From the NCBI RefSeq assembly GCF_010119205.1, contig NZ_WRXM01000002.1:240982-304981 (forward strand): a DNA stretch of 64,000 nucleotides, written 5' to 3'. This document shows positions 1 through 64,000 of this stretch, in pieces. How positions within the stretch are numbered: position 1 is the stretch's first letter; every line of letters starts with the position of its first letter. The position numbers and the translations under genes are program-made. The notes beneath the pieces are model-generated. The model saw only the letters and a list, made by a program, of their open reading frames with translations. It did not search any database and was not told the origin of the DNA. The stretch is from Haloarcula limicola (GTDB taxonomy: Archaea; Halobacteriota; Halobacteria; Halobacteriales; Haloarculaceae).

Positions 1-103
1 CGCATCGCCGCCGGCGTCGCGTCGTCGCCGCGGCGCTCGCGCGGGGCGAACGAATCGTCGTCGTCGCGCTTGAGCGCGTGGGAGTCGTAGATGCGTCGCA
101 TTG
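1..103 (-). CDS. N-terminal fragment of a haloarchaeal conserved protein
   Basis: Read leftward from an ATG at 103, an open frame runs off the window edge; it starts MRRIYDSHALKRDD and continues with a charged stretch. I recognise this opening from a conserved haloarchaeal family of unknown function, but only 34 codons are visible, so no function can be given. It lies downstream of the ABC importer operon on the same strand, with 37 bp between them that include a hairpin, so it is probably a separate unit. Confidence 0.5.
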
Positions 104-120
104 GTATCGATAGGTACCGT

Positions 121-140
121 CCGGTGAAAGCCTTCACCGG
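121..140. terminator. Hairpin after the peptide-importer operon
   Basis: A perfect 8-bp inverted repeat (CCGGTGAA / TTCACCGG, 4-nt loop) begins one base past the stop codon of the last importer gene. No T-run follows on the minus strand, so it may be a 3'-end stabiliser rather than an intrinsic terminator. Confidence 0.4.
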
Positions 141-1481
141 TCAGTCGTCGGCGTACGCGCCGCCGGCCGCACCGTCCTCGCCGCGGTCGCGGTACTCGTC
201 GTCGTACAGCAGGCAGGCGATTCGGTGGCTGTCGCCGTCGCCGGTTGGGATCTGGTCGGGATGGGTCGTCTCGCAGGGCGAGGTGAACGCCGCGTCGAGG
301 TGGTCGGCCGCGGCCTCGACGCCGTCGTCGTGGAGCCTGTCGATGCCGGCGGAGACCGCCTCCTCGGCGTCGGGGTCGGCCAGTCGCTCCGGCAGGCCGA
401 ACTCCTCGCGGACCAGCCGACCGAGTTCGGCCCGCGAGGCCCGCGTCGGATCGTCGGCCTCGTCGCCCTCCGTCACGGCCGTCACCGAGTCGACGTCGTC
501 GGCGTCGGCCGCCCGCAGTTTCAGGTCCATCACCGAGCGCCACACGTCCTGTTCGAGGTTGTACTCAGCCGGTTGGATGACCTTCGGACAGCGGGTGTGA
601 AACCGGCAGCCCGACGGCGGATCCAGCGGCGACGGGACCGTCCCGGGGAGGAATATCTGCTCGCCCTCCCAGAGCGGGTCCGGTTCCGGCACCGCCGACA
701 GCAGCGCCTCCGTATAGGGGTGGTACGGCGGGTCGAATATCTCCCTGGTCGTCCCGACTTCCGCGAGCTCGCCCAGGTACATCACCGCGATGCGGTCGGA
801 GATGTGTTCGACGACGCTCAGGTCGTGGGCGATGAAGACGTACGAGAGGCCGTACTCGTCCTGTAGCTCTTCGAGGAGGTTGAGGATCTGGGCCTGGACG
901 GAGACGTCCAGCGCCGAGACGGGCTCGTCGCAGATGATGACCTCCGGGTCCACGGCCAGCGCCCGGGCGATGCCGATGCGCTGGCGCTGGCCGCCGGAGA
1001 ACTCGTGGGGGTAGCGATGGGAGTGACTGGAGTTCAGTCCGACCGTCTCCAGTAAGTCGTAGATGCGCTGTTCGCGCGCCTCGCCCTCGGCGATGTCGTG
1101 GATGTCGAGCGGTTCGCCGATGATGTCGCCGACGGTCAGTCGCGGGTTGAGGCTGGCGAACGGGTCCTGGAAGATGTACTGTAAGTCCTTCCGGAGGTCC
1201 CGAAGCTTCCCCGACCCCATCTCGGTCAGGTCGTCGCCGCGGTAGTACACGGACCCGTCCGTGGGTTCGGTCAGCCGCAGGATCGCGCGGCCGAGCGTCG
1301 TCTTCCCGCAGCCGCTCTCGCCGACGACGCCGAGGGTCTCCCCCTCGCGGAGTTCGAGGTCGACGCCGTCGACGGCCTTGACCTTCTGTTCGCCCCCGAG
1401 CAAGGAGTCGATGAAGCCGCTGCTGGAGTCGTAGTACTTCTTCAGTCCCTCGACGCGGAGGATGGGGTCGTTACTGGACAT
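141..1481 (-). CDS. Dipeptide/oligopeptide ABC transporter ATP-binding protein (DppF/OppF type)
   Basis: This is the second ATPase of a peptide-type ABC importer and acts on the cytoplasmic face of the permease pair. It shows Walker [10 protein letters not shown] near residue 54, the Q-loop in [10 protein letters not shown], the signature FSGGQRQR and Walker B VIICDEP. The C-terminal oligopeptide-transporter region begins GCRFHTRCP. At 446 aa it is about 100 aa longer than bacterial DppF. The extra acidic segment (roughly residues 310-410) sits between the two cysteine clusters of that C-terminal region, the second being SPCETTHP...ACLL. The ATG overlaps the end of the preceding ATPase gene by 11 bp, so the two are translationally coupled. 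The substrate could be peptide, nickel or another solute; sequence alone does not settle it. Confidence 0.93.
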
Positions 1482-2538
1482 CCCGTCCCCCCTCGATGCG
1501 GTCGAGGTCTTCGCCCTCGACGGTCACCTCGTAGTCGAGTTCGCCGTCTAAGTCGCCGGTGTAGGCGAGACACGCGGCGGCCCGCTCGTCCGCTATCGTC
1601 GCCGGGTCGCCCGTCTCGGGGTCCACCAGCGGCGGCTCCTTCCGGGTACAGGACTCCTCGGCGTAGGGACACCGCGGGTGGAACGAACACCCCGGCGGCA
1701 CGTCCACGAGGTCCGGCATCGTCCCGGGGATGGTCTGGAGTCGGTCGCGCTCGTCGCCGATGCGCGGAATCGAGCTCATCAGGCCGACCGTGTAGGGGTG
1801 TTTCGGGTCGTAGTAGAGGTCCTCGACGCCCGCCTTCTCGACCGGCCGGCCCGCATACATCACCATCACGCGCTCGCAGATCTTCGCCACGACGCCGAGG
1901 TCGTGGGTGATGAGCTGGATGGCGGCGTCGAACTCCTCGGCGAGGTCCTGTATCTCGTCGAGTATCTTCGCCTCCGTCGTGACGTCCAGCGCCGTCGTCG
2001 GCTCGTCCGCGATGAGCAGGTCCGGGTCGCAGGACAGCGCCATCGCGATGACCGCCCGCTGTTGCATCCCACCGGAGAACTCGTGAGGGTAGTCGTCGTA
2101 GCGGCTCTCGGCGTCGGGGATGCCGACGCGGTCCAGCAGTTGCACGGTCCGTTCGCGGGCCTCGCCGTCGCCGTAGTCGAGGTGGTGACGGATCGCCTCC
2201 GCGATCTGGTCGCCGACGCTGTAGACCGGGTTGAGCGCGGTCTGTGCGTCCTGGAATATCATGGCGATCTTGTTGCCGCGCACGTCCCGGATCTCCGAGT
2301 CGCTCATCTCCAAGAGGTCCTCGCCCTGGAAGATGATCTCGCCGCTCTCGATGCGGCCCGGGCTCTCGATGAGGCGCATCAGCGAGAGGGCGGTGACCGA
2401 CTTCCCGGCCCCGCTCTCGCCGACGACGCCGAACGTCTCCCCGCTCTCGATGCGGTAGGAGAGGTCGTCGACGGCGGTCACGACTCCTTCCTCGGTGTAG
2501 AAGTTCACCGTGAGGTCGTTGACCTCCAGCAGGGTCAT
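1471..2538 (-). CDS. Dipeptide/oligopeptide ABC transporter ATP-binding protein (DppD/OppD type)
   Basis: First ATPase of the importer, 355 aa, the usual size for the family. Walker A GESGAGKSV lies near residue 40, the signature is FSGGMQQR, Walker B is LLIADEP, and the C-terminal CSFHPRCPYAEESC cluster is typical of OppD/DppD. The frame stays open far upstream, but ATG 2538 gives the family N-terminus (MTLLEVNDLTV) and overlaps the previous stop as ATGA. It pairs with the following ATPase to power the two permeases. Confidence 0.93.
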   Translation of the reverse strand: MTLLEVNDLTVNFYTEEGVVTAVDDLSYRIESGETFGVVGESGAGKSVTALSLMRLIESPGRIESGEIIFQGEDLLEMSDSEIRDVRGNKIAMIFQDAQTALNPVYSVGDQIAEAIRHHLDYGDGEARERTVQLLDRVGIPDAESRYDDYPHEFSGGMQQRAVIAMALSCDPDLLIADEPTTALDVTTEAKILDEIQDLAEEFDAAIQLITHDLGVVAKICERVMVMYAGRPVEKAGVEDLYYDPKHPYTVGLMSSIPRIGDERDRLQTIPGTMPDLVDVPPGCSFHPRCPYAEESCTRKEPPLVDPETGDPATIADERAAACLAYTGDLDGELDYEVTVEGEDLDRIEGGRDVQ

Positions 2539-3575
2539 CCGCCGCCTCCCTGTTGAACGCTGTCGACTTCCTGGGCGTCCAGCGCGTCGTTGACGCCGTC
2601 GCCGATCATGTTCATCGCCATCACGAACAGGAAGATGGCCCCGCCGGGGAACACCGTCGCCCACCACGGGATGGAGCCGCCGGGACCCTGCACGAGGGTC
2701 TCTCGGGTCTGGTCGAGCATCGTCCCCCACTCGGGGGTGCCCGGTTCGAAGCCCAACCCGAGGAAGCCCAGCGCCGCCACGCCGATGACGACGGTCCCGA
2801 TGGAGAGCGACGCCTGCACGATGAGCGGCGCGATGGCGTTCGGGACGATGTGCCTGAAGATGACCGAGCGGTCGCGCGCGCCCAGCGCCCGCGCGGCCAA
2901 GACGTACTCGTTCTCCTTCACGGAGAGTATCTCCCCGCGGATGAGGCGGGCGTAGCCGGCCCAGCCGGGGACGACGAAGGCGATGACCAGCTGCCAGTAG
3001 CCGCCGCCGAGCAGGGCGACGATGACCAGCGCCAGCACGAGGCCGGGGAACGCGAAGATGACGTCGACGAACCGCATCAGTATCTCGTCCACCCAGCCGC
3101 CGTAGTAGCCGGCGACGGCCCCGTAGATCATGCCGATGGTGGCCGTGATGCCGACGACGACGAAGCCGATGGAGAGGCTGTACCGACCGCCGACCAGCAC
3201 CCGCGAGAACAGGTCCCGACCCGAGGCGTCGGTCCCCATCGGGTGCGCGAGCGTCGGCGGGTCGTACCGGCCGACGGTCGAGCCGGGTTCGAGATACAGG
3301 ATCTGTCCCGGGTCGTAGGGAGCCAGCGAGAACGGCTGGACGGGAATACCCGCGACGACGACGGGTCGCGCGAACAGCGACAGCAGGGACATCGCCACGA
3401 CGACGTAGACGCCGAGCATGGCGACCCGATTCTGTCTGAAGCGTCGCAACGCTCTCCGCCAGCGGCTCTCCGTCCCGCCGGTCGTCGCTTCGGACCAGTC
3501 TGATAGCTCCGCTCGTTCGGTCACTCGGTCGGTGTCGAATCCGGAGACTCGGATGCGTCCTCGTTCTGTAGACAT
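2535..3575 (-). CDS. Peptide-type ABC transporter permease (DppC)
   Basis: Inner permease subunit of 346 aa. A charged N-terminal tail precedes a first membrane span (about residues 50-70), then comes the BPD_transp_1 core with the EAA-loop region (AARALGARDRSVIFRHIVPNA) that docks the ATPases. The start at 3575 was chosen because it gives a normal DppC N-terminus and sits 2 bp past the dppB stop; upstream codons in this frame are the shadow of dppB. Substrate specificity comes from the binding protein at 4548-6536. Confidence 0.92.
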   Translation of the reverse strand: MSTERGRIRVSGFDTDRVTERAELSDWSEATTGGTESRWRRALRRFRQNRVAMLGVYVVVAMSLLSLFARPVVVAGIPVQPFSLAPYDPGQILYLEPGSTVGRYDPPTLAHPMGTDASGRDLFSRVLVGGRYSLSIGFVVVGITATIGMIYGAVAGYYGGWVDEILMRFVDVIFAFPGLVLALVIVALLGGGYWQLVIAFVVPGWAGYARLIRGEILSVKENEYVLAARALGARDRSVIFRHIVPNAIAPLIVQASLSIGTVVIGVAALGFLGLGFEPGTPEWGTMLDQTRETLVQGPGGSIPWWATVFPGGAIFLFVMAMNMIGDGVNDALDAQEVDSVQQGGGG

Positions 3576-3577
3576 AG

Positions 3578-4531
3578 TTAGTCGTATCGTATCCGCGGGT
3601 CCAGTACCGCATAGAGGATATCGGCCACCAGGTTCGCCAGGATGATGGCGACCCCGATGAACAGGGTGATCCCCAGGATGAGGTCGATCTCTCGGTTCGA
3701 GACGGCGCTGATGAGCGAGCGTCCCAGTCCCGGCCAGCCGAACACCGTCTCGACGACGACCGACCCCGAGACGATGCTCGCGGTCAGGAAGGCGGCGACG
3801 GTGGTCACCGAGATGAGCGAGTTCCGCAGGACGTGTTTCAGGACGACCGTCCGCTCGGGCAGCCCCTTCGCTCGCGCGGCGGTGACGTACTCCTTGTTCA
3901 TCTCTTCGGCCATCGACGAGCGCATGATGCGCATCAGCGTCGACGCCGAGGCGGTGCCGATGGTGATGCCCGGAAGCAGGAGATACCAGAGCATCTCCGG
4001 AGCGTACAGCGGCTTTCGCGGGGCGAGCACGGGCCAGAGGTTCAGCGTCAGCGCGCCGATGAGGATCAGCATCAGCCCCAGCCAGAAGTTCGGGATCGAG
4101 ATGCCCGACAGCGCGACGAAGCGGCTGACGTGGTCGCCCAGTTCGTCCTTCCGCACCGCGGCGTAGATGCCGGTCGGGACGGCGATGACGACGGCGAACA
4201 CCCAGCCGAACAGGCCAAGGGCGACGGTCTCGGGGAGGCGGTTCACGATGACCGTGCTGACGGCGCGGTCGGTGCTGATGACCCGGCCGAAGTCCCCCTG
4301 CAGGACGCCGCCGAGCCACTCGAAGTACTGCACCCATATCGGGTCGTTCAGGCCGTATCTGGCCCGGAGCCGCGCCTCCTCGGCGGGCGAGATGTCGGGG
4401 TTCAGCGCCACCACCACGTCGATGGGATCGCCCGGCGTGATCTGGACGAGCGCGAACGTGATGACCGAGACACCGAACAGTATGGGGAAGATGAGCAGAA
4501 CGCGTTTGGCGATGAAACGTCGCAGACTCAT
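3578..4531 (-). CDS. Peptide-type ABC transporter permease (DppB)
   Basis: A 317-aa integral membrane protein starting MSLRRFIAKRVLL, the classic DppB/OppB N-terminal span, followed by the periplasmic-type loop with the TPGDP motif and five more hydrophobic segments. The EAA-type loop TAARAKGLPERTVV precedes HVLRNSLI. It lies 16 bp downstream of the binding-protein gene and 2 bp before dppC, so it is the second gene of a five-gene operon. Confidence 0.93.
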   Translation of the reverse strand: MSLRRFIAKRVLLIFPILFGVSVITFALVQITPGDPIDVVVALNPDISPAEEARLRARYGLNDPIWVQYFEWLGGVLQGDFGRVISTDRAVSTVIVNRLPETVALGLFGWVFAVVIAVPTGIYAAVRKDELGDHVSRFVALSGISIPNFWLGLMLILIGALTLNLWPVLAPRKPLYAPEMLWYLLLPGITIGTASASTLMRIMRSSMAEEMNKEYVTAARAKGLPERTVVLKHVLRNSLISVTTVAAFLTASIVSGSVVVETVFGWPGLGRSLISAVSNREIDLILGITLFIGVAIILANLVADILYAVLDPRIRYD

Positions 4532-4547
4532 GGTTCGTGGACTGCGA

Positions 4548-6536
4548 TTACCGGTCGAGGTACGTTATCTGCTGGTCGGCCGGGTTGTACATCGCGTAGC
4601 CGATGATGTCCTGCGTGCTCGGATAGGTGTTGAACCCCTTGACGTCGTTGTTCACGACGCCGACGAGCGTGCTGTGGGTCCCGTAGGAGTTGGCGTTCTC
4701 CTCTAAGATCATCTTCCAGACCTTCTCGTAGCGCTCGCGTCGGAGCTCGGGGTCCTGTGCGACCTCGGGGCCGTATCGGGCCTGCTCCATCGCCTGGTTG
4801 AGCTCCTCGATGTCGATGTTCTGGAAGTTACAGCACTGCGCGAAGTTCTGCGGGCTGTGGACCGACTTGGCGTAGCCGTGCGGGTTGAACCCGCCGGAGA
4901 GACCGATGAACGCCAGTTTCCCCTGCTTCCAGTAGTCCGTCGAGAGGAGCTGACTGATGAAGGTGAGGAACTCCTTCGTGTTGACGCTCACGTCGAAGTA
5001 CTGCGTGCCGTCTATCTCCTGGCTCATCGACTCGGCGATGAGTTCGACGGTCCGAACGCGGTCGTCGTTGTCGGAGTTGGTCTCTAAGGTCACCTCGATG
5101 GGGAACTCGACGTCGGCCTCGCCCGCGGCCTCCTCGGCCAATTCGGCGGCGGCCTCCGGCTCGTAGGTGTTGTAGCTCTTGAGGTTCTCGACCATCGCCT
5201 CGTAGTCGGTCGAGCCGGTCCTGGCCGCCAGCGGCGGGAGCGGGACCCACGCGGGTTCCTCCCAGCCCTGGAAGATGTTCTCCGAGATGCTCTGGCGCGG
5301 GATGAGCTTGTTCGCGGCCCGGCGGATCTTCGCGTTGGTCCAGGGTTCCTGTCTGACCGGGAACTGCAGGAACGTGTAGCCGGCCCCGTTGGTCGGCGCG
5401 GTGCGGTAGTCCTCGGCCTGCTGGTAGTTCGTGAGCGTGCTCGCGGTCAGCCCGTAGCTCATGTCGATCTCGCCGCTCTCGAGGGCGGCCGCGCGCTGGG
5501 AGTCCGACCCGATGATGGCCACGTCGACCTCGTCGACGACCGGGCCGTTCGGGAACTCCGAGGGGCCCTCGAACCAGTCTTTCATCCCCGTGTCGAACCA
5601 GTAGTTCTCGTTCTTCTCGAAGAGGACGTACTCCTCGTTGTTGAACTCCTTCAGCTTGAACATCCCAGTCCCGAGCGGGGTGTTGCCCTGTCGCGGGTCC
5701 ATCTGTCCGAGTTCGAGGTCGGTCATCTTCGTCGGGTACACCGGGAGCCCGCCGAGTTCGCGGATGGCGGCGGCGTCCGGGAGCTGCATGTACAGCTCGA
5801 CGGTGTAGTCGCCGTTGGCCTGGATGTCCAACAGGGAGTCGTAGATCTGCCCCGAGAGGCCGGAGTTCTGGACGCGCTCGTAGGAGGCGACGACGTTCGG
5901 TGCGGTCAGTTCCTCGCCGTCGTGGAACTTGATGCCCTCGTGGAGCTGGAACGTGTAGTGCATCCCGAAGGTCCCGTCGGAGACAGCCTGTGTGGCCTCC
6001 TTCGGAGTCAAGACTTGCGCCTCGTCGCCGGCGGAGGGGCTGTTGGGGTTGTCGGGGCTCTCGATGATGACCTGCGCGTCCGTGTCGATGTAGACGGCTC
6101 CGTCGTCGGTCTCGGCGTACTGCGCCGACGACATGTACGACGTGTAGTCGGCGGCCGTGACGTCGTTGACCGCGACCTGCTCGTAGGACTCCGCCAGCCA
6201 CGGGTACAACTTCCCGGCGGCGTCGGTCGTCACCATCCCCTCGTAGAGGAGGTTGTGCAGTATGGTGGCCGACGCGGACGTGCTCTCGACGTAGTCGAAG
6301 GTGTCGGGGTTCTCTCCGATAGCCGTCTTGAACGTCCCGCCTTCCTTGATGTCACCCGGTTCGACGGTTTCGCGTTCCTGTACCGGGTCTACGGACCCGC
6401 CGTCGCCGCCGTCACCGCCGTCACCGCCGGTGAGGCCGGAACAGCCGGCTACGGAGGCGGCACCGAGACCGGCGACGGTTTGCATCAGGTTGCGGCGGGA
6501 CAGGACGTCGGAGAGCGTTCGGTTGGTGTCAGTCAT
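4548..6536 (-). CDS. Tat-exported lipoprotein, family 5 solute-binding protein of the peptide importer
   Basis: Captures the substrate outside the membrane for the DppBCDF-type importer. The N-terminus carries a Tat signal with twin arginine (LSRRNLMQTVAGLG) ending in a lipobox (SVAGC), then a Gly/Asp linker typical of haloarchaeal lipoproteins. The rest (about residues 60-662) is an SBP_bac_5 domain; WLAESYEQ and FKLKEFNNEEYVLFEKNENYW are family landmarks. It is the promoter-proximal gene: AT-rich sequence upstream of 6536 (about 6575-6600 on the minus strand) holds candidate TATA elements. At 662 aa it is somewhat long for the family. Confidence 0.92.
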   Translation of the reverse strand: MTDTNRTLSDVLSRRNLMQTVAGLGAASVAGCSGLTGGDGGDGGDGGSVDPVQERETVEPGDIKEGGTFKTAIGENPDTFDYVESTSASATILHNLLYEGMVTTDAAGKLYPWLAESYEQVAVNDVTAADYTSYMSSAQYAETDDGAVYIDTDAQVIIESPDNPNSPSAGDEAQVLTPKEATQAVSDGTFGMHYTFQLHEGIKFHDGEELTAPNVVASYERVQNSGLSGQIYDSLLDIQANGDYTVELYMQLPDAAAIRELGGLPVYPTKMTDLELGQMDPRQGNTPLGTGMFKLKEFNNEEYVLFEKNENYWFDTGMKDWFEGPSEFPNGPVVDEVDVAIIGSDSQRAAALESGEIDMSYGLTASTLTNYQQAEDYRTAPTNGAGYTFLQFPVRQEPWTNAKIRRAANKLIPRQSISENIFQGWEEPAWVPLPPLAARTGSTDYEAMVENLKSYNTYEPEAAAELAEEAAGEADVEFPIEVTLETNSDNDDRVRTVELIAESMSQEIDGTQYFDVSVNTKEFLTFISQLLSTDYWKQGKLAFIGLSGGFNPHGYAKSVHSPQNFAQCCNFQNIDIEELNQAMEQARYGPEVAQDPELRRERYEKVWKMILEENANSYGTHSTLVGVVNNDVKGFNTYPSTQDIIGYAMYNPADQQITYLDR

Positions 6537-6732
6537 GCGAGATCACAAATGGTCTATCGTGATGGATATGGTGCTAAACAAAAAATTTTGCGCAAATTTA
6601 CGCTGTAGTTACCGCGAGGGACCCTGACGAGTCAGCAGTTATGGACAGGAAACCGGGATATACGTGGGATTCTAATATCGGTTCGAGCTATAGTAGTAAA
6701 ATTTTATTCCTCCTCGTCTAATCAATATATGA

Positions 6733-7857
6733 TCACGCTCGGCCGCGGGCCATCGCCGCTGCGGCGACGACCGCGAGGAGCGCCGCGACCGCGGTAAACC
6801 CGGATCCGTCTCCGCCCGTCGTTGACGCCGGCGAGTTCGTGCCGGAGTCCACCGCACTCGTCGATGGCGACGCCCCCGTCTCCGTCGAACTCGCCGTCGA
6901 GTCGTCGGTCCCCGTCGTCACGGCCGACCGCGGAACGTAGCTACCCTCGTCGTACCGCTCGGGGTAGAGCTGGCTCGACAGGTTGTGGACGGCGTTGACG
7001 ACGCTCCGCGGGGCCGGCTGATTTAGGTCGCGCGTCTGTAAGACGACGGTGCTGTTCGTCTCGCCCGCGGTCGTGCTGGCGTACGGCTCCTGATTCACGA
7101 GGCCCGTCATCTCCTCGGTGACGACGAGCACCTCGGGGTCGAGTTGTAACAGCACCTCGTCGCTCAGTTTCAGATAGTCGGTGTAGTCGCGCGCGGCGAC
7201 GTTGTCGGCCCCAACTGTCTCGAACAACGCGTCGATGAACGTCCCGTTCGCGGCGACGTAACCGCCACCCATCGCGTACAGCACTTTCGGACGTTCCTCC
7301 ACTTCGGCCGAGACGTTCTCGACGGCGTCGACGTTGGCGTTCATCCACGCGTTGGCCTCGGCCGCGCCCTCGCAGTTGCCGGTCAGTCGGCCGACGGTCG
7401 TCGTCTTCTCGCTGATGTCCTCGATACTGGTCGCCGCGGGCAGGTGATACACAGTCAGCCCCGCGTCCCGGAGCGCCTGCACGTCGCCCGCGCTGGCGTT
7501 CGGCGCGATGACGAGATCGGGGTTCGCGCCGACGACTTTCTCGACGTTCACGCCGAAGCCGGCCGAGACGTTGGTCCGGCTATCGGCACCCTCCAGATAG
7601 GAGGCGTACTGCGTGAGGCCGACCACCTGGTCGCGGCCGCCGATCTCCCACATGGTCTGGGCGGCCGAGGGATTGGTCGTCACCACCCGCTCGGGGCGTT
7701 CCTCAATGGTTATCTCGGTCCCCGTCGCGTCGGTCAGCGTCACCGGGAACGTGCACTGTACGTCCGTCGTCTGCGCACTCGCGGCGGTCGCCGGCGCGAC
7801 GCCCGCGGTCGAGACGAGCAACAGCAATCCAACGAACAGCGTGGCGAATCGTCGCAT
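6733..7857 (-). CDS. btuF: Cobalamin/iron-type ABC transporter substrate-binding protein with PGF-CTERM-like anchor
   Basis: Periplasmic-binding protein of the BtuF/FepB fold (IEERPERVVTTNPSAAQTMWEIGG; LDPEVLVV). It has a Sec signal peptide (about residues 1-26) and two helical-bundle lobes. The C-terminus is a Ser/Thr-rich linker (about 315-350) followed by GSGF, a hydrophobic helix and a short Arg tail. That is the layout of PGF-CTERM proteins, which archaeosortase cuts and attaches to lipid. The gene diverges from btuC across a 59-bp gap, which supports a cobalamin-type importer; heme or ferrichrome remain possible substrates. Confidence 0.85.
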   Translation of the reverse strand: MRRFATLFVGLLLLVSTAGVAPATAASAQTTDVQCTFPVTLTDATGTEITIEERPERVVTTNPSAAQTMWEIGGRDQVVGLTQYASYLEGADSRTNVSAGFGVNVEKVVGANPDLVIAPNASAGDVQALRDAGLTVYHLPAATSIEDISEKTTTVGRLTGNCEGAAEANAWMNANVDAVENVSAEVEERPKVLYAMGGGYVAANGTFIDALFETVGADNVAARDYTDYLKLSDEVLLQLDPEVLVVTEEMTGLVNQEPYASTTAGETNSTVVLQTRDLNQPAPRSVVNAVHNLSSQLYPERYDEGSYVPRSAVTTGTDDSTASSTETGASPSTSAVDSGTNSPASTTGGDGSGFTAVAALLAVVAAAAMARGRA

Positions 7858-7880
7858 CGTCTGGTCCCGGGAGGAGGAAC

Positions 7881-7914
7881 AATAAATATTTACCTACTGC
7901 AAGTGACCTTGCAG
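7881..7914. promoter_or_regulatory. Divergent btuF/btuC promoter with inverted repeat
   Basis: The 59-bp gap holds an AT core (AATAAATATTTA, 7881-7892) usable as a TATA element in either direction. A perfect 7-bp inverted repeat, CTGCAAG-tgac-CTTGCAG (7897-7914), ends 2 bp before the btuC ATG. Such a palindrome at the transcription start would suit a repressor that shuts both transcripts. I see no cobalamin riboswitch. Confidence 0.5.
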
Positions 7915-7916
7915 CC

Positions 7917-8987
7917 ATGCGTACAGGGGGACGCGTCGTCTCGTGGTCGCTCGCGCTCGCGGCGCTGCTGGCGCTCGTCGTCACCGTGAGCGCCGGCATC
8001 GGCCCGGTGTGGATTCCGCCGGCGGCGGTGGCGAAGGTCCTCTTAGAGGCGATCGTCGTCCCGACGGCCGTCGACGTCTCGGGGACGACGCTCGACGTGA
8101 CCACCCGTCCTCTGTTTCGGTTCCCCGTCGAGGACTTACAGCGCCAGATCGTGTTGCAGGTCCGGCTCCCCCGTATCCTCTTAGGGGCCGTCGTCGGCTT
8201 CTCGCTCGCGGCGGCGGGCACCATCATGCAGGGCATCTTCCGGAATCCGATGGCCGACCCCTCCATCATCGGCGTCTCCTCGGGCGCGGCGGTCGGCGCG
8301 GTGGGGTTCATCGTCGCGCCGATGGCGTTCCCGTTCGGCCTCGGCCTGCGCGGGGCGGCCTTCGCGGGCGCGCTGGTCGCGGCCTTTGGCGTCTACCTCA
8401 TTGCCACGCAGAACGGCCGCACGCCCGTGGCGACGCTTCTCTTGGCTGGGGTCGCCGTCCAGACGTTCCTCGGCGCGGTCGTCTCCTTCCTCCTGCTCCA
8501 CAGCGGCGAGAGCATCCGCCGGGCGCTGTTCTGGCTCATGGGCCACCTCAAGGGCGCGACGTGGCCGGAGGTGTGGACGACCCTCCTGCTGGTCGCGCTC
8601 CCCTTCGTCGGCCTGCTCGCCTACGCGCGGGACCTGAACGTCCTCCTGCTCGGCGAGGAGGACGCACAGAGCCTCGGTATCGACGTCGAGCGGACCAAGC
8701 GCCTGCTGCTGGCCTTCTCCTCGCTCGTCACGGCCGCGGGCGTCGCCGTCACGGGCGTCATCGGCTTCGTCGGCCTCATCGTCCCCCACGTCATGCGACT
8801 CGTGGTCGGCCCGGACCACCGCATCCTGCTCCCGACGGCGGCGCTCGCGGGCGCGTCGTTCCTCGTCGCCACCGACACCGTCGCTCGCTCGGGGGCCGCC
8901 GAGGTGCCCGTGGGCATCCTCACCGCCGCGCTCGGCGCGCCCTTCTTCCTCTACTTGCTCCGGAAGCGGGAGGTGCACGAGCTGTGA
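7917..8987 (+). CDS. btuC: Cobalamin/iron-type ABC transporter permease
   Basis: A FecCD-family permease of 356 aa with about ten hydrophobic segments. Landmarks are LRLPRILLGAVVGFSLAAAGTIMQ-like and FRNPMADPSIIGVSSGA near residues 80-125, and GFVGLIVPHVMRL near 280, which is the cytoplasmic coupling region. The ATG at 7917 lies directly behind the promoter palindrome, so the message is probably nearly leaderless. The stop codon overlaps the btuD start. Confidence 0.92.
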   Translation: MRTGGRVVSWSLALAALLALVVTVSAGIGPVWIPPAAVAKVLLEAIVVPTAVDVSGTTLDVTTRPLFRFPVEDLQRQIVLQVRLPRILLGAVVGFSLAAAGTIMQGIFRNPMADPSIIGVSSGAAVGAVGFIVAPMAFPFGLGLRGAAFAGALVAAFGVYLIATQNGRTPVATLLLAGVAVQTFLGAVVSFLLLHSGESIRRALFWLMGHLKGATWPEVWTTLLLVALPFVGLLAYARDLNVLLLGEEDAQSLGIDVERTKRLLLAFSSLVTAAGVAVTGVIGFVGLIVPHVMRLVVGPDHRILLPTAALAGASFLVATDTVARSGAAEVPVGILTAALGAPFFLYLLRKREVHEL

Positions 8988-10267
8988 CCGACGACTTCGC
9001 TCACTCCTTCGCGGGCGACGCGGGCGACGAGAGCGCGGACCCCATGATCGACGCCTCCGGCCTGTCGGTCGAGCTCGGCGGTCAGCGGATCCTCTCGGGC
9101 GTCGACCTCGCCGTCGACTGCGGCTCGCTCGTCGGCCTCGTCGGGCCGAACGGCGCGGGCAAGACGACGGTGTTGCGGACCCTGCGCGCGACGCTCACCC
9201 CCGACGAGGGCGCGGTGCGCGTCGCCGGCGAACGGCTCGCCGACCTCTCGGCGCGGGCGGTGAGCCAGTTGGTCGCCAGCACGCCCCAGACGACGACGCT
9301 CTCCTTCGAGTTCACCGTCGAGCAGGCCGTCGAGATGGGGCGGACGCCCCATCTCGGGCGGTTCGACCGCGCGGACGAGGCCGACCGCGAAGCGGTGCAG
9401 GCGGCGATGGAGCGGGCCGAAGTCGCGCGGTTCGCCGACCGGGCGGTCACATCGCTGTCGGGCGGCGAGCGCCAGCGCGTCCTGCTCGCGCGCGCCCTCG
9501 CACAGGCGACGCCGGTGCTCCTGCTCGACGAGCCGACGGCGAACCTCGACATCAACCACGCCGTCCGCACCCTCGAACTGGCGTCGTCGCTCGTCGCCGA
9601 GGGGAAGACGGCCGTCGCCGCCATCCACGACCTGAACCTCGCCGCGCGGTACTGCGACGAACTCGTCTTGCTCGCGGACGGCGAGGTGCGGGCGGCGGGC
9701 GCTCCCCGGGACGTACTCACGACGGAGACGCTCGGCGACGCCTTCGACGCCGAGACGCTCGTCACCGGCCAACCCGGGTTCGACGCGCCGCTGGTGACGC
9801 CGCTCGCCGACCGCGACCCCGTGGACGCACACGTCCACGTCGTCGGCACCGGGACGCAGGCGGCGGCGGCCGTCGCCCGCCTCGTCGCGGCCGGTCTCAC
9901 GGTCAGCGTCGGCGTCGTCCCGGCCGGTGACGCCGCCGCCGAGCGCGCGACCGAACTCGACTGCGAGGCCGTCACCGTCCCGCCGTTCGCCGGCGTGGAC
10001 GAGCATTCGCGGGAACGGGCGAGCGAACTGGCCCGCGAGGCCGACGCCGCCGTGCTCGCCGGCGACGCGGGCGACGCGAACCAGTCCGTCGTCGCGGCCG
10101 CGCGCCGCCTCGTCGCCGTCGAAGGCGAGGGTGTCCCGCGCGTCGAGTCGGGGCGAACCACCGTCACCGACATCGAGGGGCTTCCCGAGGCGGTGGCCGC
10201 CCTGCCGGACTACGATGAGCGGAAGTCCCGGTCGGAGCGCGTGCGTCAGGAACGGCAAGACCGATAG
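8984..10267 (+). CDS. btuD: Cobalamin/iron-type ABC transporter ATP-binding protein with C-terminal extension
   Basis: ATPase of the BtuCDF-type importer: Walker A GPNGAGKTT near residue 54, signature LSGGERQR, Walker B VLLLDEP, H-loop AAIHD. Residues from about 270 to 427 form an extra Ala/Asp-rich domain seen in haloarchaeal BtuD and absent from the E. coli protein; its role is unknown. I chose GTG 8984 because it overlaps the btuC stop as GTGA. ATG 9044 is the alternative start and gives a more compact N-terminus. Confidence 0.88.
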   Translation: MTDDFAHSFAGDAGDESADPMIDASGLSVELGGQRILSGVDLAVDCGSLVGLVGPNGAGKTTVLRTLRATLTPDEGAVRVAGERLADLSARAVSQLVASTPQTTTLSFEFTVEQAVEMGRTPHLGRFDRADEADREAVQAAMERAEVARFADRAVTSLSGGERQRVLLARALAQATPVLLLDEPTANLDINHAVRTLELASSLVAEGKTAVAAIHDLNLAARYCDELVLLADGEVRAAGAPRDVLTTETLGDAFDAETLVTGQPGFDAPLVTPLADRDPVDAHVHVVGTGTQAAAAVARLVAAGLTVSVGVVPAGDAAAERATELDCEAVTVPPFAGVDEHSRERASELAREADAAVLAGDAGDANQSVVAAARRLVAVEGEGVPRVESGRTTVTDIEGLPEAVAALPDYDERKSRSERVRQERQDR

Positions 10268-10289
10268 CCGCTCACGGCGTAGTCCGCCC

Positions 10290-12692
10290 GTGGACGACAC
10301 CATCGCGTGGCTTCGGGACCGGACCTACTACGAGGGCCAGATCGCCGACGAGCGGACGGTCCCCGGCCGCGAGGCCACCGTCGCCGACTGCGACCTCGAT
10401 TCGCGACTGGCGGGCGTGCTGGCCGACGAGGGAATCACGGACCTCTACGCCCATCAGACGAAGGCCATCGACGCCGTCAGGGACGGGCGGAACGTCGTCC
10501 TCGCCACGGAGACGGCGAGCGGCAAGAGCCTGGCCTACACCGTCCCCGCCTTCGAGCGGGCGCTGGACCGGCGTGCGACGACGCTCTATATCGCCCCGCA
10601 GGTCGCGCTCATCAACGACCAGACCGAGACGCTCTCCGAGTTGGCACAGGGCCTCGGGTTCGCCTCGGGCGTCTCAGTGGCCCAGTACACCGGCCGGCAA
10701 TCGAAATCCGAGAAGGAGGCCGTCCGAGAGCGCCAGCCCACCGTCCTCCTGACGACGCCGGACATGCTCCACTACGGCATCCTGCCCCACGCCCACCGCC
10801 TCTGGGACTGGTTCTTCCAGCGACTGGAGACAGTCGTCATCGACGAGGTCCACGGCTACCGCGGCGTCTTCGGCGGCCACGTCTCGCTGGTCATGCGCCG
10901 GCTCGCACGAATCACCGAGCGCTTCGACAGCGACCCCGAGTGGGTTTGCTGCTCGGCGACTATCGGCAACCCCGTCGAGCACGCGGCGGCGGTCACGAAT
11001 CAGCCCGAGTCGTCGTTCGCGCTCGTGGACGAAGACACGAGCGCCAGCGGCCCGCGGCACTGGCTGCTCTGGAATCCGCCCGAATACGAGGGCGGGGAAG
11101 GATGGGGGAGCGGCCGCCGGAAATCCAGCCACGTCGAGACGAAGCGCCTGTTCGTGGACCTCGTCTCCCGTGGTCTCCAGACCGTCGTCTTCGCCGGGTC
11201 CCGACAGACTGCCGAGCGCTACGCCAGCGACAGCGCCGACGAGTTGCGCGACAGAGGTCACCACGACCTCGCAGACCGGATCGGCGCGTATCAGGCGGCG
11301 CTCACCGACGACCAGCGCCGCGACCTCGAAACCCGCCTCCAATCGGGCGACCTCCGGGGGGTCTGGTCGACCAGCGCGCTGGAACTCGGCGTCGACGTGG
11401 GCGGACTGGACGCCGTCGTGCTCGACGGCTATCCCGGCACGCGGATGCGGGCGTTCCAGCAGGCCGGTCGCGCCGGGCGCGGCACCGACCCGGCGCTCGT
11501 CGTCCTCGTCGGCGGCGAGGACCAGCTCGACCAGTACGTACTCCGGAACCCGTCGACGCTGTTCGAGAGAGAAGCCGAACGCGCCGTCACGAACCCCGAG
11601 AACGAGCAGTTGCTCCCCGACCACGTGCAGGCGGCCGCCGGCGAGAACTGGCTCTCGGCCGACGACGACCGACACTTCGGTGCGACGTTTCCGGACGTGG
11701 TCGCCGACCTCGAATCGGCTGGGAAACTCGACCGCCGGAATACGGACAAAGGCGTCCGCTGGACCTCGAACGGTCGCCCGCACCACGAGATGAGCCTTCG
11801 GACGGTGGACGACCGCGAGGTGAAACTGGTGGCGAAGGGCGACGTCATCGCGAAACTCCCCTTCGAGGACGCCCTGCGCGACGCCCATCCGGGCGCTATC
11901 TACCACCATCAGGGGCGGCGCTACGAGGTGACCGATCTCGACCTCGCGACTGGGGTCGCCGAACTCGACCGGACGTGGGCGAACTACTACACGCGCGTCC
12001 GCCACGACAAGACCATCACCGTCGAGGCCGACTTACAGGAGCGCCCTTTGCCGGCCCGCGAGGACGTGCCCGTCCGCTTCGCCTCGGTGACGATGCGAAA
12101 GCAGATCACGGGCTACGAGCGCCGCGACGGCTCGTCGGGCGAGGTGCTGGGTCAGCGCTCGCTCGATCTGCCGGAGACGACCCTGGAGACGAAGGCGCTG
12201 TATCACACCGTTCCGGCGGCCCTCGAAGACGAGATTCTCCGCGGAGCGTACGAGGGAGCGGCGGTGAGCGATGGGGACGGCGGAGGCGAAGCGGTCGGGG
12301 CGAACGGCGGGGGTGAGACGGCGGCCGCGGCGGGCGACTTCCCCGGTGCCATCCACGCCGCCGAGCACGCGATGATTTCGATGTTCCCCTTCGAGTACCT
12401 CTGTGACCGCGGCGACGTCGGCGGTCTCTCGACGCCGCATCACCCACACACCGACGCGCCGACGATCTTCGTCTACGACGGCTACCCCGGCGGCATCGGC
12501 CTGACGCGGGCGGGTTACCACGACGTCGGCTCACTGATGGACACCACGCTGTCGATGCTCCGGTCGTGTGACTGCGAGACCGGCTGTCCGGCCTGCGTCC
12601 AGTCCCCGCACTGCGGCAACGCCAACGACCCACTCTCGAAGGGCGGCGCGATTCACCTCCTGGACCGGCTCACCGGCGACGCCGGTCGCTGA
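10290..12692 (+). CDS. DEAD/DEAH-box helicase with C-terminal DUF1998 zinc cluster (MrfA/Hrq1-like)
   Basis: An 800-aa superfamily 2 helicase. The Q-motif region YAHQTKAIDAV is followed by a Walker A variant (ATETASGKSLAY), motif II VIDEVHGYRG, motif III CCSATIGNP, and a helicase C domain with QQAGRAGRG. The C-terminus has the cysteine cluster CDCETGCPACVQSPHC, where MrfA-type enzymes bind metal. Family members act in DNA damage repair. The frame is open upstream inside btuD, but GTG 10290, 23 bp after the btuD stop, gives the family N-terminus. The metal region is preceded by a low-complexity Gly/Ala insert near residue 665. Confidence 0.88.
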   Translation: MDDTIAWLRDRTYYEGQIADERTVPGREATVADCDLDSRLAGVLADEGITDLYAHQTKAIDAVRDGRNVVLATETASGKSLAYTVPAFERALDRRATTLYIAPQVALINDQTETLSELAQGLGFASGVSVAQYTGRQSKSEKEAVRERQPTVLLTTPDMLHYGILPHAHRLWDWFFQRLETVVIDEVHGYRGVFGGHVSLVMRRLARITERFDSDPEWVCCSATIGNPVEHAAAVTNQPESSFALVDEDTSASGPRHWLLWNPPEYEGGEGWGSGRRKSSHVETKRLFVDLVSRGLQTVVFAGSRQTAERYASDSADELRDRGHHDLADRIGAYQAALTDDQRRDLETRLQSGDLRGVWSTSALELGVDVGGLDAVVLDGYPGTRMRAFQQAGRAGRGTDPALVVLVGGEDQLDQYVLRNPSTLFEREAERAVTNPENEQLLPDHVQAAAGENWLSADDDRHFGATFPDVVADLESAGKLDRRNTDKGVRWTSNGRPHHEMSLRTVDDREVKLVAKGDVIAKLPFEDALRDAHPGAIYHHQGRRYEVTDLDLATGVAELDRTWANYYTRVRHDKTITVEADLQERPLPAREDVPVRFASVTMRKQITGYERRDGSSGEVLGQRSLDLPETTLETKALYHTVPAALEDEILRGAYEGAAVSDGDGGGEAVGANGGGETAAAAGDFPGAIHAAEHAMISMFPFEYLCDRGDVGGLSTPHHPHTDAPTIFVYDGYPGGIGLTRAGYHDVGSLMDTTLSMLRSCDCETGCPACVQSPHCGNANDPLSKGGAIHLLDRLTGDAGR

Positions 12693-12707
12693 CGCCGCCG
12701 AACCGAC

Positions 12708-13589
12708 TCACGGGCCGGCGCTACCGTCTCGCTCGTCGCCGGGGTCCCGCTCTCTCACCGCGAGTTCGCCGCCGATTTGGTGTTGAGTCGTCGTACTGAG
12801 GTCGATACCCGCCGTCCGACAGGCCTCGTGGACGCCGCGGATGAACGCCGATCGGACCGCCGGCAGTCGGTTCCGACGGTTGTTCGGGATCCAGATACGG
12901 CCGGTCACCACGACGGCGTCGTCCGTGAGTTCGTCGACGGCGACGTTCGGCTCCGGGTTCTCGGCGACGTGGTCCACGTCTCGGGCGACGCTGACGATGA
13001 GCGCCTCTATCTCGTCTAGGTCGGTCGTGTAGTCGACGCCGAACTGGTAGGAGATGCCGACCGGCCCGGTCGCGGTGCGGTTCGTCACCGCGCTCGTCGC
13101 CAGGTCGTTGTTCGGGACGACCACCACCTCGTTGTCGGGGGTGCGAACCCGCGTCACCCGCAGGTCGATGTCGACGATGACGCCCTGCTTGCCCGCCCAC
13201 TCGATGGTGTCGCCGACGTTGAGGTCCGGGTCGGTGACGATGAACGCCCCCGAGACGAAGTTCCCCAGAACGTCCTGTGCGGCCAGCCCGACGGCGATCG
13301 TGACCCCCGCCGCGACCAGCGTCGATCCGGCCAGCGCCCCCTGGAAGCCGGCCACCCTCGCCGCGACGACGACCGCGAGGACGACCACGACGAGATGCGA
13401 CAGGCTCCCGAGGGCGCTCTCGAGCGTCTTGTCGATGCGCGACCGCGCCAGTCCCCATCGGATGGCCGGGACCACGAGCAGTCGCCCGACGGCGTACAGG
13501 ACGACCGCGACGATGACGAACTCCGCTCCGGTCTCGACGAGTTGCGCGTACGTCGAGGCGAGATCGCCGGAGAACGGAGCGAGCTGCAT
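12708..13589 (-). CDS. Small-conductance mechanosensitive channel (MscS family)
   Basis: A 293-aa membrane protein with three hydrophobic helices and the MscS core: a Gly/Ala-rich pore helix (GSTLVAAGVTIAVGLAAQDV-type) then LGNFVSGAFIV and the beta domain (GDTIEWAGKQGVIVDIDLR). It would release solutes on hypo-osmotic shock, a common need of salt-in organisms. Starts at 13613 (MSGGSKATMQ) or 13643 are also in frame; 13589 (MQLAPFSGDL) puts the first helix at a normal distance. It converges on the helicase gene with 15 bp between stops. Confidence 0.88.
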   Translation of the reverse strand: MQLAPFSGDLASTYAQLVETGAEFVIVAVVLYAVGRLLVVPAIRWGLARSRIDKTLESALGSLSHLVVVVLAVVVAARVAGFQGALAGSTLVAAGVTIAVGLAAQDVLGNFVSGAFIVTDPDLNVGDTIEWAGKQGVIVDIDLRVTRVRTPDNEVVVVPNNDLATSAVTNRTATGPVGISYQFGVDYTTDLDEIEALIVSVARDVDHVAENPEPNVAVDELTDDAVVVTGRIWIPNNRRNRLPAVRSAFIRGVHEACRTAGIDLSTTTQHQIGGELAVRERDPGDERDGSAGP

Positions 13590-13769
13590 AGTCGCCTTAC
13601 TGCCGCCGGACATATGAATGTCGCCGAACGCCGGCGAGGTCATCGTCGTGCGGTTCGCGCGTCGCTTCCCATCGGATCAGCCGACGCGTTCGTCGAGGAT
13701 TAACCCCACTCGGCGAATATCGGTTCGCTCGTCGATTCACTGGCGTTCACGGCTTCGCCGTTCACCATC

Positions 13770-13800
13770 CGAGGCCCCTCCCTTCGGTCGGCGCCTCGCT
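13770..13800. repeat. Left copy of a perfect 31-bp inverted repeat around lrp-carA
   Basis: This 31-bp sequence is the exact reverse complement of 15364-15394. It starts 2 bp beyond the lrp stop codon, while its partner overlaps the carA stop, so each copy sits at the 3' end of one of two divergent genes. It contains CTTCGGTCGG, a motif that recurs in gene-poor sequence of this window (for example near 40176). It may be a paired 3'-end element or the footprint of an inversion. Confidence 0.8.
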
Positions 13801-13802
13801 TC

Positions 13803-14216
13803 TCACCCGACTCGCTCGTCCAATATTAACCTCGTCTTCGTGCTCACGACCTCGTCTAGCTCCCGCGCCCGCGTGATGAGGTCGTTCACCGCGCCGGTGT
13901 CGGCGGCGTCGACGACCACGACGATGTCCTCCTCACCGGAGACCTGCCAGACGAAGTCGACCGACGGCCACTCGGCGATGCGGTCGGTGACGGCCGACGT
14001 GTCGACGTCGACGTCGACGCCGACCTCGACCATCGACTTGACGTTCCCGGTGCGAGTAGCGACGGTGAAGCGCTCGATGACGCCGTCCTCGACGAGTCGC
14101 TCGACGCGGTTCCGGACGGTCCCCTCGGACGTGCCGATCTGGTCCGCGATCTCCGTATAGGGCGTGCGGGCGTCCCGTCGGAGTATCGAGAGTATCTCGC
14201 TGTCCAGTTCGTCCAT
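13803..14216 (-). CDS. Lrp/AsnC family transcriptional regulator
   Basis: A 137-aa regulator, near the usual family length. The N-terminal AsnC-type helix-turn-helix (about residues 1-60; ILRRDARTPYTEIADQIG then EGTVRNRVERL) is followed by a RAM/ligand-binding domain (about 65-137). It diverges from carA across 102 bp that hold a 15-bp palindrome, and nearly the same palindrome occurs before carB. A role in controlling carbamoyl-phosphate synthesis is therefore a reasonable inference, not a demonstrated fact. Autoregulation from the shared site is also likely. Confidence 0.88.
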   Translation of the reverse strand: MDELDSEILSILRRDARTPYTEIADQIGTSEGTVRNRVERLVEDGVIERFTVATRTGNVKSMVEVGVDVDVDTSAVTDRIAEWPSVDFVWQVSGEEDIVVVVDAADTGAVNDLITRARELDEVVSTKTRLILDERVG

Positions 14217-14252
14217 CGAGATTGGACCCTTCTCACCTCCCGAACTTGAGGA

Positions 14253-14267
14253 TTACGAAAATCGTAA
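14253..14267. promoter_or_regulatory. Candidate operator between lrp and carA
   Basis: TTACGAAAATCGTAA is a perfect palindrome (TTACGA-aaa-TCGTAA) centred 44 bp from the lrp ATG and 59 bp from the carA ATG. It matches 13 of 15 bases upstream of carB (20447-20461). A CTCGTAA half-site lies against the carA start codon. Confidence 0.55.
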
Positions 14268-14318
14268 CTCGGCTTCGAAAGTAACCCTTATGAACCGGAA
14301 TACTGTACGCATCTCGTA

Positions 14319-15365
14319 ATGACAGACGCATACGTAGCACTGGAAGGCGAACGCGTCATCGAAGCCCGCTCCCGCGCGCCGGGCACGACGCGTGGCGAAA
14401 TCGTGTTCACGACCGCGTACACCGGCTACGAGGAGAGTCTGACCGACCCGTCCTACGAGGAGCAGATCCTCACGTTCTCGTACCCGCTCATCGGCAACTA
14501 CGGCGTCCGCGAGGAGCGCTTCGAGTCCGACCGCGTCCACCCGCGCGGGGCCGTCGCCCGCGAGCTCACCGACGACGTGGCCGAGTGGCTCGAGAGCGAG
14601 GGCGTGCCCGCCGTCGACCACCTCGACACGCGCGACATCGTCACCGAGATCCGCGACGAGGGGGCGATGAAGTGCGGCATCGCCGCCGGTCCCGACGCGA
14701 CCGAGGAGGACGCGCTCGAAGAACTGCGCCAGTGCAAGCACATGTCCGACCACACCGACATCGGCGCGCAGGTCTCCGTCGACGAGGTCGAGACACACAA
14801 CGCCGACGGCGACGGCGCGACCGTCGCGCTGGTCGACTGCGGCGCGAAGGGCTCCATCGTCGAGTCCCTGGTCGAACGCGACGCCGCCGTCCACGTCTTC
14901 CCCTACGACGCGAGCGAGGACGACGTGGCGGCCGTCGACCCCGACCTGCTGTTCATCTCGAACGGCCCCGGCGACCCCGAGAACTTCGAACAGACCGGCG
15001 AGCTCGTCGAGACCTACGTCGGCGACGTGCCGCTCGCGGGCATCTGCCTCGGCCAGCAGGTCGTCGCCAACGCGCTGGGCGGCGAGACCTCGAAGATGGA
15101 GTTCGGCCACCGCGGGGTCAACCAGCCGGTGCGCGACCTCCGGACGAACAAGGTCGTGATGACGACCCAGAACCACGGCTACACCGTCGCCGAACCCGGC
15201 GACAAACTCGACGTGACGCAGGTCAACGTCAACGACGACACCCCCGAGGGACTGGAGAACGACGAGCTGGACATCATCACGCGTCAGTACCACCCCGAGG
15301 CCAACCCCGGCCCGCACGACTCGCTCGGCTTCTTCGACGACGTGCTCGGGATGGCAGGGGAATAG
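14319..15365 (+). CDS. carA: Carbamoyl-phosphate synthase small (glutaminase) subunit
   Basis: Hydrolyses glutamine and channels ammonia to CarB for carbamoyl phosphate, the precursor of pyrimidines and arginine. The N-terminal CPSase_sm_chain domain (YTGYEESLTDPSYEEQILTFSYP) is followed by a class I glutamine amidotransferase domain from about residue 170, with the nucleophile in GICLGQQ and the His-Glu pair in YHPEANPGPHD. At 348 aa it is a normal CarA. Unusually, its partner carB is not adjacent: it lies 1.8 kb away, convergent. Confidence 0.96.
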   Translation: MTDAYVALEGERVIEARSRAPGTTRGEIVFTTAYTGYEESLTDPSYEEQILTFSYPLIGNYGVREERFESDRVHPRGAVARELTDDVAEWLESEGVPAVDHLDTRDIVTEIRDEGAMKCGIAAGPDATEEDALEELRQCKHMSDHTDIGAQVSVDEVETHNADGDGATVALVDCGAKGSIVESLVERDAAVHVFPYDASEDDVAAVDPDLLFISNGPGDPENFEQTGELVETYVGDVPLAGICLGQQVVANALGGETSKMEFGHRGVNQPVRDLRTNKVVMTTQNHGYTVAEPGDKLDVTQVNVNDDTPEGLENDELDIITRQYHPEANPGPHDSLGFFDDVLGMAGE

Positions 15366-15394
15366 CGAGGCGCCGACCGAAGGGAGGGGCCTCG
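15364..15394. repeat. Right copy of the 31-bp inverted repeat around lrp-carA
   Basis: Exact reverse complement of 13770-13800, overlapping the last two bases of the carA stop codon. The following 200 bp are rich in related short motifs. Confidence 0.8.
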
Positions 15395-15611
15395 TTCAAT
15401 GCGAGCGGCGATAGCCGTGAGCAGTAGCGAGGGGCGCGACTGCAAGGAGCGGCCCTCGAAGCGAAGCGGTGACCGAAGGGAACCGCGGAGCAGTAGCGCG
15501 GTTCGGAGCGAGCACAGCGAGTGAGAACCGCGAACCAGAACGGTGAGCAACGCGAGCCGTGAGTAGCGAGGGGCGCACTACTTCAGGGAGCGCGACCCGA
15601 TATAACGCCAA
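15395..15611. repeat. Gene-poor, motif-repetitive spacer after carA
   Basis: No convincing gene. The spacer is purine-rich on the plus strand, with recurring AGTAGCGAGGGGCGC-type words (about 15425 and 15567) and a long-arm inverted repeat built on CGCGGTTC ... GAACCGCG. It separates convergent carA and panE and looks like haloarchaeal extragenic repeat material. Confidence 0.45.
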
Positions 15612-16538
15612 TCAGCCGTCCGCGAATCGGTCGGCCCACGGCCGGAGGACGGCCGTGACGGCCTCGTTCATCGGCACATCGACGTCGGTCCCCTCGGCGT
15701 GACGAGCGACGGCCGCGTTCAGCGCGTCGAGCTCTATCGGCTTCTCGTGGGTCAGGTCGTAGTGCAGAGAGGAGTACGAGTCCGCGTCGAGGTCCTCGGC
15801 GAACTCGATCCACTCCGCGGCGGTGTCGTCGGGAAGCGCTACGTCGTTCGCGCGGGCGACCGCACACACCTCCTCGACGATGCGTCGGTACATCCGCCAC
15901 GACTCCTCGGCGTCGCGGATGTCGCCGACGGGCAGACGCGTCGCTGCGGTCATTCCCGAGTGGGCGCAGATGAACGCGAACTTCCGCCACAGTTCGCTTC
16001 GGATATCGTCCGCGAGGACCGCCTCGACGCCCGCACAGGAGCGGAGGGCGTCGTCGAGCGCCCTGATGCGATCGGTGCGCTCGCCGTCCAGTTCGCCGTA
16101 GACGAACCGGGCCGGCCCGCCGGTGTGTTCGACGACGCCCGGCTCGGCGATGGTCGAGAAGATGTAGGCGACGCCGCCGACGACGTGAGCCTCGCCGATC
16201 GCGTCGGCGAGCCACCGCTCGTTGTCGACGCCGTTCTGGAAGGAGACGACGGCGGTGTCCGCTCCGAGGAGCGGTGCGAGGTCGGCCGCGGCCTCGCGCG
16301 TGTCGTGGGCCTTCACGCAGAGCAGCACGTAGTCGACGGACCCGACGTCGGCCGGGTCGTCCGTCGCGGGCAGTTCGACCGCGGTGTCGCCGGCGACGCT
16401 CTCGACGGTGAGGCCGTCAGTCCGTAGCGCATCGAGGTGGGCACCGCGGGCGATCAGGTGGACCTCGTGACCGGCGTCGGCCAGTCGTGCGCCGAGGTAG
16501 CCGCCGACGCCGCCGGCCCCGAAGATGGCGAAACGCAT
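15612..16538 (-). CDS. panE: 2-dehydropantoate 2-reductase (ketopantoate reductase)
   Basis: NADPH-dependent reduction of ketopantoate to pantoate in CoA synthesis. The N-terminal dinucleotide motif is FGAGGVGGYLG (residues 5-15), and the catalytic-domain landmarks VKAHDT and SFQNGVDN are present, followed by a helical C-terminal ApbA domain. ATG 16538 begins directly at the Rossmann strand (MRFAIFGAGG); the frame stays open further upstream only as a shadow. At 308 aa it is typical. Confidence 0.9.
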   Translation of the reverse strand: MRFAIFGAGGVGGYLGARLADAGHEVHLIARGAHLDALRTDGLTVESVAGDTAVELPATDDPADVGSVDYVLLCVKAHDTREAAADLAPLLGADTAVVSFQNGVDNERWLADAIGEAHVVGGVAYIFSTIAEPGVVEHTGGPARFVYGELDGERTDRIRALDDALRSCAGVEAVLADDIRSELWRKFAFICAHSGMTAATRLPVGDIRDAEESWRMYRRIVEEVCAVARANDVALPDDTAAEWIEFAEDLDADSYSSLHYDLTHEKPIELDALNAAVARHAEGTDVDVPMNEAVTAVLRPWADRFADG

Positions 16539-16642
16539 GCTCGATACCGACGACCGGCCGGACCGTAGCTGTTTGGCCGCGAACCGATACTGCCGTGGCT
16601 CAACGGGTGTTCGGTCTGAGTCACTACCGGCCGAACGACCGG

Positions 16643-17023
16643 TCAGCTGTCGCTGGCGTCGTCGTGTCGGCCGTCTTCGTGTTCGTCGCCGTCTACCTCG
16701 CCGTCGCCGTCGTATCCGTCGTCCAGCAGCTCCTCGCTCGGGGTCGCGCCCTTGTCGTCGACGTAGACGTCTGCGTTGCCCTTCTCCATGCGGATGCCGT
16801 GCCAGTCGACGCCCCACTCGGTGAGCCGGGCGACCGTCCTCGCCGCGGCCTCCCAGGGCCGGGCCGTCCAGACGATTATCGTGTCGCCGTCGGCGTACCG
16901 CTCGTTGACCCACTGTACCATCTCCTCGTCGGGTTCCTCCGGCTCCTCGTCGACGTATCCCCGCTCGCCGGCGCTGAGCGTGTTGTCGAAGTCGACCGCG
17001 ATCCGGTCGTGGTCGTCGGACAT
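16643..17023 (-). CDS. Small HAD-like phosphatase domain protein
   Basis: A 126-aa protein opening with the HAD nucleophile motif VDFDNTLS (two Asp, two residues apart), then IIVWTARPW, where the Thr of motif II would lie, and a late YVDDKGA acidic motif III. It has no cap domain. The C-terminal 25 residues are Asp/Gly-rich. Such short HAD proteins are often annotated as polynucleotide or sugar phosphatases, but the substrate cannot be told. ATG 17023 places the motif at residue 10. Confidence 0.75.
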   Translation of the reverse strand: MSDDHDRIAVDFDNTLSAGERGYVDEEPEEPDEEMVQWVNERYADGDTIIVWTARPWEAAARTVARLTEWGVDWHGIRMEKGNADVYVDDKGATPSEELLDDGYDGDGEVDGDEHEDGRHDDASDS

Positions 17024-17131
17024 ACGCCCGGAGTTGGGCGGAGCCCCACGTAAACGTGCGGCAGGCAAACGCCGAAACCGGCGACGGAGAGCGGGCGACG
17101 AACCGACGGAATCAGCGCGGCGACGCGAGCG

Positions 17132-20383
<3,252 letters not shown>

Positions 20384-20446
20384 TACCCGACCCGAGCCGA
20401 CACATCGTAATAAACCCGGCGAAAATGTACGAGTCTCGAAGCCGGA

Positions 20447-20461
20447 TTTCGAATATCGTAA
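20447..20461. promoter_or_regulatory. Candidate operator upstream of carB
   Basis: TTTCGAATATCGTAA, centred 71 bp from the carB ATG, matches the lrp-carA palindrome at 13 of 15 positions. An ATCGTAA half-site recurs at 20405-20411, closer to the start. Confidence 0.5.
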
Positions 20462-20514
20462 TGCGAGAGAGTCACACGGGAGACACTCACGCGCCCGGGC
20501 GGCCGCGGGGCCGC

Positions 20515-20745
20515 TCAGTTGCCGAGTTCGCTGACCCGATAGCGGTACGGTCGGCCCTCGATGACCTCGACCTCGTCCGTCCCTGCGCGCCGTCCGAGCA
20601 CCGTCGCGACGCGGTGCGCGCTGTCGAAGTCCTCGTCGTGCTCGGCCAACAGGTCCAGAATCTCCCGGGCCGTGAACGGCCCGTCGGCGTCGGCCTCGTC
20701 GAGCACCGACCGGATGCGCTCGAACTCGCCACGGCGTATGGCCAT
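20515..20745 (-). CDS. Small basic/acidic protein, possible winged helix
   Basis: A 76-aa protein (MAIRRGEFERIRSVL...). The pattern of an amphipathic helix, TAREILDLLAEH, a second helix with SAHRVATVLGRRA, and a strand pair EVEVIEGRPYRYRV fits a small winged-helix domain. That is inference; I do not recognise a named family. The ATG is overlapped by a 12-bp palindrome, which suggests autoregulation. It lies 53 bp upstream of the carB operator on the same strand. Confidence 0.65.
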   Translation of the reverse strand: MAIRRGEFERIRSVLDEADADGPFTAREILDLLAEHDEDFDSAHRVATVLGRRAGTDEVEVIEGRPYRYRVSELGN

Positions 20746-20756
20746 GTAGTACTACA
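20745..20756. promoter_or_regulatory. 12-bp palindrome at the start of the small winged-helix-like gene
   Basis: TGTAGTACTACA is a perfect palindrome whose first base is the A-T pair of the ATG. A CATATAT TATA-like element lies about 20 bp further upstream (near 20770), so the palindrome falls where transcription should begin. Confidence 0.45.
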
Positions 20757-20841
20757 ACACCCCGAACACCATATATCACCGTCAGACAGCCGTCAGACCG
20801 CGTTTTAGCGCAAATCACCGGATGGCGAGCGGCCGAGCCCG

Positions 20842-21603
20842 TCACCCGTCGTCAGACATCGCGGGCGTCGCCGTCTCACGGCCGAAATCGTCGGGCCAGC
20901 GCTCTTCGACCCACGCCGGCCGTTCGACGGTCGTCTCGCCGATGGCGCTGTACTCGAAGCGATAGCGCACGGAGACGTCTTGATACGGGTCGAAATAGCG
21001 GACCGAGAACGTCCGCACCCACCCGCTCGACGCGACGGTAGCGCGGACGGTGTAGTTGCGCACGCGGTCGAAGGTCGCGGGCGCGCGGTCGGCGACGACC
21101 AGATACCCGCCCCCCAGCTGTCGCACGGCCACGGGACCGGTCGGGAGATACGTCTCGACGAGTCGCCCAGTGTGATGGCCGAAACGCTCGCTCGCGGGGA
21201 CCGACCGATTCCGACGGTACTGGATGCCCAGCGGCCGCCGGTGGCGGCTGTAGCGAACGTCGCCCTCGACGAAGAGCCGATCGCTGTACGCGCCCGTCGT
21301 CTGCGTGCTCAGATAGCGATAGCGACGCTCGTCCTCGACGCCGAGCCGCGTCTCCCACTCCCGGCCGCTCGCGTCCCAGTGGACCGTCAGCGTGTACGAC
21401 TGGTCATCGAGCGCGTTCCGATGGGCTTGTGCGAGGATCGCGGGATTCACGCTGTCGTTCGTCAACCCCGGAACGCCGGTGGCTCCCGGCTCCGCGTCGG
21501 GGACCGGCGCCGGCGTCACCGCTTCCGTCCGGTCGCTGGCGGCGAACCCGCTACAGCCGGCCAGCACGAACAGGGCCGCGAGAGCGACCGGGCGCAGGCG
21601 CAT
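20842..21603 (-). CDS. Haloarchaeal lipoprotein of unknown function
   Basis: A 253-aa secreted protein. The signal peptide (about residues 1-18) ends in the lipobox LAGCSG, followed by a short Thr/Pro linker. The mature region is beta-rich, with alternating Arg/Tyr strands (YTLTVHWDASGREWETRL; DVSVRYRFEYS). The arrangement resembles the many haloarchaeal lipoproteins of unknown role that have a LolA-like layout. ATG 21603 was chosen because it begins the signal peptide directly. Confidence 0.75.
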   Translation of the reverse strand: MRLRPVALAALFVLAGCSGFAASDRTEAVTPAPVPDAEPGATGVPGLTNDSVNPAILAQAHRNALDDQSYTLTVHWDASGREWETRLGVEDERRYRYLSTQTTGAYSDRLFVEGDVRYSRHRRPLGIQYRRNRSVPASERFGHHTGRLVETYLPTGPVAVRQLGGGYLVVADRAPATFDRVRNYTVRATVASSGWVRTFSVRYFDPYQDVSVRYRFEYSAIGETTVERPAWVEERWPDDFGRETATPAMSDDG

Positions 21604-21760
21604 TGCCGACGGTTGGACTGCGAGATAGAAATAGCCGCGGTGGGGAGACGGTCGCGTAGCGCCCTCGCTTCGTCTCGCGGTCACCCGCTCGACATTCGAG
21701 TTAGCATAGCGACCTCGCTTCGCTCGCGGGACTTCCGGGAAACGTCTCCTCGGACGCGAC

Positions 21761-22297
21761 TCAGACCGCCGAGTCGTGTCGGTCGTCGAAGTTCCGCTCG
21801 GCGCGGTACTGGTCGACGAACGCCTCGACGTCGAACTCCAGCATCTGCGCCTCGAACTCCGACATCACGTCGTCGTCCTCGCTGTGGCTGACGGCGTGTT
21901 CCATCAGTTCGACGATGAGCTCCACGACGATCTCGTGGAGCCGGCGGGAGTCGAAGTCGGTGACCCACGCCATCGAGAAGCCGACCGCGCCGTCGTCGGC
22001 GGCGTCGGCGACGGCGACCTCCTCGGGGAACTCCTCCATGACGACGCCCATCAGGTGCGCCGTCGTGAACTCGTCGTGGTCGTCGGCCGGTTCGACCGTC
22101 TCGGTGAGGATCTCGACCAGGAACTCGGGGACGAAACGCGAGAGGGGGTGCGCGCCGAGGACGACGGCGTGAGTCTCGCCGCAGGCGCAGTCGAGCGCCC
22201 GAATCCCCATGTGGAGGTCGTCGTGCGTGTCGATGACCTCGCCACAGGCGAGTTCGAGTTCGGACTCGCGTCCGCCGGGTACGCGCGGTTCTGCCAT
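21761..22297 (-). CDS. Conserved haloarchaeal protein (DUF5815-like)
   Basis: A very acidic 178-aa cytosolic protein with an N-terminal CG...CACGETHAVV cysteine pattern that may bind a metal, then a helical C-terminal half. I recognise the family as one conserved across Halobacteria without known function (DUF5815, from memory). It is a single gene with its own short upstream gap. Confidence 0.75.
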   Translation of the reverse strand: MAEPRVPGGRESELELACGEVIDTHDDLHMGIRALDCACGETHAVVLGAHPLSRFVPEFLVEILTETVEPADDHDEFTTAHLMGVVMEEFPEEVAVADAADDGAVGFSMAWVTDFDSRRLHEIVVELIVELMEHAVSHSEDDDVMSEFEAQMLEFDVEAFVDQYRAERNFDDRHDSAV

Positions 22298-22369
22298 TGA
22301 CGCGTCTAGGCGGGTCGCGGGATTAAAGGCCGCGATACGGCGTCGTCCGATTATCGTCGCCGATCGACG

Positions 22370-23152
22370 CTACACCGCGAACTCGTCTTCGGTGACGGAT
22401 TCCGTCGTGACCTGCTGGTAGGCGTCCGTGAGGACGGCGATGCCGTAGACGGCGACCAACTGCCCGACGATCGTGTTGACCGCGAGCGTCACGACCGGCG
22501 AGAGCGGAATCGGAACGAGCGAGAGCGGGACCCCGACGACGATTCCCAGGAGGACGAGGACGACGAGCAGTCCCGTCACCGCGAGGGCGTCGTCGGTGAC
22601 GAGGCCGACGCTGTTGCGGATGGATTCGACGACGCCGCTGTCGTTCAGCGCGATCTCCTGTCGGACGAAGGCGAACAGGATGACGGCGACGATACCGGGG
22701 ATGACGAAGAGGGCCGTCCCGATCGCGACGACGATACCCGTCACGATGGCCGCGAGTATCGCGGTCAGTGCCGTCGAGCCGAGCGCTCGCGTGGCGTCGT
22801 CGGGGAGCGGACTGCCCGCGTCGTCGGCGAAGGCACGGATGGCGACGATTCGGAGCACCTCGGCGATCAGGAACAGGACGAAGAGACCCAACAGCGCAAC
22901 GGCGAGGGAGGTCCCGAGCGACAGCGGCGCTTGCTCCACGACTGCCTGTCGCGCCTGTTCCAGCTGCGCCTGGTTCTCCGGCGTGGTCGGGATGAAATCG
23001 AACAGTCGCTCGTACAGCGCCACCGAGAACGTCTGGGAGAACACCGCGTTGGCGATGCCGAGGAGGACGAACACCGCGGTGAAGAGCGCGCCCTTCTCGG
23101 ACGCGAAGTCGTCGAAACCGTTTCGGAGGGCCGCACCGATGCTGAGGGACAT
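22370..23152 (-). CDS. Multi-span membrane protein (DUF7847-like)
   Basis: A 260-aa integral membrane protein with about six hydrophobic segments (near residues 25-42, 80-105, 130-165 as a pair, 190-215 and 220-245). The FVIPGIVAVILFAFVRQEIAL segment is the family hallmark I recognise. It resembles the glycerophosphoryl-diester phosphodiesterase membrane-domain group that spans bacteria and haloarchaea. The role is unknown. Confidence 0.78.
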   Translation of the reverse strand: MSLSIGAALRNGFDDFASEKGALFTAVFVLLGIANAVFSQTFSVALYERLFDFIPTTPENQAQLEQARQAVVEQAPLSLGTSLAVALLGLFVLFLIAEVLRIVAIRAFADDAGSPLPDDATRALGSTALTAILAAIVTGIVVAIGTALFVIPGIVAVILFAFVRQEIALNDSGVVESIRNSVGLVTDDALAVTGLLVVLVLLGIVVGVPLSLVPIPLSPVVTLAVNTIVGQLVAVYGIAVLTDAYQQVTTESVTEDEFAV

Positions 23153-23233
23153 AAATGGATTCCCGGCGGACTTCGTAATAAAACCAACTGCTCCCGCTCG
23201 AAAACCATCGCCGAGACGAGACGTACTCGTCGC

Positions 23234-23650
23234 CTACGGCCAGTCGTCGCGCTCGTCGTCCTCGTTGGTCGTCGCCGCGGGGGCGTCGGGTTCGCCCAGT
23301 TCCCAGTCGGCGGCCTCGGCGGCCTGTTCGACGGGGAGGTATTCCCAGCCGGCGGCCTCGGCCAGGTCGGCGTCGGCGTCCTCGGTGCCGACGAAGACGT
23401 GCCGGTCGGTATCGAACTGCTCTCTGACGTTTTCGAGGCTCTCCTCGCGGCCGCGCGGACCGGAGAAGAAGTCCTGTCGGATGCGATGCTTGCGCGTGAA
23501 GTTCGTCACGACGTACGTGGGTTGGTCGGAGATCACGCCGACGTACTCGGACCACTGGCGCGCGTCGTTGAACACGCTGTCCGGGTAGGCCAGTTCCCGC
23601 AGCGCGTCTAAGTCGAAGGCGAGCGTCATGTCGCCGCTGCCGCCGTCCAT
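23234..23650 (-). CDS. Conserved haloarchaeal protein (DUF7124-like)
   Basis: A 138-aa soluble protein. The core (MTLAFDLDALRELAYP ... FTRKHRIRQDFF) is one I recognise as conserved across Halobacteria without known function; the last 30 residues are a disordered acidic tail. An alternative ATG at 23629 would remove seven Gly/Ser-rich residues. Confidence 0.75.
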   Translation of the reverse strand: MDGGSGDMTLAFDLDALRELAYPDSVFNDARQWSEYVGVISDQPTYVVTNFTRKHRIRQDFFSGPRGREESLENVREQFDTDRHVFVGTEDADADLAEAAGWEYLPVEQAAEAADWELGEPDAPAATTNEDDERDDWP

Positions 23651-23693
23651 GCGCGTGACTCCGCTTCCCGCGGAAAAAAGGGCGTCGTTTTCC

Positions 23694-23915
23694 CTATCGT
23701 CGGTGGCGGTCTTGCGCGCCCAGCAGTTCGGCCTGGCGTTGCACGTCCGCCATCTCGCGGGCCGCTTCGCGCCCGCTCTCGCCGTGGCTCTCGTTCACCG
23801 AGGCGTCCAGCCGAGAGCCCGCGAATCCACCGGTCTCGCTCTCGTCGGCGTCGTCGCCCGCGTCGCCACCGCGAGTCAGGAGCGCGACGAGTCGCCGGGC
23901 GAGCGCTCGGAACAT
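23694..23915 (-). CDS. Small hypothetical protein
   Basis: A 73-aa protein starting MFRALARRLVALLTRG, an amphipathic basic N-terminal helix, followed by an acidic middle and a C-terminal helix (REMADVQRQAELLG). Codon use is host-like and start ATG 23915 gives the compact form. I see no recognised domain; it could be a membrane-associated small protein. Confidence 0.5.
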   Translation of the reverse strand: MFRALARRLVALLTRGGDAGDDADESETGGFAGSRLDASVNESHGESGREAAREMADVQRQAELLGAQDRHRR

Positions 23916-24004
23916 ACTCGAATAGACGGTCGCGGGAAGCAAAAAAGCGTGTGCCGATCACGCGGCCGTCGTGATGGGAGCGTAGAACGTCGCGACGGAG
24001 ACGG

Positions 24005-25255
24005 CTATTCCGCGGGCGCTGCGGTCTGAGCCTTCACTTCCTCCAAGTCGACTTCCTTCTCGACGAGGAGCTCCTTCTTGTCCGCGACCTGTCGCTCCTC
24101 GCGGATGAGCTGTTTGAACTTCGACTGCTGGGAGAGGTCGCCGATGAGCACGCCGCCGACCAACTGCCCGTTCTCGAAGGCGAGCCGCCGCCACTCGGTG
24201 TCGGAGTACTTCTGCTCGATCTCGTCGTCGCCGCGGGTCGGGTGTCCGAAGGAGAGGAACGGGAAGTCGAAGTGGGTGATGGAGTACGAGGAGACCCAGC
24301 GGAAGGCCTCGGCCTCGTCGTCGGCGACCATGTTCGACCCTGCGACGGAGCCCTGTTCCTTGGCCGACCCCCACGCGCCGTTCTGCGCCTGCGCGTCGAG
24401 GATGGTGTCGTAGAACTTCGTGAGGTCGCCGGCGGCATAGACGTCCTCGACGTTCGTCTGCATGTACTCGTCGACGACGACGCCGTCGTCGAGTTCGAGC
24501 CCGGAGCCGGCGAGGAACTCCGTGTTGAAGTCGAGGCCGATGGCGACGCCGGCCCACTCGCCGTCGTAGTGGTTGCCGTCGGGGTCGACGGCGCCCGTGA
24601 CGTGGCCGTCGTCGTCGACTTCGAACCTGTCGACGCCGGACTCGAAGACCGGTTCGACGCCGTTCTCGCGCAGGGCGTCGTGGATGATCTCCGCGCCGTC
24701 CTCCGAGAGCGCGTAGCGCCACCAGCGGTTCCCGCGCATGAGGAACTTGGCGTCGATCTCCTGGGCGGCACAGACGGCCGCGAGGTCGATGCCGAGCAGG
24801 CCGGCCCCGACGATGATGCCGGTGTCGGACTCGTCGGCGTGCTCCCGGATGCCGCGGGCGTCCTGGAACGTCCAGAAGTGGTGGACGCCGTCCGCGTCGC
24901 TGTTCTCGACGGGGAGCTGCGCCGGTGTCCCGCCGGTGGCGAGGAGGAGCTTGTCGTAGTGGTAGGTGGTCCCGCTATGGGTGTTGACCTCGTGAGCGTC
25001 GGGGTCGATGTCCGTGACGTGCGTGTTGAGTTCGAGGTCGATGTCGCGTTCCTCGTACCACTCGGGCTCGTGGATCGAGATCGGGGCTTCGGGGAGCTTC
25101 CCCTTGGCGAACTCCTTGATCAGGATGCGGTTGTAGAGGGCCTCGCCCTCGTCGGTGATGATGGTGACGTCTGCGTCCGGGTCGTCCTCCCGAATTGTTT
25201 CGGCCGCGGAGGCACCCGCGATGCCGTCTCCGATAATCACGTGCGACGTGCTCAT
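24005..25255 (-). CDS. FAD/NAD(P)-dependent pyridine-nucleotide oxidoreductase
   Basis: A 416-aa class of the rubredoxin/nitrite-reductase-domain flavoproteins. The FAD motif IIGDGIAGASAAE is at residues 7-19, the LLLATGG motif near 110, the second dinucleotide motif IIVGAGLLGIDLAA near 148, and the late VYAAGDL FAD-binding motif near 273. It has no N-terminal redox cysteine pair. Substrate and partner are unknown. It is divergent from the DUF6149-like gene. Confidence 0.88.
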   Translation of the reverse strand: MSTSHVIIGDGIAGASAAETIREDDPDADVTIITDEGEALYNRILIKEFAKGKLPEAPISIHEPEWYEERDIDLELNTHVTDIDPDAHEVNTHSGTTYHYDKLLLATGGTPAQLPVENSDADGVHHFWTFQDARGIREHADESDTGIIVGAGLLGIDLAAVCAAQEIDAKFLMRGNRWWRYALSEDGAEIIHDALRENGVEPVFESGVDRFEVDDDGHVTGAVDPDGNHYDGEWAGVAIGLDFNTEFLAGSGLELDDGVVVDEYMQTNVEDVYAAGDLTKFYDTILDAQAQNGAWGSAKEQGSVAGSNMVADDEAEAFRWVSSYSITHFDFPFLSFGHPTRGDDEIEQKYSDTEWRRLAFENGQLVGGVLIGDLSQQSKFKQLIREERQVADKKELLVEKEVDLEEVKAQTAAPAE

Positions 25256-25385
25256 GTACGGTGGATAGGAAATCGGGCTTAAAGTGGATTGCTATCTCCG
25301 TATCGTTTGCGATAGCATCGGACCGAGCCGGCGAGAGGTGCGGTATCGGGGCATTGAAGGCGCTCGCGCCCTCAATTCGGACACC

Positions 25386-25982
25386 ATGAAACTCCGTCAG
25401 AACGTCAAGCACTTCGCGGCCAAGCAGGCGCTGACGCTCCCGGTGGTCGGCCAGAAGGTCAACGACCGGCTGGTCGACTTCCACGCGGACTACTTCGCCG
25501 AGAAGTCCGCCGACGGGCGGGCGACGGAACGCCGACCGCACCTGGCGGACTTCTTCGACGCGACGATGGACACCTACGTCGCGGCGCTCGACGCCGGCTA
25601 CCCGGAGGCCGAGGCCCGCGAGATAACCCACGTCCAGGCCAACTTCGACTTCTACAACCACGGCTGGACGGAGATGATGGAGTTCCCGAGCGACGAACTG
25701 CAGGAGCACTACGACCGCTACGCCGGCTTCTTCGAGCGACACGGCATCACCATCGCGGACCCGCTCGGCGCGTTCCGGCCGGGCGACGGCATCCGAGAGG
25801 CCCCCTCGACGCCGGAGAAACTCGACGACCCCGAACACCCCCACGCCGAGGGCGGGTTCGCCGACGACGTCTACGTCGAGACCGACGACGGCGAGGTGAT
25901 CGTCGGCGGACAGGACGAGCCCGGCGACGTCTCCGTCTCCGACGCCCCCGGCGCGGACGACGAGAGCGCGCGAAGCGACTGA
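25386..25982 (+). CDS. Conserved haloarchaeal protein (DUF6149-like)
   Basis: A 198-aa acidic, helical protein starting MKLRQNVKHFAAKQALTLP, an opening I recognise as a haloarchaeal family of unknown function. The middle (ITHVQANFDFYNHGWTEMMEFP) is the most conserved part and the last 45 residues are disordered and acidic. ATG 25386 is preferred over an upstream in-frame start at 25284. Confidence 0.78.
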   Translation: MKLRQNVKHFAAKQALTLPVVGQKVNDRLVDFHADYFAEKSADGRATERRPHLADFFDATMDTYVAALDAGYPEAEAREITHVQANFDFYNHGWTEMMEFPSDELQEHYDRYAGFFERHGITIADPLGAFRPGDGIREAPSTPEKLDDPEHPHAEGGFADDVYVETDDGEVIVGGQDEPGDVSVSDAPGADDESARSD

Positions 25983-25992
25983 TTCGCACCGG

Positions 25993-26598
25993 TCAGCCCC
26001 GCTCTTCGACGGCATCGAACAGCGCGAGACACTCGGAGTGCAGCCGGCTCTCCGCCCCGACGGTCTGTACCGCGAACGCGTAGCTACCGGGTTCGAGCGT
26101 CGCGTCGACGGTGACCGCCCGCGTCGTCGAGTCGCCGCCGAGAACCCACGCGAACTGCTCGCCGGGGTCGAGGGTGACCAGCCGCGACGACGAGGGCGTG
26201 ACGGCGGCCGGCGTCCACTCGTCGCCTGTCCGCCGCCGGAGGTACCAGCTCTCGGCGAACACCGAGAGGTCCCCCGCGCCGCGCCACTGGAGCGTGATCC
26301 AGAGCGGGCTCGCGGGGACGCCGTCGGCGAGCGCGACCACGGGGCGGCTCGGCGTGAGAGCGAGGGGAGCGGTCTCCGACTGCGTGTGCGAACAGACCGT
26401 CTGGTCGGTCCGAACGTCGAACGTGGGACAGGTCCGGCCGTCGAACGGATCCCGTTCCCGGCCCCGTCTCGCCGTCTCTGTCGCCGACGGCACCGGAGCC
26501 GGCGTCACCGAGTCGGCGGCACTCCCGGCGTTCGCTCCGAGTCCCGCACAGCCACCGAAGAGCCCCGCGAACCCGGCGAGAAGCGTCCGTCGGTGCAT
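25993..26598 (-). CDS. Tat lipoprotein of unknown function
   Basis: A 201-aa protein with a Tat-type leader (MHRRTLLAGFAGLFGG) ending in the lipobox FGGCAG. The mature part has two cysteine-containing loops (CPTF...CSHTQ) and a beta-rich C-terminus ending near HSECLALFD. It converges with the DUF6149-like gene. No family recognised. Confidence 0.7.
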   Translation of the reverse strand: MHRRTLLAGFAGLFGGCAGLGANAGSAADSVTPAPVPSATETARRGRERDPFDGRTCPTFDVRTDQTVCSHTQSETAPLALTPSRPVVALADGVPASPLWITLQWRGAGDLSVFAESWYLRRRTGDEWTPAAVTPSSSRLVTLDPGEQFAWVLGGDSTTRAVTVDATLEPGSYAFAVQTVGAESRLHSECLALFDAVEERG

Positions 26599-26676
26599 CG
26601 ACTCGCCGTTCGGTCTCCGCCCGTAAAAGTCCGACCTCGGTGACGGCGCGTTTCGTCGCTCTGCGAGCAGCGCTGT

Positions 26677-26984
26677 TCGCGGCTACGCCGCTCACATCTC
26701 GGTGGCCCTTCGGGCTACCCTACTCGCGGCTACGCCGCTCGTCGTCGGAGACTCCTCGTTTCACTCGGAGTCTCCCTACTCGCGGGTCGCTGCGCTCCCC
26801 GCTCGTTTAGTTGCTCGTTGAGCAACTCTGCTCGCGGCTACGCCGCTCACATCTCGGTGGCCCTTCGGGCCACCCTACTCGCGGCTACGCCGCTCGTCGT
26901 CGGAGACTCCTCGTTTCACTCGGAGTCTCCCTACTCGCGGGTCGCTGCGCTCCCCGCTCGTTTAGTTGCTCGTTGAGCAACTCT
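26677..26984. repeat. Tandem duplication of a 155-bp hairpin-rich unit
   Basis: Two head-to-tail copies (26677-26831 and 26832-26984) differ at a single base over 153 bp. Each contains a series of perfect hairpins: GGTGGCCC-ttcg-type, GGAGACTCC / GGAGTCTCC (9 bp), and AGTTGCTC-gtt-GAGCAACT (8 bp). Copy 2 overlaps the last 18 codons of the flavoprotein gene at 26931, and a 9-bp hairpin lies directly past its stop. The duplication fills most of the gene-free stretch 26599-26930. Confidence 0.85.
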
Positions 26985-28277
26985 ATCCGCACACTCGTAT
27001 CCAGCCACCACACCGCCGTTGAGCGATCGCTCGGGGTACTGTGCCTTCGAAGCCATCCCGGCGTAGTAGACGCCCTCGGCCACCTCGTCAGCGAGGTCGT
27101 AGGGGATCACCATGTCGAGATAGCCCCGCTCGTACACGGGCGCGGTCCGCGGGTTGCGCGCCGTTTTGACCCAGTTGACGGCGTCGCGGTCGAACTCCGG
27201 AAAGAGGTCCTCGATGCCCGAGAGCCACGTCTCTCTGACTTCCTCGTCGTCCTGTTGCCAGATGTCTTCCTCGGGCGACTGGACGTACCGGGCGACGTAC
27301 AGCAGGTGTTCGCCGCCGTAGCGCTCGGCGGGGACGAAGTTCGTGTGCTCGATGAGCGCGCCGAAGGGAGCCTCGTCGGCGATGTTGAGCCAGTAGGTGT
27401 CGAACAGCGACTCCTCCATGCTGATCACCGAACAGACCGTCCCCTGGAAGTCGATCTCGCAGGCGTAGCCGGTGAGGTCTTCGAGCACGTCCGGCATCGT
27501 CGCCACGACGACGCTGTCGACGTCGTGGGTCGTCGTCGCCTCGCCGTCGGTGGCGGTCAGCGACGCGACCTCGCGGCCGGACGTATCGAGTCCGGTCACG
27601 CGCGTGCCCGTCTCGATGTTCTCGCGGCCGACGGCCTCGACGAGCGCGTCCAGCAGGCGACCGAAGCCGCCGTCGAGGTAGCCGAGAATCTCCCCGTTGA
27701 GGATGTCGCGCTCGCCGCGGAACTTCACGCGGCCCAGCAGCCACGCGGCGCTCACGTCGTCCTTCCGGTCGCCGAACTTCGCGTCCAGCAGCGGCTCGAA
27801 GAAGTTCTCGTAGACGCCTCGGGTCGTGTGCTCGACGACGAACTGCTCGATGGGCACGTCCTCGTAGTCCTCCAGTCGCTCGTAGCTGTCGAAGGAGGGG
27901 ACGCCGCCCCGCATATCGACGTCGAGGACGAGCATCCCCAGCCGGAACGTGTCGTACAGCGAGAGGTGGGGGTAGGCGAGGATCTCCCAGGGCTTGTCCA
28001 TCGGGTGGACGACGCCGTCGACGTAGTAGGCGTTCTTGCCGATGCGCCACTCGACGTCTCGTCCGAGGCCGAGTTCCTCGGCGAGTTCGACGATGGTCTC
28101 CTCCGACTTCGAGAGGTGGTGGTAGAACTTCTCGATGGGGTCGCCGGCGGTCTCGTACACCGCGGCCAGCCCGCCGAGGTCGTCGCTCGCTTCGAAGACG
28201 CGGACCTCGTGGCCCTGCTGCTGTAGCCGGTACGCCGCGGAGAGGCCGGCGATACCGCCGCCGACGACACCAATCAT
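26931..28277 (-). CDS. FAD-dependent amine-oxidase/protoporphyrinogen-oxidase-like protein
   Basis: A 448-aa flavoprotein with the N-terminal FAD motif GVVGGGIAGLSAAYRL and the following Glu-ended strand (EVRVFEASDDLGG). The C-terminal FAD motif is VYYAGMASKAQYPERSLNGGVVAG. This is the flavin-containing amine oxidoreductase layout, also used by UDP-galactopyranose mutase and hydroxysqualene-type enzymes; the substrate is unknown. It starts 7 bp after the histidine kinase stop, so the two are co-transcribed. Its last residues (RVAQRATKRAGSAATRE) come from the tandem repeat and are probably a recent extension. Confidence 0.85.
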   Translation of the reverse strand: MIGVVGGGIAGLSAAYRLQQQGHEVRVFEASDDLGGLAAVYETAGDPIEKFYHHLSKSEETIVELAEELGLGRDVEWRIGKNAYYVDGVVHPMDKPWEILAYPHLSLYDTFRLGMLVLDVDMRGGVPSFDSYERLEDYEDVPIEQFVVEHTTRGVYENFFEPLLDAKFGDRKDDVSAAWLLGRVKFRGERDILNGEILGYLDGGFGRLLDALVEAVGRENIETGTRVTGLDTSGREVASLTATDGEATTTHDVDSVVVATMPDVLEDLTGYACEIDFQGTVCSVISMEESLFDTYWLNIADEAPFGALIEHTNFVPAERYGGEHLLYVARYVQSPEEDIWQQDDEEVRETWLSGIEDLFPEFDRDAVNWVKTARNPRTAPVYERGYLDMVIPYDLADEVAEGVYYAGMASKAQYPERSLNGGVVAGYECADRVAQRATKRAGSAATRE

Positions 28278-28284
28278 ACCCGCC

Positions 28285-30555
28285 CTACCAGTCGTCCGGA
28301 GATTTACCTTGCGCTTCGACCCCAACGTCTGCAGTCGCCGTCTCCTCGGTCGCGGCCGCCGAGTCGTCGGCCGCTGAACCGTCGACCGCCGACGACTCGG
28401 CGGCCGAATCGCCGTCTCCCGCCCGCTGGAATTCCAGGACGGCGACGGTCCCGGTCGGGTGGTTGTCCTCGAACCAGACGTTGCCGCCGTAGAGGTCCAT
28501 CATCACGGTGACGAAGTAGAGGCCGAACCCGCCGGCGGTCTGGTTGGGCGTGAGCGAGCGCCGGAACACCGTCGCCTTCAGCTCGTCGCTGATACCGCGC
28601 CCGTCGTCGGCGACGTGGACCTGTACCCAGTCGCCGGCGTCCCGCGTGGTGATCTCGACGTGCGGGTCGCCCGCGTTGTGTTCGAGGGCGTTCTCGACGA
28701 CGCTCGCCAGCACCGCCTCGGCGAGGCCGTTCGCCAGCACCCGCGTCTCGCCCACGTCGAGCGTGATCGTCGCGTCCGGGTAGTCGGCACCGGTCGTCTC
28801 GACCACGCGCCGGACCGCCGCCGAGAGGTCGACCGTCTCGAGTCGCTTCCCCTCGCTCGCGGCCACCGTCTCGTTGATGTCGCGGATGGTCTCGCTCATC
28901 GCCGTGAGCTTCTCGCACCACTGCTCGATGCTGTCGACGTGACGGCGCTGGTCCGGCGGGACGTGCTCGCGGAGGTGTTCTGCGCGCCCACCCACGACCA
29001 GCATGGCGTTTCGGAGCGAGTGACGCAACACGCCGTTGAAGAACTCGATCTGCTCGTTTCGGCGCTCGACGGAGGCCCGGCTCTCGCGAAGTTCGCGCTC
29101 GCGTTCGACCTGTTCGAGGGCGACCTGCGTCGTCCGCGCGAGGATCTCCGCGTACTGCTGGTCCTCCGGGGCGTACGTCTCGCCCTCGGAGCCCACGGCG
29201 ACGACGCCGTGGTCACCGAGGGGCAGCATGAGCGACGTCTCTAAGGGGCCGACGCTTTCGTCGACGAACGACGCGACGCGGCGCTCGCCGCTCTCGTAGG
29301 TCCGCCAGAGGTGGCGGTCCGGCGTCTCCGCCGGGTCGACGTAGAGCAGGTCGTCGTCGACCTGCGCCTCGACGGCGTCGCTGAGAGCCGCCGGTTCGAG
29401 ATGTCCACGCTCGTTACACAGGAACACGCCGGCGGCGTTCTGGTCGAGCGTGCTCGTCGCGAACGCCACGGTCAGCTCCGCGACCGTCTCTCGCTGGTCG
29501 GCCTCGATGAACTCGCGGGTAGCCGCCTGCAGCGCTTCGAGCCGGTCCTGTCGGCGGCGTTGTCCGGTCACGTCCCGAAGGACGACCAATCGGCCGCGGG
29601 CGGTCCCGTGCTGGTCGGTTATCTCGCTCGTCTGCGGGACGTAGTACCGCTGCGTTCCGGGCGCGGCGAACGACTCGCCGCGCTCGATCTGTGCCAGCAA
29701 TCGAGGGTCCTCGTCGGGGAGGTGCGCGCCGTTGAGGTCGTCCCCCAGTTCGGCGGTCGCGGCCGCGTTGTAGTCGATGACCGTCCCCTCGGTGTCGAGC
29801 ACCAGCACGGGGTCGGGCAGTTCGTCGACGAGGAGGTCGCCGGCGAGCGGTGCGACGGTGAGGAAGTCGTAGCGGAACAGCGCGACGCCGACGAGCAGGC
29901 CGTTGAGCGCGAAGGTGAGCGGCGCGGGATTGATCCCCGGGTGCGGCGTCGCGCCGAGGACGAACAGCGCGTGTGCGCCGGCGGTGAGTACCCCACCGGT
30001 GAGCACCGCGAAGGTCTGCTTCCGATAGAGGTTCCGAGAGCGCAACAGGAACTCGCCGAGCAGGGCGTAGCCGGCCCCGATGAGCCCGAACGAGACCGCC
30101 GTCTGTATCGCGTACGCCGTCCCCGTCCGGCCGACGAACAGCGACAGCCCGTTCCGCGTCACCAGCGTGACGTCGGCGACGACGAGCCCGTGTAGCGAGT
30201 TGGTCAGCACCAGCAGGGCGTAGCCGGACGGGAGCAGCAACAGGACGCCCACGCGGACCGGCGTAAGCCACTCCCGTCGGCCGGTGTACGTGAGCGCGAA
30301 GACGACCCAGAGACCGACCATCGCCCCGGAGGTGATCCTGATGAGCAAGAACAGCGTGGCCGCAACCTGCTGGTTGGCCGTGAGTAGCCAGGCGGCATTG
30401 AGAAGGCACCAGCCGCCGGCGGCGACGATGAGCCAACCGAAGGGGACCGCGCCCGAGACCGACCGGTTCCGCCACGCGACGGCGGCGAGACCGAGGCTAC
30501 AGACGCCACCGACGAGGCTCCCGACGACGACCAGCGTCGCGACGTTACCGTCCAT
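28285..30555 (-). CDS. Seven-span sensor histidine kinase with PAS and GAF domains
   Basis: A 756-aa kinase. The N-terminal 220 residues contain seven hydrophobic segments of the HisKA_7TM sensor type. A PAS domain follows (about 240-340; PDPVLVLDTEGTVIDYNAAA), then a GAF-like domain (about 360-500). The H-box is VLRHSLRNAM and the HATPase_c domain shows the N-box ENALEHNAG and G-boxes DDGRGIS and GGFGLYFV. The tail is low-complexity Ala/Ser/Asp. No response regulator is adjacent. ATG 30555 starts at the first membrane span. Confidence 0.9.
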   Translation of the reverse strand: MDGNVATLVVVGSLVGGVCSLGLAAVAWRNRSVSGAVPFGWLIVAAGGWCLLNAAWLLTANQQVAATLFLLIRITSGAMVGLWVVFALTYTGRREWLTPVRVGVLLLLPSGYALLVLTNSLHGLVVADVTLVTRNGLSLFVGRTGTAYAIQTAVSFGLIGAGYALLGEFLLRSRNLYRKQTFAVLTGGVLTAGAHALFVLGATPHPGINPAPLTFALNGLLVGVALFRYDFLTVAPLAGDLLVDELPDPVLVLDTEGTVIDYNAAATAELGDDLNGAHLPDEDPRLLAQIERGESFAAPGTQRYYVPQTSEITDQHGTARGRLVVLRDVTGQRRRQDRLEALQAATREFIEADQRETVAELTVAFATSTLDQNAAGVFLCNERGHLEPAALSDAVEAQVDDDLLYVDPAETPDRHLWRTYESGERRVASFVDESVGPLETSLMLPLGDHGVVAVGSEGETYAPEDQQYAEILARTTQVALEQVERERELRESRASVERRNEQIEFFNGVLRHSLRNAMLVVGGRAEHLREHVPPDQRRHVDSIEQWCEKLTAMSETIRDINETVAASEGKRLETVDLSAAVRRVVETTGADYPDATITLDVGETRVLANGLAEAVLASVVENALEHNAGDPHVEITTRDAGDWVQVHVADDGRGISDELKATVFRRSLTPNQTAGGFGLYFVTVMMDLYGGNVWFEDNHPTGTVAVLEFQRAGDGDSAAESSAVDGSAADDSAAATEETATADVGVEAQGKSPDDW

Positions 30556-30685
30556 GGCTCTCTTTGCCTGTCGGACACCGCTCCGCGTCTTAGCGCTTTG
30601 GGCGGCGTTCTCAATCCTGAGACTGTTTCGCGGGCCGCTGGGGCGGTTCGCTACCTTTTTGATGATACTGGGGAAAATCGCAGGC

Positions 30686-31561
30686 ATGCTGACCGTCCGG
30701 GCGCCGGCCACCAGTGCGAACCTCGGGAGTGGCTTCGACGTCTTCGGCGTCGCGCTGGAGCGCCCGGCGGACGTCGTCCGCCTCTCGAGGGCCGACCGGA
30801 CGACCATCGAGGTGACGGGAGCCGGGAGCCAGTTCATCCCCGAAGACCCGGAGAAGAACACCGTCGGCGCGGTCGCCGACGCGCTCGACGCGCCCGCGCA
30901 CATCGAGATCGACAAGGGCGTCCGGCCGGCGTCGGGACTCGGCTCGTCGGCGGCGAGCGCCGCCGCCGCGGCCGTCGGCCTCAACGAACTGTACGACCGG
31001 GGACACTCCCGCGAGGAGCTGGTGCCCATCGCCGCGAAGGGCGAGGCCGTCGTCTCGGGGGACGCCCACGACGACAACGTCGCCCCCTCGATCATGGGCG
31101 GGTTCACCATCGCCACCGAAGCGGGCGTCCGGCAGGTCGACGCGTCCATCCCATTGGTGGCCTGTCTCCCCGACATCGTCGTGTCGACGCGGGACGCCCG
31201 CCGGGTCGTCCCCGAGACGGCCCGGGTCGAGCAGCTGGTCGAGACCGTCGGCAACGCCGCCACGCTCACGACCGGGATGCACCGCGACGACCCCGAACTC
31301 GTCGGCGAGGGGATGCACGACACGGTGGTCACGCCCTCGCGGGCGAAACTCATCGACGGCTACGAGGAGGTCAGAGAGGCGGCGCTCTCGGCCGGCGCGA
31401 CCGGCGTCACCATCTCCGGGGCCGGGCCGACGGTCATCGCCGCCTGCGAGGAAACGCGCCAGCGAGCCATCGCCAGCACGATGCTCGACACCTTCGGCGA
31501 CCGCGGTATCGACGCCCGCGTCTACCAGACCCGTATCGGCCGCGGCGCGCGGGTTTTCTGA
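30686..31561 (+). CDS. thrB: Homoserine kinase
   Basis: GHMP-family kinase that phosphorylates homoserine in threonine synthesis. N-terminal VRAPATSANLGSGFD, ATP loop VRPASGLGSSAASAAAAAVG (about residues 75-95) and C-terminal ISGAGPTVIA are diagnostic. 291 aa is standard. A TTTTTGAT element about 35 bp upstream of the ATG could serve as the TATA box. Confidence 0.93.
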   Translation: MLTVRAPATSANLGSGFDVFGVALERPADVVRLSRADRTTIEVTGAGSQFIPEDPEKNTVGAVADALDAPAHIEIDKGVRPASGLGSSAASAAAAAVGLNELYDRGHSREELVPIAAKGEAVVSGDAHDDNVAPSIMGGFTIATEAGVRQVDASIPLVACLPDIVVSTRDARRVVPETARVEQLVETVGNAATLTTGMHRDDPELVGEGMHDTVVTPSRAKLIDGYEEVREAALSAGATGVTISGAGPTVIAACEETRQRAIASTMLDTFGDRGIDARVYQTRIGRGARVF

Positions 31562-31594
31562 TTCGAATCGCCGGCCGACCGTCCGGCGAACCGG

Positions 31595-31810
31595 CTATCG
31601 CAGTCCCAGGTCCCGCTCGGTCGGCGTCACCTCGACGGCCGTCCCGCAGTCCGGACACGCGTCCATCTCGTCGACGATGAACGTCTTCTCGCAGTCCGGG
31701 CAGGTCCGAAGCGCCGTCGTCGCCCAGTCCGGCGAGTTCGACGACTGACCGGACGCGGGGTCATCCCGTGAGAACGCCGCTCTGAGCCGGCGGAGAAAGT
31801 TGAGTCGCAT
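31595..31810 (-). CDS. Zinc-ribbon microprotein
   Basis: A 71-aa protein with two CPDC knuckles 17 residues apart (TCPDCEKTF and ACPDCGTAV), preceded by a basic N-terminal helix (MRLNFLRRLRAAF). Widely found next to housekeeping genes in haloarchaea; the binding partner is unknown. Confidence 0.72.
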   Translation of the reverse strand: MRLNFLRRLRAAFSRDDPASGQSSNSPDWATTALRTCPDCEKTFIVDEMDACPDCGTAVEVTPTERDLGLR

Positions 31811-31963
31811 TGTCCCTCCTCTCTCAGTCGGGGGAATATGTCTTATGGCCGACCAGTCGAACGGTCACGTTTTGCCGACGCTCGGCTCGTCTGCCGAGCA
31901 CCGCCCCCGTTCGACGGGCCACGTCGGGGCAGGCTCTTTGTAGTACCCCCTCGGAGCATCGGC

Positions 31964-32938
31964 ATGGACTACACGGTCGTTCTCTCCGATAACAAGACGG
32001 TCGACCCGACGACGCAGTCGGAGATCCTGGAGGCCGCGGGCGCGACGATCGAACTCCTCGACGAGAAGACCGAGTCGACGGTCGCCGACGCCGTCCGGGG
32101 CGCGGACGGGATCATCGTCGACGCGGGCACGCCCGTCACCGAAGCGGTCCTCGCGGGGACCGAGACGCTCCGGGTCGTCGGACGGGCGGGTATCGGCGTC
32201 GACAACATCGACGTGGACGCGGCCGCCGAACACGGGATTACCGTCGTGAACGTCCCCGACTACTGCCTCGACGAGGTGTCGACCCACGCGCTCTCGCTGC
32301 TGCTCGCCTGCGTCCGAGCGGTCCCGCACTACGACCGGGAGGTCAAGGGCGGGACGTGGGACTGGTCGACCGGCCAGCCGCTCCATCGGATGTCGGGTCG
32401 CACGCTCGGTCTCGCCGGGTTCGGACGCATCGCTCGCCGCCTCGCGTCGAAGCTCCGCGCGTACCGACTCGACGTCGTCGCGCAGGACCCGAACGTCGAC
32501 GCGGCGACGATGGAGGACTACGGCGTCGAGAAGGTCGACTTCGGCGGACTCCTCGACCGCTCGGACTTCCTCTCGGTCCACACGCCGCTGTTCGAGGAGA
32601 CCCGCCATCTGTTCTCGACCGAGGAGTTCGAACGCATGCGCGACGACGCCGTCGTCGTCAACACGTCGCGCGGACCCGTCATCGACGAGGACGCGCTGGT
32701 CGCGGCGCTCGACGACGGCGAGATAGCGAAAGCGGGGCTCGACGTGCTCGACAGCGAGCCGCCGTCCCCGGACAACCCGCTGTTCGACCGAGAGGACGTG
32801 GTTCTCACGCCACACGTCGGCTGGTACTCCGAGGAGAGCCGCTCGGACCTCTCCCGGGGCGTCGCCAGCGACGTCGCGGCCGTCCTCCGCGGGGAGTCCC
32901 CGTCGAACCCGGTCGACCCCGAGACGCCGTGGCTCTGA
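31964..32938 (+). CDS. D-isomer-specific 2-hydroxyacid dehydrogenase (SerA/CtBP-like)
   Basis: A 324-aa NAD-dependent dehydrogenase: NAD motif LGLAGFGRIARRLA (about residues 147-160), catalytic Arg in VNTSRGPVIDE, Glu in DVLDSEP and His in TPHVGWYS. It has no C-terminal ACT domain, so it is not a full-length phosphoglycerate dehydrogenase. The exact substrate is undetermined. ATG 31964 was chosen because it lies directly before the substrate-domain strand (MDYTVVLSDN). Confidence 0.88.
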   Translation: MDYTVVLSDNKTVDPTTQSEILEAAGATIELLDEKTESTVADAVRGADGIIVDAGTPVTEAVLAGTETLRVVGRAGIGVDNIDVDAAAEHGITVVNVPDYCLDEVSTHALSLLLACVRAVPHYDREVKGGTWDWSTGQPLHRMSGRTLGLAGFGRIARRLASKLRAYRLDVVAQDPNVDAATMEDYGVEKVDFGGLLDRSDFLSVHTPLFEETRHLFSTEEFERMRDDAVVVNTSRGPVIDEDALVAALDDGEIAKAGLDVLDSEPPSPDNPLFDREDVVLTPHVGWYSEESRSDLSRGVASDVAAVLRGESPSNPVDPETPWL

Positions 32939-32969
32939 GGGCCTCGACAGCGTCGGTCGAGCCGGTCGC

Positions 32970-33422
32970 CTAGCCGCCCTGGACGTACTCGTTGCGCGCG
33001 TCGTTGAGCACTTCCTCGGCGTGTCCCGACGGGTCGGAGAGCTCGGGGTCGTACACCGCCTTCACCTCGCCGTCGGCGAGGACGAACGTCCGCCGGTCGG
33101 TGCGGCCCTCGCTCGTGTCCAGTCCGAACGCCTCGGCGACGGTGCCCTCGGGGTCCGCGAGCAAGTCGAACAGCAGTCCCTCCTCCTCGGCGAACTCCTC
33201 GTGGGTCGGCACGTCGTCCATCGAGACGCCGTAGACGGTGATGCCGCCCTCGCGGAACTCCGGGAGGACCTCCTGGAAGTCGCGGGCCTGGATGGTACAC
33301 CCGCCGGTGAAGTCCTCCGGGTAGAAGTAGACGACCGTCGGGGCCGAGAAGTCGGGGCTGACCGTCTCACCGTGCTGATTCTGTGCGCTGATTTCGGGAG
33401 CCGAGTCCCCTGCGTCGAGCAT
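32970..33422 (-). CDS. bcp: Peroxiredoxin, Bcp/PrxQ type
   Basis: Thiol peroxidase of 150 aa. The active-site loop [14 protein letters not shown] places the peroxidatic Cys at about residue 42 after the PxxxT-like motif. The usual second Cys five residues later is absent here, which points to a 1-Cys mechanism or a distant resolving Cys. It converges with the dehydrogenase gene. Confidence 0.9.
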
Positions 33423-33532
33423 GCCCTAGCGTGGGTCGCGTCGAGTTTACCGGTTTGGGTCCCGGAGACCGAAACCGCCCCGCCGAATCGCGTTTGGACA
33501 ACCATTTAACGCGCGCCGCAGAACTCGCGAGC

Positions 33533-34183
33533 ATGCCGAACCCACGAATCCTGATTCTCGGGCCGCCGGGAGCCGGTAAGGGGACCCAGAGCGCGAACCT
33601 CGCCGAGGAGTACGACGTGGAACACGTCACGACCGGCGACGCGCTCCGGAACAACAAGGACATGGACATCAGCGACATGGACACGGAGTACGACACGCCC
33701 CGCGAGTACATGGAAGCCGGCGACCTGGTGCCCGACGACGTGGTCAACGCCATCGTCGAGGAAGCCCTTTCAGAGGCTGACGGGTTCGTCCTCGACGGCT
33801 ACCCGCGCAATCTCGATCAGGCCGAGGAACTCGAAGGGATGACCGACCTCGACGTGATTCTCTCGCTGGAAGTCCCCCGCGAGGAACTCGTCGAGCGCCT
33901 GACCGGCCGCCGGGTCTGTGACGACTGCGGTGCGAACTACCACGTCGAGTTCAACCCGCCCGAGGAGGAGGGCGTCTGCGACGAGTGCGGCGGCGAGCTC
34001 ATCCAGCGCGACGACGACAACGAGGAGTCGGTGCGCAACCGACTGGACGTCTTCGAGGAGAACACCGCGCCCGTCATCGACCACTACGAGAACAACGAGT
34101 CCTTCGTCATCATCGACGGCGAGCAGCCCCCCGATGAGGTCTGGGACGACATCGAGACCGCGGTCGACGCCCGCGTAGAATAA
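33533..34183 (+). CDS. adk: Adenylate kinase
   Basis: Interconverts AMP, ADP and ATP. P-loop [10 protein letters not shown] (residues 10-19), AMP-binding DGYPRN, and a long LID domain with a four-Cys zinc site (CDDCGANYH ... CDECGG). 216 aa. First gene of the conserved rightward cluster adk / DUF106 / cmk / cbf5. Confidence 0.96.
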
Positions 34184-34217
34184 ACGTTGATAAGCCGTCA
34201 TCGCTGAACACAGTACA

Positions 34218-35111
34218 ATGGCACGCACCGCGCCGAAGGTAGACCGACTCGCCGACGAAGGCGAAGCGATGACCGACGCGCTCGCGACGGTCCTCTCGGT
34301 CGCCGAGGAGAAGGGCACCGTCACGTGGAGTGACGTCAGCGACGACCTCACGAGCGGCGAGTGGGGCCGACTCATCGAATCCGGCCTGCTCATCGACGCC
34401 GACGGCGAGGGGTTCGTCGTCGACGACCCCGAGGGCGTCCGCGAGGCGCTCGAGGAGTCGGACCCCGAACCGGCCGAGGACGACGACGACGGGGGCTGGA
34501 GCACGTGGGACAAACTCGCCGGGCTCGCGACGCTCGGCCTGTTCGCCGGCTACTCGCTGACTTCGGTCCGCGACGCCATCGGCGGCGTCATCGACATCGG
34601 ACTGGGACCACTCGCCGAAATCCTCCCGTTCTACGTCGTCATTCTCGTCCTGGCGGTCTTCACCGGCACCACGTCCTCGATTCTGCAGGACCAGCTGATG
34701 GACATGGACGGGATGCAGGACAGTCAAGAACAGATCAAAGACATCCAGAACCGCCTCGAAGACGCCAAGGAACGCGGCGACGACGAGGCCGTCGAGCGCA
34801 TCGAGCAGGAGCAGATGGAGGCAATGACCGAGCAGATGGGGTCGATGTTCGCCATGTTCCGCCCGATGGTCTGGATCATGCTCATCAACATCCCCGTCTT
34901 CCTCTGGATCTACTGGATGGTGTTCGGCACCGGGATGACCGTCGAGGCACCGGTCATGACGTTCCCCATTCTCGGCGAAGTCCAGAGTTGGCAGGAGGGC
35001 GTCGCCGGACCGATGCAGGCGTGGATCGTCTGGTACTTCCTCTGTTCCATCTCGTTCACCCAGATCATCCGAAAGGCGCTCAACGTCGAGACCAGCCCGA
35101 CCGCGAGCTAA
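34218..35111 (+). CDS. DUF106 membrane insertase (Oxa1/EMC3 superfamily)
   Basis: A 297-aa archaeal relative of YidC/Oxa1/EMC3. An N-terminal soluble region (about 1-95, with a winged-helix-like start) precedes three membrane spans (about 130-155, 215-240, 265-285). A long charged coiled coil lies between spans 1 and 2 (QEQIKDIQNRLEDAKERGDDEAV), which is diagnostic. It probably helps insert membrane proteins and sits, as usual in archaea, between adk and cmk. Confidence 0.9.
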   Translation: MARTAPKVDRLADEGEAMTDALATVLSVAEEKGTVTWSDVSDDLTSGEWGRLIESGLLIDADGEGFVVDDPEGVREALEESDPEPAEDDDDGGWSTWDKLAGLATLGLFAGYSLTSVRDAIGGVIDIGLGPLAEILPFYVVILVLAVFTGTTSSILQDQLMDMDGMQDSQEQIKDIQNRLEDAKERGDDEAVERIEQEQMEAMTEQMGSMFAMFRPMVWIMLINIPVFLWIYWMVFGTGMTVEAPVMTFPILGEVQSWQEGVAGPMQAWIVWYFLCSISFTQIIRKALNVETSPTAS

Positions 35112-35199
35112 CCCGCGACCGGGTCAATCGCCGCTTTCGCGACCGCCCGTGGCCGCGTGAAGACACAACTCCTTTTATCGCCTCCCTCGGAGAACGACC

Positions 35200-35778
35200 A
35201 TGTTGATCACCGTCTCCGGCCCGGCTGGGAGCGGCAAGAGCACGCTCGCCAAGAGCCTGGCCGACGCGCTCTCCTACGACCACGTCAGCGGCGGGGACAT
35301 CTTCCGCTCGCTGGCCGAGGAGCGGGGGATGACGCCGCTGGAACTGAACAAGGCCGCAGAAGAGGACGACCAGATCGACCGCGACCTGGACTGCCGCCTG
35401 CGTGATATCGCCGCCGAGCGCGACGACCTCGTGCTCGAATCGCGGCTCGCGGGCTGGATGGCCGGTGAGTACGCCGACATCAAACTCTGGCTCACCGCGC
35501 CGTTAGACGTCCGCGCCGACCGCATCGCCCAGCGGGAGAACAAGCCATTCGAACAGGCCCGCGCCGAGACCCAAGAGCGCGGCCAGAGCGAGGCCCAACG
35601 GTACAACGACTACTACGACATCAACTTCGACGACCTCTCTATCTACGACCTCTCGGTCAACACCGCCCGCTGGGACCCGCAGGGCGTCCTGAGCGTGACG
35701 CTCCACGCCATCGACTCCTACCGCGCCGACGGCGACGAGGGGAAAGCCCCCATCGAGAACATCCGGTACGAGTTCTGA
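35200..35778 (+). CDS. cmk: Archaeal cytidylate kinase
   Basis: A 192-aa kinase that converts CMP to CDP: P-loop [32 protein letters not shown] after it, and [13 protein letters not shown]-like motif. The archaeal short form lacks the large bacterial insert. It starts 88 bp after the DUF106 gene and is followed by cbf5 with a 2-bp gap. Confidence 0.93.
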
Positions 35779-35780
35779 CC

Positions 35781-36674
35781 ATGCCCCTCCGTGGCCCACC
35801 CGGAGAGCGAGAGCCCGATTCCCTCCAGTCGTTCGGCGTCGTCAACCTCGATAAACCGCCCGGACCGTCCGCCCACCAGGTCGCCGCGTGGGTCCGCGAC
35901 GCCACCGGACAGGACCGCGTGGCCCACGGCGGCACGCTCGACCCGAAGGTCACCGGCTGCCTCCCGATCCTGCTGGGCGACGCCGCGCGGGCGGCCCGCG
36001 TCTTCGACGACGCCGTCAAGGAGTACGTCGCCGTCCTCGAACTCCACGGCGACGCCCCGGCGGACTTCGAGACGGTCGTCGCCGAGTTCGAGGGCGAGAT
36101 CTACCAGAAACCGCCCCGGAAGAGCGCCGTCAAACGACAGCTACGCACTCGCACCATTCACGCCCTCGACGTCCTCGAACGGGAGGACCGCCGCGCGCTC
36201 CTGCGCGTCCGCTGTGCGTCGGGCACCTACGTCCGGAAGCTCTGTCACGACATCGGGCTGGCGCTCGGCACCGGCGCGCACATGGGCGACCTCCGCCGCA
36301 CCGCCACGGGCACCTTCGACGATAGCAACCTCGTGACGATGCACGACCTCGTGGACGCGCTGGCCTTCGCCGAGGAAGACGGCGACACGGCCCCGCTTCG
36401 CGAGGCCATCCAGCCCGCCGAACGCGCGCTCGTCCACCTGCCGCGGGTGACTATCGCCCCCAGCGCCGCCCGCGAAGTCGCCGACGGCGCGTCGGTGTTC
36501 GCCCCCGGCGTCATCGACGCGTCCCCGGCCGAGATCGGCGACGCCGCTCTCGAACGAGAGTCGCTCGTCGCCTGCTACACCCCGGACGGGGCGGCCGTCT
36601 GTCTCGGCACGCTGGTCGGCGACCCCGACGCCGACAGCGGCACCGTCGTCGCCCTCGAACGCGTGCTGGTCTGA
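35781..36674 (+). CDS. truB: tRNA/rRNA pseudouridine synthase Cbf5/TruB
   Basis: Catalytic subunit of the archaeal H/ACA guide-RNA complex; also makes psi55 in tRNA. Catalytic Asp in HGGTLDPKVTG (about residue 54), KSAVKRQLRTR, SGTYVRKLCHDIG, and a C-terminal PUA domain (about 215-297). 297 aa is typical for archaeal Cbf5. The tRNA-Pro gene follows it. Confidence 0.94.
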   Translation: MPLRGPPGEREPDSLQSFGVVNLDKPPGPSAHQVAAWVRDATGQDRVAHGGTLDPKVTGCLPILLGDAARAARVFDDAVKEYVAVLELHGDAPADFETVVAEFEGEIYQKPPRKSAVKRQLRTRTIHALDVLEREDRRALLRVRCASGTYVRKLCHDIGLALGTGAHMGDLRRTATGTFDDSNLVTMHDLVDALAFAEEDGDTAPLREAIQPAERALVHLPRVTIAPSAAREVADGASVFAPGVIDASPAEIGDAALERESLVACYTPDGAAVCLGTLVGDPDADSGTVVALERVLV

Positions 36675-36714
36675 CCCCGACACACCGGCCCACGGCGCCG
36701 GCGAAGCGAAGCCC

Positions 36715-36724
36715 TTAATTAAAA
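36715..36724 (+). promoter_or_regulatory. Box A/TATA of tRNA-Pro
   Basis: TTAATTAAAA is centred about 26 bp before the first base of tRNA-Pro, the normal archaeal spacing. Confidence 0.6.
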
Positions 36725-36745
36725 CACCCCCCTCCTCCCGAGTGC

Positions 36746-36816
36746 GGGACCGTGGGGTAGCGGTATCCTCGGCGCATGGGGTGCGTCGGACCTGAGTTCG
36801 AATCTCGGCGGTCCCA
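36746..36816 (+). tRNA. tRNA-Pro (anticodon GGG)
   Basis: A 71-nt cloverleaf: acceptor GGGACCG pairs with CGGTCCC, discriminator A at 36816, anticodon loop ATGGGGT with GGG at 36778-36780 on a GGCGC/GCGTC stem, and T-loop GTTCGAATC. No CCA is encoded and no intron is seen. The last 13 nt are the attachment site of the element that follows, and they are repeated at 63749-63761, so the tRNA stays intact. Confidence 0.93.
36804..36816. other. attL: 3' end of tRNA-Pro
   Basis: CTCGGCGGTCCCA, the T-arm/acceptor end of the tRNA, is repeated exactly at 63749-63761 in the same orientation. Confidence 0.8.
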
Positions 36817-36877
36817 CTCAATTTCTACCCGGATGGAAATTACGCGACGCACAGAGCTACTGCAACCAAATTCCTGA

Positions 36878-36896
36878 TTACTGCCAAGTGCAGTAA
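36878..36896. promoter_or_regulatory. Inverted repeat at the promoter of the first element operon
   Basis: TTACTGC-caagt-GCAGTAA (perfect 7-bp arms) with another half-site TACTGCA at 36858-36864. A CTTTAAG TATA-like element follows at about 36904, 17-23 bp before the GTG at 36927. It is a likely repressor site for the rightward operon. Confidence 0.45.
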
Positions 36897-36926
36897 ACAC
36901 CCGTCTTTAAGTGCGAGGTGGTCGGC

Positions 36927-37046
36927 GTGAGTTCCGACACCTCCGAGACGGAGGTAACCCCACTCGTCTGCGAGTTCTGCGGGTTCCCGATTACCGACGC
37001 GCAACAGCGCTGCCCGGCCCTCGACGACGGGAGGTGCTATCCCTAA
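36927..37046 (+). CDS. Zinc-finger microprotein, 39 aa
   Basis: Starts GTG and reads VSSDTSETEVTPLVCEFCGF... with CEFC and two later Cys (QRCPALDDGRCYP), a treble-clef-like spacing. I recall near-identical microproteins at the same place in other haloarchaeal integrated elements. Its stop overlaps the next ATG (TAATG), so it leads the operon. Function unknown; DNA or RNA binding is the usual guess for such proteins. Confidence 0.6.
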   Translation: MSSDTSETEVTPLVCEFCGFPITDAQQRCPALDDGRCYP

Positions 37047-37252
37047 TGCCGTCCTGCGACAACTGCGGAGCGCACGTCTCCGCGGACTACCACCGCGTTC
37101 GAGCGGGTAACGACGGCAAACTCCGCGCCTGTCCCGACTGTACGAACCCGGCGACCCGCCAGCGCGACGCTGCTGGCGTTTCCTCAGCGTACGCCGTTCG
37201 GAGCGACGAGAGAGGACAGTCTATCGCCACCGACGGAGGTGATGACACGTGA
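37046..37252 (+). CDS. Zinc-ribbon microprotein (DUF7563-like)
   Basis: A 68-aa protein: MPSCDNCGAHVSADYHRV then RACPDCTNPATRQRD gives two Cys pairs 20 or so residues apart, with a disordered tail. The opening matches a haloarchaeal family found mainly in mobile elements (DUF7563, from memory). It overlaps both neighbours, by TAATG before and GTGA after. Confidence 0.68.
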   Translation: MPSCDNCGAHVSADYHRVRAGNDGKLRACPDCTNPATRQRDAAGVSSAYAVRSDERGQSIATDGGDDT

Positions 37253-37587
37253 CGACCGACGTGACGCTGGAGACGCCGTGTCTCGCAGATACCTGCTGGC
37301 AGCGCACTGCTGTCGACTCCGGTCGCGTCGAGAATTTCGACCTCTGCCAGCAGTGCTTCCCGAACGGCTGGGACGACGTCACCGAGGAGATCGAGACGTT
37401 CCTCTACAGCTACCGGAACGGCTCGAAGCTCCACCGAAGCGTCGACTACGACGGCGAAACCGACTTCTCGATGTTCGGTCCGAACAGTGGTGATAACGGG
37501 CTGGCCGCGAAGCTCGAAGACCCCGAGTTCGAGCCCGACTACGAGTTCGAGTGGGATCGTCAGCAGGACAGCGAGGAGGTGGCGTAG
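37249..37587 (+). CDS. Acidic cysteine-containing protein of the early operon
   Basis: A 112-aa protein from GTG 37249, preceded by a strong GGAGGTGAT ribosome site. The N-terminal half has four Cys (ETPCLADTCWQ ... FDLCQQCFPNGW) that probably bind zinc; the C-terminal half is acidic. Unknown function. Confidence 0.62.
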   Translation: MTTDVTLETPCLADTCWQRTAVDSGRVENFDLCQQCFPNGWDDVTEEIETFLYSYRNGSKLHRSVDYDGETDFSMFGPNSGDNGLAAKLEDPEFEPDYEFEWDRQQDSEEVA

Positions 37588-37815
37588 ATGGTCTCGCACA
37601 ACGACGTCTGTGAGTCCTGTGGTGCCGTCGATCGGACCACGGAGGTTCGCTGGCCCGACGGTGTCACCCGCAAGATGTGCGTCCCCTGCGAGCGGCGCTG
37701 GATGATAATCTGGCGTCACTTCTGCGAGATTCAGCCTCAGCAGGCCAACCGTGTCAGGGCGGCCGCAAACCGTGCTGGTCGAGCACGTCCAGACAGCGGG
37801 GAGGCAGATGACTAA
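37588..37815 (+). CDS. Zinc-finger microprotein, 75 aa
   Basis: MVSHNDVCESCGAVDRTTEVRWPDGVTRKMCVPCERRW shows a CxxC ... CxxC ribbon, followed by a basic helix (NRVRAAANRAGRAR) that could contact nucleic acid. It starts immediately after the previous stop and its own stop overlaps the next ATG. Confidence 0.62.
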   Translation: MVSHNDVCESCGAVDRTTEVRWPDGVTRKMCVPCERRWMIIWRHFCEIQPQQANRVRAAANRAGRARPDSGEADD

Positions 37816-38321
37816 TGCCCTCGACGTCACAGGCGGGAGACCGCCGCGAGCGGTTGCACTGCGAGGGTATCCGGAAGCGTATCGGTGAAGACCCGGCGCG
37901 ATGGCTCGACTGGGATCTGCTGTCGCACGAGTTCCGTCGGGAGATGGTGTTGACGCTCATCGACGGGATGGACAGCGTCGAGCGAGTTCGCGCGTGGCGA
38001 GCTGCCGAGCGCCGACTGGCCGCCCGCCACGAGCGTGAGCCGCGGACGAAGGTCATGCAGCGCCTCGACCAGCGCGAGGAGTGGCTCGACCTCCATGGCG
38101 AGCGCCCCGAACGCCTCCCGCACGGCCCACGACGGCCGTGTGACTGTTGCGCCAACGAGGACGGCCCGACGGCCGCTGAATTGCGCGAGCGCGACGAAGA
38201 AGAACGTGCGAAGGTGAGTGCTGGCTACACGCCTGACAGCGTCGACACGAGCGAGACCTCACCGGAAACCGAGACCGCGACGCTCGGTCAGTACGCGACT
38301 GACGGAGGTGAGCCGCAGTGA
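37815..38321 (+). CDS. Arg/Glu-rich helical protein of the early operon
   Basis: A 168-aa, highly charged helical protein (RRERLHCEGIRKRIGEDPARWLDWDLL...) with a CDCC motif near residue 110 and an acidic disordered C-terminus. It is coupled by overlap to both neighbours. I do not recognise a family with a known role. Confidence 0.6.
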   Translation: MPSTSQAGDRRERLHCEGIRKRIGEDPARWLDWDLLSHEFRREMVLTLIDGMDSVERVRAWRAAERRLAARHEREPRTKVMQRLDQREEWLDLHGERPERLPHGPRRPCDCCANEDGPTAAELRERDEEERAKVSAGYTPDSVDTSETSPETETATLGQYATDGGEPQ

Positions 38322-39976
38322 CGGGTGTCGTCACCAGCATCGAGGACGTCATCGACCTCCAGCCCCACCGTATCGGCGCGCACACCATCTTCGACGAGGC
38401 TGGTCTTTCTCCGTATTGGGCGATGGTGAGTCAGTACGAGCCGGACCTCGACGAGCGAGAGGAGACGTTCACCTTCGACGGCGTCGAGTACGAAATCACC
38501 CGGTCGAATCACTGGGAGGGGAAAATCGAATCCCCACCATCGGCGACGTTCGACGGGGCGATGAACGAGTACAAGCTCGGTGTGTACGCTTCTGACGACC
38601 CACACAACGAACTGGGCGCTGACTTTACCTTCAGACCCGGTTTTCCCAAGGCATGCCACGTCGAGACCGGCGACCTCATCAGCGGCATGCCGACTGAGTG
38701 TCCCGAGTCTGTCCGTGTTCAGGTGGAGTCAACGAACCTCTCGCAGTTCGAAGTGCTCGGACTACTCCAGTCGCTTGCGTCGTACCTCTCTATCGACGCC
38801 GGCTACTTCGTCGAGGCTCACGAGTGGTCGCGCATCTACGCGTTAGAACTGTACGGGCGCATCGAGCGCGATACTGCGACAGGGAAGGTCGCCGGGAAGG
38901 GCGGCGTCCTCGAACACCTCTCTCAGTTCTCGAACGGGCGCGGTCGCGGTGAACACCACTGGGACCACGAGGAAATCAAGGCACACTACGAGGCTGTGGC
39001 GTTGTCTCCCGACAACTGGAAACGACTACTGCCCGATCAGACGCTTGCGAAGGGTCTGAAGTGCTATCAACCGAAGTGGGTCCGTTCGAAGACGTCAAGC
39101 GACGACCCGCTGTACCACCACAAAATCGAGTGTCAGTACTGGGCCGATTACTACCCCAGCGGCGAGACGCCGATTCAGTGGACTGGTTACGATACGGCCG
39201 TCGCGGAGTTCCGCGAGACCGTCGTGAACGCGCTCCACTGGGCTGGCGTCGATTTCTCGCCCGACTCGGACGTCTGGATTGAAGATCCGTACTTCGAGCC
39301 AGGGCAGGCTGACGACGCGATCGACGTGCGACCGAACCCGATGCCCGACCTCGAACAGCAAACCCGCGCCGACGCAGCCGACCAGCTCGCTGGTCCGGAG
39401 ACGAGCGAAGGTGCCTGGGACGTGCTCGTTGCGATGACCGATGGCGGCGGTCGGCACTACCAGGAGGTCGCCGATGAGGCCGGGAAATCGGCGTCGACGG
39501 TCTATCGCGCCGCCGAGCGCTTCGCCGATATCATCGAAGTCGACAACGGCATGGTTCGGTTCCGCGACGGCGTTGTCCGCGATCAAATCGAAGAGATCGC
39601 CGAGCGCTGGCAGGCGACGAAAGATACGACCATGGACTCGCTGAAGCGCGTGGCCGACCGAGCGTCGCCGTTCTCGCGCCGAGAAGACGGCGAGCCGAGC
39701 GCCCTGGAGCGCTGGGCGAATCGCCACGGCATCGTGGTCCACTCGACGACAGACCCGCTGAAGATGGAACTGAAGCGGCCGGTGAGCCTCCAGGAGATAC
39801 TGAAGATACTCCGCTCGGGGCTCGAAGCTGCCGAAGCCTCACCGCTCACGACGGACCGCTTCGAGAACGCGCTCATCGACTGGACCGGCCTGGACGGCGA
39901 CGTTCGAAAGGACCGTCGCGTCGTGAACAACGAACGGTTCCTCGGTAAGCACAACGTGGACCGGCCCATCTGGTAA
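38318..39976 (+). CDS. Large early-operon protein with a C-terminal helix-turn-helix (DUF7845-like)
   Basis: A 552-aa protein and last gene of the overlapping operon. Residues 1-330 form a mixed domain I recognise from haloarchaeal mobile elements without an assigned function (DUF7845, from memory). Around 355-430 lies a clear helix-turn-helix (HYQEVADEAGKSASTVYRAAERF), and the C-terminal 60 residues make another small domain ending NRPIW-like. I see no ATPase or HUH nuclease motif. Conservation next to zinc microproteins suggests replication control or transcription control of the element; this is inference. Confidence 0.7.
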   Translation: MTGVVTSIEDVIDLQPHRIGAHTIFDEAGLSPYWAMVSQYEPDLDEREETFTFDGVEYEITRSNHWEGKIESPPSATFDGAMNEYKLGVYASDDPHNELGADFTFRPGFPKACHVETGDLISGMPTECPESVRVQVESTNLSQFEVLGLLQSLASYLSIDAGYFVEAHEWSRIYALELYGRIERDTATGKVAGKGGVLEHLSQFSNGRGRGEHHWDHEEIKAHYEAVALSPDNWKRLLPDQTLAKGLKCYQPKWVRSKTSSDDPLYHHKIECQYWADYYPSGETPIQWTGYDTAVAEFRETVVNALHWAGVDFSPDSDVWIEDPYFEPGQADDAIDVRPNPMPDLEQQTRADAADQLAGPETSEGAWDVLVAMTDGGGRHYQEVADEAGKSASTVYRAAERFADIIEVDNGMVRFRDGVVRDQIEEIAERWQATKDTTMDSLKRVADRASPFSRREDGEPSALERWANRHGIVVHSTTDPLKMELKRPVSLQEILKILRSGLEAAEASPLTTDRFENALIDWTGLDGDVRKDRRVVNNERFLGKHNVDRPIW

Positions 39977-40289
39977 GCGGCTCCAGCAGAGAGGCATCAC
40001 TATCCAGCGGCCGGTTTCGTTTATATACCAATCGCCTTCCAACCCCCTCAGCCGTGTAATTTTGTCTGTCGCTCGACTCGTCAGCCGGTGGCTTCGCGGG
40101 CGCTTTCGCACCAGTTGGGCAAGGCCCCCTTAGGTAGTGTACCGAAGGGTACTCAATCTAAATACCCACCCCTCCCTTCGGTCGGGCTGGACCGCACCGC
40201 AAAACCGCAATACTACCGCCACCGCACAGCCAACGTCCCCCTTGAACCCACCCTGACTCTTTTCGTTGATTGGGATGTCACATAGAGTA
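39977..40289. other. Gene-free spacer between early operon and cargo
   Basis: No convincing gene. A GTTTATATACC TATA-like box lies near 40018. The word CCCCTCCCTTCGGTCGG near 40170 is shared with the 31-bp repeat at 13770. G+C falls sharply to the right of 40290. Confidence 0.4.
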
Positions 40290-40775
40290 ATGAGCGACCC
40301 CGACTCTCAAAGTGCGGAGAAGGTAGATGATGATTTTATAAAACTACAATATGAGCAAGCTTTCGACTATCTGCAAACGCATGATGACTTAATATGGCAA
40401 ACCCCTTCAGTGGCTGCTGCTGTTAACAGTGGAATTCTGTATATTGCATTTCAGCTTGTTGATCAACCGGAGATCCGATCGGCACTTCTACTTATGGCGA
40501 TATTTCTCACGAGTTCATTGACGGTTGCTCTTATCAAGCATCGTTACTTTATGATTGTTGAATCTGAGACTATTCGCGAAATTGAAAAACACTTCAACTC
40601 ACCATCGATTCAGAGGAAAACAACCCCAGAGACCAAGACTGCCTATTGGTCTGAGACAAAGCCGACTGATTTCCTTCAAACTAGAAGTGCATCAAGATGG
40701 TTAATCCGGGGTATGATTCTATCTCTATTTGTTCTGATTTCCCTGCTCGTATACACCATCCAGAATATTTTCTGA
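40290..40775 (+). CDS. Three-span membrane protein, AT-rich cargo
   Basis: A 161-aa protein: a soluble N-terminal helix with DDFIKLQYEQAFDYLQTHDDLIWQ, two adjacent spans (about residues 45-65 and 70-92), a cytosolic loop of about 45 residues, and a last span near the C-terminus. The layout is like small membrane effectors of defence systems, but I cannot place it in a named family. Codon use is far more AT-rich than in the early operon, which suggests separate acquisition. ATG 40275 is an alternative start. Confidence 0.65.
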   Translation: MSDPDSQSAEKVDDDFIKLQYEQAFDYLQTHDDLIWQTPSVAAAVNSGILYIAFQLVDQPEIRSALLLMAIFLTSSLTVALIKHRYFMIVESETIREIEKHFNSPSIQRKTTPETKTAYWSETKPTDFLQTRSASRWLIRGMILSLFVLISLLVYTIQNIF

Positions 40776-40918
40776 TTTCCATAATTGTTACAGATGTGAT
40801 TAATCGTCGTGGCTAAGGCCACGCCCCCTGCTGGGCGCAAAAACACACACCACTCCGCGCCGCGATTCCACCCGATGCACTTGAAGTGGAGGGTTCGTCT
40901 CAACTAAGGCCTTCTGAG

Positions 40919-41920
40919 CTATTGACTAGACTTTATTTCTGGGAAGAGGCCCTTTGAAAGAACCTCCGTTCGCTTTTTGATAGGGTAAATATCTTCTCTT
41001 GGCATCTCTCCAAATTTGTGATGAGCCATCCAATGACGCTCTGTTTCTGCCCAAGATTCCAATTTATCAATAGTCGTCGTTGAGACAATATTTTCGTCGT
41101 CTAAGTAATCTACAAGATGATATAACTGGAATCCGCCGTGTATATCTTGACGCTGTTCTTCTTCCTCAAGCAGATCGCGGTCCACCTCATTTTCAAAATA
41201 TGATATTATAAGCCATTCAATGGCGAGAATATAGCAGTTCAGCGCCGCTCGGAAATCACGTCGCTGGAAACACTTGTCTGCTTCATCGATATATTGAGTG
41301 GCAGTTGCCCCATATTCTGATTTCTCAAGTACATCACGCTGCTGTGGAGCGATTGTAGGTTCCAAGAATTCAGCTACGATATATGGTTGTCGAAGAGCTT
41401 GTAATCCAAGGCGGCTGCTGATTTGCCTTACCTGGCGTTTGTTGGTATGAGCGACGTTTTTCTCATCGTAATCTCGCGATTCAGATAATACGCCTTGTCG
41501 ATATTGTTGCAGTGCAGTGGGTTCCGATTCAATTTGCAATTCGAATTCTTGTCCATCTTCGAGATGGACTGGAACAAAATGAAATATTATCGAATATGGC
41601 AAATCTGGTCTTCTGTTACTGAGTTTTGTTAGGTGCGATTTGTTATTGAACTCTCTTTCACTCGATAAACTGAACTTTTGCTTCAATTTGTCAAATATTG
41701 ATGGGTTTGGATTTGGAAGATCAGCATGGAAAGTCATTGAACGAGGCGCTGGCTCCCAGATCTCAAGGTCAATATCAGCATGAATGAATCCATCTTGCTG
41801 TAGACAGAACCGAAGATACTCCTGTATACCTGAGAGATCCTCTTCTTCAGGATTAATTGGCAGTCGATAGCTGGCTCGAACTACTAATTCGTCAGGGTCT
41901 GGCGTTTCTTCTCCACTCAT
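40919..41920 (-). CDS. HEPN-type protein, AT-rich cargo
   Basis: A 333-aa protein of unrecognised family. The C-terminal 130 residues are helical and carry ERHWMAHHKFGEM: Arg295-x4-His300 is the HEPN RNase motif pattern, preceded by a helix pair (AALNCYILAIEWLIISYFENE) typical of HEPN domains. The N-terminal 200 residues are beta-rich and may sense or bind a partner. HEPN proteins are often toxins or defence RNases. The low G+C and its position beside two membrane proteins suggest a cargo module. Confidence 0.68.
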   Translation of the reverse strand: MSGEETPDPDELVVRASYRLPINPEEEDLSGIQEYLRFCLQQDGFIHADIDLEIWEPAPRSMTFHADLPNPNPSIFDKLKQKFSLSSEREFNNKSHLTKLSNRRPDLPYSIIFHFVPVHLEDGQEFELQIESEPTALQQYRQGVLSESRDYDEKNVAHTNKRQVRQISSRLGLQALRQPYIVAEFLEPTIAPQQRDVLEKSEYGATATQYIDEADKCFQRRDFRAALNCYILAIEWLIISYFENEVDRDLLEEEEQRQDIHGGFQLYHLVDYLDDENIVSTTTIDKLESWAETERHWMAHHKFGEMPREDIYPIKKRTEVLSKGLFPEIKSSQ

Positions 41921-41942
41921 ATCTAATCTAAAATTAGCTAAA

Positions 41943-42134
41943 TCACCAATATGGGTATTCTAATTCGTCCCTCACATTACCCCACTTCGGAAACCAACTG
42001 AGATTACAAGCCCCACATACGAATTTTATACGCTCGTCTTTGTCTGGTTCCTCAGAATACTGAATCCATTGTGGCTCACGCTCCTTTCCACAATCGGGAC
42101 AAGTTCCATCCGATTCGCCCTCTTCAGACGTCAT
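41943..42134 (-). CDS. Zinc-ribbon microprotein upstream of the HEPN gene
   Basis: A 63-aa protein with CPDCGKE ... CGACNLSWF (two CxxC pairs, 30 residues apart), ending 22 bp before the HEPN gene on the same strand, so the two are likely co-expressed. It might be a partner or antitoxin; that is speculative. An upstream ATG at 42164 is possible. Confidence 0.5.
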   Translation of the reverse strand: MTSEEGESDGTCPDCGKEREPQWIQYSEEPDKDERIKFVCGACNLSWFPKWGNVRDELEYPYW

Positions 42135-42249
42135 GACAGTATTCAATTGCTTATCTCTATTCAAACTATCCCGCGACTAACCAAATATGTCGTTTTCCAA
42201 TCTTACGAACACTTCTCTCCTACTGATTCATCTCCTGTATGTGTAGGAC

Positions 42250-42525
42250 TTATCGACATCCCACCTGCCACTTTCGCTCGTAGTCTACTGGCAACTCCTC
42301 TGTCCCCAGCACCTCCGCGATCTCTTCGGGAGTCACGCTTCCCTGCTCAATAGCTCGTTCCATGAGTTTCTCGTACGTCCCGTTCGGATGTGCGGCGTTC
42401 TCCCCAGCACAAAGACAGTAGTGATTGACCGCTTGGTCGATAGCCTTGCTCTTGGTTTTCTCGCCGGTCGCGCCGAGTAGTGCCTCGAACATCCGCTCTC
42501 GATGATCGGTCATTCGCAGTCGCAT
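42250..42525 (-). CDS. Small DNA-binding-like protein (DUF7386-like)
   Basis: A 91-aa protein starting MRLRMTDHRERMFEALLG, with ATGEKTKSKAIDQAVNHY forming a ribbon-helix-helix-like region. I recognise it as a haloarchaeal family common in mobile elements (DUF7386, from memory). Its G+C is host-like, unlike the genes on either side. Likely a small regulator. Confidence 0.68.
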   Translation of the reverse strand: MRLRMTDHRERMFEALLGATGEKTKSKAIDQAVNHYCLCAGENAAHPNGTYEKLMERAIEQGSVTPEEIAEVLGTEELPVDYERKWQVGCR

Positions 42526-42716
42526 AGAATTGCACACGTACCCCGGAAGTCTAGTTTTTTCGCCTACTTCGACGCCTGATTAGCGGTGATATTCTCCGCC
42601 GTCCCCGCGACGAACCGATGACGACCGTCACCACGCCGGTCCCGACGACCGCAAATTGCACACTGACCAATTCGGTAGCGTGTGCAAAACGAGAGTTCGT
42701 CTGAAATCGAGATGTG

Positions 42717-42736
42717 ACCCCCCGGTGTGGGGGGGT
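42717..42736. terminator. G/C-run hairpin in a gene-free gap
   Basis: ACCCCCC-ggtgtg-GGGGGGT forms a 7-bp stem followed by T and AG. It lies in the 398-bp gap 42526-42923, which otherwise shows no gene and becomes AT-rich toward 42924. It may end a transcript or act as a leader structure for the next gene. Confidence 0.35.
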
Positions 42737-42923
42737 TAGAGAGATGCTTGTTCCTCAGGTAGATAATCTATGGACGATGCAACAGGATTTTGAACTCTCT
42801 AGAAATACTCAGATTTTGAGAGGAATAGTATGCTAAAATAGCGAATCCATACAGTAGAGCGAACACAACAGATGAAAGCTTATGGTACTTCTGTTAAATC
42901 ACATAGGTATCAAGGAGTGTCCG

Positions 42924-43421
42924 ATGAATTTTCGCTCTCTCATAGATCGCATCGGAACATGGATTCAGCGAAAAATCCAGTCAAAGGAGGTCAAGGAGCA
43001 TCTAAAAGAACATTACCCCACAGAATCGCAGGAATCTGATGAACCATCGGGTGTGAGTCGAGTCAGGAACAAGTATCTTGATACGTTTGCAGACCGTTTG
43101 CTAACCTACATTATAATTCTTGTACTTATTATTGGTACTACGGCAGTAATTGATGCCGTTTTGTGTGGGATTTTACCGAACCAAATATTCGGACTTTTGA
43201 TTAGTGTCTTTGGATCCGTCGTCTTAGGTAGAAGTCTATTGAAGGGCCCTTACACCATTGTTGGCAGTCGAGGCACGGGTTCCTCTCAGCAGATAGAAAA
43301 TAATCTTGTAGAAAGTTCTGTAGATGGAGTTTTTGGGATTAGTTTACTCATCTTAGGTTTCATCGTCCAGATTCTCTTTTCATTCGGTATATCGATCTCT
43401 CCTCCGCTATGCGTCTTCTAA
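42924..43421 (+). CDS. Three-span membrane protein, AT-rich cargo
   Basis: A 165-aa protein with a basic N-terminal tail (IQRKIQSKEVKEHLKEHYP) followed by three hydrophobic segments (about residues 60-85, 90-110 and 135-155). No recognised family. It converges with the structural operon and has the same AT-rich codon use as 40290-41920. ATG 42924 is preferred over 42882. Confidence 0.6.
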   Translation: MNFRSLIDRIGTWIQRKIQSKEVKEHLKEHYPTESQESDEPSGVSRVRNKYLDTFADRLLTYIIILVLIIGTTAVIDAVLCGILPNQIFGLLISVFGSVVLGRSLLKGPYTIVGSRGTGSSQQIENNLVESSVDGVFGISLLILGFIVQILFSFGISISPPLCVF

Positions 43422-43556
43422 GCGGCCCTTCTCCTCACGATTGCCATTATGGTTCCCTCAGGTGATTAACTATTACATTGAAGGATAGACCCGAATTTCG
43501 AGGGAGGCCCATTTGTAAGAGATGTGCCTTGTATTCATCACAGTCTCAATAAACTA

Positions 43557-43847
43557 TCAATGACCGTGGGTTTCAGGGAGCCATATCTCTCTTATTGGAA
43601 TCGATGACGCAACTCCTGAGAGCCACGACCAAAGCGTTTCGAGGTTGAGCGAGACATCGACGCCTGGCACTAAGCCCGAGCTCAACGCAACGGCCACGAA
43701 CGCGAACACAGCGCCGATACGTACCCACGCGCCGACGCGAGTCAGCACCGACAGCACCTCCCGGCCGTGATAGAACATCACCGCCGCCGAGACGACTGTC
43801 ACTATCGAGCCCGAGACACCCAGCGCGTGCAACAGCTCACCGATCAT
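43557..43847 (-). CDS. Two-span membrane protein, last gene of the structural operon
   Basis: A 96-aa protein with two predicted spans (about residues 10-28 and 42-62) and a C-terminal amphipathic segment (ETLWSWLSGVASSIPI). Its ATG overlaps the stop of the 1309-aa surface protein (ATGA), so the two are coupled and may interact. Confidence 0.68.
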   Translation of the reverse strand: MIGELLHALGVSGSIVTVVSAAVMFYHGREVLSVLTRVGAWVRIGAVFAFVAVALSSGLVPGVDVSLNLETLWSWLSGVASSIPIREIWLPETHGH

Positions 43848-46800
43848 GGGCTGATCCGCTCTCCGTCGACTTCGATTATCGTCTTTTGGCCGACCACGAA
43901 CCGCTTGTACGCGTAGTACACTCCGAACCCGACCAGCGTTATCACGACCGCTGGCGCTATCTGAGCGAGGTTCTCCCCGAGCGGTCCGAGCACGATTCCC
44001 GGCTGGTACGACTCGCCGATCCCAACGACCACGACGCCCGCCGCGGCCGCCGTCCCGCCGAGCACGAACATCCGATCATCGACGAACCGTCGGAGGAGCA
44101 ACGCGACAGCGCCGACAGACAGCACGCCGATCGCTACCAGCACGACCGGACTCGAGAGCGGTCCGTCTTGCGTGTCGACCGGCCCGACCGACGACGGACC
44201 GATCCCGCCGCCAGCGGTCCCGCCCGACGTCGTTGAGTCGTTCACTTCCCGGATCACCAGCGTCTCCGAGGAGTCGTCGTCGACCAGCGTTACCGGAGAC
44301 TCCGCGGTCGCCGTGTCGCGGACCAGTCCCGCAGACTCCGAGAACAGCTCGTACTCGCGCCCGCTGACCGTCTGACCCCATACGTACGACACCTCGTCGT
44401 TCGGCGTCGAGCCCGGCGAGACGGCGAGTGTCGGCGACGCCCCGCCTTCTTCGACGCGAACGTGTACGTCACCGGACTCGATCCCGACCTCGAGGGGGAT
44501 CGTCTTCACCAGCGCCGTCGATCCGTTCGCCGCGTTCGGGAGAAACAGGTATTGCTCTCCCGACGCCGTCAGCTCGACATAGTCGTTCTCGCTGGTCCAG
44601 CTCTCGTTGACCGTTCGATGCACGTACGAGCCGCCGTCCGTCTCGCTCACCTCGATATAGAACCCCGGTCGCTGTTCGACCACGGTAAAGCGCGTATCGA
44701 GAGAGTTCCCCGCCACCGTCGGCTCGTCGATGCGAATCTCGCCGTTCCCGACGTTCACCTTCGACCCGTTCGCCCGCACTTCGACCGTGTCGCCAGCCTG
44801 GACATCGCCGAGCTCGGCGACGAGACGCGTCCCGTCGAACTGTCGGTCAGACTCCGGCACCGACGACCACGTTCCGCCGTTCACTCGCGTCTCGATCCCG
44901 CGCACGTCGACGACGTTCCCCGAGAACGGGATCGACAGCGTCGCGTTCGTCACACCGTCCGCGTAGGTCCGCGAGACGTTGTACCGCTCCGACCACGTCT
45001 CGCTCGAGAAATCGACCGACTGTTCGTCGAGCGCGTCGTGACGGTACTCGAGCCCGACCGCCGGGCTCGGCGCGTCCGCCGCGAGGTCGCCGCCGACGGA
45101 CACCGTGATGTCGTTTGTTCCCTCGCGGACCCAGCTCGGGTCAGTCGTCAGCGCCGCGGTCTCGCCGTCCGAGAGCGTCCCGCCGTACGACGTCGTGTTT
45201 CCGTTCACCGTCACCGTCACGTCCCGCGTCTCCGTCCGCTCGCGGTACGTCGTGTTGAGCTGGACGCTCGACCCGCTATCGGTTTGGACGTCGAGACTCG
45301 ACGAGGACAGCACCAGCTCGGAGACGGAGAACGTCTCGGTCGTCCCCGGCGAGATGATACCCGACCGTTTGACCTCGTACGTCCCATCCGAGTCGACGTC
45401 GATAAACGGGTCTTCGGTATGCGCGACGGCTGTCGCCTCGAGGAGATAGTCGACGCCCTCACCCGAGGACTCCGAGAACGCGATCGTCGACGAGCCCGAC
45501 GAGAGCGAGCCCGCCGCGATCGGCTCGGTCACGCTTGAGCCGCCACGGATCACGCCCGAGTAACTCGCCTCAGCGGTCCCGTCCCCGTCGACGTCGATCG
45601 ACGGAGACTCCGTCGCCGTGTGCTCGGTAAACGAGATATCGACATCTGTGCTCGAGGCCGCCGTCGACACGCTCGCGTACTGACTCCCCGAGGACAGCAT
45701 CAGACTCCCCGCGCTGTCCGAGGCCGTCTTGCCCGAGGACAGCACGCCCGAGTAGCTCGCGTCAGTGCTCCCGTCGTTGTCGATGTCGATCGACGGGTTC
45801 TCGGTCCCGGTTCGCTCCGTCCAGCTCATCGACCAGTCCGGTTGCGGTCCGAGCGAGGTCGTCGTCGAGACGCTGTTACTCCCGAGCGAGAGCCCGTCGA
45901 CAGCCTTCCCCGACGACGTCTCTCCCGAGCGGTAGACACCCGACCAGCTCGCTTCATCAGTTCCGTCCCCGTCGACATCGACGCTCGGGTTTTCTGTCGC
46001 GTAGTTAGCCGAGTAGTCGAGCGAGTAATCGAGCGACTCATAGGTCCCCGAGAAATCATAGGTCGTCGACGACCCCGAGAGCGAGACGCTCGTCGATCCC
46101 GACGACCCGGACGATAACGCCGAGACGGTCTTCGTCGAACTCTCGTCCGTTATATCGACCGTCGCGGAACTTTGCTCTAAGCGGATACCCTCGTCCGAGT
46201 AATCTTCAAACGCAAGTCGAGGCGAGTCATATGTTGTATCAATAGATTTGACGTGAAATCCGACCGTAACCGCACTCGCGCCACCCGTGTCGAAGTTAGA
46301 TATATCCGTCGTCTGATAATCGTCGGGGTGCGAATTCTCGTTGAACGAGACACCAGAAGCGACCTTAGTCCCGCTGAATGGGTCCCCAGTCCCCGCGACC
46401 ATGTATATGTCGACGGTCGCTGACATATCCTCTATTGCCACCCCATCGCCGTCCGAGGTCGAGGTTTCCGTATAGATCGATTGGACTTCCCGAGGCGGTC
46501 CCTCTATCGTCCATGTGTGATTCTGATTCTGACCATTGTCCACTAAGCGACGGATATACCCGGAGGTTTCCTCCGTCGAGGTCGTGAACTGAGGCGTGAC
46601 GGTCATGGTCCCGCCCGACGCGCCGATATTGCCCTGATAGCTAACCGTCTCCGAGGCCGATCCCGTGACGGACCCGCTCGCCGTCTCCGAAGACGACGAC
46701 TCCCGGCCAGTGATCGAGACGCTCTCGCTCGTCGGCTCGAGGTTCCCGCCGACGCTGACCGAGCCGCTCCCGGTCCCACTTCCCGAGCCCGCCGCCGTCG

Positions 46801-47773
46801 TCTCCCGACCCGTGAACGTCACCGAGACATCCGTCGCTGGTGCGTTCCCGCCGACCGTGTACGACGTCGTGTCCCCGTTGCTGAGTCCCGTTCCCGAGAC
46901 TGTCCGCGGCGACGTCGACTCCCGGCCCGTGAACGTCACCGTCGGGTTCTGTGCCGGTTGGTTCCCCGACAGCGTCACTCCGATCGACCCGCCGTCGCTG
47001 GCGGTCCCGCTCGTCGACCAGGCCGTCGTCGTCTCGACACCAGTCACCTCGAGCTCGGGATCGGCCGCACCGTTCGGTCCGAGCGGGTCACTGGTGCCCG
47101 CAATCGACACCGGCACCGAGCCGCCCGAACCGACCGTGCCCGACTGACTCTCCGTCTCGTACGTCGTCGAGCCCGTCAGATTGATTCGATAGTTGTCGAC
47201 CGCGTCGACGTTGTTGATATCGTACGAGTACGTCGACCCGTCGGCCGCCGGATCGCCGGTCACGACGACCTCCCCGCCGAACTCGACAGTGTTGCTCGAG
47301 AAGTGCGGGATGTCGAAGATATAGAGGTCGCCCTGTCGCTCGACCCGACTTTGCCACTCCGAGCCGTCACTGTTGTATCCGTACACGACCGCCGGACGGT
47401 AGCCGAGCGCCTCGCGCACCGCTGTCGCCGGGACCGCCACGGTCCGGCCCTCCGAGTGGACGTCGTCAGCGAACACCAGTACTAGATCCTCACCCGAGCC
47501 GAGTCGCGTCGCGTTCGGTCCCGTCGAGCGATCCCCGGTCGTGATCGACACCTCGAGCGTCTCCGCGTGAGAGCTCGTCATGACCGAGCCCTCGAGGTCG
47601 TCTTTCCCGACTGGTGCCGTGCCGTTCGTGAGGTCAGCCACGTTGCTGTTCGGGATCGTCACCAGTCCCGACTGTGCCGACGCTGTCCCAATCGCGCCAG
47701 CTGGAACGACGCCGACCAGCGCCGAAACTATCAGCAACGCGGCAAGTGCAACCCCGCGCGTCTGTTCGCTCAT
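43844..47773 (-). CDS. Giant repeat-rich surface protein with C-terminal membrane anchor
   Basis: A 1309-aa secreted protein and the largest product of the element. Signal peptide about 1-33. Residues 95-170 form a domain I have met in haloarchaeal virus-like surface proteins (VFADDVHSEGRTVAVPA). Next come four FTGRE-type repeats of about 37 residues (near 241, 278, 318, 352) rich in Ser/Thr/Gly. Four acidic repeats of about 65 residues follow (near 592, 658, 721, 787), each with PSxDVDGDG, a Ca2+-loop-like DxDxDG. The last 110 residues hold three membrane spans and a short tail. It is the obvious candidate for the particle spike/adhesin. S-layer-like or adhesin roles on the host are alternatives. 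Confidence 0.82.
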   Translation of the reverse strand: MSEQTRGVALAALLIVSALVGVVPAGAIGTASAQSGLVTIPNSNVADLTNGTAPVGKDDLEGSVMTSSHAETLEVSITTGDRSTGPNATRLGSGEDLVLVFADDVHSEGRTVAVPATAVREALGYRPAVVYGYNSDGSEWQSRVERQGDLYIFDIPHFSSNTVEFGGEVVVTGDPAADGSTYSYDINNVDAVDNYRINLTGSTTYETESQSGTVGSGGSVPVSIAGTSDPLGPNGAADPELEVTGVETTTAWSTSGTASDGGSIGVTLSGNQPAQNPTVTFTGRESTSPRTVSGTGLSNGDTTSYTVGGNAPATDVSVTFTGRETTAAGSGSGTGSGSVSVGGNLEPTSESVSITGRESSSSETASGSVTGSASETVSYQGNIGASGGTMTVTPQFTTSTEETSGYIRRLVDNGQNQNHTWTIEGPPREVQSIYTETSTSDGDGVAIEDMSATVDIYMVAGTGDPFSGTKVASGVSFNENSHPDDYQTTDISNFDTGGASAVTVGFHVKSIDTTYDSPRLAFEDYSDEGIRLEQSSATVDITDESSTKTVSALSSGSSGSTSVSLSGSSTTYDFSGTYESLDYSLDYSANYATENPSVDVDGDGTDEASWSGVYRSGETSSGKAVDGLSLGSNSVSTTTSLGPQPDWSMSWTERTGTENPSIDIDNDGSTDASYSGVLSSGKTASDSAGSLMLSSGSQYASVSTAASSTDVDISFTEHTATESPSIDVDGDGTAEASYSGVIRGGSSVTEPIAAGSLSSGSSTIAFSESSGEGVDYLLEATAVAHTEDPFIDVDSDGTYEVKRSGIISPGTTETFSVSELVLSSSSLDVQTDSGSSVQLNTTYRERTETRDVTVTVNGNTTSYGGTLSDGETAALTTDPSWVREGTNDITVSVGGDLAADAPSPAVGLEYRHDALDEQSVDFSSETWSERYNVSRTYADGVTNATLSIPFSGNVVDVRGIETRVNGGTWSSVPESDRQFDGTRLVAELGDVQAGDTVEVRANGSKVNVGNGEIRIDEPTVAGNSLDTRFTVVEQRPGFYIEVSETDGGSYVHRTVNESWTSENDYVELTASGEQYLFLPNAANGSTALVKTIPLEVGIESGDVHVRVEEGGASPTLAVSPGSTPNDEVSYVWGQTVSGREYELFSESAGLVRDTATAESPVTLVDDDSSETLVIREVNDSTTSGGTAGGGIGPSSVGPVDTQDGPLSSPVVLVAIGVLSVGAVALLLRRFVDDRMFVLGGTAAAAGVVVVGIGESYQPGIVLGPLGENLAQIAPAVVITLVGFGVYYAYKRFVVGQKTIIEVDGERISP

Positions 47774-47925
47774 CTGCGCGCACCTCCAAGATGCGCGCGC
47801 CCCCGGGGGACCCCACCGATCTTATCCGACACGCGCGCGTGCGTAGTCGGCAAATTCGCGCCGATCGCGGCCGACCGGGTCCGCTCGATTTTTTCTCGCT
47901 GAGGGGGGTTTTTTATCGAAAACAT
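47770..47925 (-). CDS. Basic 51-aa microprotein between ATPase and surface protein
   Basis: MFSIKNPPQREKIERTRSAA... is arginine-rich with no Cys. Its ATG lies 2 bp after the ATPase stop and its TGA overlaps the ATG of the surface protein, exactly the packing of the rest of the operon, which is the main evidence for it. Function unknown. Confidence 0.42.
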   Translation of the reverse strand: MFSIKNPPQREKIERTRSAAIGANLPTTHARVSDKIGGVPRGRAHLGGARR

Positions 47926-47927
47926 GA

Positions 47928-49079
47928 CTAATTCACCGTGATTTTGAGTTTGTAAGAGTGGGGCGTCGGGATGTCCGACCACGCGAACGCCTCGAAATTC
48001 GTCTCCGTATACATCAGCGCCTGACCGACGTCCATCATCGACGTCTGGTCCGTGTGCATTGGGACGCTCTCGAACCCGACGAGGTTGCCCGCTGTCGTCG
48101 GGTTCGCTCTCCCTGGCATCTGAATCCGCCAGCGAATCTTTCGACGAACGCCGTCCCAAATGTCGACCTCGTCGTGTCCGTACAGATTGAGCGTCAGTCC
48201 CGTTTTCCGCGCGTCTACCCACGAATCTTTGAGCATCTCCGCTTTCTGGTACGAACCGAACTGGTCCTTTTGAACTGACTGAGGGACGATGTCGCCGATC
48301 TCGTCGAGCGTGATAGTCGTCCAGTCGAGCGGTCCGTGCTCGACGCGAGCCAGGATGAAACCGAACCACCAGTGCGTTGCCGGGTCCTCCTCGTGGAACA
48401 GCTGACCGCGAGACGGCGCGTCGTACTGTTTCTCGTCAGACTCCTCGTACACCGCTTGACAGCCCCGGAGCGTCGGGTCGGGATAGACCACGTGGATCGA
48501 GCCCCGCTCGAGGATGTCGTGACACAGATGCACCGGGTCCTCGTAGTACACGACCTCCCGAACGATGCGATCGAGGTCGTCGACGTCGAGCGTCACCGAC
48601 GGCTCACTCGGGAGCTTGCTCTCGAGCCGGACCGAGACGTCGGCACCTTTCGGGAGACACAGCGTCACCCACGGAGCGAGCGGTAGCCACTCGCTCCTCG
48701 AGGAGGTCCCGCGCCACACGTGCATCGAGTTGTTGACCTCGATATCGCGAGTGGCGAAGTAACACCCTAGCGTCGACTTCCCCGAGCCCGGTTTCCCGGT
48801 CGCTAAGAAGTCCGTCCCGCCGACGCTCTCGCCCGTTGGCGGTTGCCAGTGCCGTTCGACGTAGTTCGGGATCACCTTGTCGAAGGCGAACTTCGAGCGG
48901 TCCCACGCCGGGATACCGAACTCTCGTCGGATGCTGTCAGCGTCCGTATGCCGACGCGTGTCCCCGGTCGCTTGCTGAGTGTTCCGTACCGGCGCGTGGA
49001 AGCTCGAGAGCGCCTCCTCGCGCTGTTCTTGCGACGTTTCCCCTCTTACCGAGCGTAGTCGATCCTGAATCGTGCTCAT
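47928..49079 (-). CDS. P-loop ATPase of the structural operon
   Basis: A 383-aa ATPase. Walker A is GKPGSGKST (residues 95-103) and Walker B TITLDEIGDI (Asp259-Glu260). The region between is large and unlike AAA+ replication proteins; no helicase or terminase-nuclease motifs are visible. The nearest analogues I know are the HerA/FtsK-like and VP8-type ATPases encoded beside membrane proteins in archaeal pleomorphic viruses. It probably powers DNA loading or particle assembly at the membrane. Its start overlaps the preceding gene by ATGA. Confidence 0.8.
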   Translation of the reverse strand: MSTIQDRLRSVRGETSQEQREEALSSFHAPVRNTQQATGDTRRHTDADSIRREFGIPAWDRSKFAFDKVIPNYVERHWQPPTGESVGGTDFLATGKPGSGKSTLGCYFATRDIEVNNSMHVWRGTSSRSEWLPLAPWVTLCLPKGADVSVRLESKLPSEPSVTLDVDDLDRIVREVVYYEDPVHLCHDILERGSIHVVYPDPTLRGCQAVYEESDEKQYDAPSRGQLFHEEDPATHWWFGFILARVEHGPLDWTTITLDEIGDIVPQSVQKDQFGSYQKAEMLKDSWVDARKTGLTLNLYGHDEVDIWDGVRRKIRWRIQMPGRANPTTAGNLVGFESVPMHTDQTSMMDVGQALMYTETNFEAFAWSDIPTPHSYKLKITVN

Positions 49080-49453
49080 AGCGTTGTGGGCGAACTTCGC
49101 GTCTGTTCCGCGTCGGGGAGCTCACCCGCTCTCCCCGCCATATCTCTCACTCCCCGATTCATCGCTGGCACCAGATGTACCGCCGCGAACAGCTCCCGCG
49201 CTGGTCGCATCTCTCGAGACGTCGATGTCAACAAACGCCGCGTCTGAGGCTCCGTGTGGGCGCGTGTGATAAGGTCCCCCTCGGACGTCCCCGACACCCA
49301 CTCGGGCTTGTCGACCGAGTTCACCTCCCCGTGCGTCGCCAGCTCGACCGTCTCTCCCCAGTCGATGATCGCCGACGAGTCCTCGAGCCCGGCGACGAGC
49401 TGAGTGATCGCCTCCTCTTGCCGACTGTCGAGCTCGTCGAGCGCTGGTCGCAT
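49076..49453 (-). CDS. Soluble helical protein, possibly the second half of a frameshifted gene
   Basis: A 125-aa helical, charged protein (MRPALDELDSRQEEAITQLVAGLED...). It begins in a different frame inside the preceding gene. In the 133-bp overlap this frame looks protein-like while the preceding one turns into an Arg/Ser-rich shadow. Joining the two by a -1 shift would give one protein of about 210 aa with a membrane span then this soluble domain. Either a separate gene or one half of a broken or recoded gene. Confidence 0.6.
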   Translation of the reverse strand: MRPALDELDSRQEEAITQLVAGLEDSSAIIDWGETVELATHGEVNSVDKPEWVSGTSEGDLITRAHTEPQTRRLLTSTSREMRPARELFAAVHLVPAMNRGVRDMAGRAGELPDAEQTRSSPTTL

Positions 49454-49713
49454 AGCGCCGTCCCGATCCCGATCGCCGCGATCACCAGCGTCCCGACGAT
49501 GTCGACCGCCGACATCGACGACGCCTCGAGCGCGAACTCCGTCGCGCCGTATGTGATCCAGCCGCCGACCCCGAGCGCCCCGAGGTTCCCGAGACACCAG
49601 ACGAGTAGCGAGCGGTCCTCGCGCACCGTCTCGACGAACGACCGCGAGCCCTCGAGGAACGACAGCCGTCGCTCGACCTCGTCGACGTCGTGATCGTCTC
49701 TAATTAGCGGCAC
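49321..49713 (-). CDS. Two-span membrane protein with suspicious C-terminus
   Basis: From GTG 49713: an N-terminal acidic region (DDHDVDEVERRLSFLEGS), then spans at about residues 35-55 and 70-88. From about residue 89 (STSSTVGKRRRSL...) the sequence becomes basic and low-complexity, the signature of reading the wrong frame of the next gene. The true product probably ends near 49455 or continues in the frame of 49076-49453. Confidence 0.55.
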   Translation of the reverse strand: MPLIRDDHDVDEVERRLSFLEGSRSFVETVREDRSLLVWCLGNLGALGVGGWITYGATEFALEASSMSAVDIVGTLVIAAIGIGTALCDQRSTSSTVGKRRRSLSSSPGSRTRRRSSTGERRSSWRRTGR

Positions 49714-50116
49714 CGTTTGCCCTCCACACGACGCCGATCGCCAGGATAGACACCGCGATCAGCCCGAACTGCCACGCTTTCACCGGGAGCGCTCCCGAGA
49801 GCCCGGCAGTTCCGACGAGTCCCGTCACGACACCGCCCGCGAGCACCGGGTCAGAACCCGCTATTCCCGCGATTTGCATCAGCGAGAACACCAGTTCTTG
49901 CCCAATCGTCGACATCACCGCGATTACTGCCAGCGCCAGTGAGCCACCCGCTCCGACGACGCCGCCCGTCGCCGACTGAGCGCGCTCGCCGACCGACTCG
50001 ATCGTGTCCCCGACCGTCTTCGACTGGTCCCGTTCGTCGAACGTCCAGTACGCGACGAGGAACAGCGCGAGGAATCCCGTGATGTACTTCCAGTTCTCGA
50101 GGAGGAGGTCTAACAC
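49700..50116 (-). CDS. Multi-span membrane protein
   Basis: A 138-aa protein starting GTG (LDLLLENWKYITGFLALFLVAYWTF). About four spans: near 10-26, 50-68, 88-105 and 115-133. It overlaps the next gene by 14 bp. No named family; the size and span number fit a small particle-membrane protein. Confidence 0.72.
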   Translation of the reverse strand: MLDLLLENWKYITGFLALFLVAYWTFDERDQSKTVGDTIESVGERAQSATGGVVGAGGSLALAVIAVMSTIGQELVFSLMQIAGIAGSDPVLAGGVVTGLVGTAGLSGALPVKAWQFGLIAVSILAIGVVWRANGAAN

Positions 50117-50168
50117 CGCTGTCCCCTCCGTTCGTTACCTCTCGATTCGTCCGTCTGAGTGTGTTCTA

Positions 50169-50459
50169 TCATGAGTCTACCGTTTCTGACAGGTTCTTGA
50201 GCGCGCGATACAACTTCGACGCCGCGTAAATCGCGCCGAGCGCCAGCGCGACGGGTTTCAACAGCTCCGCCGGGATCGCGTCAACCTCCGGCGCGATCGT
50301 GAACCCGAAGATGCTCGCCACTGTGAACAGCGAGCCCGACGACGTCGCCAGCCAGTGCCCGAGCTCGAGGAGCAACGGGAACTTCACGATCGACATCCCC
50401 GCCCCGACGACCGCGGTCGCCAGCGACGCCGGATGTCGAAGGGACTCCGAGAGCGTCAT
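50169..50459 (-). CDS. Three-span membrane protein
   Basis: A 96-aa, almost wholly hydrophobic protein (MTLSESLRHPASLATAVVGAGM...), spans near 10-30, 38-56 and 68-82, ending in a charged helix (LYRALKNLSETVDS). The ATG overlaps the stop of the gene before it as ATGA. The open frame extends upstream only as a shadow. Confidence 0.7.
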   Translation of the reverse strand: MTLSESLRHPASLATAVVGAGMSIVKFPLLLELGHWLATSSGSLFTVASIFGFTIAPEVDAIPAELLKPVALALGAIYAASKLYRALKNLSETVDS

Positions 50460-50899
50460 TTGCCCTCCAACAGCGTTTGTATCCCCGATATGACCGGAAC
50501 CGAGTCCGCCAGCGCCCGGACCACACGAACACCGAGCGCGAGGAGGACCACCGTCACGATCACCAGCACCGGACCGGCCGCCGGTCCGAGTATCTCGACG
50601 AGCGCCGCGATCATCGATCGCATCCAGTTGATAACCGCGTCCCCGTAGGTCGCCAGCGATAGACCGCGCTGGCGCTGGAACTGTGAGACGGTGTCCGGGA
50701 GGAGCGCCGCCCCGAACTGTCCCGCCGAGAACGTGATCGCTACCTGGAACTGGTCGGTGATCCACGCGATCCCGTCGGCGACGGAGAACGCCACTCCGAC
50801 CGCCGCGCCGATCACGAACTGGACGATTCGGCGCATCACGAACGTCTCCGGCCCCTCCTTAGCGAGCGGTTTGAGCTTGCTAATCCAGTCCTCAGCCAT
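50456..50899 (-). CDS. Multi-span membrane protein
   Basis: A 147-aa protein (MAEDWISKLKPLAKEGPETFVMRR...) with an amphipathic N-terminal helix and about three spans (near 25-45, 55-72, 105-130). The N-terminus resembles that of the 145-aa gene at 51349 (MADNKWINKLNDIAS), hinting that the two are paralogues. It overlaps both neighbours. Confidence 0.72.
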   Translation of the reverse strand: MAEDWISKLKPLAKEGPETFVMRRIVQFVIGAAVGVAFSVADGIAWITDQFQVAITFSAGQFGAALLPDTVSQFQRQRGLSLATYGDAVINWMRSMIAALVEILGPAAGPVLVIVTVVLLALGVRVVRALADSVPVISGIQTLLEGK

Positions 50900-51248
50900 A
50901 CAGCGACCACCCTTTGACGACGCCGTACGCGAGGAGCACGACCACGATCGTTGCAACGGGGAACGCGATCACGTCGAACGCTTCGACGAACTCCGCTGTC
51001 TCGCCCCACGCCTCCGACCAGAAAAAGCCCGGGAGCGTGTAGATGCCCGTCACCGTGCGCAGGAACTCGACGTACTGCGACAACGGCTCGATTACCAGAG
51101 ACGACCACACAGCGGAGATGAACTCCGCGTACTCCGTCCCGAACGCCGTCGAGACGATGCCCGCCATTACCGCCAGCACCGAACCGACGTTGATCCCGGT
51201 CCCGTTCGACGTCGTCAGCGAGTCGTACAGCGTCGAGTCTCCGCTCAT
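50892..51248 (-). CDS. Two-to-three-span membrane protein
   Basis: A 118-aa protein (MSGDSTLYDSLTTSNGTG...) with hydrophobic segments near 20-38, 45-60 and 92-112 and a short basic/aromatic end (VVKGWSLYG). Overlaps the next gene by 8 bp. Unknown family. Confidence 0.7.
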   Translation of the reverse strand: MSGDSTLYDSLTTSNGTGINVGSVLAVMAGIVSTAFGTEYAEFISAVWSSLVIEPLSQYVEFLRTVTGIYTLPGFFWSEAWGETAEFVEAFDVIAFPVATIVVVLLAYGVVKGWSLYG

Positions 51249-51346
51249 GTAGTTACCCCCGGAGACACGCACTCGACCCCCACGACGCCGACAGCGGGCG
51301 CTCTCCGAGCAACGGACGGCCGACGGCCGCTCCCGTTGCCCGACAT
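51245..51346 (-). CDS. Candidate 33-aa microprotein
   Basis: ATG 51346 follows the stop of the 145-aa gene by 2 bp, with a TGAGG ribosome site overlapping that stop, and its own TGA overlaps the next ATG (ATGA). The product (MSGNGSGRRPSVARRAP...) is basic and has no recognised domain. It fills the only 100-bp gap in this part of the operon. Confidence 0.35.
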   Translation of the reverse strand: MSGNGSGRRPSVARRAPAVGVVGVECVSPGVTT

Positions 51347-51348
51347 CC

Positions 51349-51786
51349 TCAGTCGCCCTCCTCCTCGGTGCCGATAAACGGGACGTCGAACGGGACGCCC
51401 GGCAGGAAGTTCCCCGTCGCCGGGTTCTCCCGTGCTCGAGCGACCACGATCGCCGCCAGCACGACGACACCGACGGCGATCGGGAACGTCAGCGGACCGA
51501 ACTGAGCCCACACGCCTTGCGACAGCGACTGTGCGGACTCCGTTGCACCGGCTGAGAGAATCTGACCCGGTCCCTCGAGGAGTCCGGAGGTCAGCTCGCC
51601 GACGCCCGCCGAGAACCCGTCGAACGTCGCTATCGGGACGTTGAACGCCGCCCCGATCGCGTTCGCCGCCGACGTGAAGAACGCGATCACCGGCAGTAGC
51701 ATCGCCTTCGGAACCACGTTCGTCAGCGACGAGCCCTCTGTCGACGCGATATCGTTCAGTTTGTTGATCCACTTGTTGTCTGCCAT
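51349..51786 (-). CDS. Membrane protein with amphipathic N-terminus
   Basis: A 145-aa protein (MADNKWINKLNDIAS...) with spans near 28-48 and 98-115 and a Pro/acidic end (FLPGVPFDVPFIGTEEEGD). Its start abuts the stop of the secreted 474-aa protein by one base, suggesting coupling. Possibly paralogous to 50456-50899. Confidence 0.72.
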   Translation of the reverse strand: MADNKWINKLNDIASTEGSSLTNVVPKAMLLPVIAFFTSAANAIGAAFNVPIATFDGFSAGVGELTSGLLEGPGQILSAGATESAQSLSQGVWAQFGPLTFPIAVGVVVLAAIVVARARENPATGNFLPGVPFDVPFIGTEEEGD

Positions 51787-53210
51787 TATTCACCACCGCG
51801 GAGCTTCACGTAGCCGAGCGACAGAGTCGCTATGGCGCCCGTGATCCACGTCCAGATGGAACCGAAGATACCGCCGTCACTGACCGGCGCGGCACCGCCC
51901 GCCGGGGACGTGTCCTGAAGCATCCGAACCTCGTCGTCTTGCAGAACGAGGAGCGTGTTCACGACGTAGGACTGACCCGGCTGAATCGACGCGTCCAGAA
52001 CATGCGTCGCGCCGTTCTCGTTGTACGTCGACGAGAGGTCCGACCAGCTCGAGATGTTCTCGAAGTCCGTGTCTCCGGTCCCCTCAGCCATGCGCGCGAC
52101 CTTGTAGCGCTCGCTGATGAACTTCTGTTCGGTCCGGAGCTCGAGGTTGTGATGCGAGATGTCGATCGCCGTCGGCACCGTGATCCGCTGGTAGAGGTCG
52201 AGCTTGCTCGGGTAGCCAGCGTAGTTGTCCGCACTGGTGTAGTTCGCCGAGATGTCGCTCGCCGGTTGGTCGCTCGCTCGGTACTCGATTCCGAGAACGC
52301 CGAGGTCCTCGATCGTCGCGTCGTCGAACATCGACGGGAGCGTGTCGAGACTCGTCAGTCCGACCTCGCCGGGACTGTCGACCTCGGTGAAGCTCGTCGC
52401 CTCGCCGTTCTCGTATGTCTCGCCGAGTTCGATCGTCGACTTGCGCTCGACGTCGAGTCCGGTCAGCGTCACCGACGCGTCAGCGTCCGAGACGACTATT
52501 TCCACGCTCTCGATGTTGTCGAAGGTGCCGTCTCCGGACCCCTCGGTCGGGAGGTCAACAAGCTTCTGCTGGAAGACGTAGCCGTTGCCCTGTCCAGTCG
52601 CCGCGACGTGCGTCGAGTCCGTCGACGCCGAGCTGTTGATCTCCGCCGCCTTGTAGTCGCCGTCCGAGTCGACCGCGCGAATCGTCACGTCCGCCGCGCT
52701 GTCGAGCTGGTCGACGTTGAAGACAGTGAACAGAACTCGCTTGCTCGGGTCCGAGTCGATCGAGACTCGGTCGTACGTCGCCGTTCCGCTCGAGCCCGAG
52801 GCAATCCCCGAGGTCGAGACGGTCAGCGACGTGCTGGTCGAGCTGACCGACGCGCTCGAGGTCGTCCAGTTGCCCGCGTCGAGCGCCGAGCCGTTCTCAG
52901 CCGAGCGCGGGAACTTCCGGAGGTCCTCGTCGTCGATCTTGTCGTACCGGACCATCACCGTCTCGTTGAGCGAACTGTTCTGAGTGGCGTTCAGCGAGCG
53001 GAGCTCGCCGTTATCGCCGTAGTACTGCAGGGGCGAGTCCATCGCCGTCATGTTGTGAGCGGCGACGTCGACGCGCTCCTCGTAGATGTACGCGTCCGGA
53101 CCTTCCTCGTAGTTGATAGTGCTGTTCGATGCACTGACGACGTCCGTCAGTCCTCCTCCGAGGACCAGCGCCACCAGCGCGAACGATAGAATTGTCTGTC
53201 TGTTTATCAT
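51786..53210 (-). CDS. Secreted, membrane-anchored glycoprotein-like protein (candidate second spike)
   Basis: A 474-aa protein. Signal peptide about 1-27 (ILSFALVALVLGGGLTDVVSA), then a long beta-rich ectodomain with many NxS/T sequons (for example NSTI, NMTA, NATQ, NSSL, NETV, NWTT) and Ser/Thr stretches. The C-terminal span is GSIWTWITGAIATLSLGYV with a short basic tail. The layout, one N-terminal signal plus one C-terminal anchor at about 500 aa, matches spike proteins of pleolipoviruses, though I cannot show homology by eye. Confidence 0.76.
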   Translation of the reverse strand: MINRQTILSFALVALVLGGGLTDVVSASNSTINYEEGPDAYIYEERVDVAAHNMTAMDSPLQYYGDNGELRSLNATQNSSLNETVMVRYDKIDDEDLRKFPRSAENGSALDAGNWTTSSASVSSTSTSLTVSTSGIASGSSGTATYDRVSIDSDPSKRVLFTVFNVDQLDSAADVTIRAVDSDGDYKAAEINSSASTDSTHVAATGQGNGYVFQQKLVDLPTEGSGDGTFDNIESVEIVVSDADASVTLTGLDVERKSTIELGETYENGEATSFTEVDSPGEVGLTSLDTLPSMFDDATIEDLGVLGIEYRASDQPASDISANYTSADNYAGYPSKLDLYQRITVPTAIDISHHNLELRTEQKFISERYKVARMAEGTGDTDFENISSWSDLSSTYNENGATHVLDASIQPGQSYVVNTLLVLQDDEVRMLQDTSPAGGAAPVSDGGIFGSIWTWITGAIATLSLGYVKLRGGE

Positions 53211-53211
53211 C

Positions 53212-53355
53212 TTAGGATGTCAGCGGTTCCGGATCGCTACCCGTGATTTCCGTGCTGTTCTCCTCGCTCTCCTCGACCGGACATGTCTCCCGAAATTGCT
53301 TGAGATACTGGGCGAACGCCTTACTGACGACCAATCCTCGAGGACCTCGAGTCAC
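53212..53355 (-). CDS. 47-aa microprotein of the structural operon
   Basis: GTG 53355 overlaps the preceding stop as GTGA and its stop lies 1 bp before the ATG of the 474-aa protein. The product VTRGPRGLVVSKAFAQYLKQ... has one amphipathic helix, one Cys and an acidic tail. Real by packing; function unknown. Confidence 0.45.
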   Translation of the reverse strand: MTRGPRGLVVSKAFAQYLKQFRETCPVEESEENSTEITGSDPEPLTS

Positions 53356-53618
53356 ACATCGACCTCCTGGCCGCCGTCAGTTCGAGCCGCTCCCTCGCTC
53401 CCGGTGTTCGTCATGCTGGGCTGCGTAGACAGATCGGCGTCCTCACGTGCTCGCTCGACGAGTCGAGAGACGAGCATCTGGCCGCCGATGTAGAGCGTGC
53501 CGAGCACGAGCGGAGCCGCCAGCAGGACAGCCGACAGGCCAGCCCAGTTGGCCGTTGCGAGGACGGCCGTGATGGACGTGTAGCCGGCGAGATGCACGAA
53601 GCGATCTCGCTCGGTCAC
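53352..53618 (-). CDS. Two-span membrane protein, second gene of the structural operon
   Basis: An 88-aa protein from GTG 53618, preceded by a clear GGAGGTG ribosome site that decides the start. Hydrophobic segments near 8-25 and 28-48, then a charged C-terminus. The upstream extension to 53687 is a shadow of the preceding gene. Confidence 0.62.
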   Translation of the reverse strand: MTERDRFVHLAGYTSITAVLATANWAGLSAVLLAAPLVLGTLYIGGQMLVSRLVERAREDADLSTQPSMTNTGSEGAARTDGGQEVDV

Positions 53619-53794
53619 GCGCCACCTCCGGCCAGCAACGAGGCGCTCAGGTCGCGGCTCGCTCCGCCCGCTTCTCGGCGGTAGCACGCGCGGCGGCGCT
53701 CGTCCATGTTTCTGTAGTCGATTCGCCAGTTCCGATGCGCGGTCTCGTCCGCGCTGTCCGTACGTTCTTCCTCACCGGACAGTTCGTGGTCCAT
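53615..53794 (-). CDS. 59-aa soluble microprotein, first gene of the structural operon
   Basis: From ATG 53794: MDHELSGEEERTDSADETAH..., acidic then Arg-rich (MDERRRACYRREAGG). Its TGA overlaps the GTG of the next gene. It is the first frame after the operon promoter (TATA near 53848-53860) and has a 53-bp leader with a hairpin. Confidence 0.5.
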   Translation of the reverse strand: MDHELSGEEERTDSADETAHRNWRIDYRNMDERRRACYRREAGGASRDLSASLLAGGGA

Positions 53795-53808
53795 GGGTAG
53801 GGGTGCTG

Positions 53809-53860
53809 CCCGCGGTGTTTCCGCGGGTTAGAACCCCGTCTATGGCCTTTATTTTATACT
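53809..53860 (-). promoter_or_regulatory. Promoter and leader hairpin of the structural operon
   Basis: On the minus strand AGTATAAAATAAA (53848-53860) is a strong TATA box. Between it and the first ATG lies a perfect 7-bp inverted repeat CCCGCGG-tgttt-CCGCGGG (53809-53827), placed to act as an operator or leader hairpin. Confidence 0.6.
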
Positions 53861-53878
53861 CTCCGCTGAGAAACACAC

Positions 53879-53898
53879 TATGTACACGATATGTCACC
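53879..53898. promoter_or_regulatory. Direct repeats in the divergent control region
   Basis: TATGTACAC and TATGTCACC start 11 bp apart, about one helical turn, between the structural-operon promoter and the TATA box (GTTTAATA, 53908-53915) of the AbrB-like gene. Candidate binding site for that regulator. Confidence 0.4.
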
Positions 53899-53942
53899 GT
53901 GAGAAAAGTTTAATACACAAGCCGTGGGCGGAGCGTGTGACG

Positions 53943-54200
53943 ATGCAGAAATTGCAAAATCACGATGGGTCAGGTGTAGTGACGATTCCGAAAAACGACC
54001 TCGAACGGGATGGACTACTCGACGAAGGCGGCAATCCGGTCAGCGATACTCACATCGCAGTTGAACGACTCGACGAGCGAGTGTACGTAGTGCGGATGTG
54101 TGATGGAAATATTCCCGAATTAGCCGACTGTGACACGATTCGACGTATTGCCGCCGAACGGATTCTCGAAGAAGACAACCTCAGACTGAGAAAAAAGTAG
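53943..54200 (+). CDS. AbrB/SpoVT-like regulator diverging from the structural operon
   Basis: An 85-aa protein with MQKLQNHDGSGVVTIPKNDLERDGL, the swapped-hairpin AbrB/MazE fold signature, and a C-terminal helix (TIRRIAAERILEEDN). Such proteins bind DNA as dimers. Its place, 148 bp from and divergent to the first structural gene, makes it the best candidate to control the particle genes. The ATG at 53943 follows its TATA by about 30 bp. Confidence 0.72.
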   Translation: MQKLQNHDGSGVVTIPKNDLERDGLLDEGGNPVSDTHIAVERLDERVYVVRMCDGNIPELADCDTIRRIAAERILEEDNLRLRKK

Positions 54201-54329
54201 TAAGTTCTTCTCTATTTGGCCGATAATATACGAAGAAACACTCAAGTAGATTTTTCAATCAGCTACATTATCCACACCGTACAATGCGGAATCTTATACT
54301 TAGTGAACACATACAAGTTGATAGCCAAT

Positions 54330-54938
54330 ATGTCTGAGACTTCCGAGATTCTAGAGCGTGCAGAAAGAACACTACGAGCCTCATACGCTGGGTTAGAAAC
54401 GTTTAAAAATAATAATGGAGAAGCGAAATTCATTGGATTTCGAAACGCCGTAACAATGGGTAGGTCTGTTACTTTTGTCCTCCAAAATCTAAGCTCAACT
54501 GAAGATAGTTTTGATGAGTGGTACGACAAACGAGTTGATGTCCTGAAAGAAGATCCTGCCTGTCAAAGGATGGTCGAACTTCGTAATAAAATTGAGAAAG
54601 AAGGTGACGAAGGTGTCACGAACTATGTAAAGGCAAATGGTACTGGAAGTCAGATACTTGGAGAGCTAGGCAGAAATAAACCATCATGGGCTGATGGGAT
54701 TTTTATCGCAGACCAGTATGGTGGTAGTGGATATACTATTGAGCATTCAGACACTCCAAACGAAAAATATTATGTTGACTTTGATAACGAGTATGTGGAT
54801 TTTGGAGTATATACCCGAAAAGATAGCGAGACGAAAGAAAGAATTGACGCTGAAGATGACCTCGAGTATTATATACGGTTGCTGGCTGAGTTAGTGGATG
54901 ACGCGAAGAAAGAGTTCGGACAAAGTCATTCTAACTAG
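54330..54938 (+). CDS. HEPN-like protein with degenerate active site, AT-rich
   Basis: A 202-aa protein. Residues 1-95 are helical and resemble a HEPN-like family (FIGFRNAVTMGRSVTFVLQN ... WYDKR ... VELRNKIEKEG). In relatives the last motif reads RNxxxH; here it is Arg85-x4-Lys90, so RNase activity is doubtful. The C-terminal part (about 105-200) is beta-rich and acidic. AT-rich codons match the other cargo genes. Confidence 0.6.
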   Translation: MSETSEILERAERTLRASYAGLETFKNNNGEAKFIGFRNAVTMGRSVTFVLQNLSSTEDSFDEWYDKRVDVLKEDPACQRMVELRNKIEKEGDEGVTNYVKANGTGSQILGELGRNKPSWADGIFIADQYGGSGYTIEHSDTPNEKYYVDFDNEYVDFGVYTRKDSETKERIDAEDDLEYYIRLLAELVDDAKKEFGQSHSN

Positions 54939-55175
54939 AACCTCCTGAAGACCTTCATAGAGAGGTTGTCCACGACTCCCCCCGGTCACACGTCGACAAG
55001 AACCGAATCCCGAATATGAACACGAGCGCATACTACGTGTGTTCACCAACGACCCATCGCAGTCGCCTCGACGCCGCTCACTCCGCAGCGAGATACCCGA
55101 TTTTCCGGTAGTTTATATACTGCGTCGGTTTGAGTGACCGCAAAATCCTAGGATTTCTGCCTCGTGTTCACGAGC

Positions 55176-55457
55176 ATGGCCGACAACGCGCCACAGTCAG
55201 TCCGAATCCGAACCGGCGAAGGGAACGAGTATCGCCTTGACGCCATCGATCGAGCCGCCGGTCGTTATGACAGGAACCGAAGTGACGCCGTCGCCTGTGC
55301 TTGTGATGATGCCGTTCGGTTACTCGACGCTATTGAAGACGTACTCGGTCGGTCAGACCTTACTCACAACCAACGCGAAGAGATCGCTACACGGTTTGAT
55401 CGCGCTGCAAGTGTCAACATAGAAGTCGGGCTCTCAACTCAGGTCGGTGAGAAGTGA
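55176..55457 (+). CDS. Small DNA-binding-like protein (DUF7692-like)
   Basis: A 93-aa protein (MADNAPQSVRIRTGEGNEYRLDAIDRAAGRYDRNRSDAV...) of a haloarchaeal family I recognise (DUF7692, from memory); the RIRT strand followed by two helices suggests a ribbon-helix-helix regulator. A GTTTATATAC TATA box lies about 60 bp upstream. Confidence 0.68.
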   Translation: MADNAPQSVRIRTGEGNEYRLDAIDRAAGRYDRNRSDAVACACDDAVRLLDAIEDVLGRSDLTHNQREEIATRFDRAASVNIEVGLSTQVGEK

Positions 55458-55926
55458 GAAGTCGTTTCACAGGGAATCATACACGCTAAGTACGCTACTT
55501 GACCAGCAATCTCAGCCGGTTTAACCAGTCACGATTTTATTTCTTCGGGACGACCAGACATTGGTGTATAATAGATAGGGAAACTACGAGAGGTGAAAAA
55601 TATCTAGTATTATGATTCGTTAGCTAATCTTTTTTATCCACTTCTTACGTACAAGCACAGTCCTTATTTTGTCATGTTTTGAGGGATTAAGCAATCGCGA
55701 TTCACACAAACCCTTACAGAGATAAGCTACACCACTTCTATAATCTTCTGGGATAGGGTTTCCTAAGGAGGGCAGTCTAACTCGTACCTTCTACGCTGAC
55801 TCAGATTTCTGGTAGAGGAATAATTGAGAGATCTTCATGGCCATCTAATCTGAACTATTCTTATTTTCACTTTCACTCAGGTTTCTTTGCATTTATAGTT
55901 CCGACTGATAACCAGTCCGCTAAGCG
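55458..55926. other. AT-rich gene-free region next to orc1/cdc6, candidate origin
   Basis: 469 bp without a convincing gene, markedly AT-rich (for example TCTTTTTTATCC near 55628), directly upstream of an Orc1/Cdc6 gene, where haloarchaeal plasmid origins usually lie. I could not find clear ORB-type repeats by eye, so the origin call rests on position and composition. Confidence 0.35.
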
Positions 55927-56922
55927 ATGATAAAAGATGCTACAGCTCTCCGTCACGGGGCTGTTCCGCAGGATTTGTACCATCGAGATGGACAGATTGA
56001 CCACATCTCCTCGATACTCGACCCCTCGAGCTTTGAATGGGCAGAGGACGTCTGTATCTTCGGCCCTTCTGGGGCTGGGAAAACGACGATAGCGAAGTAC
56101 GTCCTGCGCGAACTTGAACGAGAGATATTGGATATTCGCTGGGGCTACGTCAACTGTATGGCCGACAACACGGCCGCGAGCGCGATTTACAAACTCGTCC
56201 GTGATCTCGGACTCGGGGCCGACCTCCGCGAAGGTGTTTCGACATCAAGGATGCTTGATCGACTCAAACAGTTCGACGGCCAGATTGTCGCGGTGCTTGA
56301 CGAGGTCTACTCCGTCGAGGAGCGTGCTGTGCTGGCGCTCGAAACGGTGCCGAATGTCTCGCTGGTCGCTATCACGATTGACCAGGACGAGTGGTTCACG
56401 GCGCTCAGCGCACAGGCGAAGTCGCGGATGCAGTGTGCAGCAACGGTACGACTGGAAAAGTACCATCATCACGAACTGGTCGATATCCTCAATAGCCGCG
56501 TTTCACACGGTCTCAGGACCTCTCGGGTTGATAGCGAGGCGGTCGAGTACATAGCGGACCTCGCCGCTGGGAACGCCCGAAAAGCGATAGCGACCCTACG
56601 TCATGCCGCTGTCCATGTTGGGGATGGTCATACCGAGCAGTTGGACGTCAGCGTGGTCGAGGCGATCTCGGACGACGTTGACGGCGAGCTCCGAGATAGG
56701 AACGTCCGCTCGCTTGGATCACATCACCGCCTACTACTCCGTCTCATCGAAAACGCGGGCAGTATTGACGCCGGAACGCTTCACGCCCGCTACGATGATA
56801 GCGCTCAGGACCCGAAAAGCCGCTCTACACGGCACAGATATCTGAATGATCTTCAGTACCGAGACCTCGTTGAGATTGATGGCGATGGCCGTGGTTCGAC
56901 GTACCATGCACTCCGCAAGTAA
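55927..56922 (+). CDS. Orc1/Cdc6 replication initiator of the element
   Basis: A 331-aa AAA+ initiator: Walker A GPSGAGKTT (residues 46-54), Walker B VAVLDEV (Asp125-Glu126), an AGNARKAIATL sensor-2 arginine region near 215, and a C-terminal winged helix (about 255-331; RHRYLNDLQYRDLVEIDGDGRG). It is shorter than chromosomal Orc1/Cdc6, as usual for virus and plasmid copies. It indicates that the element can replicate outside the chromosome. Confidence 0.86.
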   Translation: MIKDATALRHGAVPQDLYHRDGQIDHISSILDPSSFEWAEDVCIFGPSGAGKTTIAKYVLRELEREILDIRWGYVNCMADNTAASAIYKLVRDLGLGADLREGVSTSRMLDRLKQFDGQIVAVLDEVYSVEERAVLALETVPNVSLVAITIDQDEWFTALSAQAKSRMQCAATVRLEKYHHHELVDILNSRVSHGLRTSRVDSEAVEYIADLAAGNARKAIATLRHAAVHVGDGHTEQLDVSVVEAISDDVDGELRDRNVRSLGSHHRLLLRLIENAGSIDAGTLHARYDDSAQDPKSRSTRHRYLNDLQYRDLVEIDGDGRGSTYHALRK

Positions 56923-57078
56923 GCTGCGACACTCCGCTGTATTCCATATCGGATTTCTTCTTTCTTATATACTATTTCTAGGGATTCAACTATACCGGAG
57001 ATGTGCGGACTGACTATTTGTGCTTTTATCAAATATCGTCGATATCCGCAGCGGTAGGCTAAATACAGCGTCTCGGTA

Positions 57079-59766
57079 TCAGCTCATCCGTCTTCGGAAG
57101 TTGGCAGTGATGATGTCGTTTTCAGTTTTGGTTATCTCCTCGGACAGATCCTCAAAGTCAACATCCGCGAACTCATCGTCATCGAATGCGATCAGAGCAC
57201 ATAGCTCTTCGACGAGGTGAGCTCTATTCTTCGTGACAGTATCGTATGTCCACTCATCTGCTAGGTCACTCATCTCCTTTCTCTGCTCCGCCAACTTGTC
57301 ATTAATCTCTTCGCAGAGTTCGTCGGCCGAGTCGGCCTCACTATCAAAGCGATCCCGAATATTTGTCCAGTCTACCGCTTCCTCTTGCTCATCTCCATCG
57401 GCTTCATTAAGCGCGTCCAGTTCGTTACGCCCTGCTTCTAACTGAAGGTAGTTCTCGAGTGAACCAGTATACGGGAAGAAAAGATTCTCACAGATGTAAG
57501 TACTCGTGGTCATCTCACAGAAATCGGTCGTAGCTTTGTAGGTACGGGCTTTCTCGTCGAAGAGTTTGTTTCCTATGCTCAGATTCCCAGTATAATGTAA
57601 TAGTGTCAGGTTTCCAATATCGTTCTGGTAATGTTCAGCGATTTCTTCCAGCGTGTCGTCAGCCTCATCGTCTATGAACGACTCGACCATGTCTCCAACT
57701 TCTGTGCCTTCATGTGTTTTGAAGAATTTCTTGAACCACACGTACTCGTCGTCTGCGCCAGATCGTATCGGCGATTGTGGGAAGATATGTTCGAGGTGGA
57801 CGATATCTTCGTTTAAATTCAATCGACGCAGGACCATGTCAGAGTCACTCCCGGAGAAATTCTCAGAGACGATTTTCCGGAGTATTTGCTTACCCCACTG
57901 TTTTCGCCATTTGGACTGGTAAAGTGCTTCAACAAGCGACTCGCCGACAGCGCTCGGGTCATCCGTTTCGATATCGGTAAGTGACTCGATTACGTCGCCA
58001 TTAATTCCTCTCTTATGATACTCCGTAATAGCTGATGAGTAAGCACGGTCTCTGGTGTGGGTATCCATCGAGGCAAATTTTCGTATCGCCATCGACTCAA
58101 TGGCCCGAAGAAGGTCCTTCAATCGCTGCTGCTCGGTAATATCATTTTCAACGATATCGTGATAGAACCCGAGTACCAATGGTTCCCAGATGCTGGTATC
58201 GGCTTTCTGAAGTCTAGCAATGATCCGATCAGCCTCATACTCGATCGCCTCATTTCCGCTGTCACCTAGGTCTATGCCTTCATTATTGATGTCTGTGATG
58301 TCGTTGTAATACTTCGAATATCGGCTCAACTCATCAAGAAAGTCCTTGGCATCACGCGTTGACGTGAGGTGACTTTCAAGCCTCGCGTCAGAACTCTCGC
58401 TGGGATTCTGAACGAATGCCTCAAGAAGGTGGTCTCTCAATTCTCCCCGCGAGTTAGCCTCACCCTTTGTAACGAAGTACGTACGGAGGAATTTGATGAT
58501 ACGGTCGTTCCCGAACTCGTCGACAATATTTTCCCACTTGTCTACGTAGGCATCTCGTTCAGGATCACCTCGGAAGCACGCAACAATTCGGGTACGCATA
58601 ACATCTGCTTTCTTAAGTTCCATACCCCGATCATTTAGAATCTCGAATATCCTCATTAGAAGTCGGGGCTGATTATTCTGGACTTCGAAGTATCCGACGC
58701 GGAAAGAGTGGAGAATGTAGTTCGTAACATTAATCAGAGAATATATTTTTTCTTTATCGCTGTCGTATTCAGCAAGCCGATTAGCAATTTTGTTATCAAA
58801 GTACAGATAGCACTCGATAAAGTTTTGATTTTCGTCGGATAATTCGACTTTGTTCTGTAGCAACTCTCGAGCGAGGTCGCCATTTACATTAATTTCAGGT
58901 GGCTCGTCTGCTTCAGACCCAGATTCGTCTTCCGTTTCATCGACGTTACTTTCTTGGCCTTCCTCTACGAGCAGTCCATTATCATTGACGCTTCCTGCTT
59001 GCGCATTCGTTAGATTTGGGCGACCAGTTTCCCCATCAGGGTAGAATTCATCATTATCAACAGCACGAAGATACGTTTCCGCGTCAATATCAAATGCATC
59101 CAGGAATTCACTAACTCTGATTGCGTCATATTTCGTGTTCCCATGAACCCGGTCACATTTGACGAGATATTTTAGCAATTCCTCCTTACCAGTCAACATT
59201 GCAGTAAAGAACGACTCATGATGGCGATTCGGGATAAGTGAGACGTTTTTCTCTGTTCCAACACCGGTATCCCGGTAGACCAATTCTTCGACATTCGTGA
59301 CTTCGCCTCCCAGATCTGCATAAAGATCTCCCTCATTTAGATGGTGGTGCATGTGATCTGCGATGATTTTGAAGAGCACCGTGAGGGTCGTGATCCGCTG
59401 TTGGCCGTCAATGATGTCGTATAGCTCTTCGATATCATCTTCCTCTATGCTATCGATGTCTTGCTCCGCGAAAAACATCGAACCGAAGAAAATATCGGTA
59501 ATTGTTGGCTCTGCCGAGCTACCGTTCGCTGTGTATAGTTTGTCTATTTCTTCCCATAATTCCTCCCACTGCTCTTCTTCCCACTGATAACCTCGCTGGT
59601 AATCTGGAATCCGGAAGTTCCGCTCGAAGAAGGCATTGAGAGTTTTTTTCTCGATCGTAATCGCTCGATCAGTAATATTATTGACAAGGGCGTGAACAGG
59701 AATCTGGTTTTCGCCACTTGCGCTCCCTGTGAACTTGATGATTTTCTCTCCAATTGGGGATGGCAC
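57079..59766 (-). CDS. Single-chain GmrSD-like (DUF262 + DUF1524) type IV restriction protein
   Basis: An 895-aa protein. The DUF262 ParB-like domain shows IPDYQRGYQW (53-62), FFGSMFF and the nuclease/NTP motif IIDGQQRITTL (118-128). The C-terminal DUF1524 HNH-type domain has HLEHIFPQSP (from residue 657) and IGNLTLLHYTGNLSIGNKLF (about 717-736). GmrS and GmrD are fused here, as in many relatives. The family cuts modified phage DNA, so it probably excludes competing viruses. A TATA (ATAAAAGG, 59791-59798) about 25 bp before GTG 59766 suggests a leaderless message. Confidence 0.87.
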   Translation of the reverse strand: MPSPIGEKIIKFTGSASGENQIPVHALVNNITDRAITIEKKTLNAFFERNFRIPDYQRGYQWEEEQWEELWEEIDKLYTANGSSAEPTITDIFFGSMFFAEQDIDSIEEDDIEELYDIIDGQQRITTLTVLFKIIADHMHHHLNEGDLYADLGGEVTNVEELVYRDTGVGTEKNVSLIPNRHHESFFTAMLTGKEELLKYLVKCDRVHGNTKYDAIRVSEFLDAFDIDAETYLRAVDNDEFYPDGETGRPNLTNAQAGSVNDNGLLVEEGQESNVDETEDESGSEADEPPEINVNGDLARELLQNKVELSDENQNFIECYLYFDNKIANRLAEYDSDKEKIYSLINVTNYILHSFRVGYFEVQNNQPRLLMRIFEILNDRGMELKKADVMRTRIVACFRGDPERDAYVDKWENIVDEFGNDRIIKFLRTYFVTKGEANSRGELRDHLLEAFVQNPSESSDARLESHLTSTRDAKDFLDELSRYSKYYNDITDINNEGIDLGDSGNEAIEYEADRIIARLQKADTSIWEPLVLGFYHDIVENDITEQQRLKDLLRAIESMAIRKFASMDTHTRDRAYSSAITEYHKRGINGDVIESLTDIETDDPSAVGESLVEALYQSKWRKQWGKQILRKIVSENFSGSDSDMVLRRLNLNEDIVHLEHIFPQSPIRSGADDEYVWFKKFFKTHEGTEVGDMVESFIDDEADDTLEEIAEHYQNDIGNLTLLHYTGNLSIGNKLFDEKARTYKATTDFCEMTTSTYICENLFFPYTGSLENYLQLEAGRNELDALNEADGDEQEEAVDWTNIRDRFDSEADSADELCEEINDKLAEQRKEMSDLADEWTYDTVTKNRAHLVEELCALIAFDDDEFADVDFEDLSEEITKTENDIITANFRRRMS

Positions 59767-60038
59767 AACAATACATCAGAGTGGTCGGAAATAAAAGGTC
59801 CTGTTGAGACCCACCGTTGCTGATAAATTAAACCCAGACGGTCGTGGCGAATCGCCAGACATAACTTGATTTCACGAGTTCAGGGACTGATTTCGAATAG
59901 GAGATATCGGTAACGAACTGACTGGGCTATGGGGAGTACGGAAGACCTCCCCGTCGTTGATGGACGGATTCCGTTTGGGACGGTGGTTCTCACGACCAGC
60001 GGATGGCTGTGGGCATGTTCCTACAAACACTAATGGAA

Positions 60039-60347
60039 CTACTGTAGTTGCTTTCGAACCTTGTCAATATATTTTGATTTAAGTCGGTGTGATACGTGCT
60101 TGGTGTTGCTATCGATTTCGTCCTCGTCCACCCATTTGATTTCAGTCATATATTTTGGGTATCTTGAATTGCTACGGAAGACGCCATTCATACCATTTCT
60201 TGTAAGATCGATGTTATAGTCTTGTTTTAGTCGTTTTCTTATTTCAACACCCCAGAGAGCCTCACCATCGGCATCTGCCAGCACCTTCAGCATCGCTTGT
60301 TGTTTTGTTGTCAGGGTCGTCAAATCCTCTATCACTTCGTCGGTCAT
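60039..60347 (-). CDS. Winged-helix-like protein upstream of the GmrSD-like gene
   Basis: A 102-aa basic protein (MTDEVIEDLTTLTTKQQAMLKVLADADGE...) with a helix-turn-helix (ALWGVEIRKRLKQDYNIDLTRNGMNGVFRS) and a lysine-rich end. A TTATAAAA element at 60373-60380, 26-33 bp upstream, fits a leaderless start. It could control the restriction gene 0.3 kb away; the 272-bp gap 59767-60038 holds only that gene's promoter. Confidence 0.66.
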   Translation of the reverse strand: MTDEVIEDLTTLTTKQQAMLKVLADADGEALWGVEIRKRLKQDYNIDLTRNGMNGVFRSNSRYPKYMTEIKWVDEDEIDSNTKHVSHRLKSKYIDKVRKQLQ

Positions 60348-60839
60348 ACCAACATCTTCTGGCCGATAATGCTTATAAAAATCTATTTTTATAGTATAAT
60401 AAAAAGTTGAAATATTTTCGGGTTTGGAATTCACCAGGCAAAGTCTCGCGTCGAGGTTCCAAATCGTGCTTGCCCCCCACCCGAGACCAAACATCACCAC
60501 AAACAGTGCGTGTTCTCTGATGTATCGGTGACCGATACGCGCTCTGTATGCAGCACGATCGCTGAAACTTATCACCTACGGAGGGTTTCAACAGACCTAT
60601 TCGTTTGTAATCCCATAAGAGGCTGCGATTCACTCCGTCCCACGTATCTCCCAACTACATCCCACTACAAACCACCAGACACCGGTACTTCGTCCTATTC
60701 GTCCCACCTTCGTTCCATGACGGTCTGTCGGCGTTTGAAGGGGTTGAATCGCTAATTCTCTCGTCGTTACGGGCTGTAATTTCACTTCGTCCCACGCACA
60801 CGCCCCAGCGCTTTTAGACCCGTTCACGTCGGCCGGATT
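60348..60839. other. Gene-free region with repeated TTCACTYCGTCCCACG words
   Basis: 492 bp with no convincing gene. Two 16-bp direct repeats, TTCACTCCGTCCCACG at about 60629 and TTCACTTCGTCCCACG at 60781, differ at one base, and a shorter TTCGTCCCAC lies between them near 60698. The second copy is followed by the TATA (CTTTTAGA, 60811) of the next gene. Possible regulator or iteron sites. Confidence 0.4.
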
Positions 60840-61109
60840 ATGGCATTGCGCAACTGCCGGACGGTGAGTGGGGTACTCGGGCCGCAGAACGAAGCGAAGG
60901 AACACGTCAATCTTGACGCGTCGGACCACGACGCTCCGATATTCGCTCAGCATAACGATGATGCTGAGCGCTGGACCTTCGGCGTCGAGGACGGTTCGGC
61001 GAGCCTCATCAAGACAATCGAGGCCGACGACGTGGTCGTACTCCCCAAGGTACCACCGTGGGCCGAGACCGTGCTGTTCGGCGTGGGTATCGCGGAGACC
61101 GACGCATGA
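60840..61109 (+). CDS. Small hypothetical protein
   Basis: An 89-aa protein (MALRNCRTVSGVLGPQNEAKEHV...) with a beta-rich middle (RWTFGVEDGSASLIKTIEADDVVVLP). The TATA about 26 bp before the ATG indicates a leaderless transcript, which supports it being real. No family recognised. Confidence 0.5.
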   Translation: MALRNCRTVSGVLGPQNEAKEHVNLDASDHDAPIFAQHNDDAERWTFGVEDGSASLIKTIEADDVVVLPKVPPWAETVLFGVGIAETDA

Positions 61110-61207
61110 GCGCTGTCGAAAACCGGCCGCCGGCCGACGGAGGTGGGGGGAGAGACGTCGGCCAGTGACCTACGAGGGAATCTTGCGGGTTCCTTTATAA
61201 AATTTCG

Positions 61208-61453
61208 CTATCCATCTCCGTGAAGATACCCCTCTCCGTCGGAGCTAATCCTGTAGTACCCGCGTTTCACACGCTCGACATAATCGTTCTTTGTCAATAC
61301 AGAGAGTCTTCGATTCACTTCATCCCGCGATTTGTCGATGTTAATAGCAATCACTGCAGGCGACAGTATAAGGCTGGATTCCGACAAAATCTCCAGAATT
61401 CTGTCGTCAATGGGCAACTGCATCCACTCCTTCGGGTCCCGAGTCGAAGCCAC
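61208..61453 (-). CDS. PhiH1-repressor-like winged-helix protein
   Basis: An 81-aa protein (MASTRDPKEWMQLPIDDRILEILSES...): helix-turn-helix SPAVIAINIDKSRDEVNRRLSVL, then the wing YVERVKRGYYRIS. This is the size and pattern of haloarchaeal phiH-type repressors. It diverges from the integrase-side genes across about 200 bp that contain a 12-bp palindrome. Likely the lysogeny switch, by inference. Confidence 0.74.
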   Translation of the reverse strand: MASTRDPKEWMQLPIDDRILEILSESSLILSPAVIAINIDKSRDEVNRRLSVLTKNDYVERVKRGYYRISSDGEGYLHGDG

Positions 61454-61517
61454 AATATTTGGTGTTCAGACTCCGGACACATATCAGATTTGAATAATGA
61501 ATTGGTGTGGAATATCT

Positions 61518-61529
61518 CATGAATTCATG
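61518..61529. promoter_or_regulatory. Palindrome beside a TATA box, candidate repressor operator
   Basis: CATGAATTCATG is a perfect 12-bp palindrome 5 bp before GTTTATACC (61535-61543), the TATA box for the rightward PadR-integrase genes. It lies in the gap upstream of the winged-helix repressor. Confidence 0.5.
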
Positions 61530-61653
61530 CAAATGTTTATACCACAGCCTCATTAATCCATGTGATACAGGTCGACGCGATGCTCCCTCGGGATGTTGCG
61601 CCTCGAAGAAAGGGGTGCGACGCCGTGTGCCAGCACGGGCGTCGCGTCGGTCT

Positions 61654-61893
61654 ATGCAGGACCGCATGCACGCACACGAGATTCGGGGACTTGAAACCTC
61701 CCTATGGTTCGACAGCGAATCGACCGAGAAACAACCCCCTAACGGCATTTACGAGTGTCACAAGGGGACGTGCCCGACCTGCGGCGAGGCCATCGACGGA
61801 CTCGACGCTGACCGGCGCACGACTGTCCGTCCGTGCGGACACTCCGTGTCTGAGCGGACGCTGACGCTGATTACTGGAGATACCCATGAGTAA
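61654..61893 (+). CDS. Zinc-finger microprotein before the PadR-like gene
   Basis: A 79-aa protein: the C-terminal part GTCPTCGEAIDGLDADRR ... RPCGHSVSERTL gives a Cys3-His zinc site. Start is uncertain: ATG 61654 is the best supported, although the frame is open from 61507. Its end overlaps the next gene by 8 bp. Confidence 0.5.
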   Translation: MQDRMHAHEIRGLETSLWFDSESTEKQPPNGIYECHKGTCPTCGEAIDGLDADRRTTVRPCGHSVSERTLTLITGDTHE

Positions 61894-62350
61894 CGACGAC
61901 AACACTTCGATAGAGGAGAGTACCGACTGGACCGACCTGACTGGCTTTCAGCGCGACCTGCTGGTGGCTATCAACCGTATCGAGACACGCGACGACGATT
62001 CCGAGCCCTACGGCCTGGGTCTCCGCGCCGAGCTGGAAGAACTCGGATACGACCGCGTGAACCACGGCCGGATTTACCCGAACCTCGACACGCTCGTCGA
62101 GGCGGAACTGGTCGAGAAGACGGAGCTGGACGACCGGACGAACAGCTACACGCTGACTGGCGAGGGCGTCAGTATGCTCCAGCGCCGAGCGCGTCAGCTA
62201 GCAGAGCTGTGTGACTTGCCCGTGGCGATCGCTATGGACGGCGGCCGCGAGATCGAGGAGTGGCACCACTGTGTCTGCGGCGCTCGGTACCGTTCTCGGT
62301 CGGCGGCACTTCGTTGCTGTGGGGATCGGTTTGGAGGTGAACAGGCGTGA
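61886..62350 (+). CDS. PadR-like transcriptional regulator with C-terminal zinc motif
   Basis: A 154-aa protein. Residues 20-110 form a PadR winged helix (GFQRDLLVAINRIET ... GRIYPNLDTLVEAELVEKTEL ... YTLTGEG). The last 40 residues carry HHCVCGARYRSRSAALRCCG, a CxC...CC cluster that may bind metal. It is common directly upstream of haloarchaeal integrases and probably regulates integration genes or the lysogenic state. Confidence 0.78.
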   Translation: MSNDDNTSIEESTDWTDLTGFQRDLLVAINRIETRDDDSEPYGLGLRAELEELGYDRVNHGRIYPNLDTLVEAELVEKTELDDRTNSYTLTGEGVSMLQRRARQLAELCDLPVAIAMDGGREIEEWHHCVCGARYRSRSAALRCCGDRFGGEQA

Positions 62351-62490
62351 CGGCAATCGACTGGCCTGCTGGCTTTGAGCGGACGGACTCGGCCCGTCGA
62401 GAGCCAAACCGGAACTTCGAGGCGACGCTGGCACAGACAACAGAAGATATCGGCGTCGCGCCTGGTGGAGTGGAAGGGAGGACGCGATGA
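62347..62490 (+). pseudogene. Truncated N-terminus of a haloarchaeal J-domain-like protein
   Basis: A 47-aa frame from GTG 62347 (VTAIDWPAGFERTDSARREPNRNFEATL...) coupled by GTGA to the PadR gene and by ATGA to the integrase. The WPAGFERT ... NRNF opening matches, from memory, much longer haloarchaeal proteins that end in a DnaJ domain. Here only the first third remains, so it is either a remnant kept as a translational bridge or a shortened functional peptide. Confidence 0.45.
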
Positions 62491-63683
62491 GTGAGGACGA
62501 CCGCGACGCTGATGATGTCCTTGACGAGCTGCGAGAGATGCTGGACGACGAAGCAGATCTCGATTCCACGGCACCGCGGAAGGCGTTCGATCTCTGGATG
62601 CAGCAGCAACAGGATGCCGCCGAATCGACTCTTCAGTCGTATCGCTACCGCGTTCGGCCGTTCCTTCAGTTCTGTGAAGAGAAGGAGATCGACGACCTGA
62701 ACGAGGTGACGACGCGGGATATCAAGGAGTTCGAGGCCCGTCGATGGGATTCGGACCTTCAGCGCAACACGCTGAATAATCAGTTCGGGACGCTCCGGCA
62801 GTTCCTGACCTACTGTCGAGATTTGAACGCGGTTTCGGATGACGTTGTGACGGCGCTGGATGTTCCCGACCTTTCGAAGGAACAGCGTGTCAACACGGAG
62901 AAGCTCATCACCGACCGAGCGCAGGAGATTATCGAGAATCTGGACCGCTATCGGTACGCTTCGCGTGACCACGTACTGACGCTACTTCTCTGGCGTACGA
63001 CCGCGCGTATCGGCACGATTCGGTCGCTGGATTTAGAGGACGTGTATCTTGATGAGGCGGACCGCGAGCGGCTTCGAGAGGAACTGGAGTCGGGTGGATA
63101 CGCGAACCATGTCATCGAGAGCATCCTCGCTGAAGCTTCGCTTCCGTTCTTGTATCTGCGTCACCGACCAGAGAGTGAGACGCCACTGAAGAATCAGGAG
63201 GGTGGCGAGCGGATCATCAACATCGCGGAGTGGGTCGCGGACGTCCTTCGGGACTTCATTCGTGTGAACCGGGATGATGTTACTGACGAGTACGGCCGCG
63301 AGCCACTGTTGTCTTCACAGAAGGGCAGTGGTCGGCTCTCGGATTCGGCGATACGGAACTGGATTTACATCTTCACTCAGCCGTGCGAGTTCGGTGGGGA
63401 GTGTCCGCACGATCGCGATCCGGAGGAGTGCGAGGCCCGCGTGCATGGACATGGTTCGACGTGTCCGAGTTCTCGGAGCCCGCACAAGATTCGGACGGGT
63501 TCGATTACGCATCATCGAGACCAGGGCTGGCCGGTGCCGGATTTGGCGGAGAAGGCGAATACGAGTGAGGAGTTGATTGAGGGCGTCTATGACCAGCCTG
63601 AACAGCTGGTTCGAGGCGCTTCTCGGCGATCCCATCTCGACAAGCTGGACAGCGCGGCGACCGATTCAGACGACGATTCATAA
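62487..63683 (+). CDS. Tyrosine recombinase (integrase) of the element
   Basis: A 398-aa site-specific recombinase. A SAM-like core-binding domain covers about residues 25-135. The catalytic domain shows Arg174 (TTARIGTIRSL), His333-x2-Arg336 (SPHKIRTGSI) and Tyr368 (IEGVYDQPE). A four-Cys insert (Cys300, 306, 315, 326) before box II is typical of haloarchaeal integrases and may bind zinc. The gene ends 65 bp before the right attachment site. Its ATG overlaps the preceding small frame. Confidence 0.92.
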   Translation: MSEDDRDADDVLDELREMLDDEADLDSTAPRKAFDLWMQQQQDAAESTLQSYRYRVRPFLQFCEEKEIDDLNEVTTRDIKEFEARRWDSDLQRNTLNNQFGTLRQFLTYCRDLNAVSDDVVTALDVPDLSKEQRVNTEKLITDRAQEIIENLDRYRYASRDHVLTLLLWRTTARIGTIRSLDLEDVYLDEADRERLREELESGGYANHVIESILAEASLPFLYLRHRPESETPLKNQEGGERIINIAEWVADVLRDFIRVNRDDVTDEYGREPLLSSQKGSGRLSDSAIRNWIYIFTQPCEFGGECPHDRDPEECEARVHGHGSTCPSSRSPHKIRTGSITHHRDQGWPVPDLAEKANTSEELIEGVYDQPEQLVRGASRRSHLDKLDSAATDSDDDS

Positions 63684-63748
63684 CCAATGATGTCACCAAT
63701 AGTTTCGAGTAGATTTACATGGAAATACACAGACTGCGACGGAACCAC

Positions 63749-63761
63749 CTCGGCGGTCCCA
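63749..63761. other. attR: copy of the tRNA-Pro 3' end
   Basis: CTCGGCGGTCCCA, identical to 36804-36816 in the same orientation, 65 bp after the integrase stop. Flanking bases differ on both sides, so the shared core is exactly 13 bp. Confidence 0.8.
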
Positions 63762-63879
63762 TTCTACTTTCGCGGCGCTCGACTCCGAGCGCCGCGTGAA
63801 TCGACGATGAGCGGCGAGATTCGAGCCTATTAGTTCATAGCCCGGAACGGCGCGGAGCGCCGAAAGAGATACCAATTCG

Positions 63880-63897
63880 ACGTACACAACGTACACA
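63880..63897. promoter_or_regulatory. Tandem 9-bp repeat before the antitoxin gene
   Basis: ACGTACACA occurs twice without a gap, ending 1 bp before the ATG at 63899. Such repeats are typical operator half-sites for toxin-antitoxin autoregulation. Confidence 0.45.
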
Positions 63898-63898
63898 C

Positions 63899-64000
63899 AT
63901 GAGCACGATACGAGTCACCGACGACGTAAAAGAGCGGCTACGGGACCTGAAACGGGACGACGAGAGTTTTAACGACCTACTGGACCGCCTCAGTCGAAGT
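63899..64000 (+). CDS. vapB: VapB-type antitoxin, N-terminal part
   Basis: 34 codons are visible: MSTIRVTDDVKERLRDLKRDD then SFNDLLDRLSRS, the opening of VapB/UPF0330 antitoxins (a strand then a ribbon-helix-helix-like helix pair). A vapC toxin would be expected just beyond the window. It lies outside the integrated element. Confidence 0.72.
   Translation, partial: MSTIRVTDDVKERLRDLKRDDESFNDLLDRLSRS

Follow-up and report, generated by a model that had tools for sequence, protein, structure and literature searches.

A conserved haloarchaeal module of membrane proteins, a putative spike and an ATPase within a tRNA-integrated element of Haloarcula limicola

What does a dense leftward array of membrane proteins around a single ATPase do in a haloarchaeal genome? 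The question arises at positions 53794–43557 of a 64,000-nucleotide stretch of Haloarcula limicola (contig NZ_WRXM01000002.1; hereafter the window, whose numbering is used throughout). A first-pass annotation, made from the sequence alone, had read the array as a complete membrane-particle system of about 15 overlapping genes, built in the manner of the pleolipoviruses and the plasmid-vesicle element pR1SE and possibly representing a new family.

Gene content and a deletion in the window copy

The leftward gene run is real and not a product of chance, as judged by codon statistics, 47 further syntenic loci and dN/dS below 1 between relatives. Using ORF lists, start-site context and codon statistics, we resolved it into about 12 intact genes and two remnants, fewer than the 15 or so proposed at first. 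The stop/start overlap, described as near universal, was found at 8 of 12 junctions, while the other four are gapped by 52–154 nt. The seven small proteins of 88–147 aa bearing hydrophobic segments are all intact, and a single Walker-type ATPase is present, both as first annotated. Counts of loci below are out of 48, a total that includes the window and one probable duplicate: the loci L003 and L079 appear to be the same place (contigs both of length 2,014,062), leaving 46 distinct loci besides the window.

All genes of the module lie on the minus strand. A putative leader at 53795–53860, read from the sequence, contains a TATA-like TATAAAATAAA followed by an inverted repeat, CCCGCGG-n-CCGCGGG; beside this presumed promoter region, on the plus strand, lies the small divergent protein F14 (53880–54200), whose family is found in 21 loci. 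Reading leftward, the module opens with F29, a soluble protein of 59 aa (53615–53794; 14 relatives by phmmer), and F10, a membrane protein of 88 aa (53352–53618; relatives down to E 3e-33). The conserved surface protein F5 (51786–53210; 45 loci) has 474 aa, a signal peptide and a C-terminal hydrophobic helix, and is replaced by a 195-aa protein in three loci. It is followed by F0 (51349–51786; 145 aa, all 48 loci), which has two transmembrane (TM) segments and an amphipathic middle and often occurs as a tandem pair; in the window, the second F0 position is occupied by the 118-aa two-TM protein F24 (50892–51248; 6 loci). Next come the two-TM protein F8 (50456–50899; 147 aa, 47 loci), the membrane protein F6 (50169–50459; 96 aa, 43 loci) and the multi-TM protein F4 (49700–50116; 138 aa, 40 loci). 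Beyond the two remnants, the P-loop ATPase F1 (47928–49079; 383 aa, all 48 loci) precedes F9, a putative large spike or adhesin of 1309 aa (43844–47773), and the 96-aa multi-TM protein F11 (43557–43847; 28 loci). The annotation had described F5 and F9 as signal-peptide proteins with a C-terminal anchor; this is correct for F5, whereas F9 has the signal peptide but ends in three TM segments rather than one anchor.

In all 48 loci, the spike slot is filled by one of two unrelated families, F9 or F12. F9, the form in the window, matched no known domain; its four repeats of ~64 aa with DxDxDG loops, together with two clear TGRE repeats, suggest a calcium-binding stalk. F12 carries LamG and CarboxypepD_reg domains and matches ORF27 of the virus His1 (E 1.8e-44, hhalign 99.6%). 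Strong as it is, this match falls within secreted domains that are widespread, and it therefore supports a receptor-binding role more than descent. One spike relative of the LamG/CarboxypepD_reg type showed a weak match to a fimbrial protein, far under the cut-off.

Between F4 and the ATPase, intact relatives carry two further genes: F3, a membrane protein of ~570 aa with a signal peptide, an extracellular part, 4–6 TM segments and an acidic tail, and F2, of ~260 aa (240–300 aa) with two repeats. Missing from the window are all of F3 (~1.65 kb), the N-terminal half of F2 and the last part of a two-TM gene; from the gene lengths, we estimate a deletion of ~2.3 kb relative to L003, an intact locus of Haladaptatus sp. 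DYF46. A frame-by-frame comparison with L003 (7019–7444; 141 aa) identified the 5' remnant of the two-TM gene at 49454–49713 (minus strand), the approximate deletion junction at 49450–49458 (minus) and, by alignment with relatives, the second repeat and C terminus of F2 at 49076–49453 (minus). Two ORFs that had been counted as genes span this junction region. The first 88 residues of the 130-aa ORF (49713–49321) match the L003 two-TM protein in position, length and hydrophobicity, and the ORF then runs out of frame into F2, whose own frame is the 125-aa ORF (49453–49076). By this comparison, both ORFs are out-of-frame deletion scars and not native genes. F3 was sought in the rest of the host genome and is absent, making the window the only one of the 48 loci without it, while F2 is found, in the window as a remnant, in all 48. 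With these losses, the window copy probably cannot complete the proposed particle-forming process by itself; the description as a complete system does not fit it and may hold for intact relatives. The damaged copy represents a natural case of loss.

A tRNA-integrated element and its haloarchaeal relatives

The cassette forms one module of a ~27-kb element integrated in tRNA-Pro. The target tRNA-Pro (GGG) was located by ARAGORN at 36746–36817 (plus strand), and its 3' end forms attL, CTCGGCGGTCCCACTC (36804–36819, plus). The attR copy, CTCGGCGGTCCCATTC (63749–63764, plus), lies just past a tyrosine integrase of 398 aa with a SAM-like N-terminal domain (62487–63683, plus; Pfam PF02899, E 1.6e-9); the direct repeat is exact over 13 nt and has one mismatch over 16 nt. 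An integrase and att repeats at a tRNA 3' end place the locus among tRNA-integrated mobile elements. The element further encodes a rolling-circle replication protein, Rep-Arvir, of 552 aa (38318–39976, plus), which is assigned to DUF7845 with 300 bits against a cut-off of 27 (PF25227, E 3e-89) and whose family is found close to the module in 39 loci, as well as a PadR regulator, a Cdc6-like AAA protein and a GmrSD-type restriction enzyme. The first reading is thus supported in part: the array is a conserved module of membrane, spike and ATPase genes, and it makes up one part of a larger mobile element with integrase, Rep and cargo. Related modules of the same genus adjoin the corresponding tRNA-Pro in two genomes (G008, locus L059; G024, locus L057). 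A search for joined flanks yielded a partial match of 75% across the junction in G027 and no clean empty site, and the borders of the element therefore rest on the repeats, the integrase and the parallel in G008 and G024.

A synteny search anchored on the ATPase recovered the ordered module in 47 fetched haloarchaeal loci besides the window. The recurring order, a ten-gene set, is the F5 surface protein, the paired two-TM proteins, the proteins of 147, 96 and 138 aa, F3, F2, the ATPase and the very large spike. Relatives of the ATPase occur in 31 of 146 genomes of the family and in 61 of 392 sampled genomes of the order, approximately one in six. Pairwise comparisons between orthologous copies gave dN/dS of about 0.1–0.7 for the module genes, mostly 0.1–0.5, which shows purifying selection in the relatives. 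The module is a real, selected unit. In seven loci, the module region also contains F19, a protein of ~635 aa, which in one case is annotated as MCM.

Several searches of the surroundings gave no result. The 31-kb contig G030:C7 has no terminal overlap that would indicate circularity, and the short CRISPR matches to the module that we checked in eight genomes included none within a repeat array and thus no verified spacer. A search against Rfam returned no match, and a promoter and terminator scan with a bacterial model, ill suited to archaea, stayed at chance level.

Comparison with known viruses and plasmids

Clear homology to an icosahedral structural protein or to a secretion or pilus system would speak against a membrane particle. 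Searching the module proteins against Pfam, PHROGs and NCBIfam, we found no HK97 or jelly-roll capsid, portal or terminase family, no VirB4, VirD4, relaxase or pilin and no pilus or secretion family; the first-pass annotation, too, had noted no capsid or packaging genes. Pfam gave no match for ten module proteins of the window, and F5 and the ATPase had none in NCBIfam or PADLOC; among all module proteins, there was no virion PHROG, no capsid signature and no recognizable spindle-virus coat protein. On gene content, we rejected a tailed or icosahedral virus and a conjugative or type IV secretion element. No relative of the module was found among 50,697 phage records and pleolipovirus genomes, or in IMG/VR scans with the ATPase and F5 as single proteins and as profiles, and we found no description of the module in the literature (open-access papers). 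As far as these searches reach, the earlier suggestion of a new family stands.

The only convincing PHROGs match among the module proteins is that of the ATPase to phrog_22963 (E 2e-13). The F1 profile aligns over its whole domain with the ATPase of the plasmid pTN2 (E 8.7e-27, hhalign 99.1%), and, as pTN2 gene 8 is homologous to PAV1 ORF375 (PMC3543421), its kinship with the ORF375-type ATPase of PAV1-like spindle-shaped viruses is reached via pTN2 gene 8 and PHROG 22963. The same PHROG gives no match in the control genome of Haloferax volcanii. Outside Halobacteria, in the rest of the phylum, the clusters around ATPase relatives often encode small TM proteins, large surface proteins with TM anchors and, immediately upstream of the ATPase, a short helical protein; at one such locus (L107), the neighbor is a 121-aa two-TM protein matching a virion-structural PHROG (E 0.0011). 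The other module families gave no match to proteins of these non-halophile loci (L106–L111) except for weak spike-domain similarity: F5, F3 and F0 are not homologous to any of them, and F2 has no detectable homology to pTN2 gene 7. Profiles of F1, F2 and F5 found no informative match among solved structures, and AlphaFold2 models from a two-sequence alignment (window and L003) were unusable (pLDDT 31 for the ATPase, 35 for F5). pTN2, which bears the ATPase, is a plasmid without a known particle, and this counts against a particle reading.

In overall layout, the module is closest to the PAV1-like viruses (candidate Osirisviridae) of PMC12934983. These have two surface proteins, the second replaceable, many TM proteins and a replication locus exchangeable between DUF7845 and MCM (PMC12934983); PAV1 itself has the DUF7845 Rep and its relatives MCM (PMC12934983, PMC13107129). 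With them and the pTN2-like plasmids, the module shares, besides the ATPase family, a helical protein encoded directly ahead of the ATPase, many TM proteins and two large membrane-anchored surface proteins, one of them replaceable. Unlike PAV1-like viruses, it has no two-helix coat protein recognizable from sequence: neither SSV1 VP3 nor His1 VP21 was matched by sequence or profile, while F0, universal and with two TM segments, may be such a protein.

Likenesses to other haloarchaeal elements are confined to parts. Rep-Arvir occurs in pleomorphic and lemon-shaped viruses (PMC13107129), and the window copy is related to those of HRPV-3 (E 6.9e-63) and of the lemon-shaped Haloferax virus LSV-48N (E 5.9e-69; PMC12714723). 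LSV-48N is likewise an integrating haloarchaeal element with many small proteins and two large ones; however, F0, F5, F3, F8, F4 and F6 have no significant match in it, the spike match is weak (E 1.4e-6), the ATPase matches at Walker A only and clear homology is found solely in Rep. His1 (Halspiviridae) has in ORF27, a protein with a signal peptide and a LamG-like and CarboxypepD_reg part, the homolog of F12, but its genome is linear with a B-type polymerase and no module protein is related to its coat protein VP21. Profiles of F5, F0, F8, F6, F4 and F3 gave nothing convincing against HRPV-1, HRPV-3, His2, SSV1, His1 and LSV-48N (the hhalign comparisons covered a subset). The Haloferax volcanii provirus Halfvol2, which we compared by its description, resembles the element in tRNA integration and many TM proteins, but is only 12.3 kb long, and the ATPase PHROG has no match in the Haloferax volcanii control genome; it encodes ten TM proteins, is thought to represent a lipid-enveloped novel group and has been recovered from virus stocks (PMC7911831).

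Possible functions and their significance

We favor, with modest confidence, the view that the window holds a defective provirus whose haloarchaeal group, so far undescribed, makes membrane-containing, spindle-like or vesicle-like particles. The PAV1/pTN2-type ATPase and the His1-type alternative spike point to the spindle-virus side, as far as sequence evidence goes. Against this view count the failure to identify a major capsid protein or any capsid signature in the module, the lack of relatives in IMG/VR and phage records, of a verified CRISPR spacer and of a clean empty site, and the commonness of the secreted domains shared with His1. In the process that we infer, and with the roles so assigned, the element would be excised by its integrase and replicated by Rep-Arvir, or by MCM in sister elements. 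F5 and the small two-TM proteins (the F0 pair, F8, F6, F4 and F11) would gather in the host membrane and give rise to a lipid-containing particle, into which F1, together with F2 and the TM protein F3, may load DNA, or whose budding it may drive; the large exchangeable spike, F9 or the LamG-type F12, would then bind the next host. Being universal, usually doubled, equipped with two TM segments and placed directly after F5, F0 is our leading coat-protein candidate. More tentatively, and with somewhat less than even confidence, the module may define a new family of haloarchaeal viruses, with a membrane particle of F0, F5 and F3 whose capsid ancestor is either not known or beyond recognition.

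The main rival is an apparatus of the cell envelope for DNA transfer or secretion, in which F3, F4 and F8 would form a channel powered by F1 and F2, with F5 and F9 as adhesins, so that DNA passes on contact and no free particle is made. Such a machine would be in keeping with a lone ATPase set among many TM proteins and adhesins, and with the topology of F3, which has a signal peptide, an extracellular part, several TM segments and an acidic tail; the analogous core module of pT26-2 has been interpreted as a putative secretion system (PMC6972569), and the ATPase relative at L107 shows weak Zot and terminase-like similarity. Nevertheless, the failure to find VirB4, VirD4, relaxase or pilin in the three databases, and the more virus-like character of the spike-slot replacement by an unrelated family and of the PAV1 and His1 links, make this explanation rather unlikely in our view.

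We consider two further explanations much less probable. The kinship with pleolipoviruses that had been proposed for the locus would make F5 the spike, F0 a VP3-like protein and F1 a VP8-like ATPase of a divergent pleolipovirus or a pR1SE-type plasmid-vesicle element. The plan is indeed alike, with an anchored spike of ~500 aa, then small membrane proteins and an ATPase, and both the integration in tRNA-Pro, as in pleolipo-proviruses (PMC7911831), and the Rep-Arvir in common with HRPV-3 agree with it. The proteins themselves do not: against the VP4-type fusion spikes of HRPV-1, HRPV-3 and His2, the F5 and F9 profiles reached at best 9% in hhalign, no counterpart of the block of VP3-like protein and ORF6/ORF7/VP8 ATPase was found (F1 against HRPV-1 VP8 6.9%; F3 against ORF6 25% over 36 residues) and membership in the Pleolipoviridae was rejected on gene content. 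With pR1SE/apHPV and pT26-2, the element shares a conserved cluster of membrane and surface proteins, one ATPase and an integrating, plasmid-like nature, but both by their descriptions have other proteins and ATPases of the HerA/VirB4 type (PMC10818511, PMC6972569). The pR1SE core, compared by description, includes an S8 peptidase (ORF7) and the VirB4/HerA-type ORF25 (PMC10818511), and Pfam scans of the module found neither a peptidase S8 nor a HerA/VirB4 match. We regard this origin as highly improbable. Very unlikely, too, is a host-surface or superinfection-exclusion system retained by the cell, for which the loss of F3 would be domestication and not decay. The remaining module genes of the window are intact despite the loss of F3 and half of F2, as this would require; however, both genes are kept in the 47 other loci, and the intact integrase and Rep are what one expects if an element that is otherwise mobile has recently suffered a deletion.

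The defective-provirus reading provides candidate structural genes for testing, namely F0, F5, F3, F2, F1 and the spike. If particles are what the module builds, then a virus or infectious plasmid of a type common in haloarchaea has escaped recognition because no capsid family matches its structural proteins, and spindle-shaped viruses would be connected with thermococcal plasmids and haloarchaeal elements through one ATPase.

ATPase exchange between modules

Pairwise comparison of related module-bearing loci (L039 with L060, and L038 with L058) gave an identity of only 31–33% for the P-loop ATPase and of 84–92% for the surface protein (the 474-aa product in the window) and the ~570-aa transmembrane protein. 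It seems that two divergent lineages of the ATPase replace one another as a unit. The ATPase plus part of the preceding ~260-aa two-repeat protein was replaced between the otherwise alike modules of L039/L060, L038/L058 and L052/L053.

ATPase copies beyond the module

At four loci, L006 (pNG100), L004, L046 and L047, the ATPase stands alone without the module, and in the last two it is paired with an 86-aa piece from the C terminus of the two-repeat protein. These copies are relics, or else the ATPase has a separate use there. In other orders of the phylum, multispanning membrane proteins with hydrophobic hairpins resembling spindle-virus coat proteins were observed near a PAV1-type ATPase (L107 and L109), and both loci are likely spindle-virus elements lacking annotation.

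Other genes and integration site of the element

The element also encodes a Cdc6-like AAA protein with a lid domain (55927–56922, + strand), whose family has further members in L004 and pNG100. An 895-aa GmrSD-type (type IV restriction/Orf5–SspE-like) defence protein (57079–59766, − strand) is a cargo gene product of the element, encoded in one of its low-GC parts. The positions compared were 36804–36819 in the window, 890473–890742 on contig C12 of genome G008 and 162407 on contig C32 of genome G024. Related elements in at least two further species of the genus appear to use the same tRNA-Pro(GGG) as the element in the window.
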